A stretch of 64,000 nt of DNA from Verrucomicrobiia bacterium (lineage in GTDB: Bacteria; Verrucomicrobiota; Verrucomicrobiia; Opitutales; Cerasicoccaceae), in contig JAUIHT010000006.1 in NCBI GenBank assembly GCA_030432235.1, positions 186,001 through 250,000 on the forward strand, read 5' to 3'. This document shows, piece by piece, positions 1-64,000 of the stretch; positions within the stretch are counted from its first letter, which is position 1; each line of letters begins with the position of its first letter. A program made the position numbers and the translations under genes. A model generated the notes under the pieces. That model made no database searches. It saw nothing but the letters and a program-made list of their open reading frames with translations, and had not been told where the DNA came from.

Positions 1-957
1 GTAAACTGGAACTTCGACAATCGTCTGGCTTCCGCGGCCGCGATGTGGTTTGGAGATAACCGCGATATCATCCGTAACAGCATATGGCTGTTTGCCGAAG
101 ACCCTTTCAGAACCGGACTGGTCAACTCTCAAACACCTAGCGAGTGGCGACGGGATCCAATCCCGAACTGGGCCTTTCACTGGGTCCAATGGTGCTGGGA
201 TTACTACTGGCAAACTGCCGACCAGGCTTTCGTGAAGCAAATATTCCCAGCCGTACGTGAAAGTATGGACGATGCGCTCGGCCGAATCGATTGCCAAGGA
301 CTATTTTCCTGGCCCGATGTTTGGCATTTTCTTGAATGGGGCCACGGACGAGACGACGATCATGCAGTCAATACGTCCGAGCAGGCCGGCCTTTACCTGG
401 CCCTACAAAAAGCAATAGGCCTGGCCAAAATCGCTGAAGAGCCGTTCGACAACTATGAGACGGCAGCAGCGCAACTGAAGGCAGCGGTCAACCAACACCT
501 CTGGGATCCCAATCGCTTGGCCTACGCGGACAGCCTGCATGCAGATGGCACTCTCTCAGCGGTTACCTCGCAAGCCACAAACGCCTACGTCGCCGTCAGC
601 GGCATCGCGCCCGATGAATGGTCGCGCGCCCTGGCGCACGATCTGGCTCAGGGCACTTGTCCGTTGCTACGATTTGGAAGTCCCTACGGCCTCTTCTACA
701 TCATGGAACTATGGGACCAATACCGCCATGTGGATGCCATCTTCGCCCAAATACGAGAGCGGTGGGGAGACATGGTCCATGCCGGAGACGGCACCACCTG
801 GGAGCACTTCAAAGAGTTCGGCCATGGCGACTGGCCGACCCGCAGCCGATGTCACCCGTTCTCAACCTACATAGTCAAGTACTATGCAAAATACCTCCTA
901 GGCATTGAAGCAACCAAACCCGGCCTAGTCGGTTTACGCGTGCGTGGAGCCAGCTGA
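1..957 (+). CDS. Alpha-L-rhamnosidase, GH78-like, C-terminal part (5' truncated)
   Basis: The reading frame is open from base 1 and ends with TGA at 955-957, so this is the 3' part of a gene that starts left of the window. The visible 318 residues look like the (alpha/alpha)6 barrel and C-terminal region of glycoside hydrolase family 78: a GDNRD segment near the start, many Trp and Asp/Glu residues, then TTWE and a CHPFSTYIVKYYAKYLLGI-like end that matches the conserved C-terminal stretch of rhamnosidases. Such enzymes release terminal alpha-L-rhamnose from polysaccharides. The signal peptide and N-terminal domains, if any, lie outside. Another (alpha/alpha)6 hydrolase family is possible but less likely. 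The next plus-strand gene is about 200 bases downstream behind its own promoter. Confidence 0.75.
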   Translation, partial: VNWNFDNRLASAAAMWFGDNRDIIRNSIWLFAEDPFRTGLVNSQTPSEWRRDPIPNWAFHWVQWCWDYYWQTADQAFVKQIFPAVRESMDDALGRIDCQGLFSWPDVWHFLEWGHGRDDDHAVNTSEQAGLYLALQKAIGLAKIAEEPFDNYETAAAQLKAAVNQHLWDPNRLAYADSLHADGTLSAVTSQATNAYVAVSGIAPDEWSRALAHDLAQGTCPLLRFGSPYGLFYIMELWDQYRHVDAIFAQIRERWGDMVHAGDGTTWEHFKEFGHGDWPTRSRCHPFSTYIVKYYAKYLLGIEATKPGLVGLRVRGAS

Positions 958-1090
958 TATAAAGCCACTAAAAGCCTCCTCGACTCACTCAAAATACTGT
1001 CAACGAGCGCCTTAATCAAAGTTTGAGCCTACCACAGGTTGGCATAGAAAGAGCTTAGTTAGCGCCCCCACGGAGAAATGAAATTAAAGT

Positions 1091-1119
1091 TTGACGCGCC
1101 CGTTGAGTATACGTATACA
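1091..1119 (+). promoter_or_regulatory. Putative sigma70-type promoter with a palindromic site
   Basis: TTGACG (1091-1096) is followed after 17 bases by TATACA (1114-1119). The perfect 12-base palindrome GTATACGTATAC (1107-1118) overlaps the -10 box and could be an operator. The element lies 41 bases before the preferred start of the prepilin-like gene. Confidence 0.5.
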
Positions 1120-1159
1120 TATTATGTTTGAATCCGCGGGCTATTCAACAGATCGATAC

Positions 1160-4100
1160 ATGACCAGAACGCCCAATCCAACAACCAGGGTCCCACGAAT
1201 ACACGACGGGAACAAGATTAAGTCGACCACGCCATGCCGTGGATTCGCCCTGATCGTTTCCATCGCCCTGATGGCTTTCGTCTTTCTACTACTAATTTCC
1301 CTCAACGCACTCGTCGTCGTACAAACACAGTTGTCGACAACGCAGACATCCAATCTGGAAGCACGTCAAAACGCCTTGCAGGGGCTCAATATCGCTTTGG
1401 GAGAGTTGCAACGTCTGGTCGGGCCCGACCAGCGAGTGACCGCCCGCGCCGACATTCTGGAAAGCTATGACAAGGCAACCAACGCATCCGGTGGCCAGCC
1501 GGTGGCCAACCCTTATTACACCGCGGTCTGGGACGTAAGGCCCACGACGGCCACTGCCTGGCCCCACCAGCCGGGAGCCACAAACGGCCCGGACATGAAG
1601 CAGTCGCCCGCATTCCTCGTCAGCGGCAACGAAGGCTTTGCCTGGGGCGATGACGCAACGTTTGACGAATCTTCAACGACATTTGAAGACCCATATACCT
1701 TTGAAACCGTCGGCGTAACCGTCGAGAAGCAAGCCCTCTCTGACCCATCCGGCTTGGAAAACAACAGCTACGCCTGGTGGATCGGCGACGAAGGCGTCAA
1801 AGCCAGGCTTAATCGCGAAGACTGGCAGGCCACTACCGGCACCAGCATACCGGAGTGGACCCGCCCCACCGGAGCCACTCCACAGCTGCTCAGCAGCGAG
1901 CTGCGCGACATGGATAGGGACCTGTACGCTTCCACTGCCGAAAAGGCGAAACAACTGGAAGACCTCGAACTCGTCGACGGAGCATTCGAGGATTTACTCA
2001 CCCCCGCATCAGGCACCCAGGAACAGCCCTACTTCCACGATTTCACTTTGCACGCATCAGGCGTACTGGCAGATATACGTAACGGCGGCCTGAAAAAGGA
2101 CCTCACCCTAGCCCTGGCCGCCAGTAGTGCCAACGCACCCGCAGGCACTCAAGACAGCGACTCCCTGTTACCCGAATTCAGCTATGATGCTAATTACCAG
2201 GTCTTCTCACCTACCTGGGGCTACCTGCGCGACCACATCGACGGGGTATCTAGGGTTCCCTCCAGTTCCGCCATCATTCCAGACGATGCCTCCTGGGCCA
2301 GCGACGAAATCGTCACCATGCGCAAACCCGACGGAGTAAAGCCTGGCATTCTGCCCGTTATCACCCGCGCGCAGGTCGGCCTGACACCGGTGCTGGTACA
2401 GACCAACCCCGGCGCTAATGTCACCGGCGCCACCCCCGAGTGGGAAGTCTACTACTATTACTCGCCCACCATCGTCCTCTGGAATCCCTACGATGTCGCG
2501 ATGGAGATCCCGGAACTTAAGCTCATAGCCCGTCCTTATACCGGCAGTGGTGGGCTCACCTTCACCGAGCAGTACAATACCCTCCTGCAGATTGAAGACG
2601 ACACTGGTATTATCGCAACAAATGAAACGCCCGGTGATAATGAGGGCATCGGCAAAATGCATTTCGCACTGCCAACCACAGTCATTCCCGCCGGACGCGC
2701 CGTCATTTTCAGTGCCCCGGACGGTGAAGTGGCTCTGTCCGATAGTGCCAGTGGCAATCCTCTCCAGCCAGGCTGGCGGCCGGTCGCGGCCTACTTCCGC
2801 CCGACCGGCGTGACTTTCCCCTGGGATATCGATGACGATCCGGCCGGCCCCGATATCGCGATGGAAATCTTTCTCCCCAGGGGCTTAAACTCCCATAATA
2901 GTGCGATATGGGATCTCATTGAAACCAACCAAACGTCCGGCTGGCTCACGGACGAATCCGCTTATGTCTGCCAGCTTATCGATTGCTTTTTCTATAACCA
3001 GATTAAGGGAATAAAATACGGCGCCGGGCAGTTACGCCGCATTGGAGATACTGGGGACATCAGCGAAACACTGCTTTACCCGGCCATACTCCAAGTCGTT
3101 GCTATGAAGTTCGCGGACGTTAATGCCGGGCTGACCTCCGCTTACGGGAGTGAAAAAGTCCGCTGGGCCTATGATTTCAATCCGCGTACCGAATTTTCCT
3201 CGGGTAATCCAACCAACAACCTGCCGGGCGCCTACAGCCAAGGGCTCTTCTTCGGCACTCCCGTCAATTTTGACATCCCCCTGGCCAGTGATGACCCCAA
3301 CGCTGAGCCGACCTTTTCCCTCTTCGGCTCCCTGGGGGGGGACTTCAAATCAGACCGCCTAGTACTCTACCATGTACCCGAAGTGAATGAACCACATTTC
3401 AACCTCGCCAGTCTGCGGCACGCAAATCTGGCCAGCTCGACCATTCGTCCCATGGGGGGATTGTACCCGCGTGGCGGGCAACAGTTCGCGCCCGCATTCA
3501 CTCTGGGCGAGTCTATGGTCTCAGGGCTGATTCCGCCCGAAGACATTGTGGTAGACGCCAATGCCGCCTATACAGTGGGAGCCCAAGTGCCGCGCTTCTA
3601 CCTGCCGGATATAGCCTATCTGGTAAACGAAACCGTCTATGATCAGTTTTTCTTTTCCGCTCTCGACGGCAGCGGTGCTTCCCAGCATCCACTGCTGATC
3701 GAATCCGGCGTTGTTGCCCCTACCAACGCGGTCGCCACTGGCTTCGACCAAAACGCCGCAGCCTGGACACTCGACGGCGCCTTCAATGTCAATTCGACGT
3801 CGGTGGAGGCCTGGACCGCCTTCCTTGCCAGCCAGCTAGACGCATCCGTCGAACTACATGACGGAAGTTCCGACAGTATATCAGGTGTGCCATTTCCTCG
3901 CATGGAGGAACCGCAAACCGGCAGCCTGGGGCAGTCCCAACTGAATTTGGGCGACCCGGACATGCTACGCGGATTCCGCCGCCTTGATGACGCACAGGTG
4001 CGAGCGCTGGCTACCGCTATGGCAGAAGAAGTCAAGGTCCGCGGACCCTTCTCATCCATGAGCCAGTTCGTCAATCGTCTCCGCGAAGATCCAGACGCCA

Positions 4101-4639
4101 GTTGGACTGCCAGTACCCGCCCGGTCCGTAGCGATATCCCCGGCAGCCGAAAGCAAGAGGTGGTGAGCAAAGGCGCGCTTCAGGCGGCCTTGGATCGCGC
4201 CACCGTCACCACGAACGGACAGTCACTGGATCTGCCCAACGAAGCTCTCGTTACGGAAAGCATCGCCGCCACCAACTTGGCAAGCACTTACACCAACCTA
4301 GCCAACCCGGACGCCCTTGACGGAGTGGTCACTCAGGGCATGCCAGGCTACCTTATGCAGGGTGACATCCTTGCCTCACTCGACTCGGCCATGACGGTGC
4401 GCTCAGACACCTTTCGCATCATGGCTTATGGAGAGGTACGAGATCCCCTTACCGATAAAATGATTTCTTCCGCCCGCTGCGAGGCCATCGTCCAGCGCTT
4501 GCCCGAATTCATAGACGCCAACGCTGACGCCGCTTGGGCGGCCCCTTACACTGCCACCGGCGGCAATAACCTCAACTCCGTCCTCAATCAGGACTTCGGC
4601 CGCCGCTTCGCCGTCGTCGCCTTTCGTTGGTTGGACTGA
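1160..4639 (+). CDS. Large prepilin-like protein, Verru_Chthon cassette protein A type
   Basis: About 1159 residues. A basic leader ends at Gly28 followed by FALIVSIALMAFVFLLLISL, a type IV-pilin-like hydrophobic segment (28-50). It continues into a helical stretch rich in Gln, Ala and Leu, then a very long extracytoplasmic part. This is the layout of the verrucomicrobial Verru_Chthon cassette protein A family; its function is unknown, but membrane insertion and processing by a prepilin peptidase are expected. ATG 1160 is chosen because the TTG further upstream (1091) coincides with a -35 box and the first hydrophobic segment then starts 28 residues in. A small secreted protein follows 3 bases after the stop, suggesting an operon. 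The usual companion proteins B, C and D are absent. Confidence 0.7.
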   Translation: MTRTPNPTTRVPRIHDGNKIKSTTPCRGFALIVSIALMAFVFLLLISLNALVVVQTQLSTTQTSNLEARQNALQGLNIALGELQRLVGPDQRVTARADILESYDKATNASGGQPVANPYYTAVWDVRPTTATAWPHQPGATNGPDMKQSPAFLVSGNEGFAWGDDATFDESSTTFEDPYTFETVGVTVEKQALSDPSGLENNSYAWWIGDEGVKARLNREDWQATTGTSIPEWTRPTGATPQLLSSELRDMDRDLYASTAEKAKQLEDLELVDGAFEDLLTPASGTQEQPYFHDFTLHASGVLADIRNGGLKKDLTLALAASSANAPAGTQDSDSLLPEFSYDANYQVFSPTWGYLRDHIDGVSRVPSSSAIIPDDASWASDEIVTMRKPDGVKPGILPVITRAQVGLTPVLVQTNPGANVTGATPEWEVYYYYSPTIVLWNPYDVAMEIPELKLIARPYTGSGGLTFTEQYNTLLQIEDDTGIIATNETPGDNEGIGKMHFALPTTVIPAGRAVIFSAPDGEVALSDSASGNPLQPGWRPVAAYFRPTGVTFPWDIDDDPAGPDIAMEIFLPRGLNSHNSAIWDLIETNQTSGWLTDESAYVCQLIDCFFYNQIKGIKYGAGQLRRIGDTGDISETLLYPAILQVVAMKFADVNAGLTSAYGSEKVRWAYDFNPRTEFSSGNPTNNLPGAYSQGLFFGTPVNFDIPLASDDPNAEPTFSLFGSLGGDFKSDRLVLYHVPEVNEPHFNLASLRHANLASSTIRPMGGLYPRGGQQFAPAFTLGESMVSGLIPPEDIVVDANAAYTVGAQVPRFYLPDIAYLVNETVYDQFFFSALDGSGASQHPLLIESGVVAPTNAVATGFDQNAAAWTLDGAFNVNSTSVEAWTAFLASQLDASVELHDGSSDSISGVPFPRMEEPQTGSLGQSQLNLGDPDMLRGFRRLDDAQVRALATAMAEEVKVRGPFSSMSQFVNRLREDPDASWTASTRPVRSDIPGSRKQEVVSKGALQAALDRATVTTNGQSLDLPNEALVTESIAATNLASTYTNLANPDALDGVVTQGMPGYLMQGDILASLDSAMTVRSDTFRIMAYGEVRDPLTDKMISSARCEAIVQRLPEFIDANADAAWAAPYTATGGNNLNSVLNQDFGRRFAVVAFRWLD

Positions 4640-4642
4640 TCG

Positions 4643-5461
4643 ATGATGAAACGTACGATACTTTTGCTTATCGGCGCCTGGTTGTGCTTCGCCGTGGCGG
4701 CCGCACAGACGAATGATACACCGAAGTTAGCGCAAGCCCAACTGTCTATTTTTGTGCTCCACCAACGCCCACCGGTAGACATCCGTAACAAGAGCGAGCA
4801 GGAACTCCGCGAGATGATGCTGTCGCCGGATGCCGGACGGCTCAATCGCTGGATACGCACCGGCGCGGGGCCGGATGACTTTCAGCAAATCAGTGGCGAC
4901 GAAAATTTGCTTTCCTTACCGTTCTCCTACCGGGGGCCGCTGAGGATGGTTTTCTATAAGCGCATCGAGCGCCCGGGTGAACCGCCCGCTTACATGCCCC
5001 GCGAGGAAGTATCCCTTCCGCCCAAGCTGCGCACTGGCGTGCTGCTGGCTATTCGCACCGGAGGTACAGACGAGGACCCGGAGTTTCAGCTCGGCCTAAT
5101 CGACTGCTCACAGGCGAATCCGGACTCCATGGGGGTACTGTTCTATAACTACGCGAAAGTGCCACTGATCATTCGCATCGGAAAAAACAACGAGACCGTA
5201 TCGCTGCAACCCTCCGCCCGCAAATGGACCCCGCTCGATCAGGAACGTGCATCCGTGCCATTGAAAATCGCTGCCTTCGATCAGGAATGGAAACTGGTTT
5301 ACAACACCGTAAGTCGTCTCTCCACACAACGCCCCACCCTTGGGCTCATCCTCCCTCAGGATAAAACGAAAATCGATTCCATTCGGCTCCTGTTGCTTAC
5401 CTTGCCGAAATGGCCTGGCATGTCTTCCCCACAAGACCAGCTATCGGCGGCGGGAAGTTGA
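4643..5461 (+). CDS. Secreted protein of unknown function
   Basis: 272 residues. The N-terminus (MMKRTILLLIGAWLCFAVAAAQ) is a clear Sec signal peptide with an AAA-Q cleavage site, so the mature protein is periplasmic or surface-located. I recognise no domain; the rest is a mixed alpha/beta chain with no obvious catalytic motif. ATG 4643 is followed directly by a second ATG at 4646, and either could be used. The gene starts 3 bases after the giant prepilin-like gene, so the two are almost certainly co-transcribed and this may be an accessory of that protein. It converges with a LacI gene whose stop lies 5 bases beyond its own. Confidence 0.6.
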   Translation: MMKRTILLLIGAWLCFAVAAAQTNDTPKLAQAQLSIFVLHQRPPVDIRNKSEQELREMMLSPDAGRLNRWIRTGAGPDDFQQISGDENLLSLPFSYRGPLRMVFYKRIERPGEPPAYMPREEVSLPPKLRTGVLLAIRTGGTDEDPEFQLGLIDCSQANPDSMGVLFYNYAKVPLIIRIGKNNETVSLQPSARKWTPLDQERASVPLKIAAFDQEWKLVYNTVSRLSTQRPTLGLILPQDKTKIDSIRLLLLTLPKWPGMSSPQDQLSAAGS

Positions 5462-5466
5462 GCGTC

Positions 5467-6522
5467 TCAGGTATCGCGTATAATTAACGACGGTTCGAAA
5501 ACCACCACCTCACCGGGTTTACGGCGGCCCTCGATCACGTCTATCAGGTAATCGGCGCCGGCACGCCCCATTTCCGTCGTGGGCTGACGCACGGTACTCA
5601 GGGCTGGAATGATGTAACGCGTCGGCCAGTTGTCATCATAGGCCACGAGCCTATAGTCCTTGCCGGCCTGATAACCGTGCATTTGGGCCGCCCGCAGGAC
5701 CTCGACTGCATGCGTTGTACTGGTGGCAAAAATGCCCTCGGGTATCGTTTCATCCTCAAATACCCGGGTCATGACCTGGCGCGTGTCATCCAGACGTTGC
5801 TCAATGGTCTTGTGCCGGTCGGTAACTTTAATCACCCGCGGTGCAGGCAATCCCAGGTCTTTGAGGCGGGCGGCAAAGGCCTCCCCGCGTTGAGGCACAC
5901 CGTGGCCCTTGGTATCCAATGTCACCACCCAGCTTTTCCGGATTCCCAGAGCATAAAAATGACTCGCGACCAAATTGCCCCCCATCACGTTGTCCGAAAG
6001 TATCCGCGTTACCTTCGGGTGCTGGCTGGGGCGCCCCAGCAGCACGACGTTAATGCCACTGTCGGCGAGTTCATTGATCGTCTCGTCAGTCAGCTTATTA
6101 TTCGCACTGCCGACAAAAGCCAGACTGTTGACGCCATTAGCCCCAAGAACGTCCCGGTGAAAAGTCATCGGGCTGGTGTCATCATGCAGGTGGGCTAACA
6201 GGATGCGGTAACCACGATTCGCCGCCGTACGCTCAAAAGCCTCAACGATATCGACACTGTAAGGGTCCTGCAAATAACTGATACCCAGCACAATAAGCTT
6301 CCGATGCTTGCTCCTTAGTTGCGAGGCGAAGAAGTTGGTGCGGTAGCCCATCTTGGCCGCCGCCTTAAGAATGCGTTCACGTGTCTGAGGGTTGACGCGC
6401 TCATGACCAGACAGAGCCCGATGAACTGTCACCTGAGAGATACCAAGCGCCTCGGCTAACTGTGTCTGCGTTACCGGCTCCGATGATTGCTGCTTCACGC
6501 GGACCATTCGTAGGGCTTTCAT
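5467..6522 (-). CDS. LacI family transcription regulator
   Basis: 351 residues. An N-terminal helix-turn-helix (about 18-65: TQTQLAEALGISQVTVHRALSG then VNPQTRERILKAAAKMGYR) is followed by a periplasmic-binding-protein-like effector domain (about 70-350). That is the standard LacI/GalR layout and length; the family represses sugar genes and releases DNA when a sugar binds. The start is ATG 6522; a second Met at codon 6 is possible. It is the last gene of the minus-strand string of cluster B, 191 bases downstream of a LamG/PEP-CTERM gene, which suggests it controls that cluster. The repeated promoter elements at 7636 and 11296 are candidate targets. Confidence 0.88.
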   Translation of the reverse strand: MKALRMVRVKQQSSEPVTQTQLAEALGISQVTVHRALSGHERVNPQTRERILKAAAKMGYRTNFFASQLRSKHRKLIVLGISYLQDPYSVDIVEAFERTAANRGYRILLAHLHDDTSPMTFHRDVLGANGVNSLAFVGSANNKLTDETINELADSGINVVLLGRPSQHPKVTRILSDNVMGGNLVASHFYALGIRKSWVVTLDTKGHGVPQRGEAFAARLKDLGLPAPRVIKVTDRHKTIEQRLDDTRQVMTRVFEDETIPEGIFATSTTHAVEVLRAAQMHGYQAGKDYRLVAYDDNWPTRYIIPALSTVRQPTTEMGRAGADYLIDVIEGRRKPGEVVVFEPSLIIRDT

Positions 6523-6713
6523 GGCGCTTTAGCCAACTATTTCACTGTCAGAAGGTAAAAAAATGAATTGGTAAACAGTCCCTACCGCCACCTGCACGCA
6601 ATGGAGGGAAGTCCTGCTCACTTAGGCTGCAGCAACTCGGTAAACCTTTATTACCAACGGCGGTACGCCTACGCCAACACAAGCCGGCCAAGGCAATTGT
6701 GTTCGCGCAAGGC

Positions 6714-7583
6714 CTAACGTCGGCGACGGCGCAGAAAGCCCAGAGCAAGCACCAATGCGAAAGCGGCGACCACCATGGATGACTGGGATGCCTCCGGCAC
6801 GGGCGTGTAGTCGTAAGCCACATTGGAAATACGGAACTCGTCAAACACTCCCGGCTGCGAGCCGTACCCGGAGCCCAGACGGTTACCGAGGCGCAAATTA
6901 TGGGTGTCCGCCCCTAGGCTGCCAAAGTCCGTACTGGTTACGCTGGCGACATTGTTTCCGTCCTGGAACAGCTTCAGGCCAACGCCGTCCTCGTAGGTGA
7001 AGGCCAGGTGTGTCCAGGTATCAGCTTCCCAAGTCAGATCTGAGGTGGACAAAGTCAAACCGCTCGTTCCATTACCGACATCGACCCTGACCTGTCCGGC
7101 ATTGTTGATAAAATACATAGAAAACCCAGTGGTACCACCCAGCGTGTACATGTGATCGACCAGATAGCCAAGACCACCGCTGGCCGACCAGGGAGTGCTG
7201 CTGAAGGGCTTGAACCAAAACTCCACAGAAAGCTCGGAGGTGGCAAAGGCACTACCGAAAGCGCCGCCGTTACCCAACTGAGCATACCCCTCGTTGGCGG
7301 TTGTCTTGGGAGAATCACTCTGGAAGGCTAGGTCAAACTTACCCGACACTCCGACCTGACTGTGAGCAATGTTCGTCAGAATGTTTGCTGTTCCCAACGA
7401 AGAAGCCCCGGTTGCCGCATTGGAATCGGTTAACGATTCAGCGGGTTGGTTGAAATGGTAGAGCACAATAGTATTGTCGCTTGTACCATCATAGGCGTTG
7501 GCCCATGCCGTATAGCCCATTGAGGAAACCGGGAATAGCACAAAGGCTAAGCTGGCGGTGAGGAGAAGGTTGGTAATCTTCAT
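6714..7583 (-). CDS. LamG-domain protein with PEP-CTERM-like sorting tail
   Basis: 289 residues from ATG 7583; an upstream ATG at 7619 would add 12. A signal peptide (1-24) is followed by a concanavalin-A/LamG-like beta-sandwich (about 35-255), with TFHLAFTYEDG-type strands and a GNRLGS turn. The C-terminal 28 residues (VPEASQSS, a hydrophobic helix, then GFLRRRRR) have the layout of a PEP-CTERM tail, which is recognised by an exosortase for surface retention, although the motif reads PEA rather than PEP. LamG folds usually bind glycans. It is a paralogue of the protein at 10473-11261, which lacks the tail. A promoter-like element shared with that paralogue lies at 7636-7664. Confidence 0.75.
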   Translation of the reverse strand: MKITNLLLTASLAFVLFPVSSMGYTAWANAYDGTSDNTIVLYHFNQPAESLTDSNAATGASSLGTANILTNIAHSQVGVSGKFDLAFQSDSPKTTANEGYAQLGNGGAFGSAFATSELSVEFWFKPFSSTPWSASGGLGYLVDHMYTLGGTTGFSMYFINNAGQVRVDVGNGTSGLTLSTSDLTWEADTWTHLAFTYEDGVGLKLFQDGNNVASVTSTDFGSLGADTHNLRLGNRLGSGYGSQPGVFDEFRISNVAYDYTPVPEASQSSMVVAAFALVLALGFLRRRRR

Positions 7584-7635
7584 AGTGCGTGCAGGTTTGG
7601 TGTGATTATTGAGATTCATTGCCGACCATTCGGCC

Positions 7636-7664
7636 TTATGTATAGGTATTCAATTTTGAGCCAA
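7636..7664 (-). promoter_or_regulatory. Conserved 29-base promoter/operator element, copy 1
   Basis: Read on the minus strand it starts TTGGCT, contains TTGAATACC and ends TATACATAA. It aligns without gaps to the element at 11296-11324 at 24 of 29 positions. Each copy sits 30-60 bases before a LamG gene. TTGGCT and ACATAA, 17 bases apart, could be -35 and -10 boxes. Confidence 0.5.
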
Positions 7665-7845
7665 TAAATTTCTACGATTGATAAAATAGACAGCTAAGCA
7701 ATTGATGGATATGTATTCATAAATAGCCCAAAACGTCAACTTAATTGAAATATCTTCGTTAAGTTTAAGCACTGATTATGCCAATATTTCCATTAAGCGA
7801 ATTCATTTATAGGCTGGGATTACTTCATGAGAATGGTATTAAAAA

Positions 7846-9111
7846 TCAGTACTCGTTGGCAGCGGATTCCAAAGCGACTTGAGGTTTGGGAGATATTTTC
7901 CACCCCAGGATTTCAAGTGGCGCCAAGGTTCGAACGACCGGCCTGGTACTCAGGTCAAGACTAGTACCGCTGAAGGCATCGGCCAACAGGGCTTCCTCAG
8001 GGATGCCCTCGACTTGCACTTCCGCAGAGACCTCACCAGAGTTGACCAGAAACAGATAGCGATCTTCGCCGTAGGCTATGTTGGCCATGGACACCGGCGA
8101 ATAACTCACCTCCTCCTTCATGCCGCCCACCCCTATCTTGGGTGAAACCATGGGGGCGTCGTTGGTCACCGTAAGAGTCACATCGTAACGCCGTTCACCA
8201 AAGAGAAACACCTGCCCGAGCTGCGGGCTGCCGGTCATTTCCTGGGCGATCTGCGAATAGGCCGCATAGTAGTCGTAGAAAGAGGGAAAGTTTGCGCGGG
8301 CAAAATTAGAAAAAACAAAGATGCCCTTCGCGTCGGCAACCAGCCCCGCGTAGCAATCATGCCGCACCCATGCTTCGATGCGCGTGCGCTCCTCTGGTTC
8401 CGGCTCTTGCCACATCTCCGGGACCAGGATGGAAATCTGTCCACCCCCCAGGCGTTTTGCCGCCTCAATCTCCTGCTCCAGGCTCCAACGGCACCAGACT
8501 CGGTTATACTTCTGCCCGGCATAATTGGTATAAGTCCCCTTCCCGATGATATCGAGGTATTGATTGGTTTCCATCAGTGCCGCGGTATTGCGGTGATTGG
8601 GTTCGTACATCCAGATCGGACGCTGCAGGGGATCGTTTTCCCGGATGGCTTCGGTCGCCGCCCGCAGGTATTCGATTTCGTCCTCTTTCCAATAGCGCAA
8701 CTCCTCCGGCCGCAAATACCACCAGGCTATCGTTTCGTCTTCTGCTACGGCACTAACTTGCCGGGCGATTTCCTCACGGATTTCCTCCGAGGTTAGTACC
8801 TTCTTCGGCTTGTCATGCTTCTCCAGAAAGTTCATCTCGATGGCCACCGTGTAAATGGCAAAGAGACCGTTCTCACGAGCTCTGGTCAAAAAAACAGCCT
8901 GCTGGCCATAGACGGGGCCATAGCAATTGAAGCCTGCGGCTTTATCGCGCTCGGGAATGCCGGAAAAGCCTCCCATGGGAAACTGTTGCCCCTGCGGATA
9001 GAGCTTATCGGCAGGCAGGGAATCCGGTGCGACCGGCCCGGGCTCGAAGAACGCGGCCCCGGTGGGAAGGGACAAAAGTGCAGCGCAGGCTAGCAGAATG
9101 AGGACGCGCAT
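7846..9111 (-). CDS. Putative secreted glycoside-hydrolase-like protein, copy 1
   Basis: 421 residues with a signal peptide (1-20). The body reads like a TIM-barrel glycosidase: WWYLRPEELRYW (131-141), IWMYEPNHRN (about 166-175), a LVPEMW segment with Glu232, and a C-terminal beta-sandwich-like part from about 330. Glu136/Glu137 and Glu232 are candidate catalytic acids. I cannot place it in a named family. It is clearly homologous to the next gene upstream (9120-10448), with long identical runs such as AATEAIRENDP, so the pair arose by tandem duplication. The genes are 8 bases apart and form one unit with the LamG gene at 10473. A secreted enzyme or binding protein for the cluster's polysaccharide is likely. 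Confidence 0.65.
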   Translation of the reverse strand: MRVLILLACAALLSLPTGAAFFEPGPVAPDSLPADKLYPQGQQFPMGGFSGIPERDKAAGFNCYGPVYGQQAVFLTRARENGLFAIYTVAIEMNFLEKHDKPKKVLTSEEIREEIARQVSAVAEDETIAWWYLRPEELRYWKEDEIEYLRAATEAIRENDPLQRPIWMYEPNHRNTAALMETNQYLDIIGKGTYTNYAGQKYNRVWCRWSLEQEIEAAKRLGGGQISILVPEMWQEPEPEERTRIEAWVRHDCYAGLVADAKGIFVFSNFARANFPSFYDYYAAYSQIAQEMTGSPQLGQVFLFGERRYDVTLTVTNDAPMVSPKIGVGGMKEEVSYSPVSMANIAYGEDRYLFLVNSGEVSAEVQVEGIPEEALLADAFSGTSLDLSTRPVVRTLAPLEILGWKISPKPQVALESAANEY

Positions 9112-9119
9112 GAAGTAGA

Positions 9120-10448
9120 TTATTTGGCGAGAGATAATTCAAAGACAGATACACCGAATGGAGGCAACGCAGCCATGATCTCCCCTTCCACGACACTGAA
9201 CTCGGGCGCGTCGCTGAGGACATCGTGCGCCACGAGCGTCATGTAGGGGATACCGCCAACCACGACCTCGACTGCCTCATCGGAGGAATTGACCAGAGTG
9301 ATGTAGCGCTTGCCTTTGTAGATGCGGTTGTCGAGAACAACCGACGGGTAAGTGAGTGGACCGTCCTTGGATGCCGGACCTGGAGGGGGAACCTCAACCG
9401 TGTCCGGACCGGAAAGGATATCCAATGTCAGGTCGTCCCGCTTCTCCCCGAAAAGGTACACCTGCCCGAGTCCGTCCTCGCCCATGACCAAGGGAGCCAG
9501 CTTCTTGTAGGCTTCGTAATACTGGGCGTGGGCTTCGAAATCCGGTCGCCGGCGGAGGGAAAATACCATGATGCCCTCGGCGCCATCGACCAGGCTCAGG
9601 ATAACATCGTGGCGCACCCAGGCATCAATCCACTGCAACGTATCCTCGGGAGGCTGAGTGAACATGCCGGGCAGCGACAGGACGATCAAATCGCGACCTA
9701 CCGCTTCCTCCGCCAAGGTTTCCTGCTGCATGGACCAGCGATTCCAGGCACGCTCGTTCCACTTGACGGCGTAATCCGTGTACATGCCTTTGCCGACGAT
9801 ATCGAGGTACTCTGAAGTTTTGGCCAGCGCCTTGGCATCGCGATGATTGGGCTCGTACATGTAAATGGGCCGCCCCTTGGGATCGTTTTCCCGGATGGCC
9901 TCGGTAGCCGCCTGCAGATAACCAAGCTCGTTCTTACGCCAATAGCGAAGCTCCTCGGGTATCAGATACCACCAGACGATGCGCTCATTGTTCGCCACCG
10001 CGCTGACCTGCTCCCCGATGGTTTTCTTTATCTCTTCCGGAGTGAACTCAAGCGGCTCCTTGCTGTGGAAATTCATGGGGATACCCACGGTGTAAATCAC
10101 CTTCATATCATGCTCTTCGGCGTCGCCCAGCAAACGGTCATCGAGCTCGTACGAGGGCCCGAGCACAGTAAAGCCGGCATCCTTGTATTCCTTGAGCAAC
10201 GCTTGGTATGTCTCCTCCGGGTATTTCTTCATCGACTCCTCTTCGGTGCCTCCTCCGACGGAGAAAAAGGTAAACATCAATTCCCGGCCTTCGGGATAGA
10301 TGGCGTCAGCGGGCAGACTTGCACCGAAGTCACCCTCTGCCTCGAAAAAGCCTTCCGGACTGACCTCACCGGCTGCGCCAAAAAGATTCGCCGTCAAAAG
10401 ACAAAAGCCAGCTATGCATGAATGTAGGCGTAGGATGTGTTTAATCAT
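9120..10448 (-). CDS. Putative secreted glycoside-hydrolase-like protein, copy 2
   Basis: 442 residues with an N-terminal signal peptide (about 1-26, LLTANLFGAAG). It shares the domain plan and the motifs WWYLIPEELRYW, AATEAIREND and MYEPNHRD with its neighbour at 7846-9111, and ends in a small beta-rich domain (LDNRIYKGKRYITLVNSSDEA-like) typical of the all-beta C-terminal domain of glycosidases. The conserved PEE motif after WWYL is a candidate acid/base site. The stop lies 8 bases before the start of copy 1, and its start is 24 bases downstream of the LamG gene's stop, so all three are probably one transcript. I do not recognise the family, and the function is inferred only from fold-like features and context. 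Confidence 0.65.
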   Translation of the reverse strand: MIKHILRLHSCIAGFCLLTANLFGAAGEVSPEGFFEAEGDFGASLPADAIYPEGRELMFTFFSVGGGTEEESMKKYPEETYQALLKEYKDAGFTVLGPSYELDDRLLGDAEEHDMKVIYTVGIPMNFHSKEPLEFTPEEIKKTIGEQVSAVANNERIVWWYLIPEELRYWRKNELGYLQAATEAIRENDPKGRPIYMYEPNHRDAKALAKTSEYLDIVGKGMYTDYAVKWNERAWNRWSMQQETLAEEAVGRDLIVLSLPGMFTQPPEDTLQWIDAWVRHDVILSLVDGAEGIMVFSLRRRPDFEAHAQYYEAYKKLAPLVMGEDGLGQVYLFGEKRDDLTLDILSGPDTVEVPPPGPASKDGPLTYPSVVLDNRIYKGKRYITLVNSSDEAVEVVVGGIPYMTLVAHDVLSDAPEFSVVEGEIMAALPPFGVSVFELSLAK

Positions 10449-10472
10449 AGTCAGATCAGTCAGTGAGCGTTG

Positions 10473-11261
10473 TTATTTGGATTCGAAATTGTAGGCGACC
10501 GAAGAGAGGCGAAAATGGTCATACACACCCGGAGTCGGCCCATAATTGCTGCCCAAACGGTTACCAACCCGCAGGTTCCCTGAGTAAGGGGCGATAGGAC
10601 CAAAACTCTCCATATCCATGGAAGCGACTTCCTCGCCGTTGCGATAAACCGTCAGTAGGCCCTCATCACTATCGTAACTCAAAGCGAGGTGATACCACTG
10701 GCCCGGCTCCCAGGTCAGCGGTCCTGATACCGCAATCAGATTATTGTGACCGTTGCCGACGGATGCGCGCAGGGCCTGATCTCCCCCGACCAAAATCAGG
10801 CTGAACCCGGTCTTGGAACTGTACTGGCAATCCATCAGGTAGGAGTAGCCTTTGTCACCGCCCGGCGTTGCACTCAATGGTTGATACCAGACCTCGGCGG
10901 TCAAGTCTCCGGCCAAGCTATCCTCCACGTCCTTTTTGGTCAATTGCACATAGCCATAGCGCGCCAGGTCCATGCCTTCATCGGGAGCTTTCACTGCAAA
11001 ACCTTTCCCGAACTTCCCCTTCACGCCGGTCTCGACACCGTCCCTGGCATAAACAGCCTGAGGTAAGCCATTCTTGGCAGTCTCGTTAGGGGTGGTATTG
11101 GCATAAGCCCGATCCTCAAAGGTATAGAGCACGATAGTAGTCTTATCCCTGCCATCCGTCTCGGCCTGCCAGTCAGCCGTCGTTGTTTTGGCAAAAGCCA
11201 TGGAACCTACCGACAGGGCCAATAGTAGCAATGAAAAGGACTTCGGGCGTATATCGTGCAT
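10473..11261 (-). CDS. Secreted LamG-domain protein without sorting tail
   Basis: 262 residues from ATG 11261; the TTG two codons upstream is less likely. A signal peptide (about 1-24, LLLLALSVGSMAFA) precedes one LamG/concanavalin-A-like domain (about 35-260) containing AEVWYQP, WYHLALSYDSD and GNLRVGNRLGS. It aligns with the LamG protein at 6714-7583 through the GNRLGS and PGVYDHFRLSSVAY stretch, but stops right after it, so it has no PEP-CTERM tail and is probably released or periplasmic. It is the first gene of a three-gene unit with the two glycosidase-like paralogues, under the promoter element at 11296-11324. The likely role is glycan binding. Confidence 0.7.
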   Translation of the reverse strand: MHDIRPKSFSLLLLALSVGSMAFAKTTTADWQAETDGRDKTTIVLYTFEDRAYANTTPNETAKNGLPQAVYARDGVETGVKGKFGKGFAVKAPDEGMDLARYGYVQLTKKDVEDSLAGDLTAEVWYQPLSATPGGDKGYSYLMDCQYSSKTGFSLILVGGDQALRASVGNGHNNLIAVSGPLTWEPGQWYHLALSYDSDEGLLTVYRNGEEVASMDMESFGPIAPYSGNLRVGNRLGSNYGPTPGVYDHFRLSSVAYNFESK

Positions 11262-11295
11262 AGCCAACTACTGATGAGAGTGAGAATCTGCCCAT

Positions 11296-11324
11296 TTATG
11301 TATACCTATTCATTTTGGAGTCAA
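11296..11324 (-). promoter_or_regulatory. Conserved 29-base promoter/operator element, copy 2
   Basis: Read on the minus strand it starts TTGACT and ends GGTATACATAA. It is 24/29 identical to the element at 7636-7664. It lies 35 bases before the start of the LamG gene at 10473-11261. Confidence 0.5.
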
Positions 11325-11496
11325 GAGCTTTTTCATTTGGCAGAAAAAACCGATTAGACAGCCCCCTTGTACGCCAACCTGAGGTATCTATAGGCGCTCA
11401 GTCTCTGGTAGGAAACAAACCGCTACTTCACATTTGAACCTAATCCTGGTCGGGCAAAAGCGATCGCAATACGAATCGAGGATGCTGGCTAATAGA

Positions 11497-12855
11497 TCAT
11501 TCTTTTGTGGCGCTGTATTTCTCCTCCATTGCCTTGTTCCACCACCAAAGGGGTTCCATTGCCTGTGCCTCCCATTCTATCATGAAGTCCCGGTAATCAT
11601 CGGTTACAGAAGGGTCTGATTTAGACAGATCGACTTTTTCGCCAGGGTCATCCGCTAAATCGAACACGGCCTCGTGGCCTTCCCAATTGCTGTATTTTAC
11701 GTTATTGTGGATCATCCCCTTTCGCCCGTTGGGGCCTAAGATACGCCAATACAAGGTTTCGTGCGGGTTGCCCTCACTGCCATCCATCACATAAGGCAGC
11801 AAGCTAACGCCTTCCAGGCTATCTCCCGGTGCCGGCCCCGAGCCAGCGAGGGCAAGAAATGTTGGCAGCAAATCAAATGATGAAGTCACCCCCTCGAAAA
11901 CCTGACCGCCTTTGATATGCGCCGGCCAGTTGACAACCATGGGAACCCGGACCCCTCCCTCGAAGATCGTACCCTTATGTCCACGGAGCGGGGTGTTGTC
12001 GGATGAGTTTGCACGCCCGGCACCGCCATTATCGTTCAGGAAAACGATAAATGTGTTTTCCAGTTCGCCATTTTCACGAAGCAAATCGATGATTTTTCCG
12101 ATGTTTCGGTCCATCGCGTAGGTCATCGCAGCATTGATTTTACGCTCCTCGCTTTCGTACTGGATGTGATCAATGGTCTGAAGGTCTTCCTCTTTCGCAT
12201 GCAAAGGAGTGTGCGGCGCCGTAAAAGAGAGGTACATAAAGAATGGTTCCTCGCCCTGCCTTTCAAAGTGCTCCTCCAAATATTCGACCGCCTTGTCGCC
12301 AAACATATCCGTCACATAAAGATCTTCCGGCTCGGATATCACCTGACCGTCTTCGACAAGCGCCTTGCCGTAAGAGGGTTTTTCCATCCTGAAGTAACTC
12401 CGTGCTCCTTCGAGTACTCCAAAGAAATGATCAAAACCTCGATTTTGCGGTTGATAAGGTTCGGAGACACCCAGGTGCCATTTACCGATCATGTAAGTCT
12501 TATAGCCAAGGGAGCTCAGGTATTCCGGCATCAGTTTTTCCGTCAGAGGCAACCCCAGTGGATGCGGATTGGGCAGATTGTTTTCATGTCCAAAATACTG
12601 CTGGTAATGGCCGGTCAGCATCCCCGCCCGCGAAGGACTGCAAACCGGACCGGTCACATAAGCGCGCGTAAACCGAACGCCTTCTTCGGCCAGCTTATCA
12701 AGATTCGGCGTAGGGTGAGTCTCGCTGCCCTGAAACCCAAAGTCTGCATATCCGGCATCATCGGAAAACAGCAGCAGAATATTCGGTTTGGCAGCCATCA
12801 GGCTGCTCACCGACGCTAACAGCAAAAAACAAAATATTGGGATACGCACATTCAT
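11497..12855 (-). CDS. Secreted sulfatase, formylglycine type (family S1)
   Basis: 452 residues with a signal peptide (1-21). The alkaline-phosphatase-like core starts with KPNILLLFSDDAGYADFG, where Asp32 and Asp33 would bind calcium. The sulfatase signature C-x-P-S-R-A-G is present (Cys72, CSPSRAGML); this Cys is converted to formylglycine by a maturation enzyme, none of which is visible here. Further typical motifs are GKWHLG, the GVLEGARSY region and LNDNGG. The length is normal for the family. It would remove sulfate esters from a polysaccharide outside the cytoplasm. The exact subfamily and sulfate position cannot be told. It lies 77 bases downstream of the FAD oxidoreductase gene in the same direction. 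Confidence 0.9.
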   Translation of the reverse strand: MNVRIPIFCFLLLASVSSLMAAKPNILLLFSDDAGYADFGFQGSETHPTPNLDKLAEEGVRFTRAYVTGPVCSPSRAGMLTGHYQQYFGHENNLPNPHPLGLPLTEKLMPEYLSSLGYKTYMIGKWHLGVSEPYQPQNRGFDHFFGVLEGARSYFRMEKPSYGKALVEDGQVISEPEDLYVTDMFGDKAVEYLEEHFERQGEEPFFMYLSFTAPHTPLHAKEEDLQTIDHIQYESEERKINAAMTYAMDRNIGKIIDLLRENGELENTFIVFLNDNGGAGRANSSDNTPLRGHKGTIFEGGVRVPMVVNWPAHIKGGQVFEGVTSSFDLLPTFLALAGSGPAPGDSLEGVSLLPYVMDGSEGNPHETLYWRILGPNGRKGMIHNNVKYSNWEGHEAVFDLADDPGEKVDLSKSDPSVTDDYRDFMIEWEAQAMEPLWWWNKAMEEKYSATKE

Positions 12856-12932
12856 TGGTCTACTTTTTTAAGCTTATGATAAACTTATATATTCAATTTC
12901 GGCTTCGGATTAGTTTCTAACAAAGGATGTAA

Positions 12933-14837
12933 TCAGGCACCGTATAGGGACTCACGACCGACCTGCTCGGTTTCCATCTGCGGGGCCTCAAGATCGGTCG
13001 TTGATAGATTGCTCACCACTGACGACCAGGTTTGCCGAATAAGGCGTTTGGATGGGTTAGGCACCTCTGACAGAGCTTCCAAGCTGTATAGTGTAGCGCT
13101 GCTCGCTCCCCAAGTCTGCTCCGGAATAAAGCGGAGGTTGCGCGCCTTACAGTCGAGTGAAAGCTCCACCCTGCGCTGATAGTTATTCGACTCGCGAAAA
13201 ACGGTTTCCCACACACCGTTGTCTTTCTTCACCTCGATTCGAAAGGCCTTTACCATCGTGAAAGGTACGCCACTGGGGACCCCTTTGAGCGGGTAGCGAC
13301 AAGGCATCTTCTTTGCGTTGTTCAGATTGCTATCGAAAATCAAACGAAGGCCACCGATGTGTTCTGTGTTCGACCAAGCCAAGTCGATACTATCGCCGCA
13401 GTGTCCTTCCCAGGCGTTTCGCTCATTGCCATTTGGCCTCGTCCAGCCATTACGCAGCACTTCGTGGCTGTATTGGGCGCGAGCTGTAAGCGGATTCGCT
13501 TGGCAGGTCAGCCCGGGCAACCAGCAATCGTCTTGCTGGAGGTGATTTTGAAGCGTTGTTATGTGCTGCGGAAAAAGATTCTTCGGAAGACAATTGAGCG
13601 ATGTGCAGAGAGCGGCTGCCGTGCCCGCGGCCTGGCCAATCAACGAGGTCGTACCCATCACACGGGTAGAGGAAAGCGCCGCATGGGTGACCGATATGTT
13701 GCGCCCGGCAAACATAAGGTTGTCGATATCCACCGAATACAAACTGCGATAAGGGATTCCATAAGGTGAAGGCGCTGGATGGAAGATGGTCGGGCTTCCC
13801 GGGTAGGCGAGCCCGGCAGGATGGTGATCGTCCATTGTCCAGCCGCCATAGGCAATAATGTCATCAAATTGTCCCCCGCTGCGTATGTCGTTTTGGGTCA
13901 TGATGTGCGGGCCTTGATAACGGCGGTTCTCTCGCTTCCCCGGCAAGGAGCCGACCCATTCAATGGCCCAATTCTGGGTGCGATCCCGCATTTTCTTCGG
14001 GCCCTTGTTTTTCATGTAATCCCATATACCATAGGTGATGCGCATGAGCTCATGGCGAATGGCTTCGGCGTCGCTGATGGTATTTTGCAAACCACCAATT
14101 TCCAGCCACCAGAAGTTTTGTCCAAGACCGCTTTCACCGATACGGTTTCTTATCTCCTTCTCCGTATCGAAGACGTAAGCCCAGTCGGGCGGTATATACG
14201 AACAGGCTTCACTGGTCTCGCGTAATTGCAGCAGCAGACTGTTTCCCATCGTCTTGCGATCTGCACGCCAGGGTTGGATATCTTCATCGAACTCCTCGCG
14301 GCTTTCACGCCCCCAGCGAAAACTCGCGCCCGTCAACGGTGCGAGTATGGAGTCACCCGAACAATCGATAAAGATTTTTGCGAAGACCGTATGGTAACTC
14401 TGGGAGGTCAGTTGCCAGCAGCGAATGGATTCAATTTTGCCATTATGGCAGTTTGCATCCAAGCAGCTCGTGTTGAGCATCAGAGTCAGGTTTTCACAGA
14501 AGGCAACCTTCTCATATAATACGGAATCCCAAACAGAGTAGTTGCCATCAGGATTACGATAGCAGTTTTCCAATTGGATTTCTTCGAGAATGCCTGTCTC
14601 CTTGACATTTCGCCCGTGCGCACCGCATATCCACATTCTCACTTCGGAAGACGCGTTGCCACCGAGCACCGGTCGATCTTGAATTAAGGCGGTTTTCGCG
14701 CCTCGTCGTGCCGACGCAATCGCAGCGCACATACCCGCCATGCCGCCACCGATCACACAAACATCATATTCGTGCGTATAATGATCCAGTTGCCTTTGGG
14801 CACCGTTGAGAACGTTTTGCGTTGCTTTAACTTTCAT
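12933..14837 (-). CDS. FAD-dependent oxidoreductase with C-terminal beta domain
   Basis: 634 residues. A Rossmann FAD-binding motif, VCVIGGGMAGMCAAIASARRG (core GGGMAG, residues 30-35), is followed by VLGGNASSEVRMWICGAHG, a hallmark of the FAD-dependent oxidoreductase group (PF12831-like) common in polysaccharide clusters of Verrucomicrobia and Planctomycetes. A second nucleotide-site segment (NLMFAGRNIS, GQAAGTAAAL) lies around 375-415. The last ~190 residues look like a discoidin-like beta-sandwich. There is no signal peptide, so it is probably cytoplasmic. The substrate is unknown; oxidation of a sugar or modified sugar is the usual guess. It sits between a beta-helix gene and a sulfatase gene with short gaps, so it is probably in the same operon. 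Confidence 0.75.
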   Translation of the reverse strand: MKVKATQNVLNGAQRQLDHYTHEYDVCVIGGGMAGMCAAIASARRGAKTALIQDRPVLGGNASSEVRMWICGAHGRNVKETGILEEIQLENCYRNPDGNYSVWDSVLYEKVAFCENLTLMLNTSCLDANCHNGKIESIRCWQLTSQSYHTVFAKIFIDCSGDSILAPLTGASFRWGRESREEFDEDIQPWRADRKTMGNSLLLQLRETSEACSYIPPDWAYVFDTEKEIRNRIGESGLGQNFWWLEIGGLQNTISDAEAIRHELMRITYGIWDYMKNKGPKKMRDRTQNWAIEWVGSLPGKRENRRYQGPHIMTQNDIRSGGQFDDIIAYGGWTMDDHHPAGLAYPGSPTIFHPAPSPYGIPYRSLYSVDIDNLMFAGRNISVTHAALSSTRVMGTTSLIGQAAGTAAALCTSLNCLPKNLFPQHITTLQNHLQQDDCWLPGLTCQANPLTARAQYSHEVLRNGWTRPNGNERNAWEGHCGDSIDLAWSNTEHIGGLRLIFDSNLNNAKKMPCRYPLKGVPSGVPFTMVKAFRIEVKKDNGVWETVFRESNNYQRRVELSLDCKARNLRFIPEQTWGASSATLYSLEALSEVPNPSKRLIRQTWSSVVSNLSTTDLEAPQMETEQVGRESLYGA

Positions 14838-14896
14838 GTAATAAGTGTGTCGATTTTCTTCTGTTGTTCAGAACGGCGGGTCAGCCCATTAGGCGG

Positions 14897-17692
14897 TCAG
14901 GGAATTTGATTATTTTCCAAGGTAGCCGCCGTATTGGTACCAGCGGGAACTTCCAGCGCGGCTGCGGTGGACAAACCGGAATCGAGCAGGTCATTGCCAC
15001 TGACCACCGCACCGTAGGTATGCTGGAGAACGATTCCCCGGTTTGTCACTCCGGGCAACAACGCGGGGCTGCGAACCAGGCCGATGGTGTTCCCCTCCAC
15101 TCGGCTATTCGCGGCGTTGCTCAAAAGGATGGCTTCGTTCTCCCAGGATTCGATCAGGTTGTCCCTGATAACCACCCGTTCATGAGGAATATATTCGGAA
15201 ACCAGATGTCCCCATATGTCAGTCGGATCGGGTTTCCAGAATTCCAGATGGATGTTGGCCATATCTCGCGCGGTCTCGTCGTAACCACAGTCACTCAATA
15301 CGTTTTCCGCGACCAGCACGTTGTAATTGTAGGGACTATTTCTCCAGTAGTTCGCCTCATTGATCATCGCGATGGCCGACGATGAAACCGCCTCGAAGCG
15401 ATTGCCCACCAGTGAGCCGTTGGCCGACCGTACGGCGCACCCGTACCGCCTGATCGCTGCGAAACGATTATCGCGGATCATGAACGATGCGTTACGCTCG
15501 GAGATGCTGAAAAGCTGATCGTTCAAGTGCTTGGTCTCGTCGCTGGTATAGCCCGTCTCCAGCGTCCCGGTTAGCGATGGGGTGAAGTTCAGCTCATAGT
15601 ATTCCACCGAGCCGGAGGCGGGATATCTCGACGGTTCCGCGGTCAGCGTATAAACAGTGCTTTCCACCTCTCCATCCAATGCATGGAAAATGCGGAAGCG
15701 ATCCCCGTTAGCCAGATACATGTCATTGGGCCAGATCCGTAAACTTGTTGAGGAAAGCACCTCCTTGGCGATCAGTCCTTTGCTATACAAAGCCACCGCG
15801 TCGTCTCCGATCGCTTCGAAGTCACAACCCTCGATCCAGGGGCCGACCGCGCCGGAGAAGCAATGCACACCATCCGCATTGCCCGCCAGCCATCGTCCCG
15901 CCTTGGGCACAAGGCTGCAGTTCAGCACCTTGCCGCCCGGGGACTCGTGGAACTGAAAATGCCCAGCCGGAGCCGCATACACCGTCAAGCCCTCGAACGC
16001 CACGTCGTCGGACCGGTAAGCGGAAGAAATCGAGCCAACGGGCGAGGTAGACGACCCTGTACGCGCAAAAATAACCACCGGGTCGCCCACTGCCAGTTGC
16101 GACGCCACTTGGGTATAGCTTGGGTAAGTAAGCGTGACCTGATACTGGCCACTGCCCAGGGGGACCACCGAGTCCTTGTCCAACGACCAGACAATATTGG
16201 TATCCGCTTTCAATCTCCCCTGAACCGCCTCAGCACGGCTCTGCCAATTGGGGTCCAACACGCACGCGAAACTCCAGTGTTGCTTCATGATATCGCTATC
16301 CAGTGCCGGATATCCGTTCGCCTGATCCAAAATCAAACTGGTGAGATTGCCGACCTGCGAATGGCTGACCACTGTCCCCACAAACTGCGGCACGGGATCG
16401 TAATCCAAAGTGAATCCTCGGACAGCAATCCTCTGGCTGTTCGAGATTTTGATGAAACCGGGAATGACGTGTCCGCCGTATACCGCAGCCGGTTGAATCT
16501 TCACGGTGGCCTCTTGCCCATCTAGGATGACATCTTGTTTTCCCGTGATCCTGATTGGATAAACGTCGGATACCGAAGACGGCGTATAGACATAGGTGCC
16601 GGGTGAAAAGACGATCTTGATTGGGCCTGTGGCATTAGCGATGTAGTTGTTAACTGTACTCGCCCAGCCCGCTGTGGGACCAACCGTTTGCTGGTTCGTC
16701 GGCTCTCCCAGTTGATAGCGAAAAATGGAAGACCATGAACTGGTCGTACCGTCTGCTCCCAGCGCCCGTACGCGCCAGAAGCGCGTGGCTGGATACAATG
16801 CGGCCAGAGGAACGTAACGAGTCAGCTCGACCATGTCCTGGTCCACGACGATGGCAAAAGTCTCGCTGTTGGAAACCTGTATTTCATAGAGCGAGGCTCC
16901 CGTGACAGACGACCAGGTGAAGGTGCGAAAGCGTTCATAACCGGTGACATTGTCTGCCGGGCTTATCAGCGTCGGCGCCGACAGCGCGGGAGTACCAACC
17001 GTGTAACTCAGAAAAGGTGGCGAACCAGAGTCATCTGAATAAAAACGGACACCCGGATCATTGGTCCCGCCTGTCGAAGTGATGATAAAAGTAACGATGT
17101 TTCCGGCGGCGGCTGTCTGGCCTGTTCCGTAATAATTACCGAGCTTGCCGGTCGCCCAGTTGAGATAATGGTCAAACTCACCGCTGATGCTAACCTGTTG
17201 GTTGGCGCCAATGGAGCTTGTGTCCATAGTGAACGAACCGAGCAGAACCGTGCCATCCGGGTTCACGCCTGCGGGGCTGTCCGTGTCGTTATTCGGGGCG
17301 TTGTTCCAGGTGATCGTGGATTCGTCCCATACGGCGTCTTCGTCCACGATACCGTAAACATTGAAAGTCACGTCTCCGGCCGCCGGCCCGATCAAGGGAG
17401 AGGAATATGTGGTCAGGGTCAGCGACGATGCGGAAAACCAGGTCTGCGAGGTGGCGAGCCCCGACAGGTCAACCTGCAGGTAAGCCTTGCGGTTGTAGGA
17501 TATGCCGCGAGCGGCGACCTCAAGAGTGGAGCCGCTTCCAAAATTGGTGTTGGCGTTGACGCCATCTTTCACGAAGGCAGCCTGTAAGACGGACAAGGTA
17601 CTCGCATGGGAAAGGCTGAAGGCGCCAACAAAAGAGGCAAGAAAAGCCAGTTTTGCCAGCCCGGAGATACAGCTATGTGGGGTATTGTTCAT
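14897..17692 (-). CDS. Secreted DNRLRE plus right-handed beta-helix protein
   Basis: 931 residues. A signal peptide (about 1-30) is followed by a DNRLRE-type beta-sandwich (31-235, with EVAARGISYNRKAYLQVDL and WDESTITWNNAP). A fibronectin-III-like linker domain comes next (about 240-330), then a parallel beta-helix (about 340-931) with many short repeats such as GCDFEAIGDDAVALYSKG and IRDNRFAAIRRYGCAVRS. Beta-helix folds of this kind carry pectate-lyase-like, polysaccharide-lyase or epimerase activity; I see no decisive catalytic triad. The N-terminal module is closely related to the stand-alone DNRLRE protein at 23398-24093 of the same cluster, so it probably anchors the enzyme to the same partner. 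It follows the sulfatase gene at 17717 by 24 bases. Confidence 0.72.
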   Translation of the reverse strand: MNNTPHSCISGLAKLAFLASFVGAFSLSHASTLSVLQAAFVKDGVNANTNFGSGSTLEVAARGISYNRKAYLQVDLSGLATSQTWFSASSLTLTTYSSPLIGPAAGDVTFNVYGIVDEDAVWDESTITWNNAPNNDTDSPAGVNPDGTVLLGSFTMDTSSIGANQQVSISGEFDHYLNWATGKLGNYYGTGQTAAAGNIVTFIITSTGGTNDPGVRFYSDDSGSPPFLSYTVGTPALSAPTLISPADNVTGYERFRTFTWSSVTGASLYEIQVSNSETFAIVVDQDMVELTRYVPLAALYPATRFWRVRALGADGTTSSWSSIFRYQLGEPTNQQTVGPTAGWASTVNNYIANATGPIKIVFSPGTYVYTPSSVSDVYPIRITGKQDVILDGQEATVKIQPAAVYGGHVIPGFIKISNSQRIAVRGFTLDYDPVPQFVGTVVSHSQVGNLTSLILDQANGYPALDSDIMKQHWSFACVLDPNWQSRAEAVQGRLKADTNIVWSLDKDSVVPLGSGQYQVTLTYPSYTQVASQLAVGDPVVIFARTGSSTSPVGSISSAYRSDDVAFEGLTVYAAPAGHFQFHESPGGKVLNCSLVPKAGRWLAGNADGVHCFSGAVGPWIEGCDFEAIGDDAVALYSKGLIAKEVLSSTSLRIWPNDMYLANGDRFRIFHALDGEVESTVYTLTAEPSRYPASGSVEYYELNFTPSLTGTLETGYTSDETKHLNDQLFSISERNASFMIRDNRFAAIRRYGCAVRSANGSLVGNRFEAVSSSAIAMINEANYWRNSPYNYNVLVAENVLSDCGYDETARDMANIHLEFWKPDPTDIWGHLVSEYIPHERVVIRDNLIESWENEAILLSNAANSRVEGNTIGLVRSPALLPGVTNRGIVLQHTYGAVVSGNDLLDSGLSTAAALEVPAGTNTAATLENNQIP

Positions 17693-17716
17693 AGGGGCTT
17701 TGGGTTGAGTTTTTAT

Positions 17717-19375
17717 TTAGCGCAACCAGAGAGGCGGGGTGCCTTCCTCACCCCAGGCTTTGCGACTCTTCCATTCGAAGGACGAGACGGCCTCCGGGTC
17801 GAGTTGGGTGGAAGGATATTCCTGCAGCACGCGCAAGTGCGCCTCGGTGATCGACGCATATTTTTCAGCGTTTTCCGGATCCCCGAGCAGGTTGATGTGC
17901 TCGCCTGGATCCGAATCGTGATCGTAGAGTTCCATGCTGCCGTCGCCGTAGCGAATGAGGCGCCAGCGCTCACTGCGTACCGCGTGCGAATTCAAATACC
18001 AAGTGGAAACAACGGCCTCGCGTTCCAGCGTCGCCGAAGAGTCAGCCAGCAGAGGCGAGATATCGACACCGTCGAGGTCAGCAACTTCCGGTAAGTCGCA
18101 GAGAGTTGTAAGTGTTGGGTAAAGGTCGAGCAGGCAGACCGGCACATCGGACGTCGTGCCCGGTTTCGTCAGTCCCGGAACACACCAGATAAATGGTATC
18201 CGGGTCGACTCTTCCCAGAGCGCCTGTTTGTGCCAGTGCATTTTCTCACCAAGGTGCCAGCCATGATCAGAGTACAGTACAACTATAGTGGTCTCGATGA
18301 GTTTTTTCTCCGGCATACGCGGGTCAGGCGTCTGCTCCAGGGTATCGATCAGGCGTCCGACTGCGTGGTCCGAATAGCTGATACACGCAAGGTAGGCGCG
18401 CACGATTTTCTTCCAGTAGTCATCATTGATCGACTCACCGACCCGCCATTCCTCCTCAATGAAACGGCGCATGTCGTCATAAGTGGGCGCATGCCCATAG
18501 GCGAAAAATTTGCCCATGGGCGGCACATCCCCCATCTCGCCCTCCGGAACCGTTGGGATCGAGATATCAGCAAGCTTATACATCTCAAAAAACTCCTTGG
18601 GCGCTACCAGCGGCACATGCGGCGCCGCTAAACCGCAGGCAAGCATGAAGGGCCGGTCGCTATGGTGTGCCCGGATGCGGTCCACCGCCCAGTCTGTGTT
18701 CGCTTCGTCACTGAGTTTCCCTTTGGGAAAAACGTTCAAGCCGTAGGCATCCTTGCGATCAAAGTCCTCTGGCGTCACCTCGTGATACCATACCGCCGCG
18801 GTGATCGGACGCCCAAAGCCAGCTTTGATATTGGAACCATCAGCCTTCTGAAACGGAAAAACCGGGCCAAACGTGTGCTTCATGCCCCACTCGGTCCAGA
18901 GACGTTCTTTCGGCACCGTGGAGTTGTCGCAGTAATCTTCATGAAAGATCTTGCCGGTGCCATACGTATCGTAGCCGCCTTGCTTAAACGACTCTGGAAG
19001 GTAATGGTCGAAACCACCTTCGACCTTACGGCTCAAACGAACGATCTCACTGTTATTGATAAAACCAAGATTGGCCGGATGCCTCCCTGTAAGCAGACTA
19101 TTGCGAGAGGGGACGCATGAGGCCATATTCGCATGGGCATTCTCAAAGCTCATTCCCATTTCGGCGAGACGCTCTATATTTGGGGTGATCGAATCTGGAT
19201 ATCCCCCAAGCGGTTCAACCCAGTCGTTCAAATCATCAATCGCAATGAGAACGACGTTCGGACGAAGAGCGGGCCCAGAAGCTTTTGCCACCACCTGCGC
19301 CAGCAGCATCGCAAACGAGGCGACTACCATAAACTGTAATACTGGCCTGCTGGTAAACTGTCGTTTGTGAAACAT
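17717..19375 (-). CDS. Sulfatase, iduronate-2-sulfatase-like
   Basis: 552 residues. A hydrophobic signal segment (about 12-31) precedes the sulfatase core RPNVVLIAIDDLNDWVEPLGG, with Asp47 and Asp48 as metal ligands. The formylglycine motif is CVPSRN (Cys87). The DDLNDW-GGYP-TPNIERLAE pattern and the later YSDHGWHLGEKMHWHK segment resemble iduronate-2-sulfatase-type members of family S1, though the natural substrate may be another sulfated sugar. The C-terminus holds the usual small subdomain with YDHDSDPGEHINL. It lies 24 bases upstream of the beta-helix gene and 32 bases downstream of the GH42-like lipoprotein gene, in one direction, so it is likely co-expressed with them. It is the second sulfatase of the cluster and is not closely related to the first. 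Confidence 0.88.
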   Translation of the reverse strand: MFHKRQFTSRPVLQFMVVASFAMLLAQVVAKASGPALRPNVVLIAIDDLNDWVEPLGGYPDSITPNIERLAEMGMSFENAHANMASCVPSRNSLLTGRHPANLGFINNSEIVRLSRKVEGGFDHYLPESFKQGGYDTYGTGKIFHEDYCDNSTVPKERLWTEWGMKHTFGPVFPFQKADGSNIKAGFGRPITAAVWYHEVTPEDFDRKDAYGLNVFPKGKLSDEANTDWAVDRIRAHHSDRPFMLACGLAAPHVPLVAPKEFFEMYKLADISIPTVPEGEMGDVPPMGKFFAYGHAPTYDDMRRFIEEEWRVGESINDDYWKKIVRAYLACISYSDHAVGRLIDTLEQTPDPRMPEKKLIETTIVVLYSDHGWHLGEKMHWHKQALWEESTRIPFIWCVPGLTKPGTTSDVPVCLLDLYPTLTTLCDLPEVADLDGVDISPLLADSSATLEREAVVSTWYLNSHAVRSERWRLIRYGDGSMELYDHDSDPGEHINLLGDPENAEKYASITEAHLRVLQEYPSTQLDPEAVSSFEWKSRKAWGEEGTPPLWLR

Positions 19376-19407
19376 GATATCCGAAAAGAGCGGTCCTGTA
19401 TTCCGAT

Positions 19408-22400
19408 TCAGTTCCCCCAGATTTCGATTTCGTCGAGCGTGCCTTCCGGCCCAGACCAGCTGGATTCGATTCTGACATAGCGCCCTTTGGCGTTGAAAAG
19501 GTCAGTTATGTATTCGCGCTCGGGTTGTTCAGGACGCAGGACGGCCGCCTCGGCGAACTGGTCGCCGTCAGTGCTGACCGCAATACGAATTGTTTCCGGG
19601 TAAACGGTTCCCGCGCCACGAACGATATTCACCCGCCGGATGTCGTGTTCGTCCTTGAGGTCGAGCAGTACGGAAATTTCATCCGCTTGGTAACGGGCAT
19701 GGTGTTTGATATCCCCCCACCAATAGGGATAGCTCTCTCGAGTGCCGGTCGGGCTGGAAAAACCATTGAGCAAAGCTTGGCCCGTATCGTTGCCGTAACC
19801 GTCCTTTTCCGGATCGGCGATAGCAGTGTCTTGAGGCGCCAGATAACGATAATCCGCCCGTGTCCCAGTCCGGTAGGGATAATTCTCCGGATAGCTTTCA
19901 TTGCCGGAAAGCAGGCGTAAGACCTTGGACGTATCCGGCGCGCTTTCGACATGGACGGCGGCCACCGCCTGGCGTTTTTCCTGCCCACACCAAGCGGCAG
20001 CGACGGGGCAGAGCCAACCGGGACGCATGCGGACAGGATCGGAATCCGGCGTCACGGTAAAGGAAAAATCAGCGCTTTCTCCCACACCCAAGTCAGAGGT
20101 TTTGACTTGGGCGGGCTCAACTTTCCAGCCCGAGGGGGCCTGTACCTGCAGTTCTCCCGAGGACAGATTGGCTCCGGTAGTGTTAAAGAGTTGAACGTCG
20201 ACAGTAAAGGCTTCGCCGGGTACGGCCAGCAAAGTGTGGTCGTCCATGCTCGAATGACTGGAGCCGCTGGCGGCAATGCCAAGCAGCGGAGGATGAGCTG
20301 CTAACAAGTAGAGCATCCCCGCAGATGCGATTTCTGGCAGTTCAACTTCGTAACGACCGTCCGGGAGCTCCCGTATCGTGACTGGCTCCAGCTCACTGCT
20401 TTCGGCGGAGCCCCACAGCGCTGTCCCCCATCCGCTGCTTGGCAGCGACAGAGTGAGGAGAGAAGGAGCAATAACCTCCTGTTCGCCCAGACCTCGGTTG
20501 GCGACCACGATGGCGTAGTTGCCCTTGCCGTCGGTGTAGGGTTGTTCGACGCGCAGTTTGCCCGCAGCTTCAACGGGATGACTATCCACCTCGTATGCGG
20601 GTTTGACACCGCAGCCAAGCAGGAGCGAGGTCAACCACTTGCCGATAGCGAATTCTCCGGAAACAGCATGGTATTCCTCGCGATCGGCGGTAGGACCATC
20701 GGGATCGAGCATACCCTCCCGCACCTTGATCGGCGTATCAGACATCAGCGAACCCAACTTGAAAGGGAAATACAGAACGCTGCCTTTGCCATAGGGCCGA
20801 TGCCAGGCGAGCGCATCGGATGTGTCGTCCATGCCCAGTATCTCAGCGTTTACAGACAGCGTCGCCTCTACCCTGCCACTGCCTTCAAGCGCTACGTCGT
20901 CATAGACGATGAGGACCTTTTGTTCGGGTGTGCCTGGCTCCGGCGTGGTTCCCAACACCTCTTCGAGCCCATTGGCGATAAGGTGGCGTTCACCATAGCG
21001 GCCCACCATGGTGTCGGCGACGAGCAGGCCACCGTCTTCCGTGAAAGTCGTGACCGCTCCACATTCGTCGTCACTTAAGTGGTCGGCGCCGATCAGGAAC
21101 AACGCATCGTATTGCTTGAGCCAGACAGGCGTAAGCTTGGTGTAAGGGATGACATCCACCCAGTAGCCGTTCTCACGCAACCAACGGTAGATCATCCAGC
21201 GATGGTTTTCCGGGTAGTTCCACTTACCCGCCGGGCGCCGGCTCGTGGAAGAGGCGCTCAGCAGGACGTCTCGCCGAGGCACCAGGATCGCCACTTTGGG
21301 CGCATCCACCGGAATGCTATCGGTCCAAAAGGCTTCTGTACGGTGAACCATGTTAGCCCAACGCGCCGCGTAGTAGAGCTTCTCTTTGGGCGTACCGCTG
21401 GTGGTATCGAGGAAACTCCATCGATGCCAATCACCCTTCGCTCCGGGAAAGCCCATGGTGAAGAAATTCACTGCCTTAAGGCCGTTTGCCATGGCACGGT
21501 AGAAGGTGGTGGCGAACTGGTGGCCGGCCTCGCCGTGGCTGTTAGCCTCAGGGAGAAAGACGCCATATCCGCTCGCGCCGTTGGCGGGCCGAATGCAGTT
21601 ATAAAGGTAATCGAGCTCGTAGGCGTGTTTATCGCTGCTGCCGTACATGTCGGCGCCGTAGTAGCCACCGCTGTAGGGACGAATCAAGTCGGCAAACAGA
21701 GCCTGGTCGAAAGTACGCTCACGGTTCGCCTCGGGCATTTCGATCGTCTGTTGGGTGGACTTGTGTACGACGCCACGTTTTTTGGGATCGGCCTCATACA
21801 TAGTCTGTGCCAGCTTTGCCTGGAAGCGAACCAGGCTTTCACTCTGAAACTGCCACCAGTCGAGGGTTAGCCCCGGATTTGATGCGTAAGTCTTGCGGGT
21901 TGGCGGTTGTTGCGCGGAAACCGCGTCGAAATCAGCAAAGTCCGTGTTCCAGGCACGGTTGAGCTCGGTGATTTCGCCACCATAAGCTTGCTCCAGCCAG
22001 AGGATGAAGGCTACCTTGGCTGGCCCGGAATAGTCGGGGAAGCCTTCCCATTCATTCGCGAGGCCCCAAAGGGCGATCTGCTTGCCCATTTGCGTGCCGA
22101 GGCGGGTCAAGACGTGTTCGCGGGCGTCGTCGAGCAAGTACTCGCGAGTAGGCGCATCAAAAATGTTGGCCGCTTCGGGACGGCCGCCGTAGGGCTTCCC
22201 CTCTGGATCAACAGCCGGGATTAGCCGGCCATAACGGCTATCGATGAAATATTCACCATTCTTAGCGCGTGCGCCGTAAATGAATCCCAGCATCTCGGAC
22301 GCACGGGCACGGCTGTAATAGACCATACCCGGCACTGGAATCTCGTCGGGTGGTGGGTAGTCATCATCGTACAGGAAGCTGCTGTTCCGGGAAAGCTCAT

Positions 22401-22683
22401 CACGGAGATTGAAGCCGGTCTGGATAGCTCGATCCGGATCTCCAAGGAGAAAGCCCATGGGAAACCAGCCTTGCGAGGGTGGGAATTGGTTAAGCTCCAG
22501 GGTGTAGGCCGAAGTCTCGTCAAGCGTGACAGCGATCGGTTCCTCGGATGTGGACGAAGAAGGGGCGGCACAGCCCGCCAGACTCGCGACCAAGAAAAAT
22601 ACTGTCGGAAGATGCTTCAGGTTTGAAATGCAAAGAGGGGATGTACGAGTCGTTGTGCGGAACATGCTTTTTCCAATCGACAT
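19408..22683 (-). CDS. Beta-galactosidase-like lipoprotein, GH42-type, with C-terminal binding domain
   Basis: 1091 residues from ATG 22683; ATG 22665 is an equally plausible start (residue numbers below use 22665). A lipoprotein signal ends in the lipobox SLAGC (Cys32). The TIM barrel (about 65-480) carries LWGLANEWEGF, with Asn204-Glu205 as the clan GH-A acid/base pair, and VFLPEANSHG, with Glu373 a candidate nucleophile; the 168-residue spacing fits GH42. A glutamine-amidotransferase-like trimerisation domain follows (about 490-640), then beta domains, and finally a discoidin-type carbohydrate-binding domain (about 880-1085, ending DEIEIWGN). It is unusually long for GH42. It probably cleaves beta-linked hexoses at the outer membrane. 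It belongs to the minus-strand operon of cluster B. Confidence 0.75.
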   Translation of the reverse strand: MSIGKSMFRTTTRTSPLCISNLKHLPTVFFLVASLAGCAAPSSSTSEEPIAVTLDETSAYTLELNQFPPSQGWFPMGFLLGDPDRAIQTGFNLRDELSRNSSFLYDDDYPPPDEIPVPGMVYYSRARASEMLGFIYGARAKNGEYFIDSRYGRLIPAVDPEGKPYGGRPEAANIFDAPTREYLLDDAREHVLTRLGTQMGKQIALWGLANEWEGFPDYSGPAKVAFILWLEQAYGGEITELNRAWNTDFADFDAVSAQQPPTRKTYASNPGLTLDWWQFQSESLVRFQAKLAQTMYEADPKKRGVVHKSTQQTIEMPEANRERTFDQALFADLIRPYSGGYYGADMYGSSDKHAYELDYLYNCIRPANGASGYGVFLPEANSHGEAGHQFATTFYRAMANGLKAVNFFTMGFPGAKGDWHRWSFLDTTSGTPKEKLYYAARWANMVHRTEAFWTDSIPVDAPKVAILVPRRDVLLSASSTSRRPAGKWNYPENHRWMIYRWLRENGYWVDVIPYTKLTPVWLKQYDALFLIGADHLSDDECGAVTTFTEDGGLLVADTMVGRYGERHLIANGLEEVLGTTPEPGTPEQKVLIVYDDVALEGSGRVEATLSVNAEILGMDDTSDALAWHRPYGKGSVLYFPFKLGSLMSDTPIKVREGMLDPDGPTADREEYHAVSGEFAIGKWLTSLLLGCGVKPAYEVDSHPVEAAGKLRVEQPYTDGKGNYAIVVANRGLGEQEVIAPSLLTLSLPSSGWGTALWGSAESSELEPVTIRELPDGRYEVELPEIASAGMLYLLAAHPPLLGIAASGSSHSSMDDHTLLAVPGEAFTVDVQLFNTTGANLSSGELQVQAPSGWKVEPAQVKTSDLGVGESADFSFTVTPDSDPVRMRPGWLCPVAAAWCGQEKRQAVAAVHVESAPDTSKVLRLLSGNESYPENYPYRTGTRADYRYLAPQDTAIADPEKDGYGNDTGQALLNGFSSPTGTRESYPYWWGDIKHHARYQADEISVLLDLKDEHDIRRVNIVRGAGTVYPETIRIAVSTDGDQFAEAAVLRPEQPEREYITDLFNAKGRYVRIESSWSGPEGTLDEIEIWGN

Positions 22684-22760
22684 TACTATTAATTTTTTGT
22701 AATAAATTGTTACCCCTGCGTTACCTGAAGCCCTTTGCTACGACACAAAGAGCTGCGGCT

Positions 22761-23372
22761 CTACTGCGGAAGGTTGCCGCTCCAGAAAAGGTCCGTAGGC
22801 CTGTCAGGAATATCTTCCGGTCGTAGCAATTCAACATGTCCACTCAAGTAGACGACGTTGACCTGACCGGCATTGCGGGGGTTAACCTGCGAAAGCCTGA
22901 ATTCACTGGAAGTGGCAACGTCCCCTAAAATAGCGATATCCGCAGGGTTGGGTAGGAAATGATAACGGCGCTCCGGGTGCCTGTCTTCCAGTAGGGCATT
23001 CATGCCGTAGCTGCGCGCACCCGGGCTTTCGTCAACAAAAGGAGAGCGAAAGACAGTACCGTCCAGGTCCTGCGGCGTCCAACCCGGCCAGCGACGATCG
23101 GGATAAAGATAGACCCATACCACCTGAACCCAGGGAGGCTCTCCGTTTTTACCGACGCTAAGAAAGACCTCGTCGTGATCAATTACATACAGATTGATGC
23201 CCTGAGCAATTTGACGCATGTTGGATTGAGACTGGGTTATGCCAGCCTGGCCGACGGTGCTCCTGATAACCGGCACCAGGATGGTCGCCAACAAAGCCAC
23301 GATCGCCAGCGCAACGAGAAGTTCCACCAGAGTAAAACCAGAACGCGGACGTTTTATCGTGAGAGGGGGCAT
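22761..23372 (-). CDS. Solitary secreted pseudopilin-like protein (cluster B)
   Basis: 203 residues from ATG 23372; the TTG at 23390 is rejected. The N-terminus has the type IV prepilin signature RSGFTLVELLVALAIVALLATILVP, with cleavage expected after the Gly. The body has NMRQIAQGINLYVIDHDE and a C-terminal NVVYLSGHVELL segment, the layout of the small DUF1559-like or general-secretion-type pseudopilins that are abundant in Verrucomicrobia and Planctomycetes. No pilus assembly ATPase or platform gene is nearby. Two more proteins of the same type occur at 46577 and 55207, one per cluster. It is co-directional with the DNRLRE genes upstream (25-base gap) and the GH42-like gene downstream. Its role is unknown; a cluster-specific surface or periplasmic binding function is possible. 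Confidence 0.78.
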   Translation of the reverse strand: MPPLTIKRPRSGFTLVELLVALAIVALLATILVPVIRSTVGQAGITQSQSNMRQIAQGINLYVIDHDEVFLSVGKNGEPPWVQVVWVYLYPDRRWPGWTPQDLDGTVFRSPFVDESPGARSYGMNALLEDRHPERRYHFLPNPADIAILGDVATSSEFRLSQVNPRNAGQVNVVYLSGHVELLRPEDIPDRPTDLFWSGNLPQ

Positions 23373-23397
23373 GGACGGGGGTTTGAGCAATTCATCT

Positions 23398-24093
23398 TCA
23401 CCGCGGCTTCAACTCATAGCTCAGGTTTGGTCTGTTGGCGGTGGGTTGGTTGTTTGAGTAAAAGCTCACCCCGGCGTCGTGTTGCGAGCCAGTGCTGGTG
23501 ATGATGATACCGGCGATGCCATTGGAGTCTCCGGTATGATAGATATCGCCGCTACTGCCAGTAACCCAGTTGAGATAGGCATCCAGGTTTGCGCCACTTA
23601 TGGAGAAAGATTGCTCGGCCTCGACAGAATCGGTGTCGATAGTGATGGACCCCAGCAAAACCGTACCAGTGGCGAGTACGCCTGAAGCGCTTTCCGTGTC
23701 ATTTTCAGGAGCATTGTCCCATGTGATGTCTACTACGTCCAAGCTCTCGTTCGAGGTGATACCGTAAACGTTGAGAGTGATCTTACCACTCGGCTCACCC
23801 AACAGAGGCTGCGAAAACAGCTTCAAGGTCAATTGACTTCCTGAAAACTGCTGACCGGAATGAAGCAGACCATCCAGAGCCGCCTGCAGGTAAATCTTGC
23901 GGCTGTTGCTTCCACCGCGGGCGGCGACTTCCAAGCTGCCGCCGGCATCGTAATTTTCCCCGGAGTGGACACCGCTACGGATGAAGGTGGTTTGGGTCAG
24001 CGGCAGAGATTGGGCCTGCAAAGCGACTGCCGAGAACAAGAGCGGCAATGCAAAACATGCCAAAGCCGACCGAATCTTGGATTTCATTTTCAT
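23398..24093 (-). CDS. Secreted stand-alone DNRLRE-domain protein
   Basis: 231 residues. A signal peptide (about 1-28, ALPLLFSAVALQAQS) is followed by a single DNRLRE-type beta-sandwich with GGSLEVAARGGSNSRKIYL, VVDITWDNAPENDTES and a closing NRPNLSYELKPR. It matches the N-terminal module of the beta-helix protein at 14897-17692 almost segment by segment. DNRLRE modules occur in cell-surface and substrate-associated proteins and may bind glycans; no enzymatic residues are evident. It lies 48 bases downstream of another DNRLRE protein gene and 25 bases upstream of the pseudopilin gene, all on the minus strand. Confidence 0.72.
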   Translation of the reverse strand: MKMKSKIRSALACFALPLLFSAVALQAQSLPLTQTTFIRSGVHSGENYDAGGSLEVAARGGSNSRKIYLQAALDGLLHSGQQFSGSQLTLKLFSQPLLGEPSGKITLNVYGITSNESLDVVDITWDNAPENDTESASGVLATGTVLLGSITIDTDSVEAEQSFSISGANLDAYLNWVTGSSGDIYHTGDSNGIAGIIITSTGSQHDAGVSFYSNNQPTANRPNLSYELKPR

Positions 24094-24141
24094 GGGATAG
24101 CCCGGAGCCCTCGCATAGGCTCAGAACAGGTTTGAAGGTTA

Positions 24142-24924
24142 TCAGCCTGCGGTGGACAACTTGCGACGACGCCAAACGACCAGTCCAACAATTCCACCTA
24201 CCACGATCAGGGCGGACGAGGCAGGTTCTGGAACAGGTGTATAATCCACCGTCAAAAGTGGTCGATCTGCCACCGTCCCGTAATCCTCGGTCCGAAAGCG
24301 GAAGAGATAGCGACTGCTGCCGGCCTCATCCGTATCGTTTAACTTCAACAGCAACTCCAGGCTTTCGGAACCATCCAGCGCGCTTTGTACAACAGTCGTG
24401 AAATCACCGCTTGTTGCGAAAGTTTGCACGCCACTGCTGGTGTTGGGGTTAACCGTGATGGAAGACAGTACTGTGGCACTGTAGTCCCCGCCGGCAGTCG
24501 CCCAGGGATTTCCTGTACTATAGTCGTCCCAAGTCACTTGGCTTTCGACAAAACTTTGGGTAAGTTCATGCAAATCGAACTGAACGGCAGATGACACACT
24601 ACCGGCATCGGTCGTTTCATACAGACTCAGCGAAGCGGAGTTGATGGTGGCTCCCGACGGAATCGCTGAAAGGTCAAAGCTTAAAACAGTATGGAAAAGC
24701 GTGTCAGCAGTTCCGAGTGTGCCGACCAGCCCTTCGGTGGCATCGCCATAATTAACACCTGGAAAACGCTCCTCCATGCGTGCAACATCATTCCCGGTAT
24801 AGCCGGCTGTCGGACTGCTTCCATTTTGGAAAACGATCGTATCGGCGGAAGCCTCGGGCATGCTCAATAAAAGCCCTAAGACGCCGCCGAAGGTCAGCAG
24901 TCGATATGCTTTTTTTATTTTCAT
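24142..24924 (-). CDS. DNRLRE-domain protein with PEP-CTERM sorting tail
   Basis: 260 residues from ATG 24924; an upstream ATG at 24951 would add 9. A signal peptide (about 1-28, ending EASA) precedes a DNRLRE-type domain (about 30-230, with FDLHELTQSFVESQVTWDDY). The C-terminus is a textbook PEP-CTERM tail: VPEPASSALIVVGGIVGLVV followed by WRRRK. Such tails direct exosortase-dependent sorting to the cell surface or matrix. No exosortase gene is in the window. It is the first structural gene after the LacI gene at 25038, so it may be the most strongly regulated gene of the cluster. Confidence 0.78.
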   Translation of the reverse strand: MKIKKAYRLLTFGGVLGLLLSMPEASADTIVFQNGSSPTAGYTGNDVARMEERFPGVNYGDATEGLVGTLGTADTLFHTVLSFDLSAIPSGATINSASLSLYETTDAGSVSSAVQFDLHELTQSFVESQVTWDDYSTGNPWATAGGDYSATVLSSITVNPNTSSGVQTFATSGDFTTVVQSALDGSESLELLLKLNDTDEAGSSRYLFRFRTEDYGTVADRPLLTVDYTPVPEPASSALIVVGGIVGLVVWRRRKLSTAG

Positions 24925-25037
24925 AGGGGTCAGTGTGATTGAGGTATTCATGGTATTGTTGTTTCGATAATGTAGTGTTTAAGCGATGAAAGGTGAGTGA
25001 TGTTCAGGAGGGGTTGGCTCGTGTATGATTAAAGTCA

Positions 25038-26084
25038 CTAAGCGGGATTTCCGTTTTGCGGAGTGGCCGCAGATCGGCGAGGCGCGGTCACCGTGCCACG
25101 ATCAATATATTCGACCGGCAGAACGATGCGACAATGGCTGGTGGCAAGCCCCTGGCTCCGTTGAATGAGCCGTTGCACGCCCTCCTGTCCCAGTTGATAT
25201 AGGGGGTATTGAATGAAGGAGAGCGGCATGAACTCTTTCGCTCTTTGAATCGTTCCCCCGATGGAGATTACGCTCACATCACCGGGAACCGTATATCCGC
25301 TTTCCTGGAGCGCGCGAACCATGCCGAAAGGCTTGTAGTGGCCAGTGAATGCAGCCGTGAATTCGAGCTTGGGATGCTCTGCGAGGTATTGCTTCATCGC
25401 TTGGTAGCCATGCTCGGCACTATCCCCCTCCGTTTTTAGAACGATAAGATCCTCTTCGTTCATTCCGGCCCAGGAGCGGGCACGAACGATGTAATCCATG
25501 GCATCGGTACGACGGAAGAGATCGTAGGTCGTCTTCAAGCAAAGAATCTTCCGGTGGCCTGCATTGCGCAGGATTTCGAAAGTCAGCTCGAAAGCTCTTT
25601 GAGCATCGGACATAACTGAATCCCATTCCAGAGAGTCGGATTCGTTAACGTAAACAACGGGAACCTGAAGAGTATGCAGCGCTTCAAGCAACTCAGGCGT
25701 GGATTGGCCCAATAGCAGCACCCCATCCACATGGCCCTGGGAGATGATTTCCAACTGGCCTGCCAGTGGCTCTTCCTTGTTGAGCCGCTTGATGAGGGCG
25801 TGATAACCCAGCTTGGTCATCTCGTCCTCCGCTCCGGCGTAAATCTCTGCAAAGTTAGGATTATCGAAACGGCTTCGAAGATCCTCGAAAGTCACCACCG
25901 CAATGGTTTTCGTGAAGCGCTGACGGCTGCGAGGCTGATAGCCGATTTTTTTAGCCGCATCTTTAACCGTTTGGCGGGTCTTCTCAGGGATAGAAACATC
26001 GCTTTTGTCTCTTAGCACGAGCGAAATAGTGCCAACAGAGAAGCCGGTGGCCTCGGCGACATCTTTCAGGGTAGAGGTATTCAT
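25038..26084 (-). CDS. LacI family transcription regulator
   Basis: 348 residues. The helix-turn-helix is at 4-50 (TLKDVAEATGFSVGTISLVLRDKSDVSIPEKTRQ), followed by the hinge and the LacI/GalR effector domain with the usual GHVDGVLLLGQ and VPVVYVNES segments. The start is ATG 26084. A palindrome at 26094-26106 lies 10 bases upstream, where an autoregulatory operator would be expected. It reads away from the beta-helix gene at 26261 and towards the cluster B string, so it could control both directions. It is 86 bases upstream of the DNRLRE/PEP-CTERM gene. The effector is unknown; a sugar released by cluster B enzymes is the natural guess. Confidence 0.88.
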   Translation of the reverse strand: MNTSTLKDVAEATGFSVGTISLVLRDKSDVSIPEKTRQTVKDAAKKIGYQPRSRQRFTKTIAVVTFEDLRSRFDNPNFAEIYAGAEDEMTKLGYHALIKRLNKEEPLAGQLEIISQGHVDGVLLLGQSTPELLEALHTLQVPVVYVNESDSLEWDSVMSDAQRAFELTFEILRNAGHRKILCLKTTYDLFRRTDAMDYIVRARSWAGMNEEDLIVLKTEGDSAEHGYQAMKQYLAEHPKLEFTAAFTGHYKPFGMVRALQESGYTVPGDVSVISIGGTIQRAKEFMPLSFIQYPLYQLGQEGVQRLIQRSQGLATSHCRIVLPVEYIDRGTVTAPRRSAATPQNGNPA

Positions 26085-26093
26085 GACTTATTT

Positions 26094-26106
26094 ACTAAAT
26101 TTTAGT
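26094..26106. promoter_or_regulatory. Putative operator, ACTAAA-T-TTTAGT
   Basis: Perfect inverted repeat with 6-base arms and one central base, in the divergent region between the LacI gene and a beta-helix gene. The right half, TTTTAGT, recurs at 26113-26119 and 26174-26180. A second inverted repeat, CAATAT-AAAA-ATATTG, lies at 26128-26143. Autoregulation by the adjacent LacI protein is inferred. Confidence 0.4.
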
Positions 26107-26260
26107 GTTTAATTTTAGTAGTTATGTCAATATAAAAATATTGTATTTAACGAAATCAGGACCTAGCCAACATTTTTAGTGAAGAGGCCAAAGTGCGGTG
26201 CCATGCAAGCACCCCCTCGCCCATTCCCCCATAACGAAAAAGACATCGGACCCCATCCAT

Positions 26261-28282
26261 ATGCCATTGCGCACTTCCCCTATCGACTCACAACCAACAG
26301 GATATGCCTCCTTGCTGATCACGCTCGCACTAGTGGCTCTTTCGGTGTCCGTTTCGGCTGGGCCCCTGGACAAAATCGACAAAATCCCCAGTGGAGAACT
26401 ACTCCCACCCACTGCATACTTGGAGGAAGGAACGGCACCAGCTAAAGTCGAAGAACCGGTAGCATTTTCAGTGAAGCTGCCCGCAAAATTGACGGATATA
26501 AAGGAAGCCTCGGTCGCCGATTTCGGTGCCTCTCCCTCGTCCCCGGACAACTGGCAAGCCTTCACCGATGCCATTGCCTTCTGCCGCGACCAGGGAATTC
26601 ATCGCCTGACTATCCCGCTGGGGATTTATCATTTTGCCACCCCCCGGGAACTGTCACTTGAGGGTTTGACCGACTTCACACTCGATGGCCAAAGCGCCGA
26701 GCTGATCTTCCAATACCCCACCGGAAACAACGCCGCCATGGTCGCAATTGAGAATTGTCAGCGCGTGCTTGTGGAAAACCTGATAATCGATTGGGACGTG
26801 GAGGTTGATCCGGTCGCCAGCATTGCCGAGGTAGTGCAAACCAATCCGGTGGTAGGCTACATCGATATCCGCTTCACCGAGTGGGAGCACTTCCCAAAAC
26901 GTGACGTACGGGTAACCTTCCTAAACCCCATGGACCCGGAAACGGGAACACTTGGCAGACCTGATGTGTTCTGGGCGGGAGGCTGGCGCTTTTCCGGCCA
27001 ATCTGAATGGCTTAACGATAATACGCTGCGCCTCTCCATCGCACCAGGTAACGAGGATTTCTTCGCCGAGCAATACCTCCCGGGCCTCCGCCTGCGCGTC
27101 TCACACTACCGCTACAACCTGAGCGGCATCAAGTTGGAGGACAGCACGAACCTGACCTTGCGCGATGTCACGATCCACGCCACTCCCGGCCACGGCATTG
27201 CGGGTGGCGTCGATGTCGACCACTTGGCCATGCAGCGCGTTCGCGTGGTTCGCCGCGCCCAGCCACGTCACGTTATCTCCAGTTGCAATGACCAGCTCCA
27301 CCTTTACAACACACGAGGGTTCCTGCTTTTCGAGGACTGTGAGTTTGCCGATGGTGGTGATGACGGCATCAACATCCACGATAACAGCAGCTCAGGCATC
27401 ACCGTGGTGGACGGGCGCACACTGGAGTTACATAATCTCCAGAAATGGAGCCATGAGATCGAGGCCGGTGACGAAATCGAATTGCGCCGCCCCAACCTCT
27501 CGCCACTGGGCTACCGCTCGTTCGTCCAATCCAGCGAGTGGGATGACGCCGGACGCAATTGCCGCATCACACTCGCCGATGACCTACCCGACGATTTACC
27601 CGGAGACACCGTGGTTTTCTATCGTCGCTTTGAAGCCCACGATATTATTGTGAGTAACTGCACGTTTCGTGACAACCGCGGACGGGGCATGTTGGTCAAA
27701 GGGACCCGGATGCTTATCGAAAACTGCCGGTTTCTGCGCACGCAGTTGCCGGGGCTTGTCATCACCGCTGGCACCGAGAAACGCTGGTCCGAAGGTTATG
27801 GCGTTCGCGACGTAACCATCCGCGACAACCTCTTTGACCACTGCAACACGATGTCGCGCGGCTATTACGAGTGGGGCTCCTATGACACCACGGAGCGGTC
27901 GGCGACGCTCTATTTGCGGACGTACACCTTGCGGTCGGATTATCCCATTTTTCAGGACGTGTTGATCGAGCGCAACCGATTCATCCACACCCCAAAGGAA
28001 CTCATATTCATCAGTTCCGCCGGGGGAGTCAACGTGCGCGACAATACCTTCCAGAACCCTGACAGACATATCCAGTCTTCCCCCCTACGAGGCATCATAG
28101 AGGTCAGACAATCTTCGGATATCGCTATCACCGACAATATCTGGCAAGCTTCAGCATATACTCCGAATGCGGGCATCCTATACGACCCGGACACCGTTTC
28201 CGGAATCTTGATAAAGAACAATCGCATCATGCCGGTCGAACCACAAGGCGACCATGAGCTCACTGGGCAAACGCAGCCGTGA
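26261..28282 (+). CDS. Secreted right-handed beta-helix protein
   Basis: 673 residues from ATG 26261; a GTG at 26198 would add 21 residues but no better signal. The signal peptide spans about 1-33 (SLLITLALVALSVSVSAG). The next domain opens with VADFGASPSSPDNWQAFTDAI, the typical start of pectin-lyase-like proteins, and continues as a parallel beta-helix with turns such as LLFEDCEFADGGDDGINIHDNSS, IVSNCTFRDNRGRGMLVKG and VRDNTFQNP. DGGDDGINIH resembles the conserved Asp-rich turn of GH28/GH110-like beta-helix glycosidases, so a galactosidase- or galacturonase-like activity is possible. It is divergent from the LacI gene at 25038 and converges with the GHL6-like gene 28 bases away. Confidence 0.72.
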   Translation: MPLRTSPIDSQPTGYASLLITLALVALSVSVSAGPLDKIDKIPSGELLPPTAYLEEGTAPAKVEEPVAFSVKLPAKLTDIKEASVADFGASPSSPDNWQAFTDAIAFCRDQGIHRLTIPLGIYHFATPRELSLEGLTDFTLDGQSAELIFQYPTGNNAAMVAIENCQRVLVENLIIDWDVEVDPVASIAEVVQTNPVVGYIDIRFTEWEHFPKRDVRVTFLNPMDPETGTLGRPDVFWAGGWRFSGQSEWLNDNTLRLSIAPGNEDFFAEQYLPGLRLRVSHYRYNLSGIKLEDSTNLTLRDVTIHATPGHGIAGGVDVDHLAMQRVRVVRRAQPRHVISSCNDQLHLYNTRGFLLFEDCEFADGGDDGINIHDNSSSGITVVDGRTLELHNLQKWSHEIEAGDEIELRRPNLSPLGYRSFVQSSEWDDAGRNCRITLADDLPDDLPGDTVVFYRRFEAHDIIVSNCTFRDNRGRGMLVKGTRMLIENCRFLRTQLPGLVITAGTEKRWSEGYGVRDVTIRDNLFDHCNTMSRGYYEWGSYDTTERSATLYLRTYTLRSDYPIFQDVLIERNRFIHTPKELIFISSAGGVNVRDNTFQNPDRHIQSSPLRGIIEVRQSSDIAITDNIWQASAYTPNAGILYDPDTVSGILIKNNRIMPVEPQGDHELTGQTQP

Positions 28283-28310
28283 GCAGTCTGACCAACTGCA
28301 ATTCAACTCA

Positions 28311-30353
28311 CTATTCGTAATAGACACCGATCATCTGGTGATGAAATATGCGGGAAACATTAAACTTCAATTTACCCTTGAGCACCGAATATTCGAGCTC
28401 AAGGCCTTCGGGCTCAAGACGAACAGATTTCACCTTTTCGGTTAGTTTCAAGGTAATGCCAATGTCGCTAATGGGTAGAAGCTCCTCGATCACTTCATAG
28501 GACTTTTGTCTACCAGACACATTACCGCCGTGCAGTTCCGCTTCACCACCACGGTTGATAGTGTGCGCGTGCAGGAGGTGCAACACGTAGCGCTTTTCTT
28601 TCGGTTGGTGCATAAGAGTCACACGTGCAGTGGACGGGAAATTGGATAACTCAAGGCGTTCGTCGGAAGCCAGCAGCCCACGCAAGGCCTTCGCAAGATA
28701 CTGCCTCAAGGCGACTTGACCGAACCCCCGGTAGATGGAGAAGACCGGATGAGCGAGGTAGAGCACGTTGCTTTTATGCACGCCACTGGCAAAGCCCGAA
28801 GGCTCGGGACGCGCCGGCGCATGCTGATGGCTACAGAAGTGCTCCCATGTTCGGTTGAAATATGAATCGTGAACATCGCCAAGAGATTCGCCATCGGTTA
28901 CTGTGAGGCGGCGGCTCTTCCCATACATAACGATTGGGCTTGAAACAATATCCGGCCGCAGTGCCTCATCGGGCTTTACATAGTCGGGCAAAAATTCTGA
29001 TAGTTCTCCAACGTCTCCGCCTACGTCGAACAACATGCCGCGCTCCGGATCCACACCACTGTTCTGACTGAGAAAGAGCTTACCGCCAGCCGCCAAGTAG
29101 GCGCGCAGTTGTGCCTCCAACTCCGGGCCAACTACCACATCATCAGGCAGCACCAGCATCTTGTAGTCGGCGAAGTCCATTTGCGGGTCAATGACATCGA
29201 ACAGGAAGTGCCCCTCCAGTAGCACGCGGACCGCACCCGTATCGGAAGCACTCTCACGCTGCGGATCACGGAAAAGTTCACCACCGCGTACCGACGCACT
29301 GCTGAGCAGGGCAACATCTGCCACATTGCGAGCCTCAACGGCAAAGTCCTCCTTTTGCGCGATTTCACGGTAGGCTTCGCCGATGATTTCGTAAGTGCTT
29401 GAGTCCAGTTCGCCAATGGGATGGAGCTGATCGCCGATGCTGCACCTGGCGCCGTAGGCCAGCATGGCGCAACACTCGTAGCGCAGGGCGTTGGGATGCT
29501 TATAGCCGCCGAACTCGCCCCAGGTGGAGTGAAACTTGCCTGTCATTCCCAGGTATTCCATGTCGAGGCGATGGACGTATTTGGCCGAAAGAGGAAAGTG
29601 GTCGTAACCCCAGCCGCCAGTGGGCAGGCTTTCCAGTTCCAGATGACTAAAGAACGGCAGGATATCACGGAAACCCGGCGTGACGTGACCGCTGTTGTGG
29701 AAGATGGGCATATCCGCGTTGATTGAGCGTACGGTCTCGGTCACGCGCTGGTAATACTTCATGAGCGCATCGAAGCGGCTCTGGAGTCGATCCTCGCGCT
29801 TCAGCGGGTCGAGGCCCTGTGACTGCATGTAGGTCAACGCCCACTGCGAGCAGTCCTCAGCCTGATTGATAATGTCCAAGAAAATACCATCTGCTTCGGG
29901 AAAAAGCTCAACGACCTCTCTCACCTGCTTACAGAGATAATCCAGATAGGGAGAATGGAAGCTCAGAGTCTTGAAGCCCGGAGTAAGATTGGAGTTCGCC
30001 CAACCGGCCAAACGGCCCTCCGGATCGAGCTCGCGCCATTCCGGGTGCTCCTCCGCAGCCAGATTGTGGACTCCCGCAGTCAGGTAAATGGGCACATTGA
30101 TGCCGATTTCCTTACAGGCTTCGAACTGGGCTCTCAGCAAGTCGAAGGCTAGCCCGGGGTGCCGCTTTCCGATCTTAGTGTCATAATAGCTCCAGCCGTG
30201 ATGACAGGTCGCAAAGGTCGTGACACTATTCACAGCAGCTCGTTTAAGCGTCTCCTGATAAGCGCGTTTGTCGAAGCACTCGCCAATACCGGGAATCGCT
30301 TCGGAAGTATGGAAATCCAAATGTATTTGTCGAAAGCGCAAGGTTTGCTTCAT
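28311..30353 (-). CDS. Putative glycosidase, GHL6 / beta-galactosidase-trimerisation type
   Basis: 680 residues from ATG 30353; the upstream GTG 30371 is less likely. The N-terminal TIM barrel has TFATCHHGWSYYDTKIGKRHP (about 47-65) and ADGIFLDIINQAED (about 154-167), where Asp160 is a candidate catalytic residue. A CHHGW-YY element is characteristic of the hypothetical glycosyl hydrolase 6 family, distantly related to alpha-L-fucosidase and GH42-type enzymes. A glutamine-amidotransferase-like domain follows (about 360-480, MLVLPDDVVVGPELEAQLRAYLAAGGKLFLS), then a small beta domain. There is no signal peptide, so it is probably cytoplasmic. It is divergent from an AraC regulator 81 bases away, which probably controls it. 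Confidence 0.68.
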   Translation of the reverse strand: MKQTLRFRQIHLDFHTSEAIPGIGECFDKRAYQETLKRAAVNSVTTFATCHHGWSYYDTKIGKRHPGLAFDLLRAQFEACKEIGINVPIYLTAGVHNLAAEEHPEWRELDPEGRLAGWANSNLTPGFKTLSFHSPYLDYLCKQVREVVELFPEADGIFLDIINQAEDCSQWALTYMQSQGLDPLKREDRLQSRFDALMKYYQRVTETVRSINADMPIFHNSGHVTPGFRDILPFFSHLELESLPTGGWGYDHFPLSAKYVHRLDMEYLGMTGKFHSTWGEFGGYKHPNALRYECCAMLAYGARCSIGDQLHPIGELDSSTYEIIGEAYREIAQKEDFAVEARNVADVALLSSASVRGGELFRDPQRESASDTGAVRVLLEGHFLFDVIDPQMDFADYKMLVLPDDVVVGPELEAQLRAYLAAGGKLFLSQNSGVDPERGMLFDVGGDVGELSEFLPDYVKPDEALRPDIVSSPIVMYGKSRRLTVTDGESLGDVHDSYFNRTWEHFCSHQHAPARPEPSGFASGVHKSNVLYLAHPVFSIYRGFGQVALRQYLAKALRGLLASDERLELSNFPSTARVTLMHQPKEKRYVLHLLHAHTINRGGEAELHGGNVSGRQKSYEVIEELLPISDIGITLKLTEKVKSVRLEPEGLELEYSVLKGKLKFNVSRIFHHQMIGVYYE

Positions 30354-30376
30354 AGGCGAAAGATGGTTCACGATTC

Positions 30377-30396
30377 GATTTAATGAAACTTAAATC
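30377..30396. promoter_or_regulatory. Inverted repeat GATTTAA-N6-TTAAATC between divergent genes
   Basis: Perfect 7-base arms separated by TGAAAC, in the 81-base gap between the GHL6-like gene (minus) and the AraC gene (plus). It lies just upstream of the putative AraC-gene promoter. It could be an operator for the adjacent regulator. Confidence 0.35.
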
Positions 30397-30398
30397 AC

Positions 30399-30428
30399 TT
30401 GTTCCCGGTCACGCATTAGTGGTATATT
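30399..30428 (+). promoter_or_regulatory. Putative promoter of the AraC-type regulator
   Basis: TTGTTC (30399-30404) and TATATT (30423-30428) are 18 bases apart. The -10 box lies 6 bases before the ATG at 30435, so the transcript would be nearly leaderless. Confidence 0.35.
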
Positions 30429-30434
30429 CTCACC

Positions 30435-31223
30435 ATGAAATCCGGATTCGAATGGAAGCGGTATCTACAAGCCCCCCCGGAGGTGGTAGCGCTGGCTCGC
30501 CCGGTTCATGGCATGTACGTCAGTCGCGAAACCTTTCAATTGCCAGACTTATGGGCGCTGCATTTTTACGAGTATCATGGCTATCTGGAGGTGGATGATT
30601 ATAGGTTCGATTTGCATCCCGGTGCGGTCACGTTGGTTCCGCCTGGGGCAATTGTCACCTTTCATTACGAAGGCCCCTCTCAACACCTATACTGTCACTT
30701 CCGTGGCCGAGGCCCACACACCAAACCATGGCCCGCCCCTATTTTCCTGCCTGCCGACAACCACTTGGCCATTCTCAAGCAACGTCTCACCGAAGCACTT
30801 GGATTCAATCATCAGGAACCCCTCCGGGTAAACGTCCGGCTTTGGGATGTGCTACTAGGACTGATTTCCACGCGGGCACTTCGAGAGAAGGGCGCCAGCC
30901 ACAAGGCAATCATGGAGACAGCCCTTGAAGTTGCCGGGCTTGAAATGGCCTCCGCGATAAGCGTAAGGGAATTGGCCGGGCGTTGCGGAATTTCCCACAA
31001 CCAGTTTATCCGCATCGTCCGACAGCATACCGGACAAACACCTCGCGACTGGCTGAACAAGATGCGTATTGACCGCGCATCCGAATTATTATCCTACTCC
31101 GATGTTCCAATTAAAGTGGTAGCTTGCGAAATCGGCATTTCCGATCTCCAACACTTCAATAAATTCATCCGGCAACACTTCGGTTGTTCTCCACGCGTTC
31201 TGAGACGCAATATACGAAGCTGA
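30435..31223 (+). CDS. AraC family transcription regulator
   Basis: 262 residues. The N-terminal cupin-like sensor domain (about 1-150) includes LHPGAVTLVPPGAIVTFHYEG, the usual metal-free sugar-binding barrel. The C-terminal AraC/XylS DNA-binding domain (about 165-260) has two helix-turn-helix motifs: AGRCGISHNQFIRIVRQHTGQTPRDWL and VPIKVVACEIGISDLQHFNKFIRQHFGCSPRVLRR. These regulators are usually activators of sugar genes. The gene is divergent from the GHL6-like glycosidase gene at 28311, its likely target. The start is ATG 30435. Downstream lies a 416-base stretch without a convincing gene. Confidence 0.88.
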   Translation: MKSGFEWKRYLQAPPEVVALARPVHGMYVSRETFQLPDLWALHFYEYHGYLEVDDYRFDLHPGAVTLVPPGAIVTFHYEGPSQHLYCHFRGRGPHTKPWPAPIFLPADNHLAILKQRLTEALGFNHQEPLRVNVRLWDVLLGLISTRALREKGASHKAIMETALEVAGLEMASAISVRELAGRCGISHNQFIRIVRQHTGQTPRDWLNKMRIDRASELLSYSDVPIKVVACEIGISDLQHFNKFIRQHFGCSPRVLRRNIRS

Positions 31224-31639
31224 GAAGCTTGGCCTTCACCGACTTCAAAACGAATCACCGCAGAGCTGCCAACTGAGACTATCTTCGAGTGCGTCCCGCA
31301 CATTGCCTTCACCATCCGGACGGTTGGCACCGCTAGCATGTGCCAGACAAGCTCTGATCATAACCACAAAAAAGCACCCCAAGACTAGAGATTTCCTAAC
31401 TCGACGAAATCACCACATATATCATTCGGGCACTAATTAAATCCCAGCCCGGGTAGCCAAAAAATGGCAAATACGAAACCATACTTCAAGACAGTAAGCC
31501 ACTCCACTAATGTCTCTCATTTTTAGGGACATTTTCATTCCTGGAATGTAAACTACTTTTCTGAAGGTTCGTATTTTCCTATAGATTGCACCGAAAGCCA
31601 ATTCAAGTTTATTGTCTCTGTTTACCATTCACAGTGCTC
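31224..31639. other. Intergenic stretch, possibly with a small ORF or gene remnant
   Basis: No gene of normal size is visible between the converging AraC and GH116-like genes, and I see no clear terminator hairpin. On the minus strand a 45-codon frame (31245-31382, TTG start) reads as a hydrophobic start, then AHASGANRPDGEGNVRDA, and ends at TGA. It could be a tiny secreted peptide or the relic of a larger gene; there is no ribosome-binding site I would trust. Confidence 0.3.
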
Positions 31640-34294
31640 TTAAAAATGAGCCAAGAAGACATCGCTTTGCGCTTCAACGACTCGGTCGACGGAATAGGAT
31701 TTTGTCTGGCCCTCCCCACAGTCCGTGAAAGCAAGTTCTCCGATTTCAATAGAACCCTCGCTCCAGCAGAGGCGAATACCACGCTCGTCCAGCGTTACGG
31801 TACCAAATCCACTTTCGATAGCTAGAAAGCAAGTAAAGGGACGCGTTTTGGAACAGGGGGCAAAGAATAGCGTTTGGGTGACACTGCTGTACCGGAGTCC
31901 GGAATAAGCCTGCAGGAGTGCGTAGCTTGCCATGGCACGCGCATAGTAGTTGCCACATTCATATTCATTCCAGGGATTGCGAATGTAACCGTCGTAGCGG
32001 GCACGGGCCGCGCGCACAACCTCCAGGCCCTCATTGAGTAATCCCGTCGAGATGAGATGGCTGGCCACCTGATATTCGATACCGGTCCAGACCTCGTCCG
32101 CGTAAACAAAAGGCAAAGAAGGCCGACCTCCCCGAGGCCAGGTGCACAGGATTAGCCCACCTTCACCCCCAGCAGCATAGCCTGGCCGCTGAAGATTAAC
32201 ATGATCCCGCAAGTCAGGCTTAAAATTGTAGCGATGAATGGCAGTGAGTGTGTCACACACATACTGCGCATTGAAGGGCGCCTGCAATCCTGCGGCAAAG
32301 GCAAACCACGCGCCGATGATACCGTCCGAGAGGCAGCCCTCGCCGTATTGATACTTCGGGCCCTCCCGCTGTAAAATCTCCGCATAGGCAGGATCCGGAG
32401 GCAGTTCCGAATCAACCCCGCGATAACCGAGGCCCATGCACTCCTCACGGGATACAGTCTGCTCGTAGTATTCCCCGTTAAAAAGATGCTCATCGAGATA
32501 GCGAGCCGCTCTCTCCGAAAGATTTCGATAGTAGGCAGCCTCCTTTGTGTTCTCGGTCGCATGACACATTTCAGCCATGGCCGCCAGAGCCGCTACGTAG
32601 ATGGAGCCACACATCCCGTCCGGCCCGTGAAACTCGATATCATAGGTGTTGTGGTGCGGTTGACTCATTATGCCACATTCATCGGGATCCCAGGTCCGGA
32701 TACAGAAGTCCAGACTCTTACGAGCCAGAGGCAGCAAGCGCTCGAGCCAAGCCCTATCCCCACTTATTTGCCAATCACGATATAGTTTGATGATGCCCCC
32801 GAGCTGACCATCTGCTGCCGGGTGAAAATCGTGACGCGTTTCCATGGTCCTGGGGATTGAAAACCGAAAATTCACATGCCCGGATTCATTCATATTGTGT
32901 TCGTACTCCTGCTCACGCATGGAGCGCTCCAGCTTCGGGAACAGGTGGGCCAGTGCCTGTGCATAATTCCACACGTGCGTACAACAACCCTCACACGATC
33001 CATAACTGACGCCGGACCCCTCCCAGGCCCAAAAGTCACCATTCTCCAAACGCAAAACGGTGGGCGATTTCAAGATGCCAAGATTGGCAGAGACTGCATC
33101 AAGTACTTCCGGCGGCAGGGTCGAACTCATCAGAGCCTGGTGAAAGGCTACCGTTCGCGCACGCAGTTGTGGCCCATTTTTTATGAGAAAATCGGCTACG
33201 GCTCCGGCATCCTTCCATCGACCCGCATACCAGGGACGCCACCAGGGCTCGGAACGATCTTCGACGATATTGGGCTCTGGCCCATAATAGTAGTGACTGT
33301 TAGGGAAATGCCAGGTTATGGCGATAGGGAAGCTGGCCGTCTCGCCAGGACCAAGGGTTGAGCGGAACAGAATCGATCCGCCGTTGCGGCCCACACACTT
33401 ATCTGCTCCTGCCCCAGCGTTCGTTTCGAAGCGCCCTTGTGAAATTTCGTTCCAAAGCATCGACACACTGTCGAACCAAATACCCCGGAACCACATTGCC
33501 TTTATTTCAGGCCCTTTTGAAAGCGATACCAGACTTGCTGAACCGAAGTGATCACATAACGGATCCTCTTTATTATAGAAGAAGATACCTCGCCCCGGTA
33601 TTATGCGGTTGCAGCTGGTCAGGCCGCCCTCGTTTTCACGGCGCTGAGCCAGGTGCGACAAATGATACGAAAACTGAAAGGTCTGCTCCCGATCGCTTTC
33701 ATTCGTAATGTGATACTCAAGAATAGCCGCAGGCGCACCGGAAGCCTCATCATCGCCTGGAATAAACGGGCTCCATGCAGTCACCACCACACTCAAGGGA
33801 AAGCGGCCATCCTTCAGCCGCACTTGCCCAAAGGGATAGTTACCCTGGAACTCAGCCTGCTCAAAGTGAGGCATACCAATGAAACCACTGCGGTGATAGC
33901 CCTTTGCCTGGGTTCCGAATGCATATAATTTGTCTTTCGGGCACGGAGCCTCCACAACCAAGGTACGGCGTGACAGCGACTCATCCTCAACATGCAGTAT
34001 CGCGGAACCGGCATCGACCAGCCATTCGTCATGCCCCGGCAGAGCAGATATATCCGGAAGATGCCTGATGGAGAAATCCTGAAGCCCTCCCTGCCCATTG
34101 AAGCAAATACTACCAGCCCCAATGCCTCCAAGTGGCATTGCCGTTTGCAGATTGTACTTCCCGGTCAATGTTCGCGTACTGGGATAGTTGATGTCTATTG
34201 GAGTTTCGTAGCTCATTGTTGGTTCAAGTATTTCAGGCATCCAGAACGGCACTTGGGGTACTCGGTCGTCACTCAATCGATGTGCCTTAGTCAT
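31640..34294 (-). CDS. GH116-like (GBA2/DUF608-type) glycosidase
   Basis: 884 residues. An N-terminal beta domain (about 35-340, with MPLGGIGAGSICFNGQGG) and a C-terminal (alpha/alpha)6 barrel (about 380-830) give the two-domain plan of family GH116 beta-glucosidases/glucosylceramidases. HHNTYD (Asp552) matches the acid/base motif, and DEVWTGIEYQVASHLI is the family's typical C-terminal segment. At the position of the usual nucleophile in the NEL segment there is Asn404 (SANLGIL), so the enzyme may be inactive or use another residue. There is no signal peptide, so it is cytoplasmic. ATG 34294 is used; ATG 34216 is an alternative. A TGTA-N9-TACA site lies 16 bases upstream. Confidence 0.72.
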   Translation of the reverse strand: MTKAHRLSDDRVPQVPFWMPEILEPTMSYETPIDINYPSTRTLTGKYNLQTAMPLGGIGAGSICFNGQGGLQDFSIRHLPDISALPGHDEWLVDAGSAILHVEDESLSRRTLVVEAPCPKDKLYAFGTQAKGYHRSGFIGMPHFEQAEFQGNYPFGQVRLKDGRFPLSVVVTAWSPFIPGDDEASGAPAAILEYHITNESDREQTFQFSYHLSHLAQRRENEGGLTSCNRIIPGRGIFFYNKEDPLCDHFGSASLVSLSKGPEIKAMWFRGIWFDSVSMLWNEISQGRFETNAGAGADKCVGRNGGSILFRSTLGPGETASFPIAITWHFPNSHYYYGPEPNIVEDRSEPWWRPWYAGRWKDAGAVADFLIKNGPQLRARTVAFHQALMSSTLPPEVLDAVSANLGILKSPTVLRLENGDFWAWEGSGVSYGSCEGCCTHVWNYAQALAHLFPKLERSMREQEYEHNMNESGHVNFRFSIPRTMETRHDFHPAADGQLGGIIKLYRDWQISGDRAWLERLLPLARKSLDFCIRTWDPDECGIMSQPHHNTYDIEFHGPDGMCGSIYVAALAAMAEMCHATENTKEAAYYRNLSERAARYLDEHLFNGEYYEQTVSREECMGLGYRGVDSELPPDPAYAEILQREGPKYQYGEGCLSDGIIGAWFAFAAGLQAPFNAQYVCDTLTAIHRYNFKPDLRDHVNLQRPGYAAGGEGGLILCTWPRGGRPSLPFVYADEVWTGIEYQVASHLISTGLLNEGLEVVRAARARYDGYIRNPWNEYECGNYYARAMASYALLQAYSGLRYSSVTQTLFFAPCSKTRPFTCFLAIESGFGTVTLDERGIRLCWSEGSIEIGELAFTDCGEGQTKSYSVDRVVEAQSDVFLAHF

Positions 34295-34309
34295 CCCTTT
34301 TTCGATTTA

Positions 34310-34326
34310 TGTATTTATAAAATACA
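34310..34326. promoter_or_regulatory. TGTA-N9-TACA site 1 (GH116-like gene)
   Basis: Inverted repeat TGTA, nine A/T bases, TACA, placed 16 bases upstream of the minus-strand GH116-like start. One of five identical-spacing copies in the window; the adjacent divergent promoter has another at 34456. Confidence 0.6.
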
Positions 34327-34455
34327 ATTATGTTTATCCACCCATGCATCATCGATGAAAAGAAAATTCATATATTATTTCTCCTAAATTTGCTAAATAT
34401 TAAGGACTCTATCTAAGCAAAAGAGCCATGGCTCCGACCAAAATAAACTTGTATT

Positions 34456-34472
34456 TGTATTTTTTAGCTACA
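34456..34472. promoter_or_regulatory. TGTA-N9-TACA site 2 (small secreted protein gene)
   Basis: Inverted repeat 44 bases upstream of ATG 34516. It lies between a possible -35 box (TTGTAT, 34449-34454) and a possible -10 box (CATTAT, 34471-34476), a position suited to repression. Confidence 0.6.
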
Positions 34473-34515
34473 TTATTGTTAGGACATCAAAAATCCCTAA
34501 CCTACCCATATAACC

Positions 34516-35019
34516 ATGATAAGAAACTATATCTCACTCACCCTGGCCGCGGCGCTCCTGGCATCCGCTTCCGTCTCGGCCAATGTGTACCAATCCACGG
34601 AAGCCGAAAGCGCCTATCGGGCCGACGGAAGCAGCGGATCGGCCACGCAGAATAACCTGCTGGAAATCAAGGAAGTCGACGGTGCCACCCTGGCCCGCAT
34701 CAAGGGCTCTATGACACAATGGGGCTACATAACCTACTGGATGGGTCTGCCCACTCCGGCAGGCGCTTCCACCATTCGCTTCAAGGTCTACAACACCGGC
34801 GAACCCACCGGACGTTACATCATCTACATTAAGGACGACTCCGGACAACAGCAACTGGGAGAGTTCGTCATTCCCGCCGACGCACCCAAAAATGAATTCG
34901 TTAACGTGGACTTTCCCGTTAACAAGCAGAATGAATGGGCCGGCATCATCGTGAAAAAGGCAAGCACGGATAACCTGCCCAGCCCCTGGATCGACTCCGT
35001 CAGCGTCCTGGTTGAATAA
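34516..35019 (+). CDS. Small secreted beta-rich protein, possible carbohydrate-binding module
   Basis: 167 residues. The signal peptide covers 1-22 (ISLTLAAALLASASVSAN). The mature part, about 145 residues, opens with VYQSTEAESAYRADGSSG and runs through alternating strands (TIRFKVYNTGEPTGRYIIYIKDD, NEWAGIIVKKAS) to a final DSVSVLVE. This is the look of a single jelly-roll binding domain; the opening resembles CBM6/35-type modules, but I cannot confirm a family. There are no catalytic features. It is preceded by a TGTA-N9-TACA site, which places it in the same putative regulon as the GH116-like gene it diverges from. A strong terminator follows at once, so it is a single-gene unit. Confidence 0.65.
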   Translation: MIRNYISLTLAAALLASASVSANVYQSTEAESAYRADGSSGSATQNNLLEIKEVDGATLARIKGSMTQWGYITYWMGLPTPAGASTIRFKVYNTGEPTGRYIIYIKDDSGQQQLGEFVIPADAPKNEFVNVDFPVNKQNEWAGIIVKKASTDNLPSPWIDSVSVLVE

Positions 35020-35050
35020 GGCAGTTCTCCTAAAAGATACTTACCAAAAG

Positions 35051-35081
35051 AAAGCGGCACCCATGGGTGCCGCTTTTTTTT
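35051..35081 (+). terminator. Rho-independent terminator after the small secreted protein gene
   Basis: A perfect hairpin (35051-35076, arms AAAGCGGCACCC / GGGTGCCGCTTT with an AT centre) runs into T residues to 35081. It lies 32 bases after the stop codon. Confidence 0.9.
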
Positions 35082-35245
35082 AGAGCGGGTTAAACTAAGC
35101 CATAGCCTCGTAGAACCGCCGCTTGCGGCGAGCCGTACAACTCAATCGAGACCACGGCTACAACTTTTCTTTGAAGAGCACTAGCTATAACCGCCAAACC
35201 TCTTGGCCAATAGCCAGAAGGCTTTTACCCCTAATCAACCTCCTG

Positions 35246-35281
35246 TAAATAAAAGCCCGAACCTTCGAAAAGGTTCGGGCT
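35246..35281 (-). terminator. Rho-independent terminator of the PEP-CTERM gene at 35315
   Basis: Arms AGCCCGAACCT / AGGTTCGGGCT (35254-35281) form a stem with a six-base loop. Read on the minus strand it is followed by TTTTATTTA. It lies about 33 bases past the stop of the minus-strand gene. Confidence 0.88.
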
Positions 35282-35314
35282 ATGGGTGTGTCAAATAAGC
35301 CAGAGCTCTTTGCC

Positions 35315-36049
35315 TTATCGGCCTCGACGCAAGCGTCGGCGCATGGTAACGAGCAATCCTGCCGCGAACGCCATGCCAAGGGCATAAGTGGCGGGCTCAG
35401 GCACCGCATAGATGGCGAAAGCCGAATCGGAGCCGACTCCGCCGCCGGAGATATACGCTTCATTATAGAACAGGGTTCCTCCCAGATAGGCACTCGTTGC
35501 GTTACTGGCGGCCGTTGTGCTGCCCACTCGTGCATTGTTGGTCCGGTTGGAGAACATCATGCAGACAACATAGGAGACGTTCGCCGACAACGTGATCTCA
35601 TCGCTACCGGTTAAATCAAAACTCAGGATACTGCCATCCGGTATCACTGCCGCAGAGCTGTCAAAAGCATAAGAGTTAGTGGAAAGCAGAGTAGCGGCTC
35701 GATTGTCCACGAAGCCCGGCAGAGTCGGATCTTCCGATTCGCCCATCTCCCAGATATAAAGAGACAGGTCCGCGGTCATCTTGGGAGCACCATAGGCGAA
35801 TTCAATTTTGTCGATAGTAACCGGAGAAGCGCCGACAGTGATCGTCTGCTCCAGCTGTGTGCCGCCTATTGCGAACATCGTATCGAAGGCTGGCGTGGCA
35901 GTACCGATAGTCGGTGCGGAATCCCACGCAGAGGCCACTGTATCACCCATGGTAACGAGAACATCGCCTCTTGTTGCAGGGATAGCTGCGGCCAGGATGG
36001 CACCAAGCAGGGTAAGCTTTAAGATATTTGGGGTCATAATATTGCTCAT
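35315..36049 (-). CDS. Secreted PEP-CTERM protein of unknown function
   Basis: 244 residues from ATG 36049, chosen because GGGGG lies a few bases upstream as a ribosome-binding site; longer versions start at weaker codons. A signal peptide (about 1-28) is followed by a beta-rich domain of ~180 residues (DVLVTMGDTVASAWDSAPTIG ... YVVCMMFSNRT) with no motif I can name. The tail YAVPEPATYALGMAFAAGLLV then TMRRRLRRGR is a canonical PEP-CTERM sorting signal. It is divergent from the LacI gene at 36154 with the palindrome at 36126 between them, and it has its own terminator, so it is a single-gene unit probably repressed by that LacI protein. Confidence 0.75.
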   Translation of the reverse strand: MSNIMTPNILKLTLLGAILAAAIPATRGDVLVTMGDTVASAWDSAPTIGTATPAFDTMFAIGGTQLEQTITVGASPVTIDKIEFAYGAPKMTADLSLYIWEMGESEDPTLPGFVDNRAATLLSTNSYAFDSSAAVIPDGSILSFDLTGSDEITLSANVSYVVCMMFSNRTNNARVGSTTAASNATSAYLGGTLFYNEAYISGGGVGSDSAFAIYAVPEPATYALGMAFAAGLLVTMRRRLRRGR

Positions 36050-36125
36050 GATGCCCCCATTGCACATGAAAATTCTCGGCATGTCAATTTCTTTTGCCAT
36101 TATTTCTCTATTTTTTATTTGTAAA

Positions 36126-36143
36126 TTCTCGAAATTTCCCGAA
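36126..36143. promoter_or_regulatory. Putative operator TTC-N2-GAAATTTC-N2-GAA
   Basis: An 18-base palindrome in which 14 bases are symmetric, located 10 bases before the LacI start at 36154 and 76 bases before the divergent PEP-CTERM start. The size and symmetry match LacI-family operators. Confidence 0.5.
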
Positions 36144-36153
36144 AATAGCCAAC

Positions 36154-37191
36154 ATGAGCAATAAAGCCATAGGCCTCCAGGACATTGCTGAACGCCTCAA
36201 TCTGTCCATTTCCACCGTCTCCCGGGGCATACGGGATGCGGATGGAATCCATCCGGCAACACGCGCCAAGATCATGCAGGAGGCTGAGGCGCTGGGATAC
36301 GTAGGGCACCGCGACAAGAACGAGCGTGCCAAAGTCGATGAATCTCGTAAACGCAACATCCTCATCCTGACCGGTGGCAAGGTGACACCCGGCGGCTACC
36401 TTGAGGGGTTGAGCCAAACCGCGTCGAATCTCGGCGTTTCCCTACATATACACCATTGCCCACAGGAGCGCTGCTCCGAGTTATTCTCCGGCAATAGCGA
36501 GCCCGTCTCTCTGCGCGAGGGTATCTGTGACGGTGTTATTCTGATATACCGCTGGCCGACCGAGGTGATTAAAACTCTGGTTCAACGCGTGCCCGTGGTT
36601 TCCATCATGCATGATTACCCGGGTATGCCCATGGATATCATTGGCATTGATACCGTCGGAGGAGTAAACTCACTCGTCAGCCACCTCAAGGATTTGGGCC
36701 ACCAACGCATGGGGTTCTTCGGATTGATGCCGGAGGTCGCCTGGTCACGAGCCCGCTTCGGCGCCTTTGTTGAATCGGCCACCTATGCGGGAGTCCCCGT
36801 TGAAATGAATCAGGTGATACGCTTCGAGGAAGACGTGCTCCGCCATGGAGAAGCCTTCCGCACACCGGCCGCCATCAATCAGGTGATCCGAGGAATAAAG
36901 AGCGGTGTGCGCGCCTGGCTGGCCGCGGATGATTATAGCGGCTACTGCCTGTGCGAGGAGTTAAGCAAGCAAGGGCTCCAAGTGCCCAAAGACGTTTCCA
37001 TCACCGGTTTTCATTATCATGATTTTATGCAGAATCCACACCTCCCGGCGCTGACAAGCACGCTCGTGGATAACGTCGAAATTGGCCGCCTTGCACTAAA
37101 GCTCCTCCTCCAACGCATGGAAAGCGCAGGCAAGCCACTACGCTTGTATGTACCCGCCGAATTCAAGGCAGGTGAATCCACCGGAAAATGA
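36154..37191 (+). CDS. LacI family transcription regulator
   Basis: 345 residues from ATG 36154; the longer frame upstream runs over the operator and adds no domain. Helix-turn-helix at about 5-55 (IGLQDIAERLNLSISTVSRGIRDADGIHPATRAKIMQEA), then a periplasmic-binding-like effector domain with CDGVILIYRWP and VPVVSIMHDYPG. The 3' end overlaps the next gene by the four bases ATGA, so translation is coupled. It is therefore the first gene of a three-gene operon with a Gfo/Idh/MocA oxidoreductase and a PL22-like enzyme, and probably senses their substrate. The palindrome at 36126-36143 is its likely autoregulatory site. Confidence 0.88.
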   Translation: MSNKAIGLQDIAERLNLSISTVSRGIRDADGIHPATRAKIMQEAEALGYVGHRDKNERAKVDESRKRNILILTGGKVTPGGYLEGLSQTASNLGVSLHIHHCPQERCSELFSGNSEPVSLREGICDGVILIYRWPTEVIKTLVQRVPVVSIMHDYPGMPMDIIGIDTVGGVNSLVSHLKDLGHQRMGFFGLMPEVAWSRARFGAFVESATYAGVPVEMNQVIRFEEDVLRHGEAFRTPAAINQVIRGIKSGVRAWLAADDYSGYCLCEELSKQGLQVPKDVSITGFHYHDFMQNPHLPALTSTLVDNVEIGRLALKLLLQRMESAGKPLRLYVPAEFKAGESTGK

Positions 37192-38489
37192 AGGAGCCCT
37201 CTCACGTATGCGTGGCTGGCATCGGCGGCTACGCCCGCGCCCATCATCAAGCCCTGCGTGAGCTGGAGTCGCAAGGCCTGGTAAAAGTCCTGGCTGCCTG
37301 TGATCCGGCCCTGGAAAGAGTTCGAGACGTCACTGAAGCGCTCTCCTTTGAGACCCGAGGCATCCAGACATTTACGGACTTCAACGCCATGCTGAAGGCT
37401 TTCTCCGAATCGGACGAAAAGCCTGACTGGGCATCCGTTGCCGCGCCCATTCCCTTTCACGCCGCCATGCACCAGGCCTGCGTCGAGGCGGGGATTGCCT
37501 GTTACCTGGAGAAGCCCCCGACACTCGATCCGGCGGAACTCGAGGCGATGATTGAAAGGGATCACAAAGCCCGCGTGTCAACCCAGGTTGGCTTTAACCA
37601 CATCGTCCAAGCGGGCCGCCTGAACCTAAAGCAGAGAATCATAAACGACGATTTCGGCCAATTGCGCTCCGTGAGTTTCTTTGGCGCCTGGCAACGTTCG
37701 GAGTCCTATTTCAAGCGCAGCCCCTGGGCCGGGCGACTGATGCACGACAATCAGTTGCTGCTCGACTCGTGCCTGGGCAACGCCATGTCCCACCACGTCC
37801 ATAACTTGCTCTTTTTCTGCGGCAAGGATGCCCTTTTCTCCTGGGCTGAGTGCGAGACCATGGAGGCGGAGCTCTATCGCGCCAATCCGATCGAAAGCGC
37901 CGACACACTCTTCCTTCGCGGCCAGATTGCCGAAGGTATTACATTTCGCTTTGGCCTGACCCATGCCTGCTTCGGCGAGGACCAGACCGTTGAAACGCTC
38001 GAATTTGATCGGGCCACCGTGACCATCCAACCCCTGCATGGCATAAACATTGCATGGAATAATGGGCGAACCGAATTCATCAGCCTGCCACCCACCTTTC
38101 CCCTGGCCTCTAACTTTGAACGATTCCTCGCGTACCTGGCGGGCGACGCCAGTCGAGTCATGACACGCTTGGTCGACTGCCGGCCCTTTGTTCGACTGAA
38201 TGCAATGGCGTATCTTGCCTGCGAACAGATTCACTCCATCTCGGACAACTGTCTTTCCCTATTGAAAAAGGATGATTCCAAACAGCATGTCTGTTTCATT
38301 CCCGGCATTATCAAAAACCTGCAATCTTTTCTGGAAAGCGGACGGTTCCCGTCCGAGACTGACTGCCCTTGGGCTGCACCCGGTGGCAGCGCTACCCCAG
38401 CGGATTTGGTGCATTTGTCTTCACACGTCCACCAACTGATCGAGAATTCCAAGCACCCTACTCCATCCCGGATTTCCTCCCTGGCATGA
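37188..38489 (+). CDS. Gfo/Idh/MocA family oxidoreductase
   Basis: 433 residues. The N-terminal Rossmann fold begins VCVAGIGGYARAHHQAL (7-23) and carries the family signature EKPP (108-111). The C-terminal alpha/beta domain includes GFNHIVQAGRLNLKQ and a likely substrate-binding region. Such enzymes oxidise or epimerise sugars, inositols or uronic acids with a bound NAD(P). There is no signal peptide, so it is cytoplasmic. It is longer than the usual ~350 residues, with extra C-terminal sequence. Both junctions, with the LacI gene upstream and the PL22-like gene downstream, are ATGA overlaps, so the three products are made together and probably act on the same sugar acid. Confidence 0.82.
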   Translation: MKEPSHVCVAGIGGYARAHHQALRELESQGLVKVLAACDPALERVRDVTEALSFETRGIQTFTDFNAMLKAFSESDEKPDWASVAAPIPFHAAMHQACVEAGIACYLEKPPTLDPAELEAMIERDHKARVSTQVGFNHIVQAGRLNLKQRIINDDFGQLRSVSFFGAWQRSESYFKRSPWAGRLMHDNQLLLDSCLGNAMSHHVHNLLFFCGKDALFSWAECETMEAELYRANPIESADTLFLRGQIAEGITFRFGLTHACFGEDQTVETLEFDRATVTIQPLHGINIAWNNGRTEFISLPPTFPLASNFERFLAYLAGDASRVMTRLVDCRPFVRLNAMAYLACEQIHSISDNCLSLLKKDDSKQHVCFIPGIIKNLQSFLESGRFPSETDCPWAAPGGSATPADLVHLSSHVHQLIENSKHPTPSRISSLA

Positions 38490-39700
38490 CACCCTCCCCC
38501 GCAACACTCGACCCGAAAGCCATCCTCGAAAGTCCGCTGGTAGAGCCATGGACGGACCCCGAAAGCGGAGTAACCAGCTATCTGCTCAAGCATGATGCGG
38601 CTCCGCTCCAGCAATCATTCTATTTCGTCAACCCGAGCTTCTCGCACGATGGCCGCTACCTGTGGCTCTACTGCGCCTTCCCACCCGGAGGTCTCGCCAA
38701 TTCCGGACGCACCCTGGCCGTCGCCGATTTCGTCGAGAACGAAATCCGCCACTTCCCCGAGATAAACTTTCTGGACGCCTCCCCCATGGTGGCCCCTGAG
38801 TCCGGCGAAGTCTACTGGTGCGACGGAACCGAAATCTGGAAGAGAGGACCGGGGCGATACGACCTGTGCCAGTTGATAAACGCCCTGCCACGCGAACTCG
38901 TTAACAACCGCCGCCCCTGGCGACTGGCCACGCACCTGACTCTATCCGCCGATCGCAAGTTCCTGAATATCGACGCCACCCTCGGCAACGAAACACACAT
39001 CGGAGCAGCCCCCCTCGACGGCAAGCCAATGGAAATCTGGCAGACGCTGCATGCCGGATTCAATCATGGACAGTTCAGCCCTACCGATCCCGATCTTCAG
39101 TTGGTCGCACAGGACTCCTACATCGATTGCCTCACCGGCGAAATCCACAGCTTCCAAAACCGAATGTGGTTGATTCGCCGGCACGGCAAGGCCCATCCCA
39201 TCTACCAGGACTCCTCCAACGGCCCCAAGGTCACCGCACACGACGCGCACCTCGGCCAGCCTTCCCGCGAAGTCGCCGACGGCCCCGGCATGCACGGACA
39301 CGAATGGTGGGGGGCGGACGGCAACCGGGTCTGGTTCGTCCACTATGGCCGTGGCATCAAGTTCATTGAGCTGCAGTCCGGGCACGAAGAGCTCGTCTGG
39401 AACTTCGACGGCGTTTCGCATGCACACTGCAACGCGTCCGGAAGCCTCGTCGTAGCCGACGCCCAGCCTCAGGATCGCCCCAAGTACAGCAAGGTTGCCT
39501 TCCTCAATCGCGAGACCGGCAAGTCGGTTGAGATCGTGTCATTCGTACCCCGCCTGGACGCACGTACGCGCCGGTACCACATCCATCCGCATCCTCAGTT
39601 CACGTGGATGGACCGCTTTATCTGCTACACCACTACCGTTAACCAGCGTGTGAGTGTCGCACTGACGCCAGTCGACGCCCTGCTCGCGGCAACGCAATAA
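38486..39700 (+). CDS. Oligogalacturonate-lyase-like beta-propeller protein (PL22-like)
   Basis: 404 residues from ATG 38486, which overlaps the upstream stop by ATGA; the longer in-frame start at 38369 would lie deep inside the preceding gene. The chain is a repeated-blade beta-propeller with PL22 hallmarks: NHGQFSP (193-199), MHGHEWWGADG (269-279), SHAHCNASGSLVVAD (311-325) and YHIHPHPQFTWMDRF (364-378). His194, His272, His314, His366 and His368 are candidate metal or catalytic ligands. There is no signal peptide, so it would split unsaturated di- or oligogalacturonate-type products in the cytoplasm. A related uronic substrate is possible. A hairpin right after the stop may also end this transcript. 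Confidence 0.75.
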   Translation: MTPSPATLDPKAILESPLVEPWTDPESGVTSYLLKHDAAPLQQSFYFVNPSFSHDGRYLWLYCAFPPGGLANSGRTLAVADFVENEIRHFPEINFLDASPMVAPESGEVYWCDGTEIWKRGPGRYDLCQLINALPRELVNNRRPWRLATHLTLSADRKFLNIDATLGNETHIGAAPLDGKPMEIWQTLHAGFNHGQFSPTDPDLQLVAQDSYIDCLTGEIHSFQNRMWLIRRHGKAHPIYQDSSNGPKVTAHDAHLGQPSREVADGPGMHGHEWWGADGNRVWFVHYGRGIKFIELQSGHEELVWNFDGVSHAHCNASGSLVVADAQPQDRPKYSKVAFLNRETGKSVEIVSFVPRLDARTRRYHIHPHPQFTWMDRFICYTTTVNQRVSVALTPVDALLAATQ

Positions 39701-39725
39701 AAAGACCGCCGGAGCTTTCCGGCGG
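39698..39725 (-). terminator. Rho-independent terminator of the minus-strand GH-A gene
   Basis: Stem CCGCCGGA / TCCGGCGG (39706-39725) with a four-base loop. On the minus strand it is followed by TCTTTTTATT. It lies between converging genes and may act partly in both directions. Confidence 0.75.
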
Positions 39726-39752
39726 CCCGTTGATAAATCCATCCCGGCAGCA

Positions 39753-42700
39753 CTACTCAAGAATGAGCTCGCCTTCGCGCCAACTGCCGGTGGGCAAGGT
39801 AACGGAGCCGCTGGAGTAAGTCAGGTTTTGCGGGCTTCCGCTAATATAGAATCGCCACTGCTCACCACCACTTGGCGCCTTGAGGCCGGAGACTGTCAGG
39901 CCGGGCCCCGCGATATCATTACCGCCCGAGTCGAACATGGTGCGACTGACCAGGAGGTATTCGCTCGCGTCGATGTCCAGCTCATCCTCGGTCACCAGCA
40001 TGACCGTGGCGAAGCCGCTGCTTCCCGCGATGACCAAGTGCTGCAGGTCCGCCGGAGCAGAGCCGTCGAGTGTTCCACTGAAGACCTCGGCCTGGTCAAC
40101 CGCACCGGTGAGCTGGTTGCGCGTGATGTCCTTGGTAATTTCCCCGGTATCCGAGACCAGTTGGCTACCGCTCGGCGAACCAGTCATAAAGAAGGCCGTA
40201 TCCTGGCCGCCGGGTTTCGTCCCAAAGGCCTTCCGAATCTCGTGGAGATTCTGCCAACCGGGCTGGTAGTCGTATTTATTGGCAATCAGCCCGAAGTAGC
40301 TGGACTGCCAAACCGGATCGTCGACGTAAACCGTGATGGGCGACTGCGAGCGCGCGAACAAACCACGACGGAAGATAAGCCCCGCCGCACGAATATGGTC
40401 CTGCATCATGATGTCGCTAATCATGGCGCCCAGGTACTGGTCCCGCGTCAGCGGGTCTCCCTGGCCATCGGAGGCAACATTGTTGTCACCGTGATTCCAG
40501 GCGAACCAGGTGATGCCCGACCAGCCCTGCAGCAGACCGTAGGTCGCCGCACCCGCCATCAGCATGGTGCGCTTGGGATCGTCTTCGGCCTCATAGCTGG
40601 TGCCTTCGCGCTGATTGAATTCTCCCAACACGAAGGGCTTACCCTCCACCGCCGACTTTGAAACGGAGCGTATCCAATCGTCCAGCGTATCCGTGATCTC
40701 CGGCCGGACATAACCGTGGTTCTCAATGTAATCGCCCATCTCGGCATTCATTTTGAGGGGCCGCTCACCGCGCCAGAGGTTCGAGAACAGAAAAGCCTTA
40801 TCATAACCGAGCGAAGCCACGTGGTCCTTCATCCTCTGGAAGTGAGCACGGTCGAGACCGTCGAGAAAATCAGAGCGTCCCTGCCTCTGGGCGGTCGTCG
40901 ACGGACTGTAAATATCGCACGGGGCGATACTGTTGGCGGTGGTATAGTCGTCCCACAAGTCGTTCAGCAAATCCGTCCAGTAGGAAACCGCCGGATAGCT
41001 GCTGTTGATAAACTGATTGCCTGCCACAATGACGTACTCCGAGGAGAACTCGTTAATCGTCTCGATGGCAAACACCTGCGGATCCTCGCCGTAGCTCAGC
41101 CCCGTGTAGGGATTGACGTGGGTCAGCAGATTCGCAACGAACTCCTCGTCAATCAGAGCGGCGCGTTCATCAAAGACAGGCAGCATCTTCTTCTTGTCGA
41201 TGTTGAATTGCCAATAAGACGCGTTTAGGTCCTCCACGGCATCCTGCCAGGCCTGCTCATCGGTTGGGTTAGTCGAGAGGATGGACACATCACCGGGCAG
41301 ATACCGACGCGAGAAGCGCATGGAAAAGCTAACGTAGATTCCATGCTCGCGCAGGCACGCATTCAGATAGTCAAAACGATCCAGTGCTTCGTCATCGAAC
41401 TCACGCGAAGTCGTATCGTAGGTGACCAAGGCCCCGATACCGGACTTTGTATTCCAGTCCTGACTGGAGCGCATCACATGGTGCCAGCGTACGCAGTTAA
41501 CGCCCCGGTCGGCCAGGTAAGCAGCATAGGCATCCGCGGTTTCATGATCAGGATAGAATGACACGGTATTGACCGCCCAGAAGCGGATGGGTGACTCGTC
41601 GCTTTCGCGCACAAACTGGTCGCCATCGACCACCAAAGGCTCAATCAATCCTTCCCCCGGAAGATGCGCCGGATCGCCGCCATGAAAAGTGACTTCCAGA
41701 CGCGGCGACAGAGTGCCCTGACCAGCCGAACGCACATAGAGGCCGTCATAGGTGTTGTCGCCAAAGAGCACCAAACCGTGGTTCTCCAGAGTACCATCAT
41801 ACCAGGCCTGGAGGATTTCAGTAACGTCGATGGATATCCAGGTATCCACTGGCACGCCCTCAAAATCAGCCGTGGCAAAGAGCGTATCTTCGTAGTCGAC
41901 GCCCGCGATGGGACCATCGGTAGCGGTGGATGTGCTGCCCCAGTAGGCCGTCGGAGAGCTACCGTCATAGGCACGATAACTCCAGGTCACATCATCACGG
42001 CTCCAATCTTTTAACAGCGGATAGGCAGTGAGAATTTGCGGAGCAATACCCCAGGCCCCCTCCAGATACAGATGCAGCACGGCCGACTCGATAGTCGCAC
42101 CGGTGGCAGGTATCTGCTTGAGGCTAGTGCCCATGATATCGTCAAAGCGAATCAAGCCGGGTGAAGCTTGAGAGGCCTCTGGAATACCGAAACCGTAGAG
42201 ACGCCAATCATTGATCCGGCTCAATGGATTGCTGCCTTCTATGGTGCTGCAGACAGTCGAATTATAGCCGTCCTGCCCCTCCTGGAAATTCAGCGTGGTC
42301 GAGGAAGATGACTCCGCGTAATCGATCTCCAAAATCGGCGATAACGTGCCATAGGTCATGGAGCGGGCGCAGATACCGTCGTAAGTGCCGTCCGCGAAGC
42401 CGATAATGCCGTTGTTAGGAAGCGTGCCCTCGTGCCAAGCGCGTACGATGTCGGTGACGTCCAGCTCGACCCATTCACCATTACTCGCTCCCGTGATATC
42501 AACGGCACTGTGGATGCTCATGTCGTAATCGACATCCGCGATAGGGCCATCGGTCGCCACCGAGCCACCGCCCCAGTAAGCGGTCGGCACACTGCCATCA
42601 TGCGCACGATAGCTCCAGGTTGCTGTCGCACGGTCCCAACTGGTTAGCATCGGATACAGGTCTACCGTCTGACTGGTCAGATTACCGTACTGATTATATT

Positions 42701-43013
42701 GATGCACTCGAAGCTTCGCCGACTCAATCGTGACGCCACTGGCCGGCACCTGGCCCGAGCCGCCGCCAAAGATGTCGTCGAACTGGATCAGGCCCGGGTT
42801 CGCGGCGGCCGTTTCAGGCAGGCCAAAAATATACCAACGCCAGTCAATGATGCGACCCAGCGGAGTGGTCTCCGGAATGGAACAGGTGGACGAAGAGCTG
42901 TAGCCGCTCTGGTCCTGCTGGAAGGTCGTAGTGGCCGGAGTTGCCCGGATAGGCAATATTGTTATGTAAAATAACAATATGAACGAGAATTTCAGACATG
43001 GGGTAACATGCAT
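39753..43013 (-). CDS. Secreted clan GH-A glycosidase with two DNRLRE modules
   Basis: 1086 residues from ATG 43013, which gives a clear signal peptide (about 1-25); the longer frame to 43199 crosses the intergenic region. Two homologous DNRLRE beta-sandwiches (about 30-232 and 240-445) each contain W-R-x-Y-x-F/G-x-P and TWSYRA-DGS-PTAYWG segments. A TIM barrel follows (about 460-870) with IETINEFSS (Asn654-Glu655, acid/base) and FVLGEFNQREG (Glu798, nucleophile), then a C-terminal beta domain. It resembles GH5/GH39-type enzymes, family uncertain. The catalytic part is a paralogue of the protein at 44481-46499. It is divergent from a GntR/LacI hybrid regulator, with two TGTA-N9-TACA sites between them. 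Confidence 0.75.
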   Translation of the reverse strand: MHVTPCLKFSFILLFYITILPIRATPATTTFQQDQSGYSSSSTCSIPETTPLGRIIDWRWYIFGLPETAAANPGLIQFDDIFGGGSGQVPASGVTIESAKLRVHQYNQYGNLTSQTVDLYPMLTSWDRATATWSYRAHDGSVPTAYWGGGSVATDGPIADVDYDMSIHSAVDITGASNGEWVELDVTDIVRAWHEGTLPNNGIIGFADGTYDGICARSMTYGTLSPILEIDYAESSSSTTLNFQEGQDGYNSTVCSTIEGSNPLSRINDWRLYGFGIPEASQASPGLIRFDDIMGTSLKQIPATGATIESAVLHLYLEGAWGIAPQILTAYPLLKDWSRDDVTWSYRAYDGSSPTAYWGSTSTATDGPIAGVDYEDTLFATADFEGVPVDTWISIDVTEILQAWYDGTLENHGLVLFGDNTYDGLYVRSAGQGTLSPRLEVTFHGGDPAHLPGEGLIEPLVVDGDQFVRESDESPIRFWAVNTVSFYPDHETADAYAAYLADRGVNCVRWHHVMRSSQDWNTKSGIGALVTYDTTSREFDDEALDRFDYLNACLREHGIYVSFSMRFSRRYLPGDVSILSTNPTDEQAWQDAVEDLNASYWQFNIDKKKMLPVFDERAALIDEEFVANLLTHVNPYTGLSYGEDPQVFAIETINEFSSEYVIVAGNQFINSSYPAVSYWTDLLNDLWDDYTTANSIAPCDIYSPSTTAQRQGRSDFLDGLDRAHFQRMKDHVASLGYDKAFLFSNLWRGERPLKMNAEMGDYIENHGYVRPEITDTLDDWIRSVSKSAVEGKPFVLGEFNQREGTSYEAEDDPKRTMLMAGAATYGLLQGWSGITWFAWNHGDNNVASDGQGDPLTRDQYLGAMISDIMMQDHIRAAGLIFRRGLFARSQSPITVYVDDPVWQSSYFGLIANKYDYQPGWQNLHEIRKAFGTKPGGQDTAFFMTGSPSGSQLVSDTGEITKDITRNQLTGAVDQAEVFSGTLDGSAPADLQHLVIAGSSGFATVMLVTEDELDIDASEYLLVSRTMFDSGGNDIAGPGLTVSGLKAPSGGEQWRFYISGSPQNLTYSSGSVTLPTGSWREGELILE
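42956..42980. repeat. Perfect inverted repeat ATATTGTTAT-GTAAA-ATAACAATAT
   Basis: Ten-base arms with a five-base loop, lying inside the signal-peptide codons of the GH-A gene at 39753. It is AT-rich and could fold in the mRNA near the start codon or serve as a protein-binding site. Confidence 0.5.
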
Positions 43014-43091
43014 TTTGACTTGGGGTTGTGGGTTTTTGAGCAAGGGTATCAATGATAATGTGACGTTCTCAAACGAAATGCTCAAGTCTAA

Positions 43092-43108
43092 TGTAATAAA
43101 AAAATACA
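43092..43108. promoter_or_regulatory. TGTA-N9-TACA site 3
   Basis: Inverted repeat 79 bases upstream of the minus-strand GH-A start (43013), in the divergent region with the regulator gene. Its centre is 44 bases from that of site 4, about four helical turns. Confidence 0.6.
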
Positions 43109-43135
43109 AATTTAAGAAAGAATCCGCTTGCCTAT

Positions 43136-43152
43136 TGTACCTATATAATACA
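43136..43152. promoter_or_regulatory. TGTA-N9-TACA site 4 over a putative -10 box
   Basis: Inverted repeat with extended arms (TTGTA...TACAA). It covers TATAAT (43144-43149), the likely -10 box of the regulator gene starting at 43185, which suggests autoregulation. Confidence 0.6.
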
Positions 43153-43184
43153 AAGATGGCTTTTGTTAGATATCTCCCCCTTCC

Positions 43185-44396
43185 ATGCCCCCAACCCAAG
43201 ACCTGCCCCCGGCACCAACGAGTGTGATGAAATTGACTGGTGAATTCCCCCGGACTTCGAACAATAGCTGGATGGCGTCAAAATCCGAGGTTGAGAATAT
43301 CAGCGAAACGACACGCTATCAGGCCGCCAAGTCCCTGATTAAGCGCATGGTGCTGAGCGGCGAGGTCGGGCAGGACCAGCAACTGCAACCGGAGCTGGAC
43401 ATCTGCCGGGAAACCAACCTCTCACGCACCACCGTACGCAAAGCGATTGCCGATCTGGTGGATGAAGGCCTGCTGGTTCGCTATCGTGGGCGCGGAACGT
43501 TTGTAAACATCCGGCGGACGCCCTCGCAAAAGAAACTCCTGGCCTTGCTGGCCTGCCAGCACCCCAAGGTCAACGGGGCTTATAATCTGGTACTGCGGGG
43601 AGCCCAGGAGGCAGCGGCCCGCCTCGGCTACCAACTCGTTCTGGCCAACTCCTTCAACGAAATCGAGGCCGCCCTGGAAAGCGCCATGCACCTCAACGAG
43701 CTGCGCGTGGCCGGCACGATCGTCGTTCCCCTGCAAACCGACGAACCCAACTATTCGACGACGCGCATCATCCGCGCTCTGCGTCAGGCCGGCCAGCAGG
43801 TCGTGCTGGTCGACGAGTATTCCTCGGACGACGATATCGTCAGCGTTGCGAGCCAAAACCGGGAAGCCATGCGGGAGCTGACCACGCATTTAATCGAACG
43901 CGGCTACCGTCGCATCGCCTTCCTGACCAGCACGCGCACCGAGGTCGTTGCGGAGCGCGAGGAAGGCTTTCGGCAAGCGATGCAGGAACACGATTTGGAC
44001 ATCCCGCACGAGTACTTCCTGGAAGTCGCGGGGCGGAACCCCAGCCGTCAGGGAATACAGGAAATCGATGTCTTCATGGCGATGCGCACGCCCCCGGAGG
44101 CCATCGTCTGCCTGCACGACCTCATTGCCCTGAATGCCATGGCACGCTGTGCCGAGAGAGGCTGGAAAGTCCCGAAGGACGTGGCAATCGTCGGCTTCGA
44201 CGACCTGCCGCAAGCCCAGTCCAGCACTCCTCCCCTTACCAGCGTTCACCAGCCACTGCAGGAAGCCGGAGCCCGCGCACTCGAGCTGCTGGTCGAAATG
44301 CTCAACGGCAAAACCTTTAAAGCGCATCACGAGCGCCTGCCCTGCCGGTTAGTCGTCCGCAAATCCAGCGGCTCGATTACGGCCCGAAAAGCCTGA
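43185..44396 (+). CDS. GntR-LacI hybrid transcription regulator (AraR-like layout)
   Basis: 403 residues from ATG 43185; ATG 43227 and 43272 are alternatives that leave the domains intact. The N-terminal winged helix is GntR-type (about 42-110: YQAAKSLIKRMVLSGEV ... NLSRTTVRKAIADLVDEGLLVRYRGRGTFV). It is fused to a LacI-type effector domain (about 120-400: GAYNLVLRGAQEAAARLGYQLVLAN, VPKDVAIVGFDDLPQAQ, LTSVHQPLQEAG). This is the architecture of arabinose repressor AraR, though the sugar here is unknown. It sits between two paralogous GH-A genes, one divergent and one downstream in the same direction. The TGTA-N9-TACA sites in its own promoter region make it the best candidate for the factor that binds that motif. 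Confidence 0.85.
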   Translation: MPPTQDLPPAPTSVMKLTGEFPRTSNNSWMASKSEVENISETTRYQAAKSLIKRMVLSGEVGQDQQLQPELDICRETNLSRTTVRKAIADLVDEGLLVRYRGRGTFVNIRRTPSQKKLLALLACQHPKVNGAYNLVLRGAQEAAARLGYQLVLANSFNEIEAALESAMHLNELRVAGTIVVPLQTDEPNYSTTRIIRALRQAGQQVVLVDEYSSDDDIVSVASQNREAMRELTTHLIERGYRRIAFLTSTRTEVVAEREEGFRQAMQEHDLDIPHEYFLEVAGRNPSRQGIQEIDVFMAMRTPPEAIVCLHDLIALNAMARCAERGWKVPKDVAIVGFDDLPQAQSSTPPLTSVHQPLQEAGARALELLVEMLNGKTFKAHHERLPCRLVVRKSSGSITARKA

Positions 44397-44480
44397 AACA
44401 CCTTACCCGAGCGTACCCACAGACCGGGACTGCTCCCCCACCTTCAAACACTCCGCCCAAACGGAGCGCCTAGCCCAACT

Positions 44481-46499
44481 ATGCACACAATTATGACCCT
44501 TCTCACTCCCTGCCCGACTATCCGCAGGCTGGCCGCACTCTTTCTCTGCGGCCTCTCTGCCTCCTCCCTGATGGCGGATACGCCGGCACCCGCCGAGCCT
44601 CCCACACTCCTGGCTCCACTCCCCCGGCTGACGATTGACGGAGCTAACTTTGTCAATCCGCAGGGGGACGTCGTCCGCTTCTGGGGCACCAACGCGACCT
44701 CATTTTATCCGGAACACAGTGTGGCTGACGCCTACGCCGCAAACCTGGCCGAGCGGGAAATCAATCTCCTGCGCCCGCACCACCTCTTCCGGGCGAGCCG
44801 CGACTGGAACCCGGGCTTGGGCAGCGGCTCGTTCGTGGACTACAAGCAGGACTCGCGGACTTTCGACCCGGTACTGCTCGATCGTTTCGACTACCTCAAC
44901 GCCGCCCTCCAGCGCGAAGGCATTTACCTCGCATTTTCGGTACACTTTTCACGCCGCTACACCGCAGGCGATGTGGCCATCATGGACACAGACGAGGCCG
45001 ACGCTGCCGCCTGGCAGATGGCCATCAACGAACTCAATAGCTGGGACTGGAAGAAAGCCATCGATGTGCGCAAGGCGCTCCCAACCATCGATGAACGCGC
45101 CGCTCGCCTGAACGAGGAGTTTATCACCCGGCTGCTCAACCACCGTAATCCCTACACGGGCCTGACCTACGGCGAAAGCTCACAGGTGCTGACCCTTGAA
45201 GTCGTCAACGAATCCTCCATCGAATACGCCATCATTTGCGGAAACCGCTTTCCCGACTATTGGCAAAATAAACTCGTCGCCAAATGGAACGCCTTCGCGG
45301 TTGAGAACGGCGTACCGGATCCGGGTGACATCTACAAGCCCGCCACCCAGGACTTAAAGGTCCTGCGGGCGCGTTTTCTGATGCAGCTGGATGCCGACTA
45401 CTACAAACGTATCCGGAAGACTGTACGCGACAGCGGCTGCGATGTCCCCATGATGTATTCCAACCTGTGGCGCGGTGAAAGCGCGCTGGCCACCCAGGAT
45501 GCACTATCCGAGGTCATCGAAAACCATGCCTACATCGACCCGCTGGTCGTTCGCTCGGCCAAGGACGGCTTCAATGACTTTGCCTACCGTAATGCGCTCG
45601 CCGACAAGCCGTACTTCATTGGCGAATTCAATCAGGCCGAGGGCGCCCGGAACATCGAAGCGCAATCCCCCTACCGCACCATGCTAATGGTCGCCGCCCC
45701 CGCCTATGGAGATTTCCAGGATTGGAGCGGCATCGTCTGGTTTGCCTGGAATCACGGCACACCGCAAATCGGCCCCGACGGCAAGGGCGACCATGTCCAC
45801 CGAAACTCCAGTCTCGGTAGCATGGTGCATGATGCCATGATGACCGACCACCTCCGCACCGCGGGCATCATGTTCCGGCGCAGCCTGGTGGCAGCCAGCA
45901 AGCAGCCCATCACTCTATGGATCGACGAGCCCTATTGGGGCACGAGCTACAACCAACTGATGAACGGCAAGTACCGCGTCCAGCCGGGATGGTTCAACCA
46001 ACACGGTATTCGTCGCGACTATGGAACCGAGCCGCCCGAGCAGGCCTCCGCCCCCTGGTTAAAGGCCCAAACCGGACCAGTCATTGTCAGCGATACCGGG
46101 GAAATCGTCAAGGACACCGTGCGCCGCCAGCTTACCGTCGCGGCGCCCCAGGCCGAAGCTTTTAGTGGATTCCTGGACGGACAATCCCCCGTCGGCCCGA
46201 CGCATCTGGAAATTGCAGGCAATACCGGTTTCGCCACCGTCATCCTGGTCGCCAACGACAACAAGAACCTTTCGGAAAGCCAACACCTCATCATCAGCCG
46301 TACCGCACTGAATGCGGAGCTGGCAGAAATCAACGGCCCCGCTCTCAAGCTAGCGAATCTGGCCGGCAGCGGAACTTGGCAGTTCAAAGTAACGCGGCCT
46401 GCTGCCTCCGCCCCAACCACGCTCACACCGGACGCAGAAGGCAAGCTAGTCCTCCCGGAATCCACCTGGCATGAAGCAGAACTGGCGTTAACCCGGTAA
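44481..46499 (+). CDS. Secreted clan GH-A glycosidase, single-domain paralogue
   Basis: 672 residues. A signal peptide (about 1-32, LAALFLCGLSASSLMAD) leads into a TIM barrel (about 45-460). LEVVNESSIEY supplies Asn243-Glu244 as acid/base and YFIGEFNQAEG supplies Glu382 as nucleophile. A beta domain (about 480-672) closes the chain. It matches the catalytic half of the 39753-43013 protein over its whole length, including SFYP, NLWRGE, WSGI-WFAWNHG and SDTGEI, but lacks the two DNRLRE modules. The two may act on the same polysaccharide, one anchored and one free. It lies 84 bases downstream of the GntR-LacI regulator gene and may share its transcript. The CAZy family cannot be fixed by eye. 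Confidence 0.75.
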   Translation: MHTIMTLLTPCPTIRRLAALFLCGLSASSLMADTPAPAEPPTLLAPLPRLTIDGANFVNPQGDVVRFWGTNATSFYPEHSVADAYAANLAEREINLLRPHHLFRASRDWNPGLGSGSFVDYKQDSRTFDPVLLDRFDYLNAALQREGIYLAFSVHFSRRYTAGDVAIMDTDEADAAAWQMAINELNSWDWKKAIDVRKALPTIDERAARLNEEFITRLLNHRNPYTGLTYGESSQVLTLEVVNESSIEYAIICGNRFPDYWQNKLVAKWNAFAVENGVPDPGDIYKPATQDLKVLRARFLMQLDADYYKRIRKTVRDSGCDVPMMYSNLWRGESALATQDALSEVIENHAYIDPLVVRSAKDGFNDFAYRNALADKPYFIGEFNQAEGARNIEAQSPYRTMLMVAAPAYGDFQDWSGIVWFAWNHGTPQIGPDGKGDHVHRNSSLGSMVHDAMMTDHLRTAGIMFRRSLVAASKQPITLWIDEPYWGTSYNQLMNGKYRVQPGWFNQHGIRRDYGTEPPEQASAPWLKAQTGPVIVSDTGEIVKDTVRRQLTVAAPQAEAFSGFLDGQSPVGPTHLEIAGNTGFATVILVANDNKNLSESQHLIISRTALNAELAEINGPALKLANLAGSGTWQFKVTRPAASAPTTLTPDAEGKLVLPESTWHEAELALTR

Positions 46500-46540
46500 C
46501 ACCAACCCTGCGATTTGACGAAAAATTCAGCTTTTATGAA

Positions 46541-46569
46541 TTGACTTTAATTGTATTTTTAAGATACAT
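46541..46569 (+). promoter_or_regulatory. Putative promoter with TGTA-N9-TACA site 5
   Basis: TTGACT (46541-46546) and ATACAT (46564-46569) are 17 bases apart. The inverted repeat TGTA-N9-TACA occupies 46552-46568, between and over these boxes. The ATG at 46577 is only 7 bases beyond the -10 box, so the mRNA may be nearly leaderless. Confidence 0.6.
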
Positions 46570-46576
46570 ATATTCA

Positions 46577-47335
46577 ATGTTGCTTACCCCGCCACATACC
46601 TCGCATAGCGGCTGCATAGCCAGCCGGAATCACCGTAGACAGGCTTTTACCCTCGTCGAGCTGTTGGCCGTAATCGCGATTCTCGGTGTGCTGGCCGCAA
46701 TCCTGATTCCGGTGGTAAGCCATGTGCGCTCCACCGTCTTAAGTACTCAGTGTACCGCCAATTTGCGTCAAATTGGAGCTGGTTATCAGCAATATCTCAA
46801 TGACTATCAGGGAATCGTTCCCATCGGCTGGGTTAATAGAAATGGCGAGACGAACATCCAAGAAAAGTACAATCTACCTTATAGTGGAGGCTGGATTGAC
46901 TATTATTATAACACCATCCCCACCGAACAGCGGGTCATCATGGGGTGCCCCTTGCAGCGTGAAAACAAGGAAGACATCTGGAGAGCTGCAAATAAAACAC
47001 CCCAACAAATCCGTACTTACAGAACCTACGGCTTCAACGGAGACCTTGGGTTTGACCTCTCCGCCGGCGAAGTCAAACCCAAGCATATTACCCTCTATGA
47101 TAGCCCCGGCAGTACGATCTTGATCGCAGACGGCAACAATTCGGATGCGAACGGCACAGCTGGCTACTACAATGCTGGCATCACACATTACCGCTTACCG
47201 GAAGCGGTTCATGACGGCCAGGCCAACATCTTGTTCCTTGATGGCCATGTGGAGAGCCTGGCCCTTGAAGACATCCCCGTTGATATCTCGTCCGGTACAG
47301 ATGGACGCATCTTCTGGTATGGAACCAGACAGTAA
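46577..47335 (+). CDS. Solitary secreted pseudopilin-like protein (cluster D)
   Basis: 252 residues from ATG 46577; the TTG at 46541 is the -35 box. A basic leader is followed by RRQAFTLVELLAVIAILGVLAAILIP, a prepilin signature in which Ala replaces the usual Gly before Phe. The rest resembles the small verrucomicrobial pseudopilins: CTANLRQIGAGYQQYLNDYQG after the helix and HDGQANILFLDGHVESL near the end. No pilus machinery is nearby. It shares the TGTA-N9-TACA site with the GH116-like, GH-A and regulator genes, so it appears to be a regulated member of this sugar cluster rather than a housekeeping pilin. Confidence 0.78.
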   Translation: MLLTPPHTSHSGCIASRNHRRQAFTLVELLAVIAILGVLAAILIPVVSHVRSTVLSTQCTANLRQIGAGYQQYLNDYQGIVPIGWVNRNGETNIQEKYNLPYSGGWIDYYYNTIPTEQRVIMGCPLQRENKEDIWRAANKTPQQIRTYRTYGFNGDLGFDLSAGEVKPKHITLYDSPGSTILIADGNNSDANGTAGYYNAGITHYRLPEAVHDGQANILFLDGHVESLALEDIPVDISSGTDGRIFWYGTRQ

Positions 47336-47401
47336 AATAAGCCAACCATGGCATAGCGGATGTAAATTGGGTTAATTACGCAGTAAACAACTTCTCAACT
47401 A

Positions 47402-48175
47402 CTACCCGCCTGATGATTTTCCTGAAGCGCTTTTAGCGGCATCGCAGGTGGCTTTCGCATAGGTATTCTCAAAATCATCAGGGGAGACATTCGTAGAGGG
47501 GGCGAATATTCCCACCGCAGCGACAACCTGTTGGGTGTCGTCAAAGACCGGCGCAGCCACTCCAAGCAGCCCCGGTCCGTATTCCTCCATATTTAGAGCA
47601 TATCCGCGCTGACGGATCAAATCCAGCTCACGGCGAAGTGCCGAAGCATTGGTTATTGTGCTGGCGGTATATGAGACAAGCTTACGCTTGAGAGCGCGTG
47701 CGAATATCCCTGTATCGTCCCAGGCAAGGAAGACCTTACCCGGTGCCGTGGCATGCAGATCGTAACTGGCGCCGATTTCCCCCGTCACAGCGATTGGCTT
47801 TGTTCCTTTGATAACATGGATCATCATGGCCTGCTCTTCGTGGGGCACACAGAGGTAGGTAGACTCGCCCGTTTCGCGGTTCAGTTGCTTCATCGCGGGA
47901 AGTACTTGATCAAGCAGAGTGGTACGGTTACGGCTGCCGGCAAAGAACTGAAACGGGGCCAGCGTAAGCTCATAGACTGGGCTGCTGGCATGCTGGTGGA
48001 CCCACCCGAGGTCGGTTAAGGTTTCCAGTATGCGCAGGCACATGTTCTTGGAGACCTCGGCGCGGCGCGCTATTTCGCTAACGCCCAGCGGTTCGCGACT
48101 GTCCTTTATGACGCCCAGCACCGCGATGCTTTTGCGTAAAGCCGTCACGTTGTATTCCTGCCCGCTTTTCTTCAT
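47402..48175 (-). CDS. IclR family transcription regulator
   Basis: 257 residues. The N-terminal winged helix (about 8-70: VTALRKSIAVLGVIKDSREPLGVSEIARRAEVSKNMCLRILETLTDLGWV) and the C-terminal GAF-like effector domain (about 80-250, with LHATAPGKVFLAWDD, RQRGYALNMEEYGPGLLGVAAPVFD) are those of the IclR family at normal length. The effector is usually a small organic acid. It is divergent from the five-gene catabolic operon starting at 48331, with the inverted repeat TTGTTT-N8-AAACAA at 48272-48291 between them, so it most likely controls that operon. The start is ATG 48175. Confidence 0.9.
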   Translation of the reverse strand: MKKSGQEYNVTALRKSIAVLGVIKDSREPLGVSEIARRAEVSKNMCLRILETLTDLGWVHQHASSPVYELTLAPFQFFAGSRNRTTLLDQVLPAMKQLNRETGESTYLCVPHEEQAMMIHVIKGTKPIAVTGEIGASYDLHATAPGKVFLAWDDTGIFARALKRKLVSYTASTITNASALRRELDLIRQRGYALNMEEYGPGLLGVAAPVFDDTQQVVAAVGIFAPSTNVSPDDFENTYAKATCDAAKSASGKSSGG

Positions 48176-48271
48176 TCGGATTCCTTATTCATCACGTCCG
48201 CTCTTGGGCTTGTCCAATAAATTCACTCATCAGGGGACTTCAAAAAACGCGTTCGTATTATATTTGAAAAA

Positions 48272-48291
48272 TTGTTTGACATATGAAACAA
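48272..48291. promoter_or_regulatory. Putative IclR operator, TTGTTT-N8-AAACAA
   Basis: Perfect 6-base arms 40 bases before ATG 48331 and 97 bases before the divergent IclR start. The spacing and A/T-rich arms resemble known IclR-family sites. The upstream ATG at 48283 lies within it, which argues against using that start. Confidence 0.45.
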
Positions 48292-48330
48292 AAAAGAGAG
48301 CATGAAAGTCCTCTTCAATTCGACTCAACT

Positions 48331-49392
48331 ATGTCCTCCCTGTCCCCCGAAAAACTGAAGCTCCTGCGCCAGGGCTGCGTCATCCCGGCTGTACCGCTAG
48401 CTCTGGATAATGATCGTAAATTCGATGTCGCATCCCAGCAGCGGCTGATGCGCTACTACGTGGATGCAGGGGCTGGCGGTGTCGCCGTCGGTATGCATTT
48501 CACGCAGTTTGAAATTCGCAATCCCGGCATCGACTTGTTCAAGCCTGTGTTGGCCGCATGCGCTGAAGCTGCCGATGCCCAGGCTCAGAAAGCGGGCCGC
48601 CCTATCCTGAAAGTCGCTGGTATCAGCGGCGGGACGAAGACCGCAGTGGAGCAGGCGGAGTTAGCTGTAGAGCTTGGCTACGACTTTGCTATCCCGTCCT
48701 TGGCGGTGTTCAAAGGAGCGCTGGACGAGGACATGCTGTACCACATGCGTAAGATTGGAGAGGTCATACCGCTGCTTGGCTTCTACTTGTTGACGGGAGT
48801 CGGCGGCATTCATTTGTCCCATCGTTTTTGGCGTGGCGTCATGGAGCTGGACAACCTCTATGGCATCAAGATTGCGCCCTTCAACCGCTACTTCACGCTC
48901 GACGTCACCCGGGCGCTGGCAGAGTCGGGCCGCGTGGACGACATCACTCTTTATACCGGCAACGACGACAGTATCGTCTACGATTTGATCACGCCCTACC
49001 GTTACACTATCGGCGGTGAGGAGCGCACCGTCCGCATCGTCGGTGGCCTGCTTGGACAATGGGGCTGCTGGACTCAGAAGGCGGTGGAGCTTCTGGAAAC
49101 TTGCCATGCGATTTCAGAAGGCAGGCAAGCCCTGACACCGGATGTGCTGACACTCTCTGCCGAAATTACCGATGCGAACGCCGCACTATTTGACCCGGCC
49201 AATGGCTACGCGGGCAGTATTCCCGGCGTGAACGAGGTGCTGCGCCGCCAAGGGCTGATGCAGAATGCCCTGACCTTGAAGCCCAACGAAGTCATGTCGC
49301 CCGGTCAGCTCGAAGAAATCAATCGCGTGCTGGCCGCCTACCCTCATTTGCAGGACGACGGCTTTGTCTCCGCTAACCTCAAAAACTGGTAA
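48331..49392 (+). CDS. DHDPS/NAL-family aldolase or dehydratase
   Basis: 353 residues from ATG 48331. The TIM barrel has the family features: GCVIPAVPLALDNDRKFD at the N-terminus, a glycine-rich AGAGGVAVGMHFTQ (47-59), Tyr152 in LLGFYLLTGVGG, and the Schiff-base lysine in LYGIKIAP (Lys180). Members cleave or dehydrate 2-keto-3-deoxy sugar acids or form related bonds; the exact substrate here is unknown. It is longer than typical dihydrodipicolinate synthase (~290 residues). It is the first gene of a tight five-gene plus-strand operon (gaps of 6 to 19 bases) divergent from the IclR regulator, so a catabolic role is much more likely than lysine synthesis. Confidence 0.78.
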   Translation: MSSLSPEKLKLLRQGCVIPAVPLALDNDRKFDVASQQRLMRYYVDAGAGGVAVGMHFTQFEIRNPGIDLFKPVLAACAEAADAQAQKAGRPILKVAGISGGTKTAVEQAELAVELGYDFAIPSLAVFKGALDEDMLYHMRKIGEVIPLLGFYLLTGVGGIHLSHRFWRGVMELDNLYGIKIAPFNRYFTLDVTRALAESGRVDDITLYTGNDDSIVYDLITPYRYTIGGEERTVRIVGGLLGQWGCWTQKAVELLETCHAISEGRQALTPDVLTLSAEITDANAALFDPANGYAGSIPGVNEVLRRQGLMQNALTLKPNEVMSPGQLEEINRVLAAYPHLQDDGFVSANLKNW

Positions 49393-49398
49393 CCCCCT

Positions 49399-50454
49399 AT
49401 GCAGACTCTCATGGATGTCTTGAACCCCTCGGCGTTGCCGGAATACATAACGAGTGAGGAGCAACTCGAAGACCTGCTCTCGACTCCGGACCAGGGCTTG
49501 GTCGATGACTTCGCCAAGCTGGATGGCGATATCCTGGTGCTCGGCGTTGGCGGCAAGGTTGGTCCTACACTTGCCCGGATGGCCAAGCGCGCAGCCCCTG
49601 ATAAGCGCGTCATCGGCGTGGCCCGCTTTTCCGATCCGGAGGTCAAACGTCGGCTTGAAAGCTGGGGCGTCGAAACCCATTCGGCCAATTTGCTCGAACG
49701 CGAATCCGTGAAGGCTTTGCCCAAAGTCAAAAACATCGTCTACATGGCGGGCAAGAAATTCGGAACCGCCGGTCAGGAGCCGTACACCTGGGCCATGAAC
49801 GCGGTGCTGCCAACCTTGATCGGCGAAATCCTCGACGAGACCCGTTTCGTCGCTTTTTCCACGCTCTGCGTTTATCCTTTCTCCAACATTAATGGCCCCG
49901 GCAGCCAACCCGATAAGGATATTCCCACGCCGTTGGGTGAGTATGCAAACTCCTGCGTGGCGCGCGAGCGCATCTTCCAATACTACTCGGAGCGCAGCAA
50001 CAGCCCGGGCCGCCTCGCGCGCCTGAACTACGCCATCGATTTGCGCTACGGTGCGATTCACGACATCGGCCTTTGGGTGTTGAACCGCCAGCCCATCGAC
50101 ATCCGTACGGCGGTGGCAAACTGCATCTGGCAGGGAGAATCGACCAGTCACATCCTGCGCTGCCTGTGTCACGGTACGACACCCGCCACAGCCATCAACA
50201 TCGGCAAGGAGCGCCCGGCAATCGTCCGCGATGTGGCGATGAAGTTCGGTGAGATCTTTGGCATCGAACCCATTTTCAAAGGCGAAGAAACCGATACCGC
50301 CTGGTATAACGACACCTCCGAAGCGATTGGCCTCTTTGGTCCGACGCAAATCGATCTCGATACAATGATTCGCTGGAATGCCTGGTGGCTGCAAAACGGC
50401 GGCCTCCTCCACCACAAGCCCACGCATTACGAAGAACGCGAAGGCTCTTTTTAA
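49399..50454 (+). CDS. NAD(P)-dependent epimerase/dehydratase-like protein (extended SDR)
   Basis: 351 residues. The nucleotide-binding motif is ILVLGVGGKVGPTLARMAKR (core 49-56). FVAFSTLCVYPF (150-161) corresponds to the catalytic Ser/Thr strand, and EYANSCVARERIF (181-193) to the usual Y-x3-K segment. Tyr182 is present but the lysine position holds Cys186, so the normal redox chemistry is doubtful. The C-terminal part (WNAWWLQNGG) is all-helical. It is cytoplasmic, 6 bases after the DHDPS-family gene and 19 bases before the aldehyde dehydrogenase gene. A sugar dehydrogenase or dehydratase step is possible; because the lysine is missing, the function is kept open. Confidence 0.68.
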   Translation: MQTLMDVLNPSALPEYITSEEQLEDLLSTPDQGLVDDFAKLDGDILVLGVGGKVGPTLARMAKRAAPDKRVIGVARFSDPEVKRRLESWGVETHSANLLERESVKALPKVKNIVYMAGKKFGTAGQEPYTWAMNAVLPTLIGEILDETRFVAFSTLCVYPFSNINGPGSQPDKDIPTPLGEYANSCVARERIFQYYSERSNSPGRLARLNYAIDLRYGAIHDIGLWVLNRQPIDIRTAVANCIWQGESTSHILRCLCHGTTPATAINIGKERPAIVRDVAMKFGEIFGIEPIFKGEETDTAWYNDTSEAIGLFGPTQIDLDTMIRWNAWWLQNGGLLHHKPTHYEEREGSF

Positions 50455-50473
50455 ACCTCAGACCCAAACGAAC

Positions 50474-51970
50474 ATGCCCACAGTTTCACCATCCGCGGAA
50501 GTCATGACGCTGCAAAATTACGTCGGTGGCCAACTCGTCGCCAGCTCCGGTAGCGAGTACACCACCGTCAACAACCCCTCGCACGGGGAGCCTATCGCAC
50601 ACACGCCGCACTCGACCGTCGCCGATGTCGACCAGACCGTGGCCGTGGCCCAAAAGGCATTCCTGACCTGGAAAGCAACGCCCGTGCTCAAGCGGGCTTC
50701 CATCCTGTTCCGCTACAAGGAGCTGTTGGAACAGCACTTCGATGAGCTGACCGCGTTGGTCACACGGGAGAATGGCAAGACCATTCCTGAATCGCAGGGC
50801 GATGTGCGTCGCGGCATCGAGGTTGTCGAGCTGGCCAGCGGCATTGCGCAGCTACTCAAAGGCGGTCGTCTCCCCAATATCGCGGGCAACATCGACGGTG
50901 AGACCAGTCGCGAGCCTATCGGAGTCTGTGCGGGCATTACGCCGTTCAACTTCCCGGCCATGGTGCCGATGTGGATGTTCCCCATGGCGATTGCCTGCGG
51001 GAACACCTTCGTTCTCAAGCCGAGCGAGAAGACACCGCTCACGGCCATGCGCCTGGCCGAGCTCGCCACGCAGGCTGGTTTACCTGACGGCGTGCTCAAT
51101 GTCGTCAATGGCGCGCAAGAGGCGGTGGAGCGTCTCTGCACGCATACCGACATCGCCGCCGTGAGCTTTGTTGGCTCCACGAACGTGGCGGAGATCGTTT
51201 ACCGAACGGCCAGCCAGGCGGGCAAGCGCGTGCAGTCCGCCGGGGGTGCGAAGAACGCCATGGTCGTCATGCCAGATGCGGATATGGACTCCACCGTGCG
51301 GGCCATCATTGGCGCGGCTTACGGGTGTGCCGGACAACGCTGCATGGCGGGCTCCACGGTGTTGGCCGTCGGCCCGGTTGCGGATGAGCTCGTGGAGCGC
51401 CTCAAGTCCGCCATCGAGGACATTGCGTTGAAGGCTACCGACGAGCATCCGGACTCGGGCATGGGCGCGGTAATTGATGCCGTGGCCTGCGAACGCCTGC
51501 TCCAGACCATCGACCAGATTGAGGCTGACGGTTTGACTCTGGTCGCCGATGGCCGGCAGGACTTGCCGGAAGCCGGTTACTTTGTCGGTCCGACCCTGGT
51601 CGACGGCGTCAAAGTCGAGATGGACGTGGCGCAAACGGAACTCTTCGGGCCTATCCTTGCCTTTGGCCGCGTGCGTTCGCTGCCCGAGGCAATCGACTGG
51701 GCCAACAGCACAGGTTACGGCAACGGCGCCGTTATCTTCACCAAGGACGGTGGCTCCGCGCGCTATTTCAAGGAGAACGTCCAGTGCGGCATGATCGGCG
51801 TCAACGTCGGTGTACCGGCTCCGATGGCGGCGTTTTCTTTCTCGGGTTGGAATCGCTCTTTCTTCGGCGACCTGCATGTGCAGGGTGAGGAAGGCATGTA
51901 CTTCTACACCCGCCAGCAAGTCAGCTTCACGCGTTGGGACAACGACTACGTCCGCGCTCAGGGGTGGTAA
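50474..51970 (+). CDS. CoA-acylating methylmalonate-semialdehyde dehydrogenase-type ALDH
   Basis: 498 residues from ATG 50474; the longer frame from 50378 overlaps the gene before. The ALDH fold has ITPFNFPAMVPMWMFP (155-170), the coenzyme segment KPSEKTPLT and the catalytic Cys in AGQRCMAGS (Cys290). SAGGAKN (256-261 region) replaces the E-L-G-G-K motif with its general-base Glu, a hallmark of the methylmalonate/malonate-semialdehyde dehydrogenase (MmsA/IolA) subfamily, which makes acyl-CoA. The aldehyde here may be malonate semialdehyde, methylmalonate semialdehyde or a similar product. It is the third gene of the IclR-linked operon, followed by an iron-type alcohol dehydrogenase. Confidence 0.85.
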   Translation: MPTVSPSAEVMTLQNYVGGQLVASSGSEYTTVNNPSHGEPIAHTPHSTVADVDQTVAVAQKAFLTWKATPVLKRASILFRYKELLEQHFDELTALVTRENGKTIPESQGDVRRGIEVVELASGIAQLLKGGRLPNIAGNIDGETSREPIGVCAGITPFNFPAMVPMWMFPMAIACGNTFVLKPSEKTPLTAMRLAELATQAGLPDGVLNVVNGAQEAVERLCTHTDIAAVSFVGSTNVAEIVYRTASQAGKRVQSAGGAKNAMVVMPDADMDSTVRAIIGAAYGCAGQRCMAGSTVLAVGPVADELVERLKSAIEDIALKATDEHPDSGMGAVIDAVACERLLQTIDQIEADGLTLVADGRQDLPEAGYFVGPTLVDGVKVEMDVAQTELFGPILAFGRVRSLPEAIDWANSTGYGNGAVIFTKDGGSARYFKENVQCGMIGVNVGVPAPMAAFSFSGWNRSFFGDLHVQGEEGMYFYTRQQVSFTRWDNDYVRAQGW

Positions 51971-51989
51971 TCGCCAACAGGAGATTTCC

Positions 51990-53156
51990 ATGCCAACCAT
52001 ACATCGTTTCGACTGCGCGGCGACCATCCTGCACGGCGGCGGCTCGCGACATCAGCTCGGCTCGCTGACCAAGGAACTCGGAGGCAGCCGCGCTTTGGTC
52101 GTGACCGACCCGGGTGTCGTTGCGCTGGGCTATGTGGATGAAATCGTGGCTTCGCTGAAAGCGGCGGGCATTGAGGCCTGCATTTTCTCCGATGTGCAAC
52201 CGGACCCGACCAAGCAAAACGTCCTCGACGGTCTGGCTGTCCTGCAAGCAGAAGGCTGCGATCTGGTCGTTGCGCTAGGTGGCGGTTCACCTATCGACAC
52301 CGCCAAGGTCATTGCCGTGCTTCCCAACAATCCTGCCGATATGGCGACCTTTGCGGGGCGGCACAAAATCCCTCACGCCGGAGTACCGCTGATTGCGATT
52401 CCGACCACGGCGGGAACGGGGAGCGAACTCACCAAGGTGGCTGTCATCACGGATACGGACCGCGACGTGAAGATGATGATGCTTAGCGCACCTTTGCAGC
52501 CTCGAGCCGCGATTCAGGATTTCGAGCTGACCATGACCATGCCTCCGGCGCTGACCGCGGCGGTGGGCGTGGATACCTTCACGCATGGGCTGGAGGCGTA
52601 TGTGTCGCGCAAGGCCAATGCCATGAGCGACCCGCTGGCCTTGTCCTGTATCAGCCTGGTAGCACAGTTTCTGCGCAGGGCTTACGCCGACCCCGGCGAT
52701 CGTGAGGCGCGTGAGGCCATGATGGTCGCCTCAGGACAGGGCGGGATGGCTTTTTCGAACAGCAGTGTCTGCCTCGTCCACGGGATGAGCCGCCCCATCG
52801 GAGCTGTTTTTCATGTGCCGCACGGTTTGTCCAACGCAATGCTTTTGCCTACGGTCACCCGCTTTTCAGTCGGGGGTGCCCCGCAGCGCTATGCCGAGGC
52901 CGCACGCGCACTGGGAATCACCGACAGGGAGCACAATGATACCTACGCCTGCGACGCGCTATGCGATTGGCTGGAGACTTTGAATCGTGATTTGAAGATT
53001 ATGCGCCTTTCGGAGTGGAAGCATGCGGATGCGGAAAAGTTTGCCCAAAACAAAGCCAAGATGGCCCAGGATGCCATCGACTCCGGCTCACCGGCGAACA
53101 ATCCCAAGGTGCCGTCGGTGGAGGAGATCGTGCAACTCTACGAAAAGGTCTGGTGA
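51990..53156 (+). CDS. Iron-containing (group III) alcohol dehydrogenase
   Basis: 388 residues. The start ATG 51990 is fixed by AGGAG at 51979-51983. The nucleotide site is ALGGGSPIDTAK (95-106). The metal ligands are all present: Asp195 and His199 in GVDTFTHGLEAY, His264 in LVHGMSRP and His278 in HVPHGLSNAMLLP, the same spacing as in lactaldehyde reductase. The enzyme would interconvert an alcohol and an aldehyde with NAD(P). It is the fourth gene of the operon, right after a CoA-acylating aldehyde dehydrogenase, so the pair could remove or reduce an aldehyde such as lactaldehyde made by the DHDPS-family aldolase. The exact substrate is inferred only. Confidence 0.88.
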   Translation: MPTIHRFDCAATILHGGGSRHQLGSLTKELGGSRALVVTDPGVVALGYVDEIVASLKAAGIEACIFSDVQPDPTKQNVLDGLAVLQAEGCDLVVALGGGSPIDTAKVIAVLPNNPADMATFAGRHKIPHAGVPLIAIPTTAGTGSELTKVAVITDTDRDVKMMMLSAPLQPRAAIQDFELTMTMPPALTAAVGVDTFTHGLEAYVSRKANAMSDPLALSCISLVAQFLRRAYADPGDREAREAMMVASGQGGMAFSNSSVCLVHGMSRPIGAVFHVPHGLSNAMLLPTVTRFSVGGAPQRYAEAARALGITDREHNDTYACDALCDWLETLNRDLKIMRLSEWKHADAEKFAQNKAKMAQDAIDSGSPANNPKVPSVEEIVQLYEKVW

Positions 53157-53162
53157 TTTTTC

Positions 53163-53966
53163 ATGACAAAAAAACGGAGCTACACCCTTGGGTTTTCCAG
53201 CATGGGCTGTCCTGAGGCCACGCTGGAAGAAGTACTTTCCCTGGCTGAAGCATTCCGCCTCCAATATGTCGAGCTGCGTTCGCTAGGCGATACGATTGAC
53301 CTGCCCACCTATCTCGGCGATGCCACCGCGCCGGCTCAAGGCCGACCCAAAGTGCGCCTGCTGGCCACACCGCTTTGTATCTTCAAGACAAGCCCCGAAG
53401 CGGTGTTAGAGTTTCACCGTTTCGCCGAACTCGCCAAGCGCTTCCGCACGCCCTACCTGCGTGTTTTCGCAAACGGAGGAAGCGTCCTGGGCGCCCCACT
53501 CGACGAGGCCACGCTGATTCGTGGTGCAGCGGTGATTGAAGACCTGCGCGCGTATTTGAGGAAATCTGGCTGCACGGCTGAAATCGTAGTGGAAACCCAC
53601 GACGCGCTATCCTCGGCTGAGCGTTGCCTCGCGCTTAACGCCCACCTCAAGGAACCGGCAAAAATCCTCTGGGACAGTTTTCACACCTGGAACCTCGGCG
53701 GCGAAAGCCCACGAGAAACCTGGAATCAGATCGGCCATTGGGTGATACAGGTGCATCACCACGACTGCGCTCAGGTGCCGGGGGCGGACGAGACGGGTTT
53801 TGTCCCCTCGGGCACAGGGAAGTATCCTTGCCAAGACCTACGCGTCTTGCTGGACGAGGTGGCGTTTAGTGGTGGTCTGACTCTGGAGTGGGAGAAACTC
53901 TGGCACCCCGAGCTCCCACACGTGCGCGACGTTCTAGGAGACTTTATTCACGTCTTCGGCAGCTAA
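53163..53966 (+). CDS. Sugar phosphate isomerase/epimerase-like TIM barrel protein
   Basis: 267 residues. Xylose-isomerase-like (AP endonuclease 2) fold: YTLGFSSMGCPEATLEEVL at the start, then a metal site formed by Glu144 (IVVETHD), Asp171 (ILWDSFHT), His198 (QVHHHDC) and Glu242 (LTLEWEK). These proteins isomerise, epimerise or dehydrate sugars and keto-sugar acids with a divalent metal. It is cytoplasmic. It starts 6 bases after the alcohol dehydrogenase and closes the IclR-linked operon; the LacI gene 75 bases further on belongs to the next cluster. No terminator is obvious, so read-through is possible. Confidence 0.78.
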   Translation: MTKKRSYTLGFSSMGCPEATLEEVLSLAEAFRLQYVELRSLGDTIDLPTYLGDATAPAQGRPKVRLLATPLCIFKTSPEAVLEFHRFAELAKRFRTPYLRVFANGGSVLGAPLDEATLIRGAAVIEDLRAYLRKSGCTAEIVVETHDALSSAERCLALNAHLKEPAKILWDSFHTWNLGGESPRETWNQIGHWVIQVHHHDCAQVPGADETGFVPSGTGKYPCQDLRVLLDEVAFSGGLTLEWEKLWHPELPHVRDVLGDFIHVFGS

Positions 53967-54024
53967 GGCTTTTTTCAATATTACGGAGGTGCACACGATG
54001 AACGGCTTGACCTATTCAAGACAC

Positions 54025-54042
54025 TGCGCACACTGGTGCACA
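54025..54042. promoter_or_regulatory. Putative operator, GCAC-ACTG-GTGC core, at the LacI start
   Basis: Palindrome TG-N-GCAC-N4-GTGC-N-CA directly in front of ATG 54042. The 12-base core GCACACTGGTGC (54028-54039) is repeated exactly at 63187-63198, and a looser copy is at 56010. Confidence 0.4.
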
Positions 54043-55082
54043 TGAAGCGGGTTACGATTCGCGACATTGCGCAAAAGGCAAAAGTGCACCACACCACGGT
54101 ATCCCGGAGCCTGTCCAAGCATCCGAGTATTTCCAAGGCCACGCGCGAACGGATAAAAGAAATCGCCGATAAGCTCGGCTATGTGCCCGACCCCATGCTC
54201 TCGGCGCTCAACGCCTACCGCACGCAGTCCCAATCACGTAGTTATCAGGGAACCATCGCTTTCCTTACCAATAACGAAACCGCCGACGGCTGGGCAAAAA
54301 TGAGTAAGACTTTCCAACTGCACGCCGACGGTGCCCGGGCCCAAGCCAGGGAGTATGGCTACGAACTCGAGGAGTTCTGGCTACGCCAGCCCCACATGAC
54401 CGCGCAGCGGAGCAGCGACATCCTCGCAGCCCGGAATATCCGGGGGTTGATCCTCGCGCCGCAGCCGAAACCCAAAACCCGCGTGGAGCTGAACTGGAAT
54501 CGCTTTACCTCTGTAACTTTCGGCTATACACTTGAATGGCCAAAGCTGAACGTGATTTCCCTCAATACCTTTCTGGATATGCAGAATCTCGTGCTCGGCT
54601 TGCGTGGACTCGGCTACCGCCGCATAGGGCTCGTCCTGTCGCGAATCAACGACGAGCGCATCAAGCACGGGTGGTTGGGCGGCTTCCTCGTCATCCAGCA
54701 CCAATGGCCCCGCTCTGAGTGTCTGCCCGTGCTGACACCAAGCAACGAAATCGGCCTTAGGGTATTACAGGCTTGGTTCGATAAGCACAAGCCGGACGCC
54801 ATCATCTGCCAGAACCCGGATATTTACGAGCTTATGATTGAGCACGGGTTCGACATACCCGGGGAACTCGGATTTGCCAGCCCCACTCTCGCCAACTTTC
54901 AACCGGAAGTTACTGGCATTTTGGAAGACTCGAAAGAGGTAGGCGCCACGGCGGTCGATCTTCTAATCAGTCAGATCCATCGAGGCGAATGGGGCATTCC
55001 CACCTCCCCTCACAGTGTTCTTGTCGAGGGCATCTGGCACCAAGGAACGACCACCCGCCATCAAAAGGGAGACACAAGGTAA
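54042..55082 (+). CDS. LacI family transcription regulator
   Basis: 346 residues from ATG 54042; a GTG two codons upstream is possible. Helix-turn-helix at about 1-48 (RVTIRDIAQKAKVHHTTVSRSLSKHPSISKATRERIKEIADKLGYVPD), then an effector domain. That domain is slightly unusual for the family: the segment after the hinge (SYQGTIAFLTNNE) and the later ILAARNIRGLILAPQP are recognisable, but the C-terminal core is divergent. It converges with the minus-strand pseudopilin gene of cluster F, 124 bases away. It is the only regulator near that cluster, and candidate sites upstream of the pseudopilin gene and of the PEP-CTERM gene suggest it controls them. Confidence 0.87.
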   Translation: MKRVTIRDIAQKAKVHHTTVSRSLSKHPSISKATRERIKEIADKLGYVPDPMLSALNAYRTQSQSRSYQGTIAFLTNNETADGWAKMSKTFQLHADGARAQAREYGYELEEFWLRQPHMTAQRSSDILAARNIRGLILAPQPKPKTRVELNWNRFTSVTFGYTLEWPKLNVISLNTFLDMQNLVLGLRGLGYRRIGLVLSRINDERIKHGWLGGFLVIQHQWPRSECLPVLTPSNEIGLRVLQAWFDKHKPDAIICQNPDIYELMIEHGFDIPGELGFASPTLANFQPEVTGILEDSKEVGATAVDLLISQIHRGEWGIPTSPHSVLVEGIWHQGTTTRHQKGDTR

Positions 55083-55206
55083 GCGTTCCCGGCCGTACAC
55101 AATTGCAGTCCCAATAGCAGCTCATGGGCAAGCTTCGTTGCCGGATAGTTTTCTCCATAGCGGCTTGGGCGGCTTCCGTGCCCTGATTGCCAGGAGGCGC
55201 GGAGTA

Positions 55207-55917
55207 TTACGGGTAGACGTTATCGAGTTCCGTATCCGTCGTCACGCTATTCACGTGCCAATCGAAATAGAGAACGGTACGGTAGTCGCCGTTGTATGGC
55301 TCCGGCGCCATGCTCGTATTATTCGTGTAGGAGGCCACGGAGCTGATTTCCTGGTCTGCGCTGATCATTGCCCAGGTGCTTCCCTGATCCGGTACGGATG
55401 CCATGCGAATAGGGTTCACGATGACCCCATCCCTGAGCGGCACTCCGAAGGGCAGTTGGTCAAGGCCCGGCGTTCGATTATTCATAATGTAATTGGTCAT
55501 ATACGGGATATCGTCCTCGGAGACGTTCTGCGGGTTCGCCAGGTACCCCGGACTGACGAATGCATCGCCGACACGCCGCGTGCCATCCGCTTCTGGCAGC
55601 GACAGATAGGGCGCGATAAACTCAAGCAAGTTCCAGGACCGCCACTCAGGCGTATGATAATAATATTGTGCGGTCTGACTGGTCCACATCGGACCGGGCA
55701 GCGTGCCGTCATGCTCTACAATGTACAGGGAGATACCGGCTCCGATCTGCCTGACGGTAGCCACATCCGCCGTACGCGTCATCCTTGACCGAACGGCCCC
55801 TATCGTAGGAATAACAATAGATATCAATATGGAAACAATCGCAATGACCACCAAGAGTTCGGTCAGGGTAAAAGCCCTGCTAGAGCGCACTAGGCAACGA
55901 TGAAAAGGTTTGCTCAT
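55207..55917 (-). CDS. Solitary secreted pseudopilin-like protein (cluster F)
   Basis: 236 residues from ATG 55917; the TTG at 55947 is rejected. The prepilin signature is RAFTLTELLVVIAIVSILISIVIP, again with Ala before Phe, as in the cluster D homologue. After the helix comes TVRQIGAGISLYIVEHDG, and the chain ends with YRTVLYFDWHVNSV, matching the small verrucomicrobial pseudopilins. It is the last gene of the minus-strand run with the symporter, the lyase and the oxidoreductase, 135 bases after the symporter. It is the third member of the one-per-cluster set in this window; its role is unknown. Confidence 0.78.
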   Translation of the reverse strand: MSKPFHRCLVRSSRAFTLTELLVVIAIVSILISIVIPTIGAVRSRMTRTADVATVRQIGAGISLYIVEHDGTLPGPMWTSQTAQYYYHTPEWRSWNLLEFIAPYLSLPEADGTRRVGDAFVSPGYLANPQNVSEDDIPYMTNYIMNNRTPGLDQLPFGVPLRDGVIVNPIRMASVPDQGSTWAMISADQEISSVASYTNNTSMAPEPYNGDYRTVLYFDWHVNSVTTDTELDNVYP

Positions 55918-56009
55918 ATAATCTTCACGTTCACGGAGGGGGTTCAACGCATAGTATTCAATATAGTAAACCTACGGTATACACGAGGTTCAAACAGGTG
56001 ATATTTTTT

Positions 56010-56021
56010 GCACTCTAGTGT
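56010..56021. promoter_or_regulatory. Possible weak operator, GCAC-N4-GTGT
   Basis: Resembles the GCAC-N4-GTGC core at 54028 and 63187 with one changed arm base. It lies 93 bases upstream of the pseudopilin start at 55917. Confidence 0.2.
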
Positions 56022-56052
56022 CTTCATTGAGGTCACATGATTCCTTTATCCA

Positions 56053-57867
56053 TCAGTTAGAGGCATTCTCGGCGGTAATGCTTTCGGATTCTACCCCCTG
56101 AAATTCGGGGCACTCATGAGTGCTTTTCTCAACCCTTTGACTCTTACGCCTACCCAGCCAAACCATGGCCGCAGCCAGGGAGCCACACGTCAGCGCGAGC
56201 GCCCCGATGCAGAGGCGACCGAAGAGTTCGTTCGGGAGCAATAGAAGAAGCGCCAAAAATACCGATATCACACCGACGAAGCGACCTAGCACAACCAATT
56301 GAATTCCGTCGGTATCGGTTCCCACCTCCTCGGCATAATTAACGGGCGTATGCATCCTTTCAAAAAAGGCCTCAACCTGCTCGCGATAGGTCACCGAGCT
56401 CGTATTCCAAAACAGCCGTGTCGCAAAAAACGCGGCCGACCCCAGCACCATCTGCCAGAAAACTCTCCCGGAAAAGCTGAGCAAGTCCGGCGCAAAAAGC
56501 ATCACGATCGACGGCAGAGCACACACAGCCCCTGAAAACAAAGCCGACCAGGCCGGAACACGTTTGACAAACAGGCACAGGAACATCGGCAAGGCCATAG
56601 GCAGCCCCACCAGCGAGCTGAACACGATGGCGATTTCGAAAATACCGGCCCCCTCCTGGCGACTTAAGTATATCGCCAGCCCGATGAGCATAATACCGAA
56701 CACAATCGTGACCAGACGGCTCAGTAGCAACTGCATCCGGTCGGAGGGAAGCCGCCAGCCAAAAAGTCGGCACGTAGCCGGCAGGATATCGCGGATAAAG
56801 ATCGCTGCGTTTCCATTGAGCCCAGCATCCATGGAGCTCATCGTCGCCGAAAACATCGCCACCACCATCAGGCCGATCAGGCCGTTGGGCAGCAGATGTA
56901 TACTGACGACTGCAAAGGCAGACTCTTGCGGTTTGGAGAGCGGTGCGGCCATCACTTCAGCCTCGTAGAACAACCGCGCCGTAATCGGCGGGATAAACCA
57001 CAGCAGCACGCCGCCCGCCATCAAGAGAACCATCAACCACGCCGCCCGTCGCGCTTCCCTGCCATCTTTAACCGCAAAGAAGCGGTTGCAGTTGGACAGG
57101 CCGGAGAAGAAGATAAACTGCATCACGAAAGTGGCCAGCACCCACTTCAGGGTATAGGCCCCGCCAAAGCTGGAACCCTCCGGCTTGATAAAGGCAAACT
57201 CGTCGTTAAGCCCACGTTCCGATATCAACTCAAAGAGACCTCCGACTCCACCGGTTTTGATCAGACACAGCGTCGTGATCAACACGCACATCAAGACCAG
57301 TATCAAGCCCTGCACAAAGTCGGCAGCCATCACCGCCCATTTACCGCCCGCCGTCGCATAAGAGAGCACCACCACCCCCAGGACCGGAATCACCAGATTG
57401 ATGGGCAAACCGAAAATACCCGAGCTAAAGATTGCCAGCCCCAGCAACCAGATCGCTCCCCACATTAAAAACATCGGGACAGTCAACCAGGCGTAAACCT
57501 GCTGCGTCAGCGGACCGAACCGGCTGCGGATCACCTCCGGAAAGGTAATCGCTCGCATCTGCCGATACCAACCCGCCAAAAAAACCGCAAGAGCGGCAAC
57601 ACCCGCCAGATTGCCCAGATACATGGACATGACACTCCAGCCAGCCTCAAAGGCCGCCCCACCAGTCCCAATAAAACTGAAGGCACTGATTCCGGCCATG
57701 AATGCACTCACACCAACAATCCACCAGGTTCCCTGTGAACCACTTCGAAAATAATCACCTACGTTCTTGTTGAAATTCTTGAAGACCCATCCGATCACCA
57801 ACATGAGCGCCAAGTAAAAGCCGATCACGGTGTACTCAATGTAGGGGTTGATCGATAAAGTCGTCAT
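56053..57867 (-). CDS. Sodium:solute symporter (SSS family)
   Basis: 604 residues with about 14 hydrophobic membrane segments. The first starts at residue ~12 (YTVIGFYLALMLVIGWVF), followed by the family's DYFRSGSQGTWWIVGVSAFMAGISAFSFIGTGG, which contains the Na-site Ser/Gly stretch. FFSGLSNCNRFFAVKDGREARRAAWL and MVVAMFSATMSSMDAGLNGNAAIF are also typical. It would carry a sugar, uronate or similar small organic substrate across the inner membrane with sodium. It is the only transporter in the window. It follows the heparinase-like lipoprotein gene by 28 bases, so it probably imports the product of that lyase. Confidence 0.9.
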   Translation of the reverse strand: MTTLSINPYIEYTVIGFYLALMLVIGWVFKNFNKNVGDYFRSGSQGTWWIVGVSAFMAGISAFSFIGTGGAAFEAGWSVMSMYLGNLAGVAALAVFLAGWYRQMRAITFPEVIRSRFGPLTQQVYAWLTVPMFLMWGAIWLLGLAIFSSGIFGLPINLVIPVLGVVVLSYATAGGKWAVMAADFVQGLILVLMCVLITTLCLIKTGGVGGLFELISERGLNDEFAFIKPEGSSFGGAYTLKWVLATFVMQFIFFSGLSNCNRFFAVKDGREARRAAWLMVLLMAGGVLLWFIPPITARLFYEAEVMAAPLSKPQESAFAVVSIHLLPNGLIGLMVVAMFSATMSSMDAGLNGNAAIFIRDILPATCRLFGWRLPSDRMQLLLSRLVTIVFGIMLIGLAIYLSRQEGAGIFEIAIVFSSLVGLPMALPMFLCLFVKRVPAWSALFSGAVCALPSIVMLFAPDLLSFSGRVFWQMVLGSAAFFATRLFWNTSSVTYREQVEAFFERMHTPVNYAEEVGTDTDGIQLVVLGRFVGVISVFLALLLLLPNELFGRLCIGALALTCGSLAAAMVWLGRRKSQRVEKSTHECPEFQGVESESITAENASN

Positions 57868-57895
57868 GAAAGTACGTTTTTAAATATTGGCGGCT

Positions 57896-60310
57896 CTAGT
57901 TTCGGGCAATGATAGACCCATTGAGTGGTTGCACGCTTTGTCCCTTGGGTAAATCCAACGTCGCGACAACCTCGTCCGACACTTTGACGATCAAGGTTCC
58001 CGCCTCGGGCATCTCCGCTTCAACCAGCCAGACCCCATCAGTCAGGTTCAGCACGGCTTGCCCAGGGACCGAAAGCTTGATCGAATAATCACCCTGTATG
58101 TCGATACGGCTGCCGTACAATCCAATCGACTGAAGGGCTCCCGCCTCACTCCAATAATAAGCCCGAACACCGTCGAAGCGTGGCTCCGACTTCAGAAAAA
58201 CCGTGCAGTCGCGATTCCCTTGGTGGATGCGAACGGCGCTGCCCCCATCATCCATTACCTTCGCTGTGGCCCGGTCATCAGCCGTGCCGATGACAATCAC
58301 GTTAGTGATGACGGCCTCCGTCAACTTCGGGGTTGTCAGGCTCAGGTGCTGGGCCCGTTCCGCAAGTTCCGGCTTATCCGTCGAGGAAACATTCACCAGA
58401 GTCGGTCCCATTTCGGCCTGCATATCATCATTGAGGGAGTAGACCGTCAACGCCGCCCCACCATTCGTCGTCGTCCAGGCCTTGGCCACCCCGACCATGG
58501 AACTGAAAGGCTTTTCACTGTTCAGCACCCAGCTGTAAGTATGTGGCTCGTCTGCCGACACATCATCACGCACAACCAGCCAACGACCATCGACGAGGAT
58601 TAACTGACGCTCGTAATGGTCGAGAACCGGGAAATAGGCCGCCGCGATATCAGCGGCTGCCGAGGCAACCGATGAGGCAAGCCAGACTTTATCCAAGCTC
58701 AACTCATCGTAACGGTCATAGTCCCTCTCGTTAAAAGTATTCCAGGCAGTGCCTTCCTTGAATTGTCCTTTGCCGTCCACGAGCAGGCAGCTGTGCTCGG
58801 CCGTTCGCTTCGCCCAGCTATACCCACCAGCCGAGGCCAGATACTTGCCACGCGAGAAGACAAAGAAGTCACCGGCGTCGGGATGCACATGCCCCATGCC
58901 CATTTTCCATTCCGGGTAAGCCTCTCGGTAGGCAGCCGCCGCGTGGCCTTCGGGAGGCCCACACCGAAAGTATAATACCGTCCCCAGGTCGTCCGCATCC
59001 TCATCCCATGACTCTCGCCAGGCAATCACCTCGTGGTCGGCGAAGTAGGTGTACGACCTAATATCCGACATCTCAGGCTTTCCTTTCAGGCTTTCCTCGA
59101 ACACAGGCAGCCACAGAAGCGTCAATGCATTGTCGACGTAATGGACAAAACGCGGAGCCACCTGCTGACGATGCGCCCACTCCCGTTGAATCACTTTTTG
59201 AGCAAGCGGGCTGGGCTCGTATTCCTGCATTTGAAGCAAGGGATAAAACGCCAACTGTTCTGTTATTTCGCCCACCGGCTTATCATAGCCCTCCCAGGGG
59301 ATTCGGGGCCCGTAATCGGCATAGGCATAGAACTTACCCGGCTCAGGCAGTGAAACGTGTGCCAAGTAGTCATCCAGACCAGTCAACAGGCCAGATTCGC
59401 CGTCCTCCTTGGTGGTCAGCCAGTCGATTCCTTGGTTGCGTCTAAGAGCTTCGGCATAAATCGTGACATAGGGGAAAAACATACTCCAGTAGCTGACTCC
59501 CTCATAGTAAAAGCCGTCCGAACCGATAATCTGATGGGAGCGGTCCAGCGCCTCCATAGCATAGTCGTTCCAGGCCTGAATTTCGGGGTACTCCGCTTGC
59601 CCGTCTTCGAGCGCAAGAGCAGCCAGGCCGAGTCCGGCTGCCGCGATGTAGAAGTGGTTTTGCTCATATGGCACACGCTTCAATCGAGAAAGGTCCTCAT
59701 AGGTTCGGGTCGCCTGTGCCAGCAGAGCCTGCTTCAGCACTTGGATATCCTCCGGGTATTTCTCCTGATAGAGAGAGTCAGCGACCAGTAAGTCATAAAG
59801 TATCGAGGATGTAATCAAGAACTGCCCCGCGTTCAGATCCTGATTCTTAATGCCGATGCCCTCGATCACGATCGGCTGGGGCTCGGTCACGAAACCCGGT
59901 TTGATTCCGTCTTGAATCCATCGGTGAAGCGCTTGCTCGTAGGCGGACTCCTGCGTAACCGCGTAGAGCACCCCACAAAGCATGAGGATACGGCCGTCAT
60001 TCCAGCCATTCATATTCTCCTCCAGGCGGCGGGCACGCCCCGACTCAAATCCACGCGTATTGGCTAAGGCTTTGAACCTAGCAGGATCGGATTTCCAGAC
60101 CGCCGAAGCGGTTTCCAGATTTTCTCTCGTCACCAGAAGTCGCGGATGCGTCACCTGCGATGATGGCGCGGCGCTCACAGCTTCAATATTGGATGCTTGC
60201 ACATCGGGCGAGGTCGCCGTCGTTTTCTCCGACACCTTATCCGCACACCCGACTTCCAAAAGCAAGGTAGCCAATAAAAGGCTAATCGTTTGGATCTTAA
60301 AATAGCTCAT
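57896..60310 (-). CDS. Heparinase II/III-like polysaccharide lyase, lipoprotein
   Basis: 804 residues from ATG 60310; the TTG at 60334 is rejected. The lipoprotein signal has the lipobox LEVGC (Cys22). An (alpha/alpha) toroid (about 55-400) carries PYEQNHFYIAAAGLG (214-228) and GFYYEGVSYWSMFFP (265-280). The heparinase II/III beta-sheet domain (about 425-800) has the signature GHVHPDAGDFFVFSRGKY (473-490), with His476 and neighbours as candidate catalytic residues. Related families (PL12, PL15, PL17, PL21) cleave uronic-acid polymers such as alginate or glycosaminoglycans by beta-elimination. It is preceded by an oxidoreductase gene and followed by a symporter gene, a logical uronide-degrading unit. 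The family number is uncertain. Confidence 0.78.
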   Translation of the reverse strand: MSYFKIQTISLLLATLLLEVGCADKVSEKTTATSPDVQASNIEAVSAAPSSQVTHPRLLVTRENLETASAVWKSDPARFKALANTRGFESGRARRLEENMNGWNDGRILMLCGVLYAVTQESAYEQALHRWIQDGIKPGFVTEPQPIVIEGIGIKNQDLNAGQFLITSSILYDLLVADSLYQEKYPEDIQVLKQALLAQATRTYEDLSRLKRVPYEQNHFYIAAAGLGLAALALEDGQAEYPEIQAWNDYAMEALDRSHQIIGSDGFYYEGVSYWSMFFPYVTIYAEALRRNQGIDWLTTKEDGESGLLTGLDDYLAHVSLPEPGKFYAYADYGPRIPWEGYDKPVGEITEQLAFYPLLQMQEYEPSPLAQKVIQREWAHRQQVAPRFVHYVDNALTLLWLPVFEESLKGKPEMSDIRSYTYFADHEVIAWRESWDEDADDLGTVLYFRCGPPEGHAAAAYREAYPEWKMGMGHVHPDAGDFFVFSRGKYLASAGGYSWAKRTAEHSCLLVDGKGQFKEGTAWNTFNERDYDRYDELSLDKVWLASSVASAAADIAAAYFPVLDHYERQLILVDGRWLVVRDDVSADEPHTYSWVLNSEKPFSSMVGVAKAWTTTNGGAALTVYSLNDDMQAEMGPTLVNVSSTDKPELAERAQHLSLTTPKLTEAVITNVIVIGTADDRATAKVMDDGGSAVRIHQGNRDCTVFLKSEPRFDGVRAYYWSEAGALQSIGLYGSRIDIQGDYSIKLSVPGQAVLNLTDGVWLVEAEMPEAGTLIVKVSDEVVATLDLPKGQSVQPLNGSIIARN

Positions 60311-60375
60311 CAAGCAGGAGATGTTTATCGTCAAATCAATGGGGTTAATGCATAAGCGGATAATGAGGCCACGGA

Positions 60376-61353
60376 CTACTTGCCGGGGCTCGCCGTTTGA
60401 AAGTCAGGCCCGGAGGGCAGTAGCTCGCCCACCACTCGCGCATCGTGCAAGAGGCGCTCAAGCACCGTAACGGTAGGCTCGAACTCCTCCAGGGGCAATG
60501 GCAGCTTTTGCCCCAGCAATGTCCGGAGGAAAGACCGGAAGCAGGGCGCGTAGCCCATGGCCTCAATAGGGTCTGGAACAAAGCCATCGACGGTGACTGT
60601 CTTTCTACCCTTCACGTATGTAATCCTTCCCAAAGGGTTTCTCTCCGCTTCGGGGTTCGGGAAACAAATCTCACTGAGGCCGGCGGCCGTCTCAAAGACC
60701 AGCGTCTCGCGATGTTCACTGTCCTTGTAAAGGCAGAGGAACTCGAACTCCACACCTCCCCGCATGGTTCCGCTTACCATCCATCCGGCAGACTCCCGGG
60801 ATGAGACACGCCGCAGACTGGCATCCTCTATAGGACGCCCGCAGAGATACTGGGCGGTATCAACCATATGGATTACCGCATAGGGAAAACTCTCCGGGTC
60901 CCTGTCGTGACGGGAAATGACGCCCCTCACCTTTCTGACTTCATCCGGGCGTGACCACTCCCCTAACAGGGGCGTGAAGCGACGGTTGAAAGCCACAAAG
61001 AGAGGGGCGGATGCGTTCTTTTTAACCACAACAAGATCGGCTAACTCCTCCCTGCTCACCGCTGGAGGCTTCTCCAGGAACACCGGCACGTTTGCTTCCA
61101 GTGCCATCCGGGAAAGACGGGCATTCGACACCTCGCTGGTGAGAATCAGAACACCGTCCAGTTTTTCTTCCCCGAGCAGCTCGGACGCCGAAGAATAGGT
61201 GCGGGCATCCGGAAAGCATTGAGAAGCTGCCGCGACTAAATTAGAGTTGATATCGCATAATGAAACCACATGGACAGTTTTTGTCAGCCTATCCAAAATC
61301 GGATAGTAGACCGTTCGCCATATGTGGCCACATCCTATTACTCCAAGATTCAT
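60376..61353 (-). CDS. Gfo/Idh/MocA family oxidoreductase
   Basis: 325 residues. The Rossmann motif is MNLGVIGCGHIWRTVYYPIL (1-20) and the signature EKPP is at 94-97 (VFLEKPPAVSREELADL). The remainder is the alpha/beta C-terminal domain with FAVIHMVDTAQYLCG-type substrate-side residues. It is cytoplasmic, NAD(P)-dependent, and probably acts on a sugar or uronic-acid derivative released by the neighbouring lyase. It lies between the PEP-CTERM gene upstream (68-base gap) and the lyase gene (65-base gap), co-directional. It is only distantly similar to the 433-residue member at 37188. Confidence 0.82.
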   Translation of the reverse strand: MNLGVIGCGHIWRTVYYPILDRLTKTVHVVSLCDINSNLVAAASQCFPDARTYSSASELLGEEKLDGVLILTSEVSNARLSRMALEANVPVFLEKPPAVSREELADLVVVKKNASAPLFVAFNRRFTPLLGEWSRPDEVRKVRGVISRHDRDPESFPYAVIHMVDTAQYLCGRPIEDASLRRVSSRESAGWMVSGTMRGGVEFEFLCLYKDSEHRETLVFETAAGLSEICFPNPEAERNPLGRITYVKGRKTVTVDGFVPDPIEAMGYAPCFRSFLRTLLGQKLPLPLEEFEPTVTVLERLLHDARVVGELLPSGPDFQTASPGK

Positions 61354-61421
61354 TATAGTACTTTATACTTTCATTAAGGGGGCAGATTTTCTTCTAGCGC
61401 TCTAGGACACGCTCCTGTCGC

Positions 61422-63119
61422 TTATACGTTTTTCTTACGCTTGCTCAAATACAGCACGAGTGCGGTGGCTATACCTGCCAGCCACGCAGATCCCGATGGC
61501 TCTGGAATAGCCGTAACCATAAATTCCAGAGAATTACCATCAAAGGAAAAGGTGCCGTCGATGCCCATGGCAATCGTCGCCTCATCTAGCCCAAAGCTGT
61601 TAGCATCGGCGTAATTGGTGGAGCCGAAAGTGATCAAGGTATAAGTGCCGCCGATCGTCAGCCCCTCATCATTCAGCCCAAAGAGATAGCTGGAGCCGCT
61701 GCTTTGAGTAAAGCTCCCCGAGATCACCAATTGGTCAGAAGATGCGGTATCAGCACCCAGGTTAAAGAACATCCCTGCGCTTGTGTCGTCGGAGTTCCAG
61801 GTCACGCTACCGACGGTAAATGTGCCAATGGTCGATGCAAGCGTCCCCGTATTGATATCCCCGGGAGAGATGCTGCCACCTCCCGCAAGCACAACATCGG
61901 AAGTAATCGTACCGGTCCCGCCCAGGCTGGCCAACGTCGCCGTATTCGTTCCTACCGTAACCACGCCAGCTCCCAATCCATTGCCGGAGTCGTTGTTTAC
62001 GATCAAGCTCCCGGCTTCTATTGAGGTCGTTCCGTTGTAGCTGACCCCAGAGGAACGGTTCACGCGCACAACGCCATCCCCGGACTTCGTGATCGACGTA
62101 CTCGATGAAGAGAAGAGATTTCCATTGAAATCCACCACCCCGCCACTAGCCGATGTCAGAACCAGATCCGAGGCCGAGAAGCTGACGTTACCTGTAAAGG
62201 TCGACACGCCGCTGGTGTGCTCACCTCCGACGGTATTGATGGTCGTGGCAGAGCCCATAGCAACTTCGTTGCCGATGGTCAGGCCGCTCGTACCCGTGAC
62301 CAGCTTGGCATCGACGCCGCTTCCGCCGCCACCCAAGACGGCCTTCGCCGAGCCCAAGGCATTGTCCGAGTTGAGCACCACGGTTCCGTTCCAAATGCGA
62401 CTTTCGGCAGTCACTGCGGTATTGTTACCACTAAGGTTATACACGCCCACACCGGTCGCCCCCGATGAGCCAAACTGCATCGCCAGGGTTGCCGTACCTC
62501 CGGGAGCGTCCGTCGTTGAACCAGAATAGGTCATCGTGCCGGAGCCACTTCCCACATCAAAGATCAGGCTTTTCGCCCCGGAGCTCGAGCCCGTCACATT
62601 GAGGTCACCGGCAATACTGAGGTCGCCTCCCCAGGAACTGCCAAAAACCTTGAAGGTCGTCGCGGATGTGGTCGAGTAATCGGTGATATCCATATCCACA
62701 TTAAAATGGATAGTGTTGCTGGAGCCTAGAGTACCGCTCAGAAAAACCAGTGAGCTGTTCGTCGGCGTCGCGTTGATTGAAAAACCTGTTCCAGGGTCAA
62801 TCGTGATCGTTCCGTTGGTGTTACTGCTAACGGTTGCAAAAACAAAGGTATCTACATTGATAGCGGAGCCCAGAGTGAGCGTCGTCACCTGGTCATCGGA
62901 ACTGTTACGAATGTTGGCCACATTTCCGGCACCGGGCCAGGTTGTGGTGGTATACGTGGCCGAACTGTCGAGGCTCCAGTTTGGGGTCGTTGTATCCCAA
63001 ACGCCAATACCGCCCTCAGCCGACGAGCTTCCAGCCGTCCAGTAGACATTGGCTCCGAGGCCGAGGCCGGAAGATAAGATAAACAGGGTCACAATCGAGA
63101 TATAGTATTTCTTGTTCAT
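61422..63119 (-). CDS. Beta-strand-repeat surface protein with PEP-CTERM tail
   Basis: 565 residues from ATG 63119; the longer frame to 63191 lacks a better start. A signal peptide (about 1-22) is followed by a long low-complexity beta chain rich in Ser, Thr, Gly and Asn. It contains autotransporter-associated-beta-strand-like repeats such as GDGVVRVNRSSGVSYNGTTSIEAGSLIVNNDSGNGLG and GSISPGDINTGTL. The tail is AIPEPSGSAWLAGIATALVLYLSKRKKNV, a PEP-CTERM-type signal. Such proteins decorate the surface or matrix; no enzymatic function is expected. It is the first gene of the cluster F minus-strand run, with a LacI-type operator candidate 68 bases upstream. Confidence 0.75.
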   Translation of the reverse strand: MNKKYYISIVTLFILSSGLGLGANVYWTAGSSSAEGGIGVWDTTTPNWSLDSSATYTTTTWPGAGNVANIRNSSDDQVTTLTLGSAINVDTFVFATVSSNTNGTITIDPGTGFSINATPTNSSLVFLSGTLGSSNTIHFNVDMDITDYSTTSATTFKVFGSSWGGDLSIAGDLNVTGSSSGAKSLIFDVGSGSGTMTYSGSTTDAPGGTATLAMQFGSSGATGVGVYNLSGNNTAVTAESRIWNGTVVLNSDNALGSAKAVLGGGGSGVDAKLVTGTSGLTIGNEVAMGSATTINTVGGEHTSGVSTFTGNVSFSASDLVLTSASGGVVDFNGNLFSSSSTSITKSGDGVVRVNRSSGVSYNGTTSIEAGSLIVNNDSGNGLGAGVVTVGTNTATLASLGGTGTITSDVVLAGGGSISPGDINTGTLASTIGTFTVGSVTWNSDDTSAGMFFNLGADTASSDQLVISGSFTQSSGSSYLFGLNDEGLTIGGTYTLITFGSTNYADANSFGLDEATIAMGIDGTFSFDGNSLEFMVTAIPEPSGSAWLAGIATALVLYLSKRKKNV

Positions 63120-63538
63120 AGGGTATGGATGTTGTGGTTTCATTGGATTAGGGCAGGAGAATGCGCATCTTGCAACGAACACGCTATGCACACTGGTGCG
63201 GAGCTGGTGAATGTGGACGAGTTGATCCGCTTAAAGGTACGGTTGCAGTAACATCCCTGCTATCGAAATTACCTGCCACACCCTTTGACTCCCCGGAATT
63301 AGACGACTTCCTTGCTGTGACCTTCTCCCCGAAAACTGAACCACGCTAGAGTGATGATTTTCCTGGCCAAAGCGGGTTCAACCGAAAGGAATCCGAATCA
63401 AGAACCATGTGGGTTCTGCAGCGGAATGTGAACAAGCAATACCTGAAAGTAGTTTTCCATAAAAGAAAACGACCCCCACCCAAACTGGCTTGACTTACGG
63501 GCACGCCAACCCTTTGGGTCTGCTGCCTTAAAATCTCG
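63120..63538. other. Intergenic region between PEP-CTERM and GH1 genes
   Basis: About 420 bases between the divergent beta-strand-repeat gene and the GH1 gene. I find no convincing gene; the short frames on both strands lack start signals or recognisable sequence. It holds the palindromic site at 63187-63198. A TTGACT hexamer at 63490-63495 is a possible -35 box of the GH1 gene, but no -10 box lies at the right distance. Confidence 0.45.
63187..63198. promoter_or_regulatory. Putative operator, GCACACTGGTGC
   Basis: Arms GCAC/GTGC around ACTG. Identical over 12 bases to the core at the LacI start (54028-54039). It lies 68 bases upstream of the PEP-CTERM gene start at 63119. Confidence 0.4.
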
Positions 63539-64000
63539 ATGCCTATGACTAATGAATCTCCATTTATGTGGGGGGTGGCAACCGCCGCTTACCAAATTGA
63601 GGGTGCCTGGCTGGAAGGTGGCAAAGGACTGAGCATCTGGGATGCTCATGCTCACACACCAGGCGTCATCCATAACAATGAAAACGGGGACATCGCCTGT
63701 GACCACTACCACCGCTTCGAACAGGATGTAGAGTTGATGGCCCGTCTGGGCGTTCAGGCCTACCGATTTTCCATTGCTTGGAGCCGCATTCTCCCCGATG
63801 GCGAGACGGAGGTGAATCCCGAGGGCGTGGCTTTCTACAATCGGCTTATCGACACGCTCCTTGCTAACGGGATTACGCCTTTCGTAACACTGTATCACTG
63901 GGATCTCCCACTGGCGCTTCAGATGCGCTACGACGGTTGGTTGGGATACCGTACGGTCGAGTGTTTCGCACACTACGCCGAAACGTGCTTTCGTGCCTTT
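63539..64000 (+). CDS. GH1 beta-glucosidase-type enzyme, N-terminal part (3' truncated)
   Basis: The frame is open from ATG 63539 (or the in-frame ATG 63545) through the last base, giving 154 codons with no stop, so the gene continues beyond the window. The N-terminus FMWGVATAAYQIEGAWLEGGKGLSIWD is the GH1 N-terminal signature (F-x-W-G-x-A-T-A-A-Y-Q-x-E-G). It is followed by DHYHRFEQDVELMARLGVQAYRFSIAWSRILPDG and FVTLYHWDLPLALQ, all conserved in family 1 beta-glucosidases and beta-galactosidases. The catalytic NEP and ENG motifs lie outside. There is no signal peptide, so it is cytoplasmic and would act on imported disaccharides. It is divergent from the PEP-CTERM gene of cluster F. Confidence 0.88.
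   Translation, partial: MPMTNESPFMWGVATAAYQIEGAWLEGGKGLSIWDAHAHTPGVIHNNENGDIACDHYHRFEQDVELMARLGVQAYRFSIAWSRILPDGETEVNPEGVAFYNRLIDTLLANGITPFVTLYHWDLPLALQMRYDGWLGYRTVECFAHYAETCFRAF

Follow-up and report, generated by a model that had tools for sequence, protein, structure and literature searches.

A recurrent pair of putative exported TIM-barrel proteins distantly related to clan GH-A glycosidases in a Verrucomicrobiia bacterium

The window (the whole stretch of 64,000 nucleotides analysed here) carries two adjacent genes on its minus strand that encode related proteins of 421 and 442 amino acids. Gene B (7846–9111; P0001, 421 amino acids) encodes a putative exported glycosidase, predicted to comprise a TIM barrel and a C-terminal β-sandwich, in which all of the candidate catalytic residues are kept. 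Gene A (9120–10448; P0002, 442 amino acids) encodes a divergent partner with the same predicted fold. The two proteins are 42% identical across 407 columns (BLASTP, E = 7e-100), far beyond chance, and both contain the motifs WWYL-x-PEELRYW, AATEAIREND and MYEPNHR, by which the initial annotation had recognized them as paralogues. It had also taken them to be secreted, and both N-termini are indeed signal-peptide-like as judged by eye. Upstream of A lies the gene for a LamG (concanavalin A-like) protein (10473–11267, minus strand; Laminin_G_3, E = 1.9e-18), which is the first gene of a tight cluster transcribed in the order LamG, A, B. The gaps in this cluster are 24 and 8 bp, and a single transcript, as proposed earlier, is therefore likely. 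Beyond B in the direction of transcription are a second LamG protein (6714–7619, minus strand), which has a counterpart in genome G030 and a weak, below-cutoff PEP-CTERM-like C-terminus (12.4 versus 20.7 bits), and a LacI-type regulator (5467–6522, minus strand). The latter is 55% identical to the regulator beside the G030 cassette, and a relative is also found near the cassette on contig C9, where the window's own genome carries a second A/B pair and a distant 997-residue family member.

The genes that precede the LamG–A–B set are a sulfatase (11497–12855, minus strand), a PF12831 FAD-dependent oxidoreductase (12933–14837, minus strand; Pfam match), a CBM96/β-helix protein, a second sulfatase (17717–19375) and a GH42-like protein (19408–22683). 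The sulfatases match Pfam with E values of 8.9e-63 and 1.2e-45. The initial annotation had placed the pair beside a LamG gene and two sulfatases; the LamG gene does adjoin A, and both sulfatases are present. The first is separated from the LamG gene by 229 bp; the second is some 7 kb from the pair, with four genes in between (LamG, first sulfatase, oxidoreductase and β-helix protein). The GH42-like protein shows no relation to the family of the pair (hhalign probability 5.7%). Scans for promoters and terminators gave counts about equal to those in shuffled sequences (7 versus 5.3 and 8 versus 8.0, respectively), and a search of 11 upstream stretches for LacI operators of the CG-centred form found no such palindrome with eight or more of nine positions paired.

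P0001 has no match in Pfam up to E = 1, and the match of P0002 is limited to a sub-threshold Malt_amylase_C hit (0.016) on the C-terminal sandwich; neither protein matches NCBIfam. Among 33 family members compared with Pfam at 0.1, matches were obtained to 12 families, most of them models of the C-terminal sandwich or isolated chance hits, and no glycosidase barrel family is among the 12. Malt_amylase_C was matched by eight of the 33 members (best 1.8e-6), in the C-terminal part wherever positions were shown, Melibiase_C by six (best 0.0027) and each of the remaining families by one or two. With respect to GH42, no Glyco_hydro_42 barrel or trimerisation match was found for P0001 and P0002 up to E = 1 or for the 33 members up to 0.1; with respect to GH13, no α-amylase barrel family occurs among the 12. 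Among the titles listed in searches of the open literature, none names the family, which leaves its absence from the literature as a whole unproven.

Profile searches against the sequences of solved structures extend this picture. The profile of 33 family rows reached at best 0.007, on the C-terminal sandwich of another enzyme, and GH158 scored 0.49. A group of unnamed CBM4_9-like barrel proteins, L050–L053, resembles the family at the profile level (L051, hhalign probability 98.4% over 319 columns), and distant rows, these four among them, were added to the profile. The resulting 35-row profile found GH158 as its best match among solved structures (7.4e-7, over 150 profile positions), followed by GH2 β-glucuronidases (from 8.3e-6), and both alignments span strand 4. 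The significance of the GH158 match leans on the four distant rows: a search with just L051 finds GH158 at 2.1e-5. L050–L053 themselves differ from the family in having an N-terminal CBM4_9-like domain, WYIND-EL in place of W-x-L-x-PEE and a Gln aligned with the Glu of strand 7. By sequence, then, the family is real, uncommon and without a name in Pfam and NCBIfam, and its kinship to named families is distant only; the pair had been described as belonging to no recognized family, and the searches of Pfam, NCBIfam and PDB sequences gave no clear assignment to a characterized one. CAZy contains families that Pfam does not, and novelty has been judged here on Pfam, NCBIfam and PDB sequences. The proteins could accordingly be members of a CAZy family already described but lacking a model in Pfam and NCBIfam, and so not be new, a reading that we regard as rather doubtful given the best value of 0.007 for the 33-row profile and the finding of no close relative with a deposited structure.

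Structure models of P0001 and P0002 were built from six sequences, with five models each; the mean pLDDT of the best model is 73.2 for P0001 and 74.7 for P0002, and the worst of the five reach 53 and 54. Both proteins are predicted to fold into a (β/α)8 TIM barrel, the type of barrel expected of clan GH-A, followed by a C-terminal β-sandwich. The top Foldseek matches are mixed and include GH13, GH140, GH30 and GH27 barrels. VIA re-alignment of the top 1000 Foldseek chains, a scope in which absence of a family from the VIA lists does not exclude it, placed clan GH-A first for both models, in the order GH42, GH164, GH140 and then GH2. For the P0002 model the Z scores are 25.4 for GH42 (r.m.s.d. 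3.6 over 331), 24.2 for GH164, 22.7 for GH140 and 20.9 for the GH2 glucuronidases. For the P0001 model they are 20.9 for GH42 (r.m.s.d. 4.3 over 337), 19.4 for GH164, 18.7 for GH140, 17.0 for GH2 and 15.8–16.0 for GH158, and GH13 chains (15.8–16.5) are level with the last two. The predicted models thus lie closest to clan GH-A enzymes, in agreement with the earlier suggestion of glycosidase-like TIM-barrel proteins.

GH42 and GH164, both of clan GH-A, give the highest structural Z for the two models, but identity in the structural matches is 10–16% and, as stated above, the pair lacks the Pfam GH42 domains. The GH140 apiosidase (PDB entry 8t9w) ranks high in both Foldseek and VIA and has a similar two-domain size, but is 12–15% identical and absent from the sequence-profile matches. 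The GH2 β-glucuronidases, also of clan GH-A, are matched by both the profile and VIA (Z of about 16–21), whereas the pair has no sandwich domains ahead of the barrel and the Asn-Glu motif is replaced. The endo-β-1,3-glucanases of GH158 (BuGH158, PDB entry 6pal; GH158(Pro), PDB entry 9oro) share with the pair the combination of a TIM barrel and a C-terminal β-sandwich, and with its family a Glu after strands 4 and 7; identity is 11–16%, and gene A lacks the residue at the nucleophile position.

Conservation was assessed over 50 family rows, P0001, P0002 and one fragment among them, with P0002 numbering. After predicted strand 4 lies the motif W-x-L-x-P-E-E, in which W160 and P164 are each kept in 48 of the 50 rows, E165 in 49 and E166 in all 50 (E165 and E166 codons of P0002, placed by the family alignment, 9951–9956, minus strand). 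Strand 7 is followed by a Glu in 43 rows, and P194, Y198 and D281 are invariant in all 50. P0001 keeps the strand-4 Glu pair and the strand-7 Glu. Its E136 and E137 (8701–8706, minus strand) are the candidate acid/base residues, on the basis of conservation and of the register against GH158 and GH2, and E232 (8416–8418, minus strand) is the candidate nucleophile, on the basis of conservation and of the strand formed by residues 226–232 of the model. In this model the PEE motif begins two residues past strand 4, and strand 7 ends with E232. The catalytic Glu meets the first Glu of the motif in the GH158 alignment and the second in the printed GH2 rows.

One of the criteria of clan GH-A, as given in PMC7157763, is an Asn directly before the acid/base. 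For BuGH158 the same paper reports, as data not shown, that activity was lost on replacement of N136, E137 or E220 by alanine. In the family the Asn is missing in either register: the residue that precedes the acid/base is Pro (48/50) if the latter is E136/E165 and Glu (49/50) if it is E137/E166, so that the reportedly essential Asn136 of BuGH158 (PMC7157763) is replaced by Pro or Glu. Because this Asn is missing, the family falls outside clan GH-A by strict definition, though it probably works in a similar way.

The Glu of strand 7 is replaced in seven of the 50 rows: by Gly in P0002 (G261; 9666–9668, minus strand) and its G030 counterpart, by Trp in L011 and L073, by His in L072 and by Met in L094 and L095. 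These rows, together with the Gln of L050–L053, make a different mechanism possible. They are also what one would expect if both proteins were non-catalytic glycan binders built on a retired TIM barrel, with the LamG gene and the LamG fusions described below as further binding parts, and the four more distant rows that likewise lack the Glu point the same way. However, a strand-7 Glu in 43 of 50 rows and strand-4 Glu residues in 49 and 50 of 50 form a pattern that fits catalysis better than binding alone, and P0001 keeps every candidate catalytic residue; we therefore consider it improbable that both proteins are mere binders. In P0002 the loss looks specific, and not part of general decay. 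In the 39 core rows, 42 columns are conserved to at least 90%; P0002 deviates from just three of them, the strand-7 Glu included, compared with four in the G030 A protein, five in the C9 A protein, two in P0001 and zero to six in the core rows themselves. A sequencing error at Gly261 is unlikely because the separate G030 assembly shares the Gly. The A protein of C9 retains the Glu, and its loss is thus not a trait of all A proteins.

Relatives were counted as matches at E = 1e-3 and as strong below 1e-60, in samples that overlap and that include the window's genome where it was sampled. Matches were found in two of 88 genomes of near relatives (single-protein query), nine of 384 in the class sample and 23 of 387 in the phylum sample (17 strong); in the class of G687 there were 45 of 197 (16 strong) and in the phylum of G699 six of 392 (three strong). 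Most of the weak matches fall on the C-terminal sandwich or on part of the barrel, and 32 genomes have a strong match when all samples are taken together. A pattern scan of public genome contigs yielded 26 candidate stretches and three confirmed relatives, namely MAGs of Opitutia (UBA4506), Verrucomicrobiales and Anaerohalosphaeraceae (Planctomycetota). The genes on the contig of the Opitutia MAG are identical in set to those on contig C47 of G030, a genome from the same taxonomic order as that of the window.

A and B adjoin, or lie within 3 kb of each other on one strand, at 11 loci in nine of the 32 genomes with strong matches: G000 (C11 and C9), G030, G486, G498, G570, G641, G687 (C103 and C134), G1142 and G1156. 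The true numbers may be higher, as partners can be missed at contig ends or through capped scoring; an A and a B of G1109 are found on separate contigs. A precedes B in the window, C9 and G030; B precedes A in G486, G498, G570, G641, G1142, G1156 and G687 C134, and the order at G687 C103 is A-B-A. Because the order differs among lineages, co-location seems to have been kept or regained. In a tree of 49 rows, in which two rows are long (the 997-residue protein and the B of G570) and the outgroup is not clean, the 18 A proteins, labelled by the motif YE[LI][ND] and an extended loop behind strand 1, share a single branch with four further rows (82/88, not starred). The A protein of the window groups with those of G030 (99/92) and C9 (100/100), and its B protein with those of C9 and G030 (100/96). 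Each partner thus groups with its counterpart from the other cassettes, from which the A/B split is judged to be older than the window, C9 and G030 cassettes; recent local duplication of the window pair is contradicted by the same tree. On this tree B requires four changes and A two; all lineages may, but need not, go back to a single ancestral A/B pair.

In the nine genomes that carry the pair, neighbouring genes were counted at 13 family loci, with some contigs ending inside the counted range. Within 5 kb, PF12831 oxidoreductases occur at six loci (six genes versus 0.41 expected, Poisson p = 4e-6), including a divergent 984-residue reading frame in G030 with a two-piece match that was counted once, and Laminin_G_3 genes at four (six genes versus 0.67 expected, p = 7e-5). 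A LamG gene is next to the pair in the window, C9, G030, G1142 and, below the Pfam threshold, G641, where the gene, a fifth case, is 61% identical to that of G1142 and has no Pfam match at 1e-5. In L011 and L047 LamG is fused to the barrel itself. Sulfatases occur at two loci, with three genes within 5 kb (0.57 expected, p = 0.02) and four within 10 kb (0.98 expected, p = 0.018). These p values serve only to rank the three families, as the loci are not independent (G486, G498 and G570 belong to one genus), gene clusters violate the Poisson assumption and the families were picked after a first look. In this ranking the LamG and PF12831 genes are better-supported neighbours than the sulfatases. 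The G030 and C9 cassettes have in common an enolase-superfamily gene, a creatininase-family gene, a LamG gene and a LacI regulator; in the window, LamG genes and a regulator were found as counterparts, and enolase-superfamily and creatininase-family genes were not. The genes common to the two cassettes hint at downstream sugar-acid catabolism.

The initial annotation, which noted the two sulfatases, had suggested that the pair may be active on a sulfated polysaccharide, a reading in which these two enzymes would work alongside it. There are two sulfatases within 10 kb of the window pair and two at the G687 C103 locus, which account for the excess given above. Sulfatase-like reading frames also occur in five stretches of a wider set of 26 that were compared (the window, L027, L059, L067 and L072), of which L027, L067 and L072, from other genomes, are stretch counts alone without a genome base rate. 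Against this, no sulfatase lies within 10 kb at 11 of the 13 loci; these include the C9 and G030 cassettes, which are the most similar to that of the window and are on long contigs, while some of the remaining contigs stop short of that distance. The pair is present in G641 and G1142, assemblies that are 94% and 89% complete and in which no sulfatase was matched at E = 1e-10. In the window's genome sulfatase matches number 77, so sulfatases near the pair say little there, and neighbouring genes are not independent. Whole-genome sulfatase counts in the nine genomes do not support a sulfated substrate as a property of the family, a link between the window sulfatases and the pair is not supported either, and joint action on a sulfated glycan appears improbable.

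The explanation that we favour overall, with moderate confidence, is that A and B are an old pair of paralogues from an unnamed, probably exported family related to clan GH-A, in which B is a hydrolase and A its partner. Taken by itself, the assignment of B to a clan-GH-A-like family of glycosidases is, in our judgement, reasonably probable. B would most likely cut a glycan at the C-terminal face of the (β/α)8 barrel by means of two carboxylates, with one Glu of the PEE motif (E136 or E137) as the putative acid/base and E232 as the putative nucleophile, in the manner of clan GH-A without its Asn. In A the predicted barrel and the PEE motif are retained, but Gly occupies the nucleophile site; A therefore most likely carries out little or no ordinary retaining hydrolysis and, in the window's lineage, assists B as a partner, a binder or a specialist. 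The LamG protein most likely binds the glycan and probably keeps the complex or the cell attached to it, and the LacI-type regulator probably controls the set. A more specific form of this proposal, offered tentatively and as fairly unlikely in its full detail, is a new family on the margin of clan GH-A, with Pro-Glu-Glu for Asn-Glu, that forms a two-subunit enzyme from jointly maintained paralogues, in which B is catalytic and A, in this lineage, is a pseudo-glycosidase that binds the substrate or shapes the active site.

If the favoured explanation is true, a glycosidase family stands beside clan GH-A in which the surroundings of the acid/base break the rule of the clan, and the loss of a catalytic residue from one member of a conserved pair amounts to an experiment made by nature. 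The locus also urges caution about a common inference, as an adjacent sulfatase does not prove a sulfated substrate. Verrucomicrobiota and Planctomycetota possess many polysaccharide genes without an assigned role, and the A/B pair offers concrete candidates for glycan breakdown in both phyla.

Three relatives of the paired putative glycosidases P0001 and P0002 (L094, L095 and L117) form a subgroup of this family with the motif WWDLPEE(Q/R)RWW or WWDFPEEQRWW, in which the segment ahead of PEE is shorter by one residue and the strand-7 glutamate is replaced by methionine in two of the three. A very divergent barrel of the family follows 3keto-disac_hyd-like domains (PF06439) in a 997-residue protein (L006 11343-14333) encoded on contig C9 of the genome to which the window belongs. 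The CBM4_9-like proteins L050-L053 carry WYIND-EL as their barrel motif, and L051 shows a relationship both to the P0001/P0002 family and to GH158. One family member (L012 10190-11164/L032) appears to be broken; its match in genome G428 contains a stop, and its open frame continues into a stretch without alignment to the family. Near the family genes of L059, L060, L062-L066, L110, L112, L006 and L011, neighbouring genes often encode prepilin-like proteins with FTLIELLVVIAIIAIL or a variant of it, as judged by eye and without a base rate.

The window also contains a second pair of paralogues, divergently placed and 44% identical across 648 columns, which encode proteins of 1148 (39753-43199, minus strand) and 672 residues (44481-46499, plus strand). 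The Pfam matches of the larger protein (CBM96, Disaggr_repeat and TGFb_propeptide) all fall outside the region common to both, and a Pfam search at 1e-4 returned no match for the smaller. An N-E motif is discernible by eye, and the pair looks like another glycosidase family without a name.

Further along, a protein judged DHDPS-like by eye (48283-49392), to which Pfam assigned no family at 1e-4, is set among dehydrogenase-like genes (48283-53966, also by eye). A Heparinase II/III-like gene (57896-60334; PF07940, 2.1e-8) adjoins a gene that by eye resembles a sodium symporter, and together they perhaps constitute a further polysaccharide locus.
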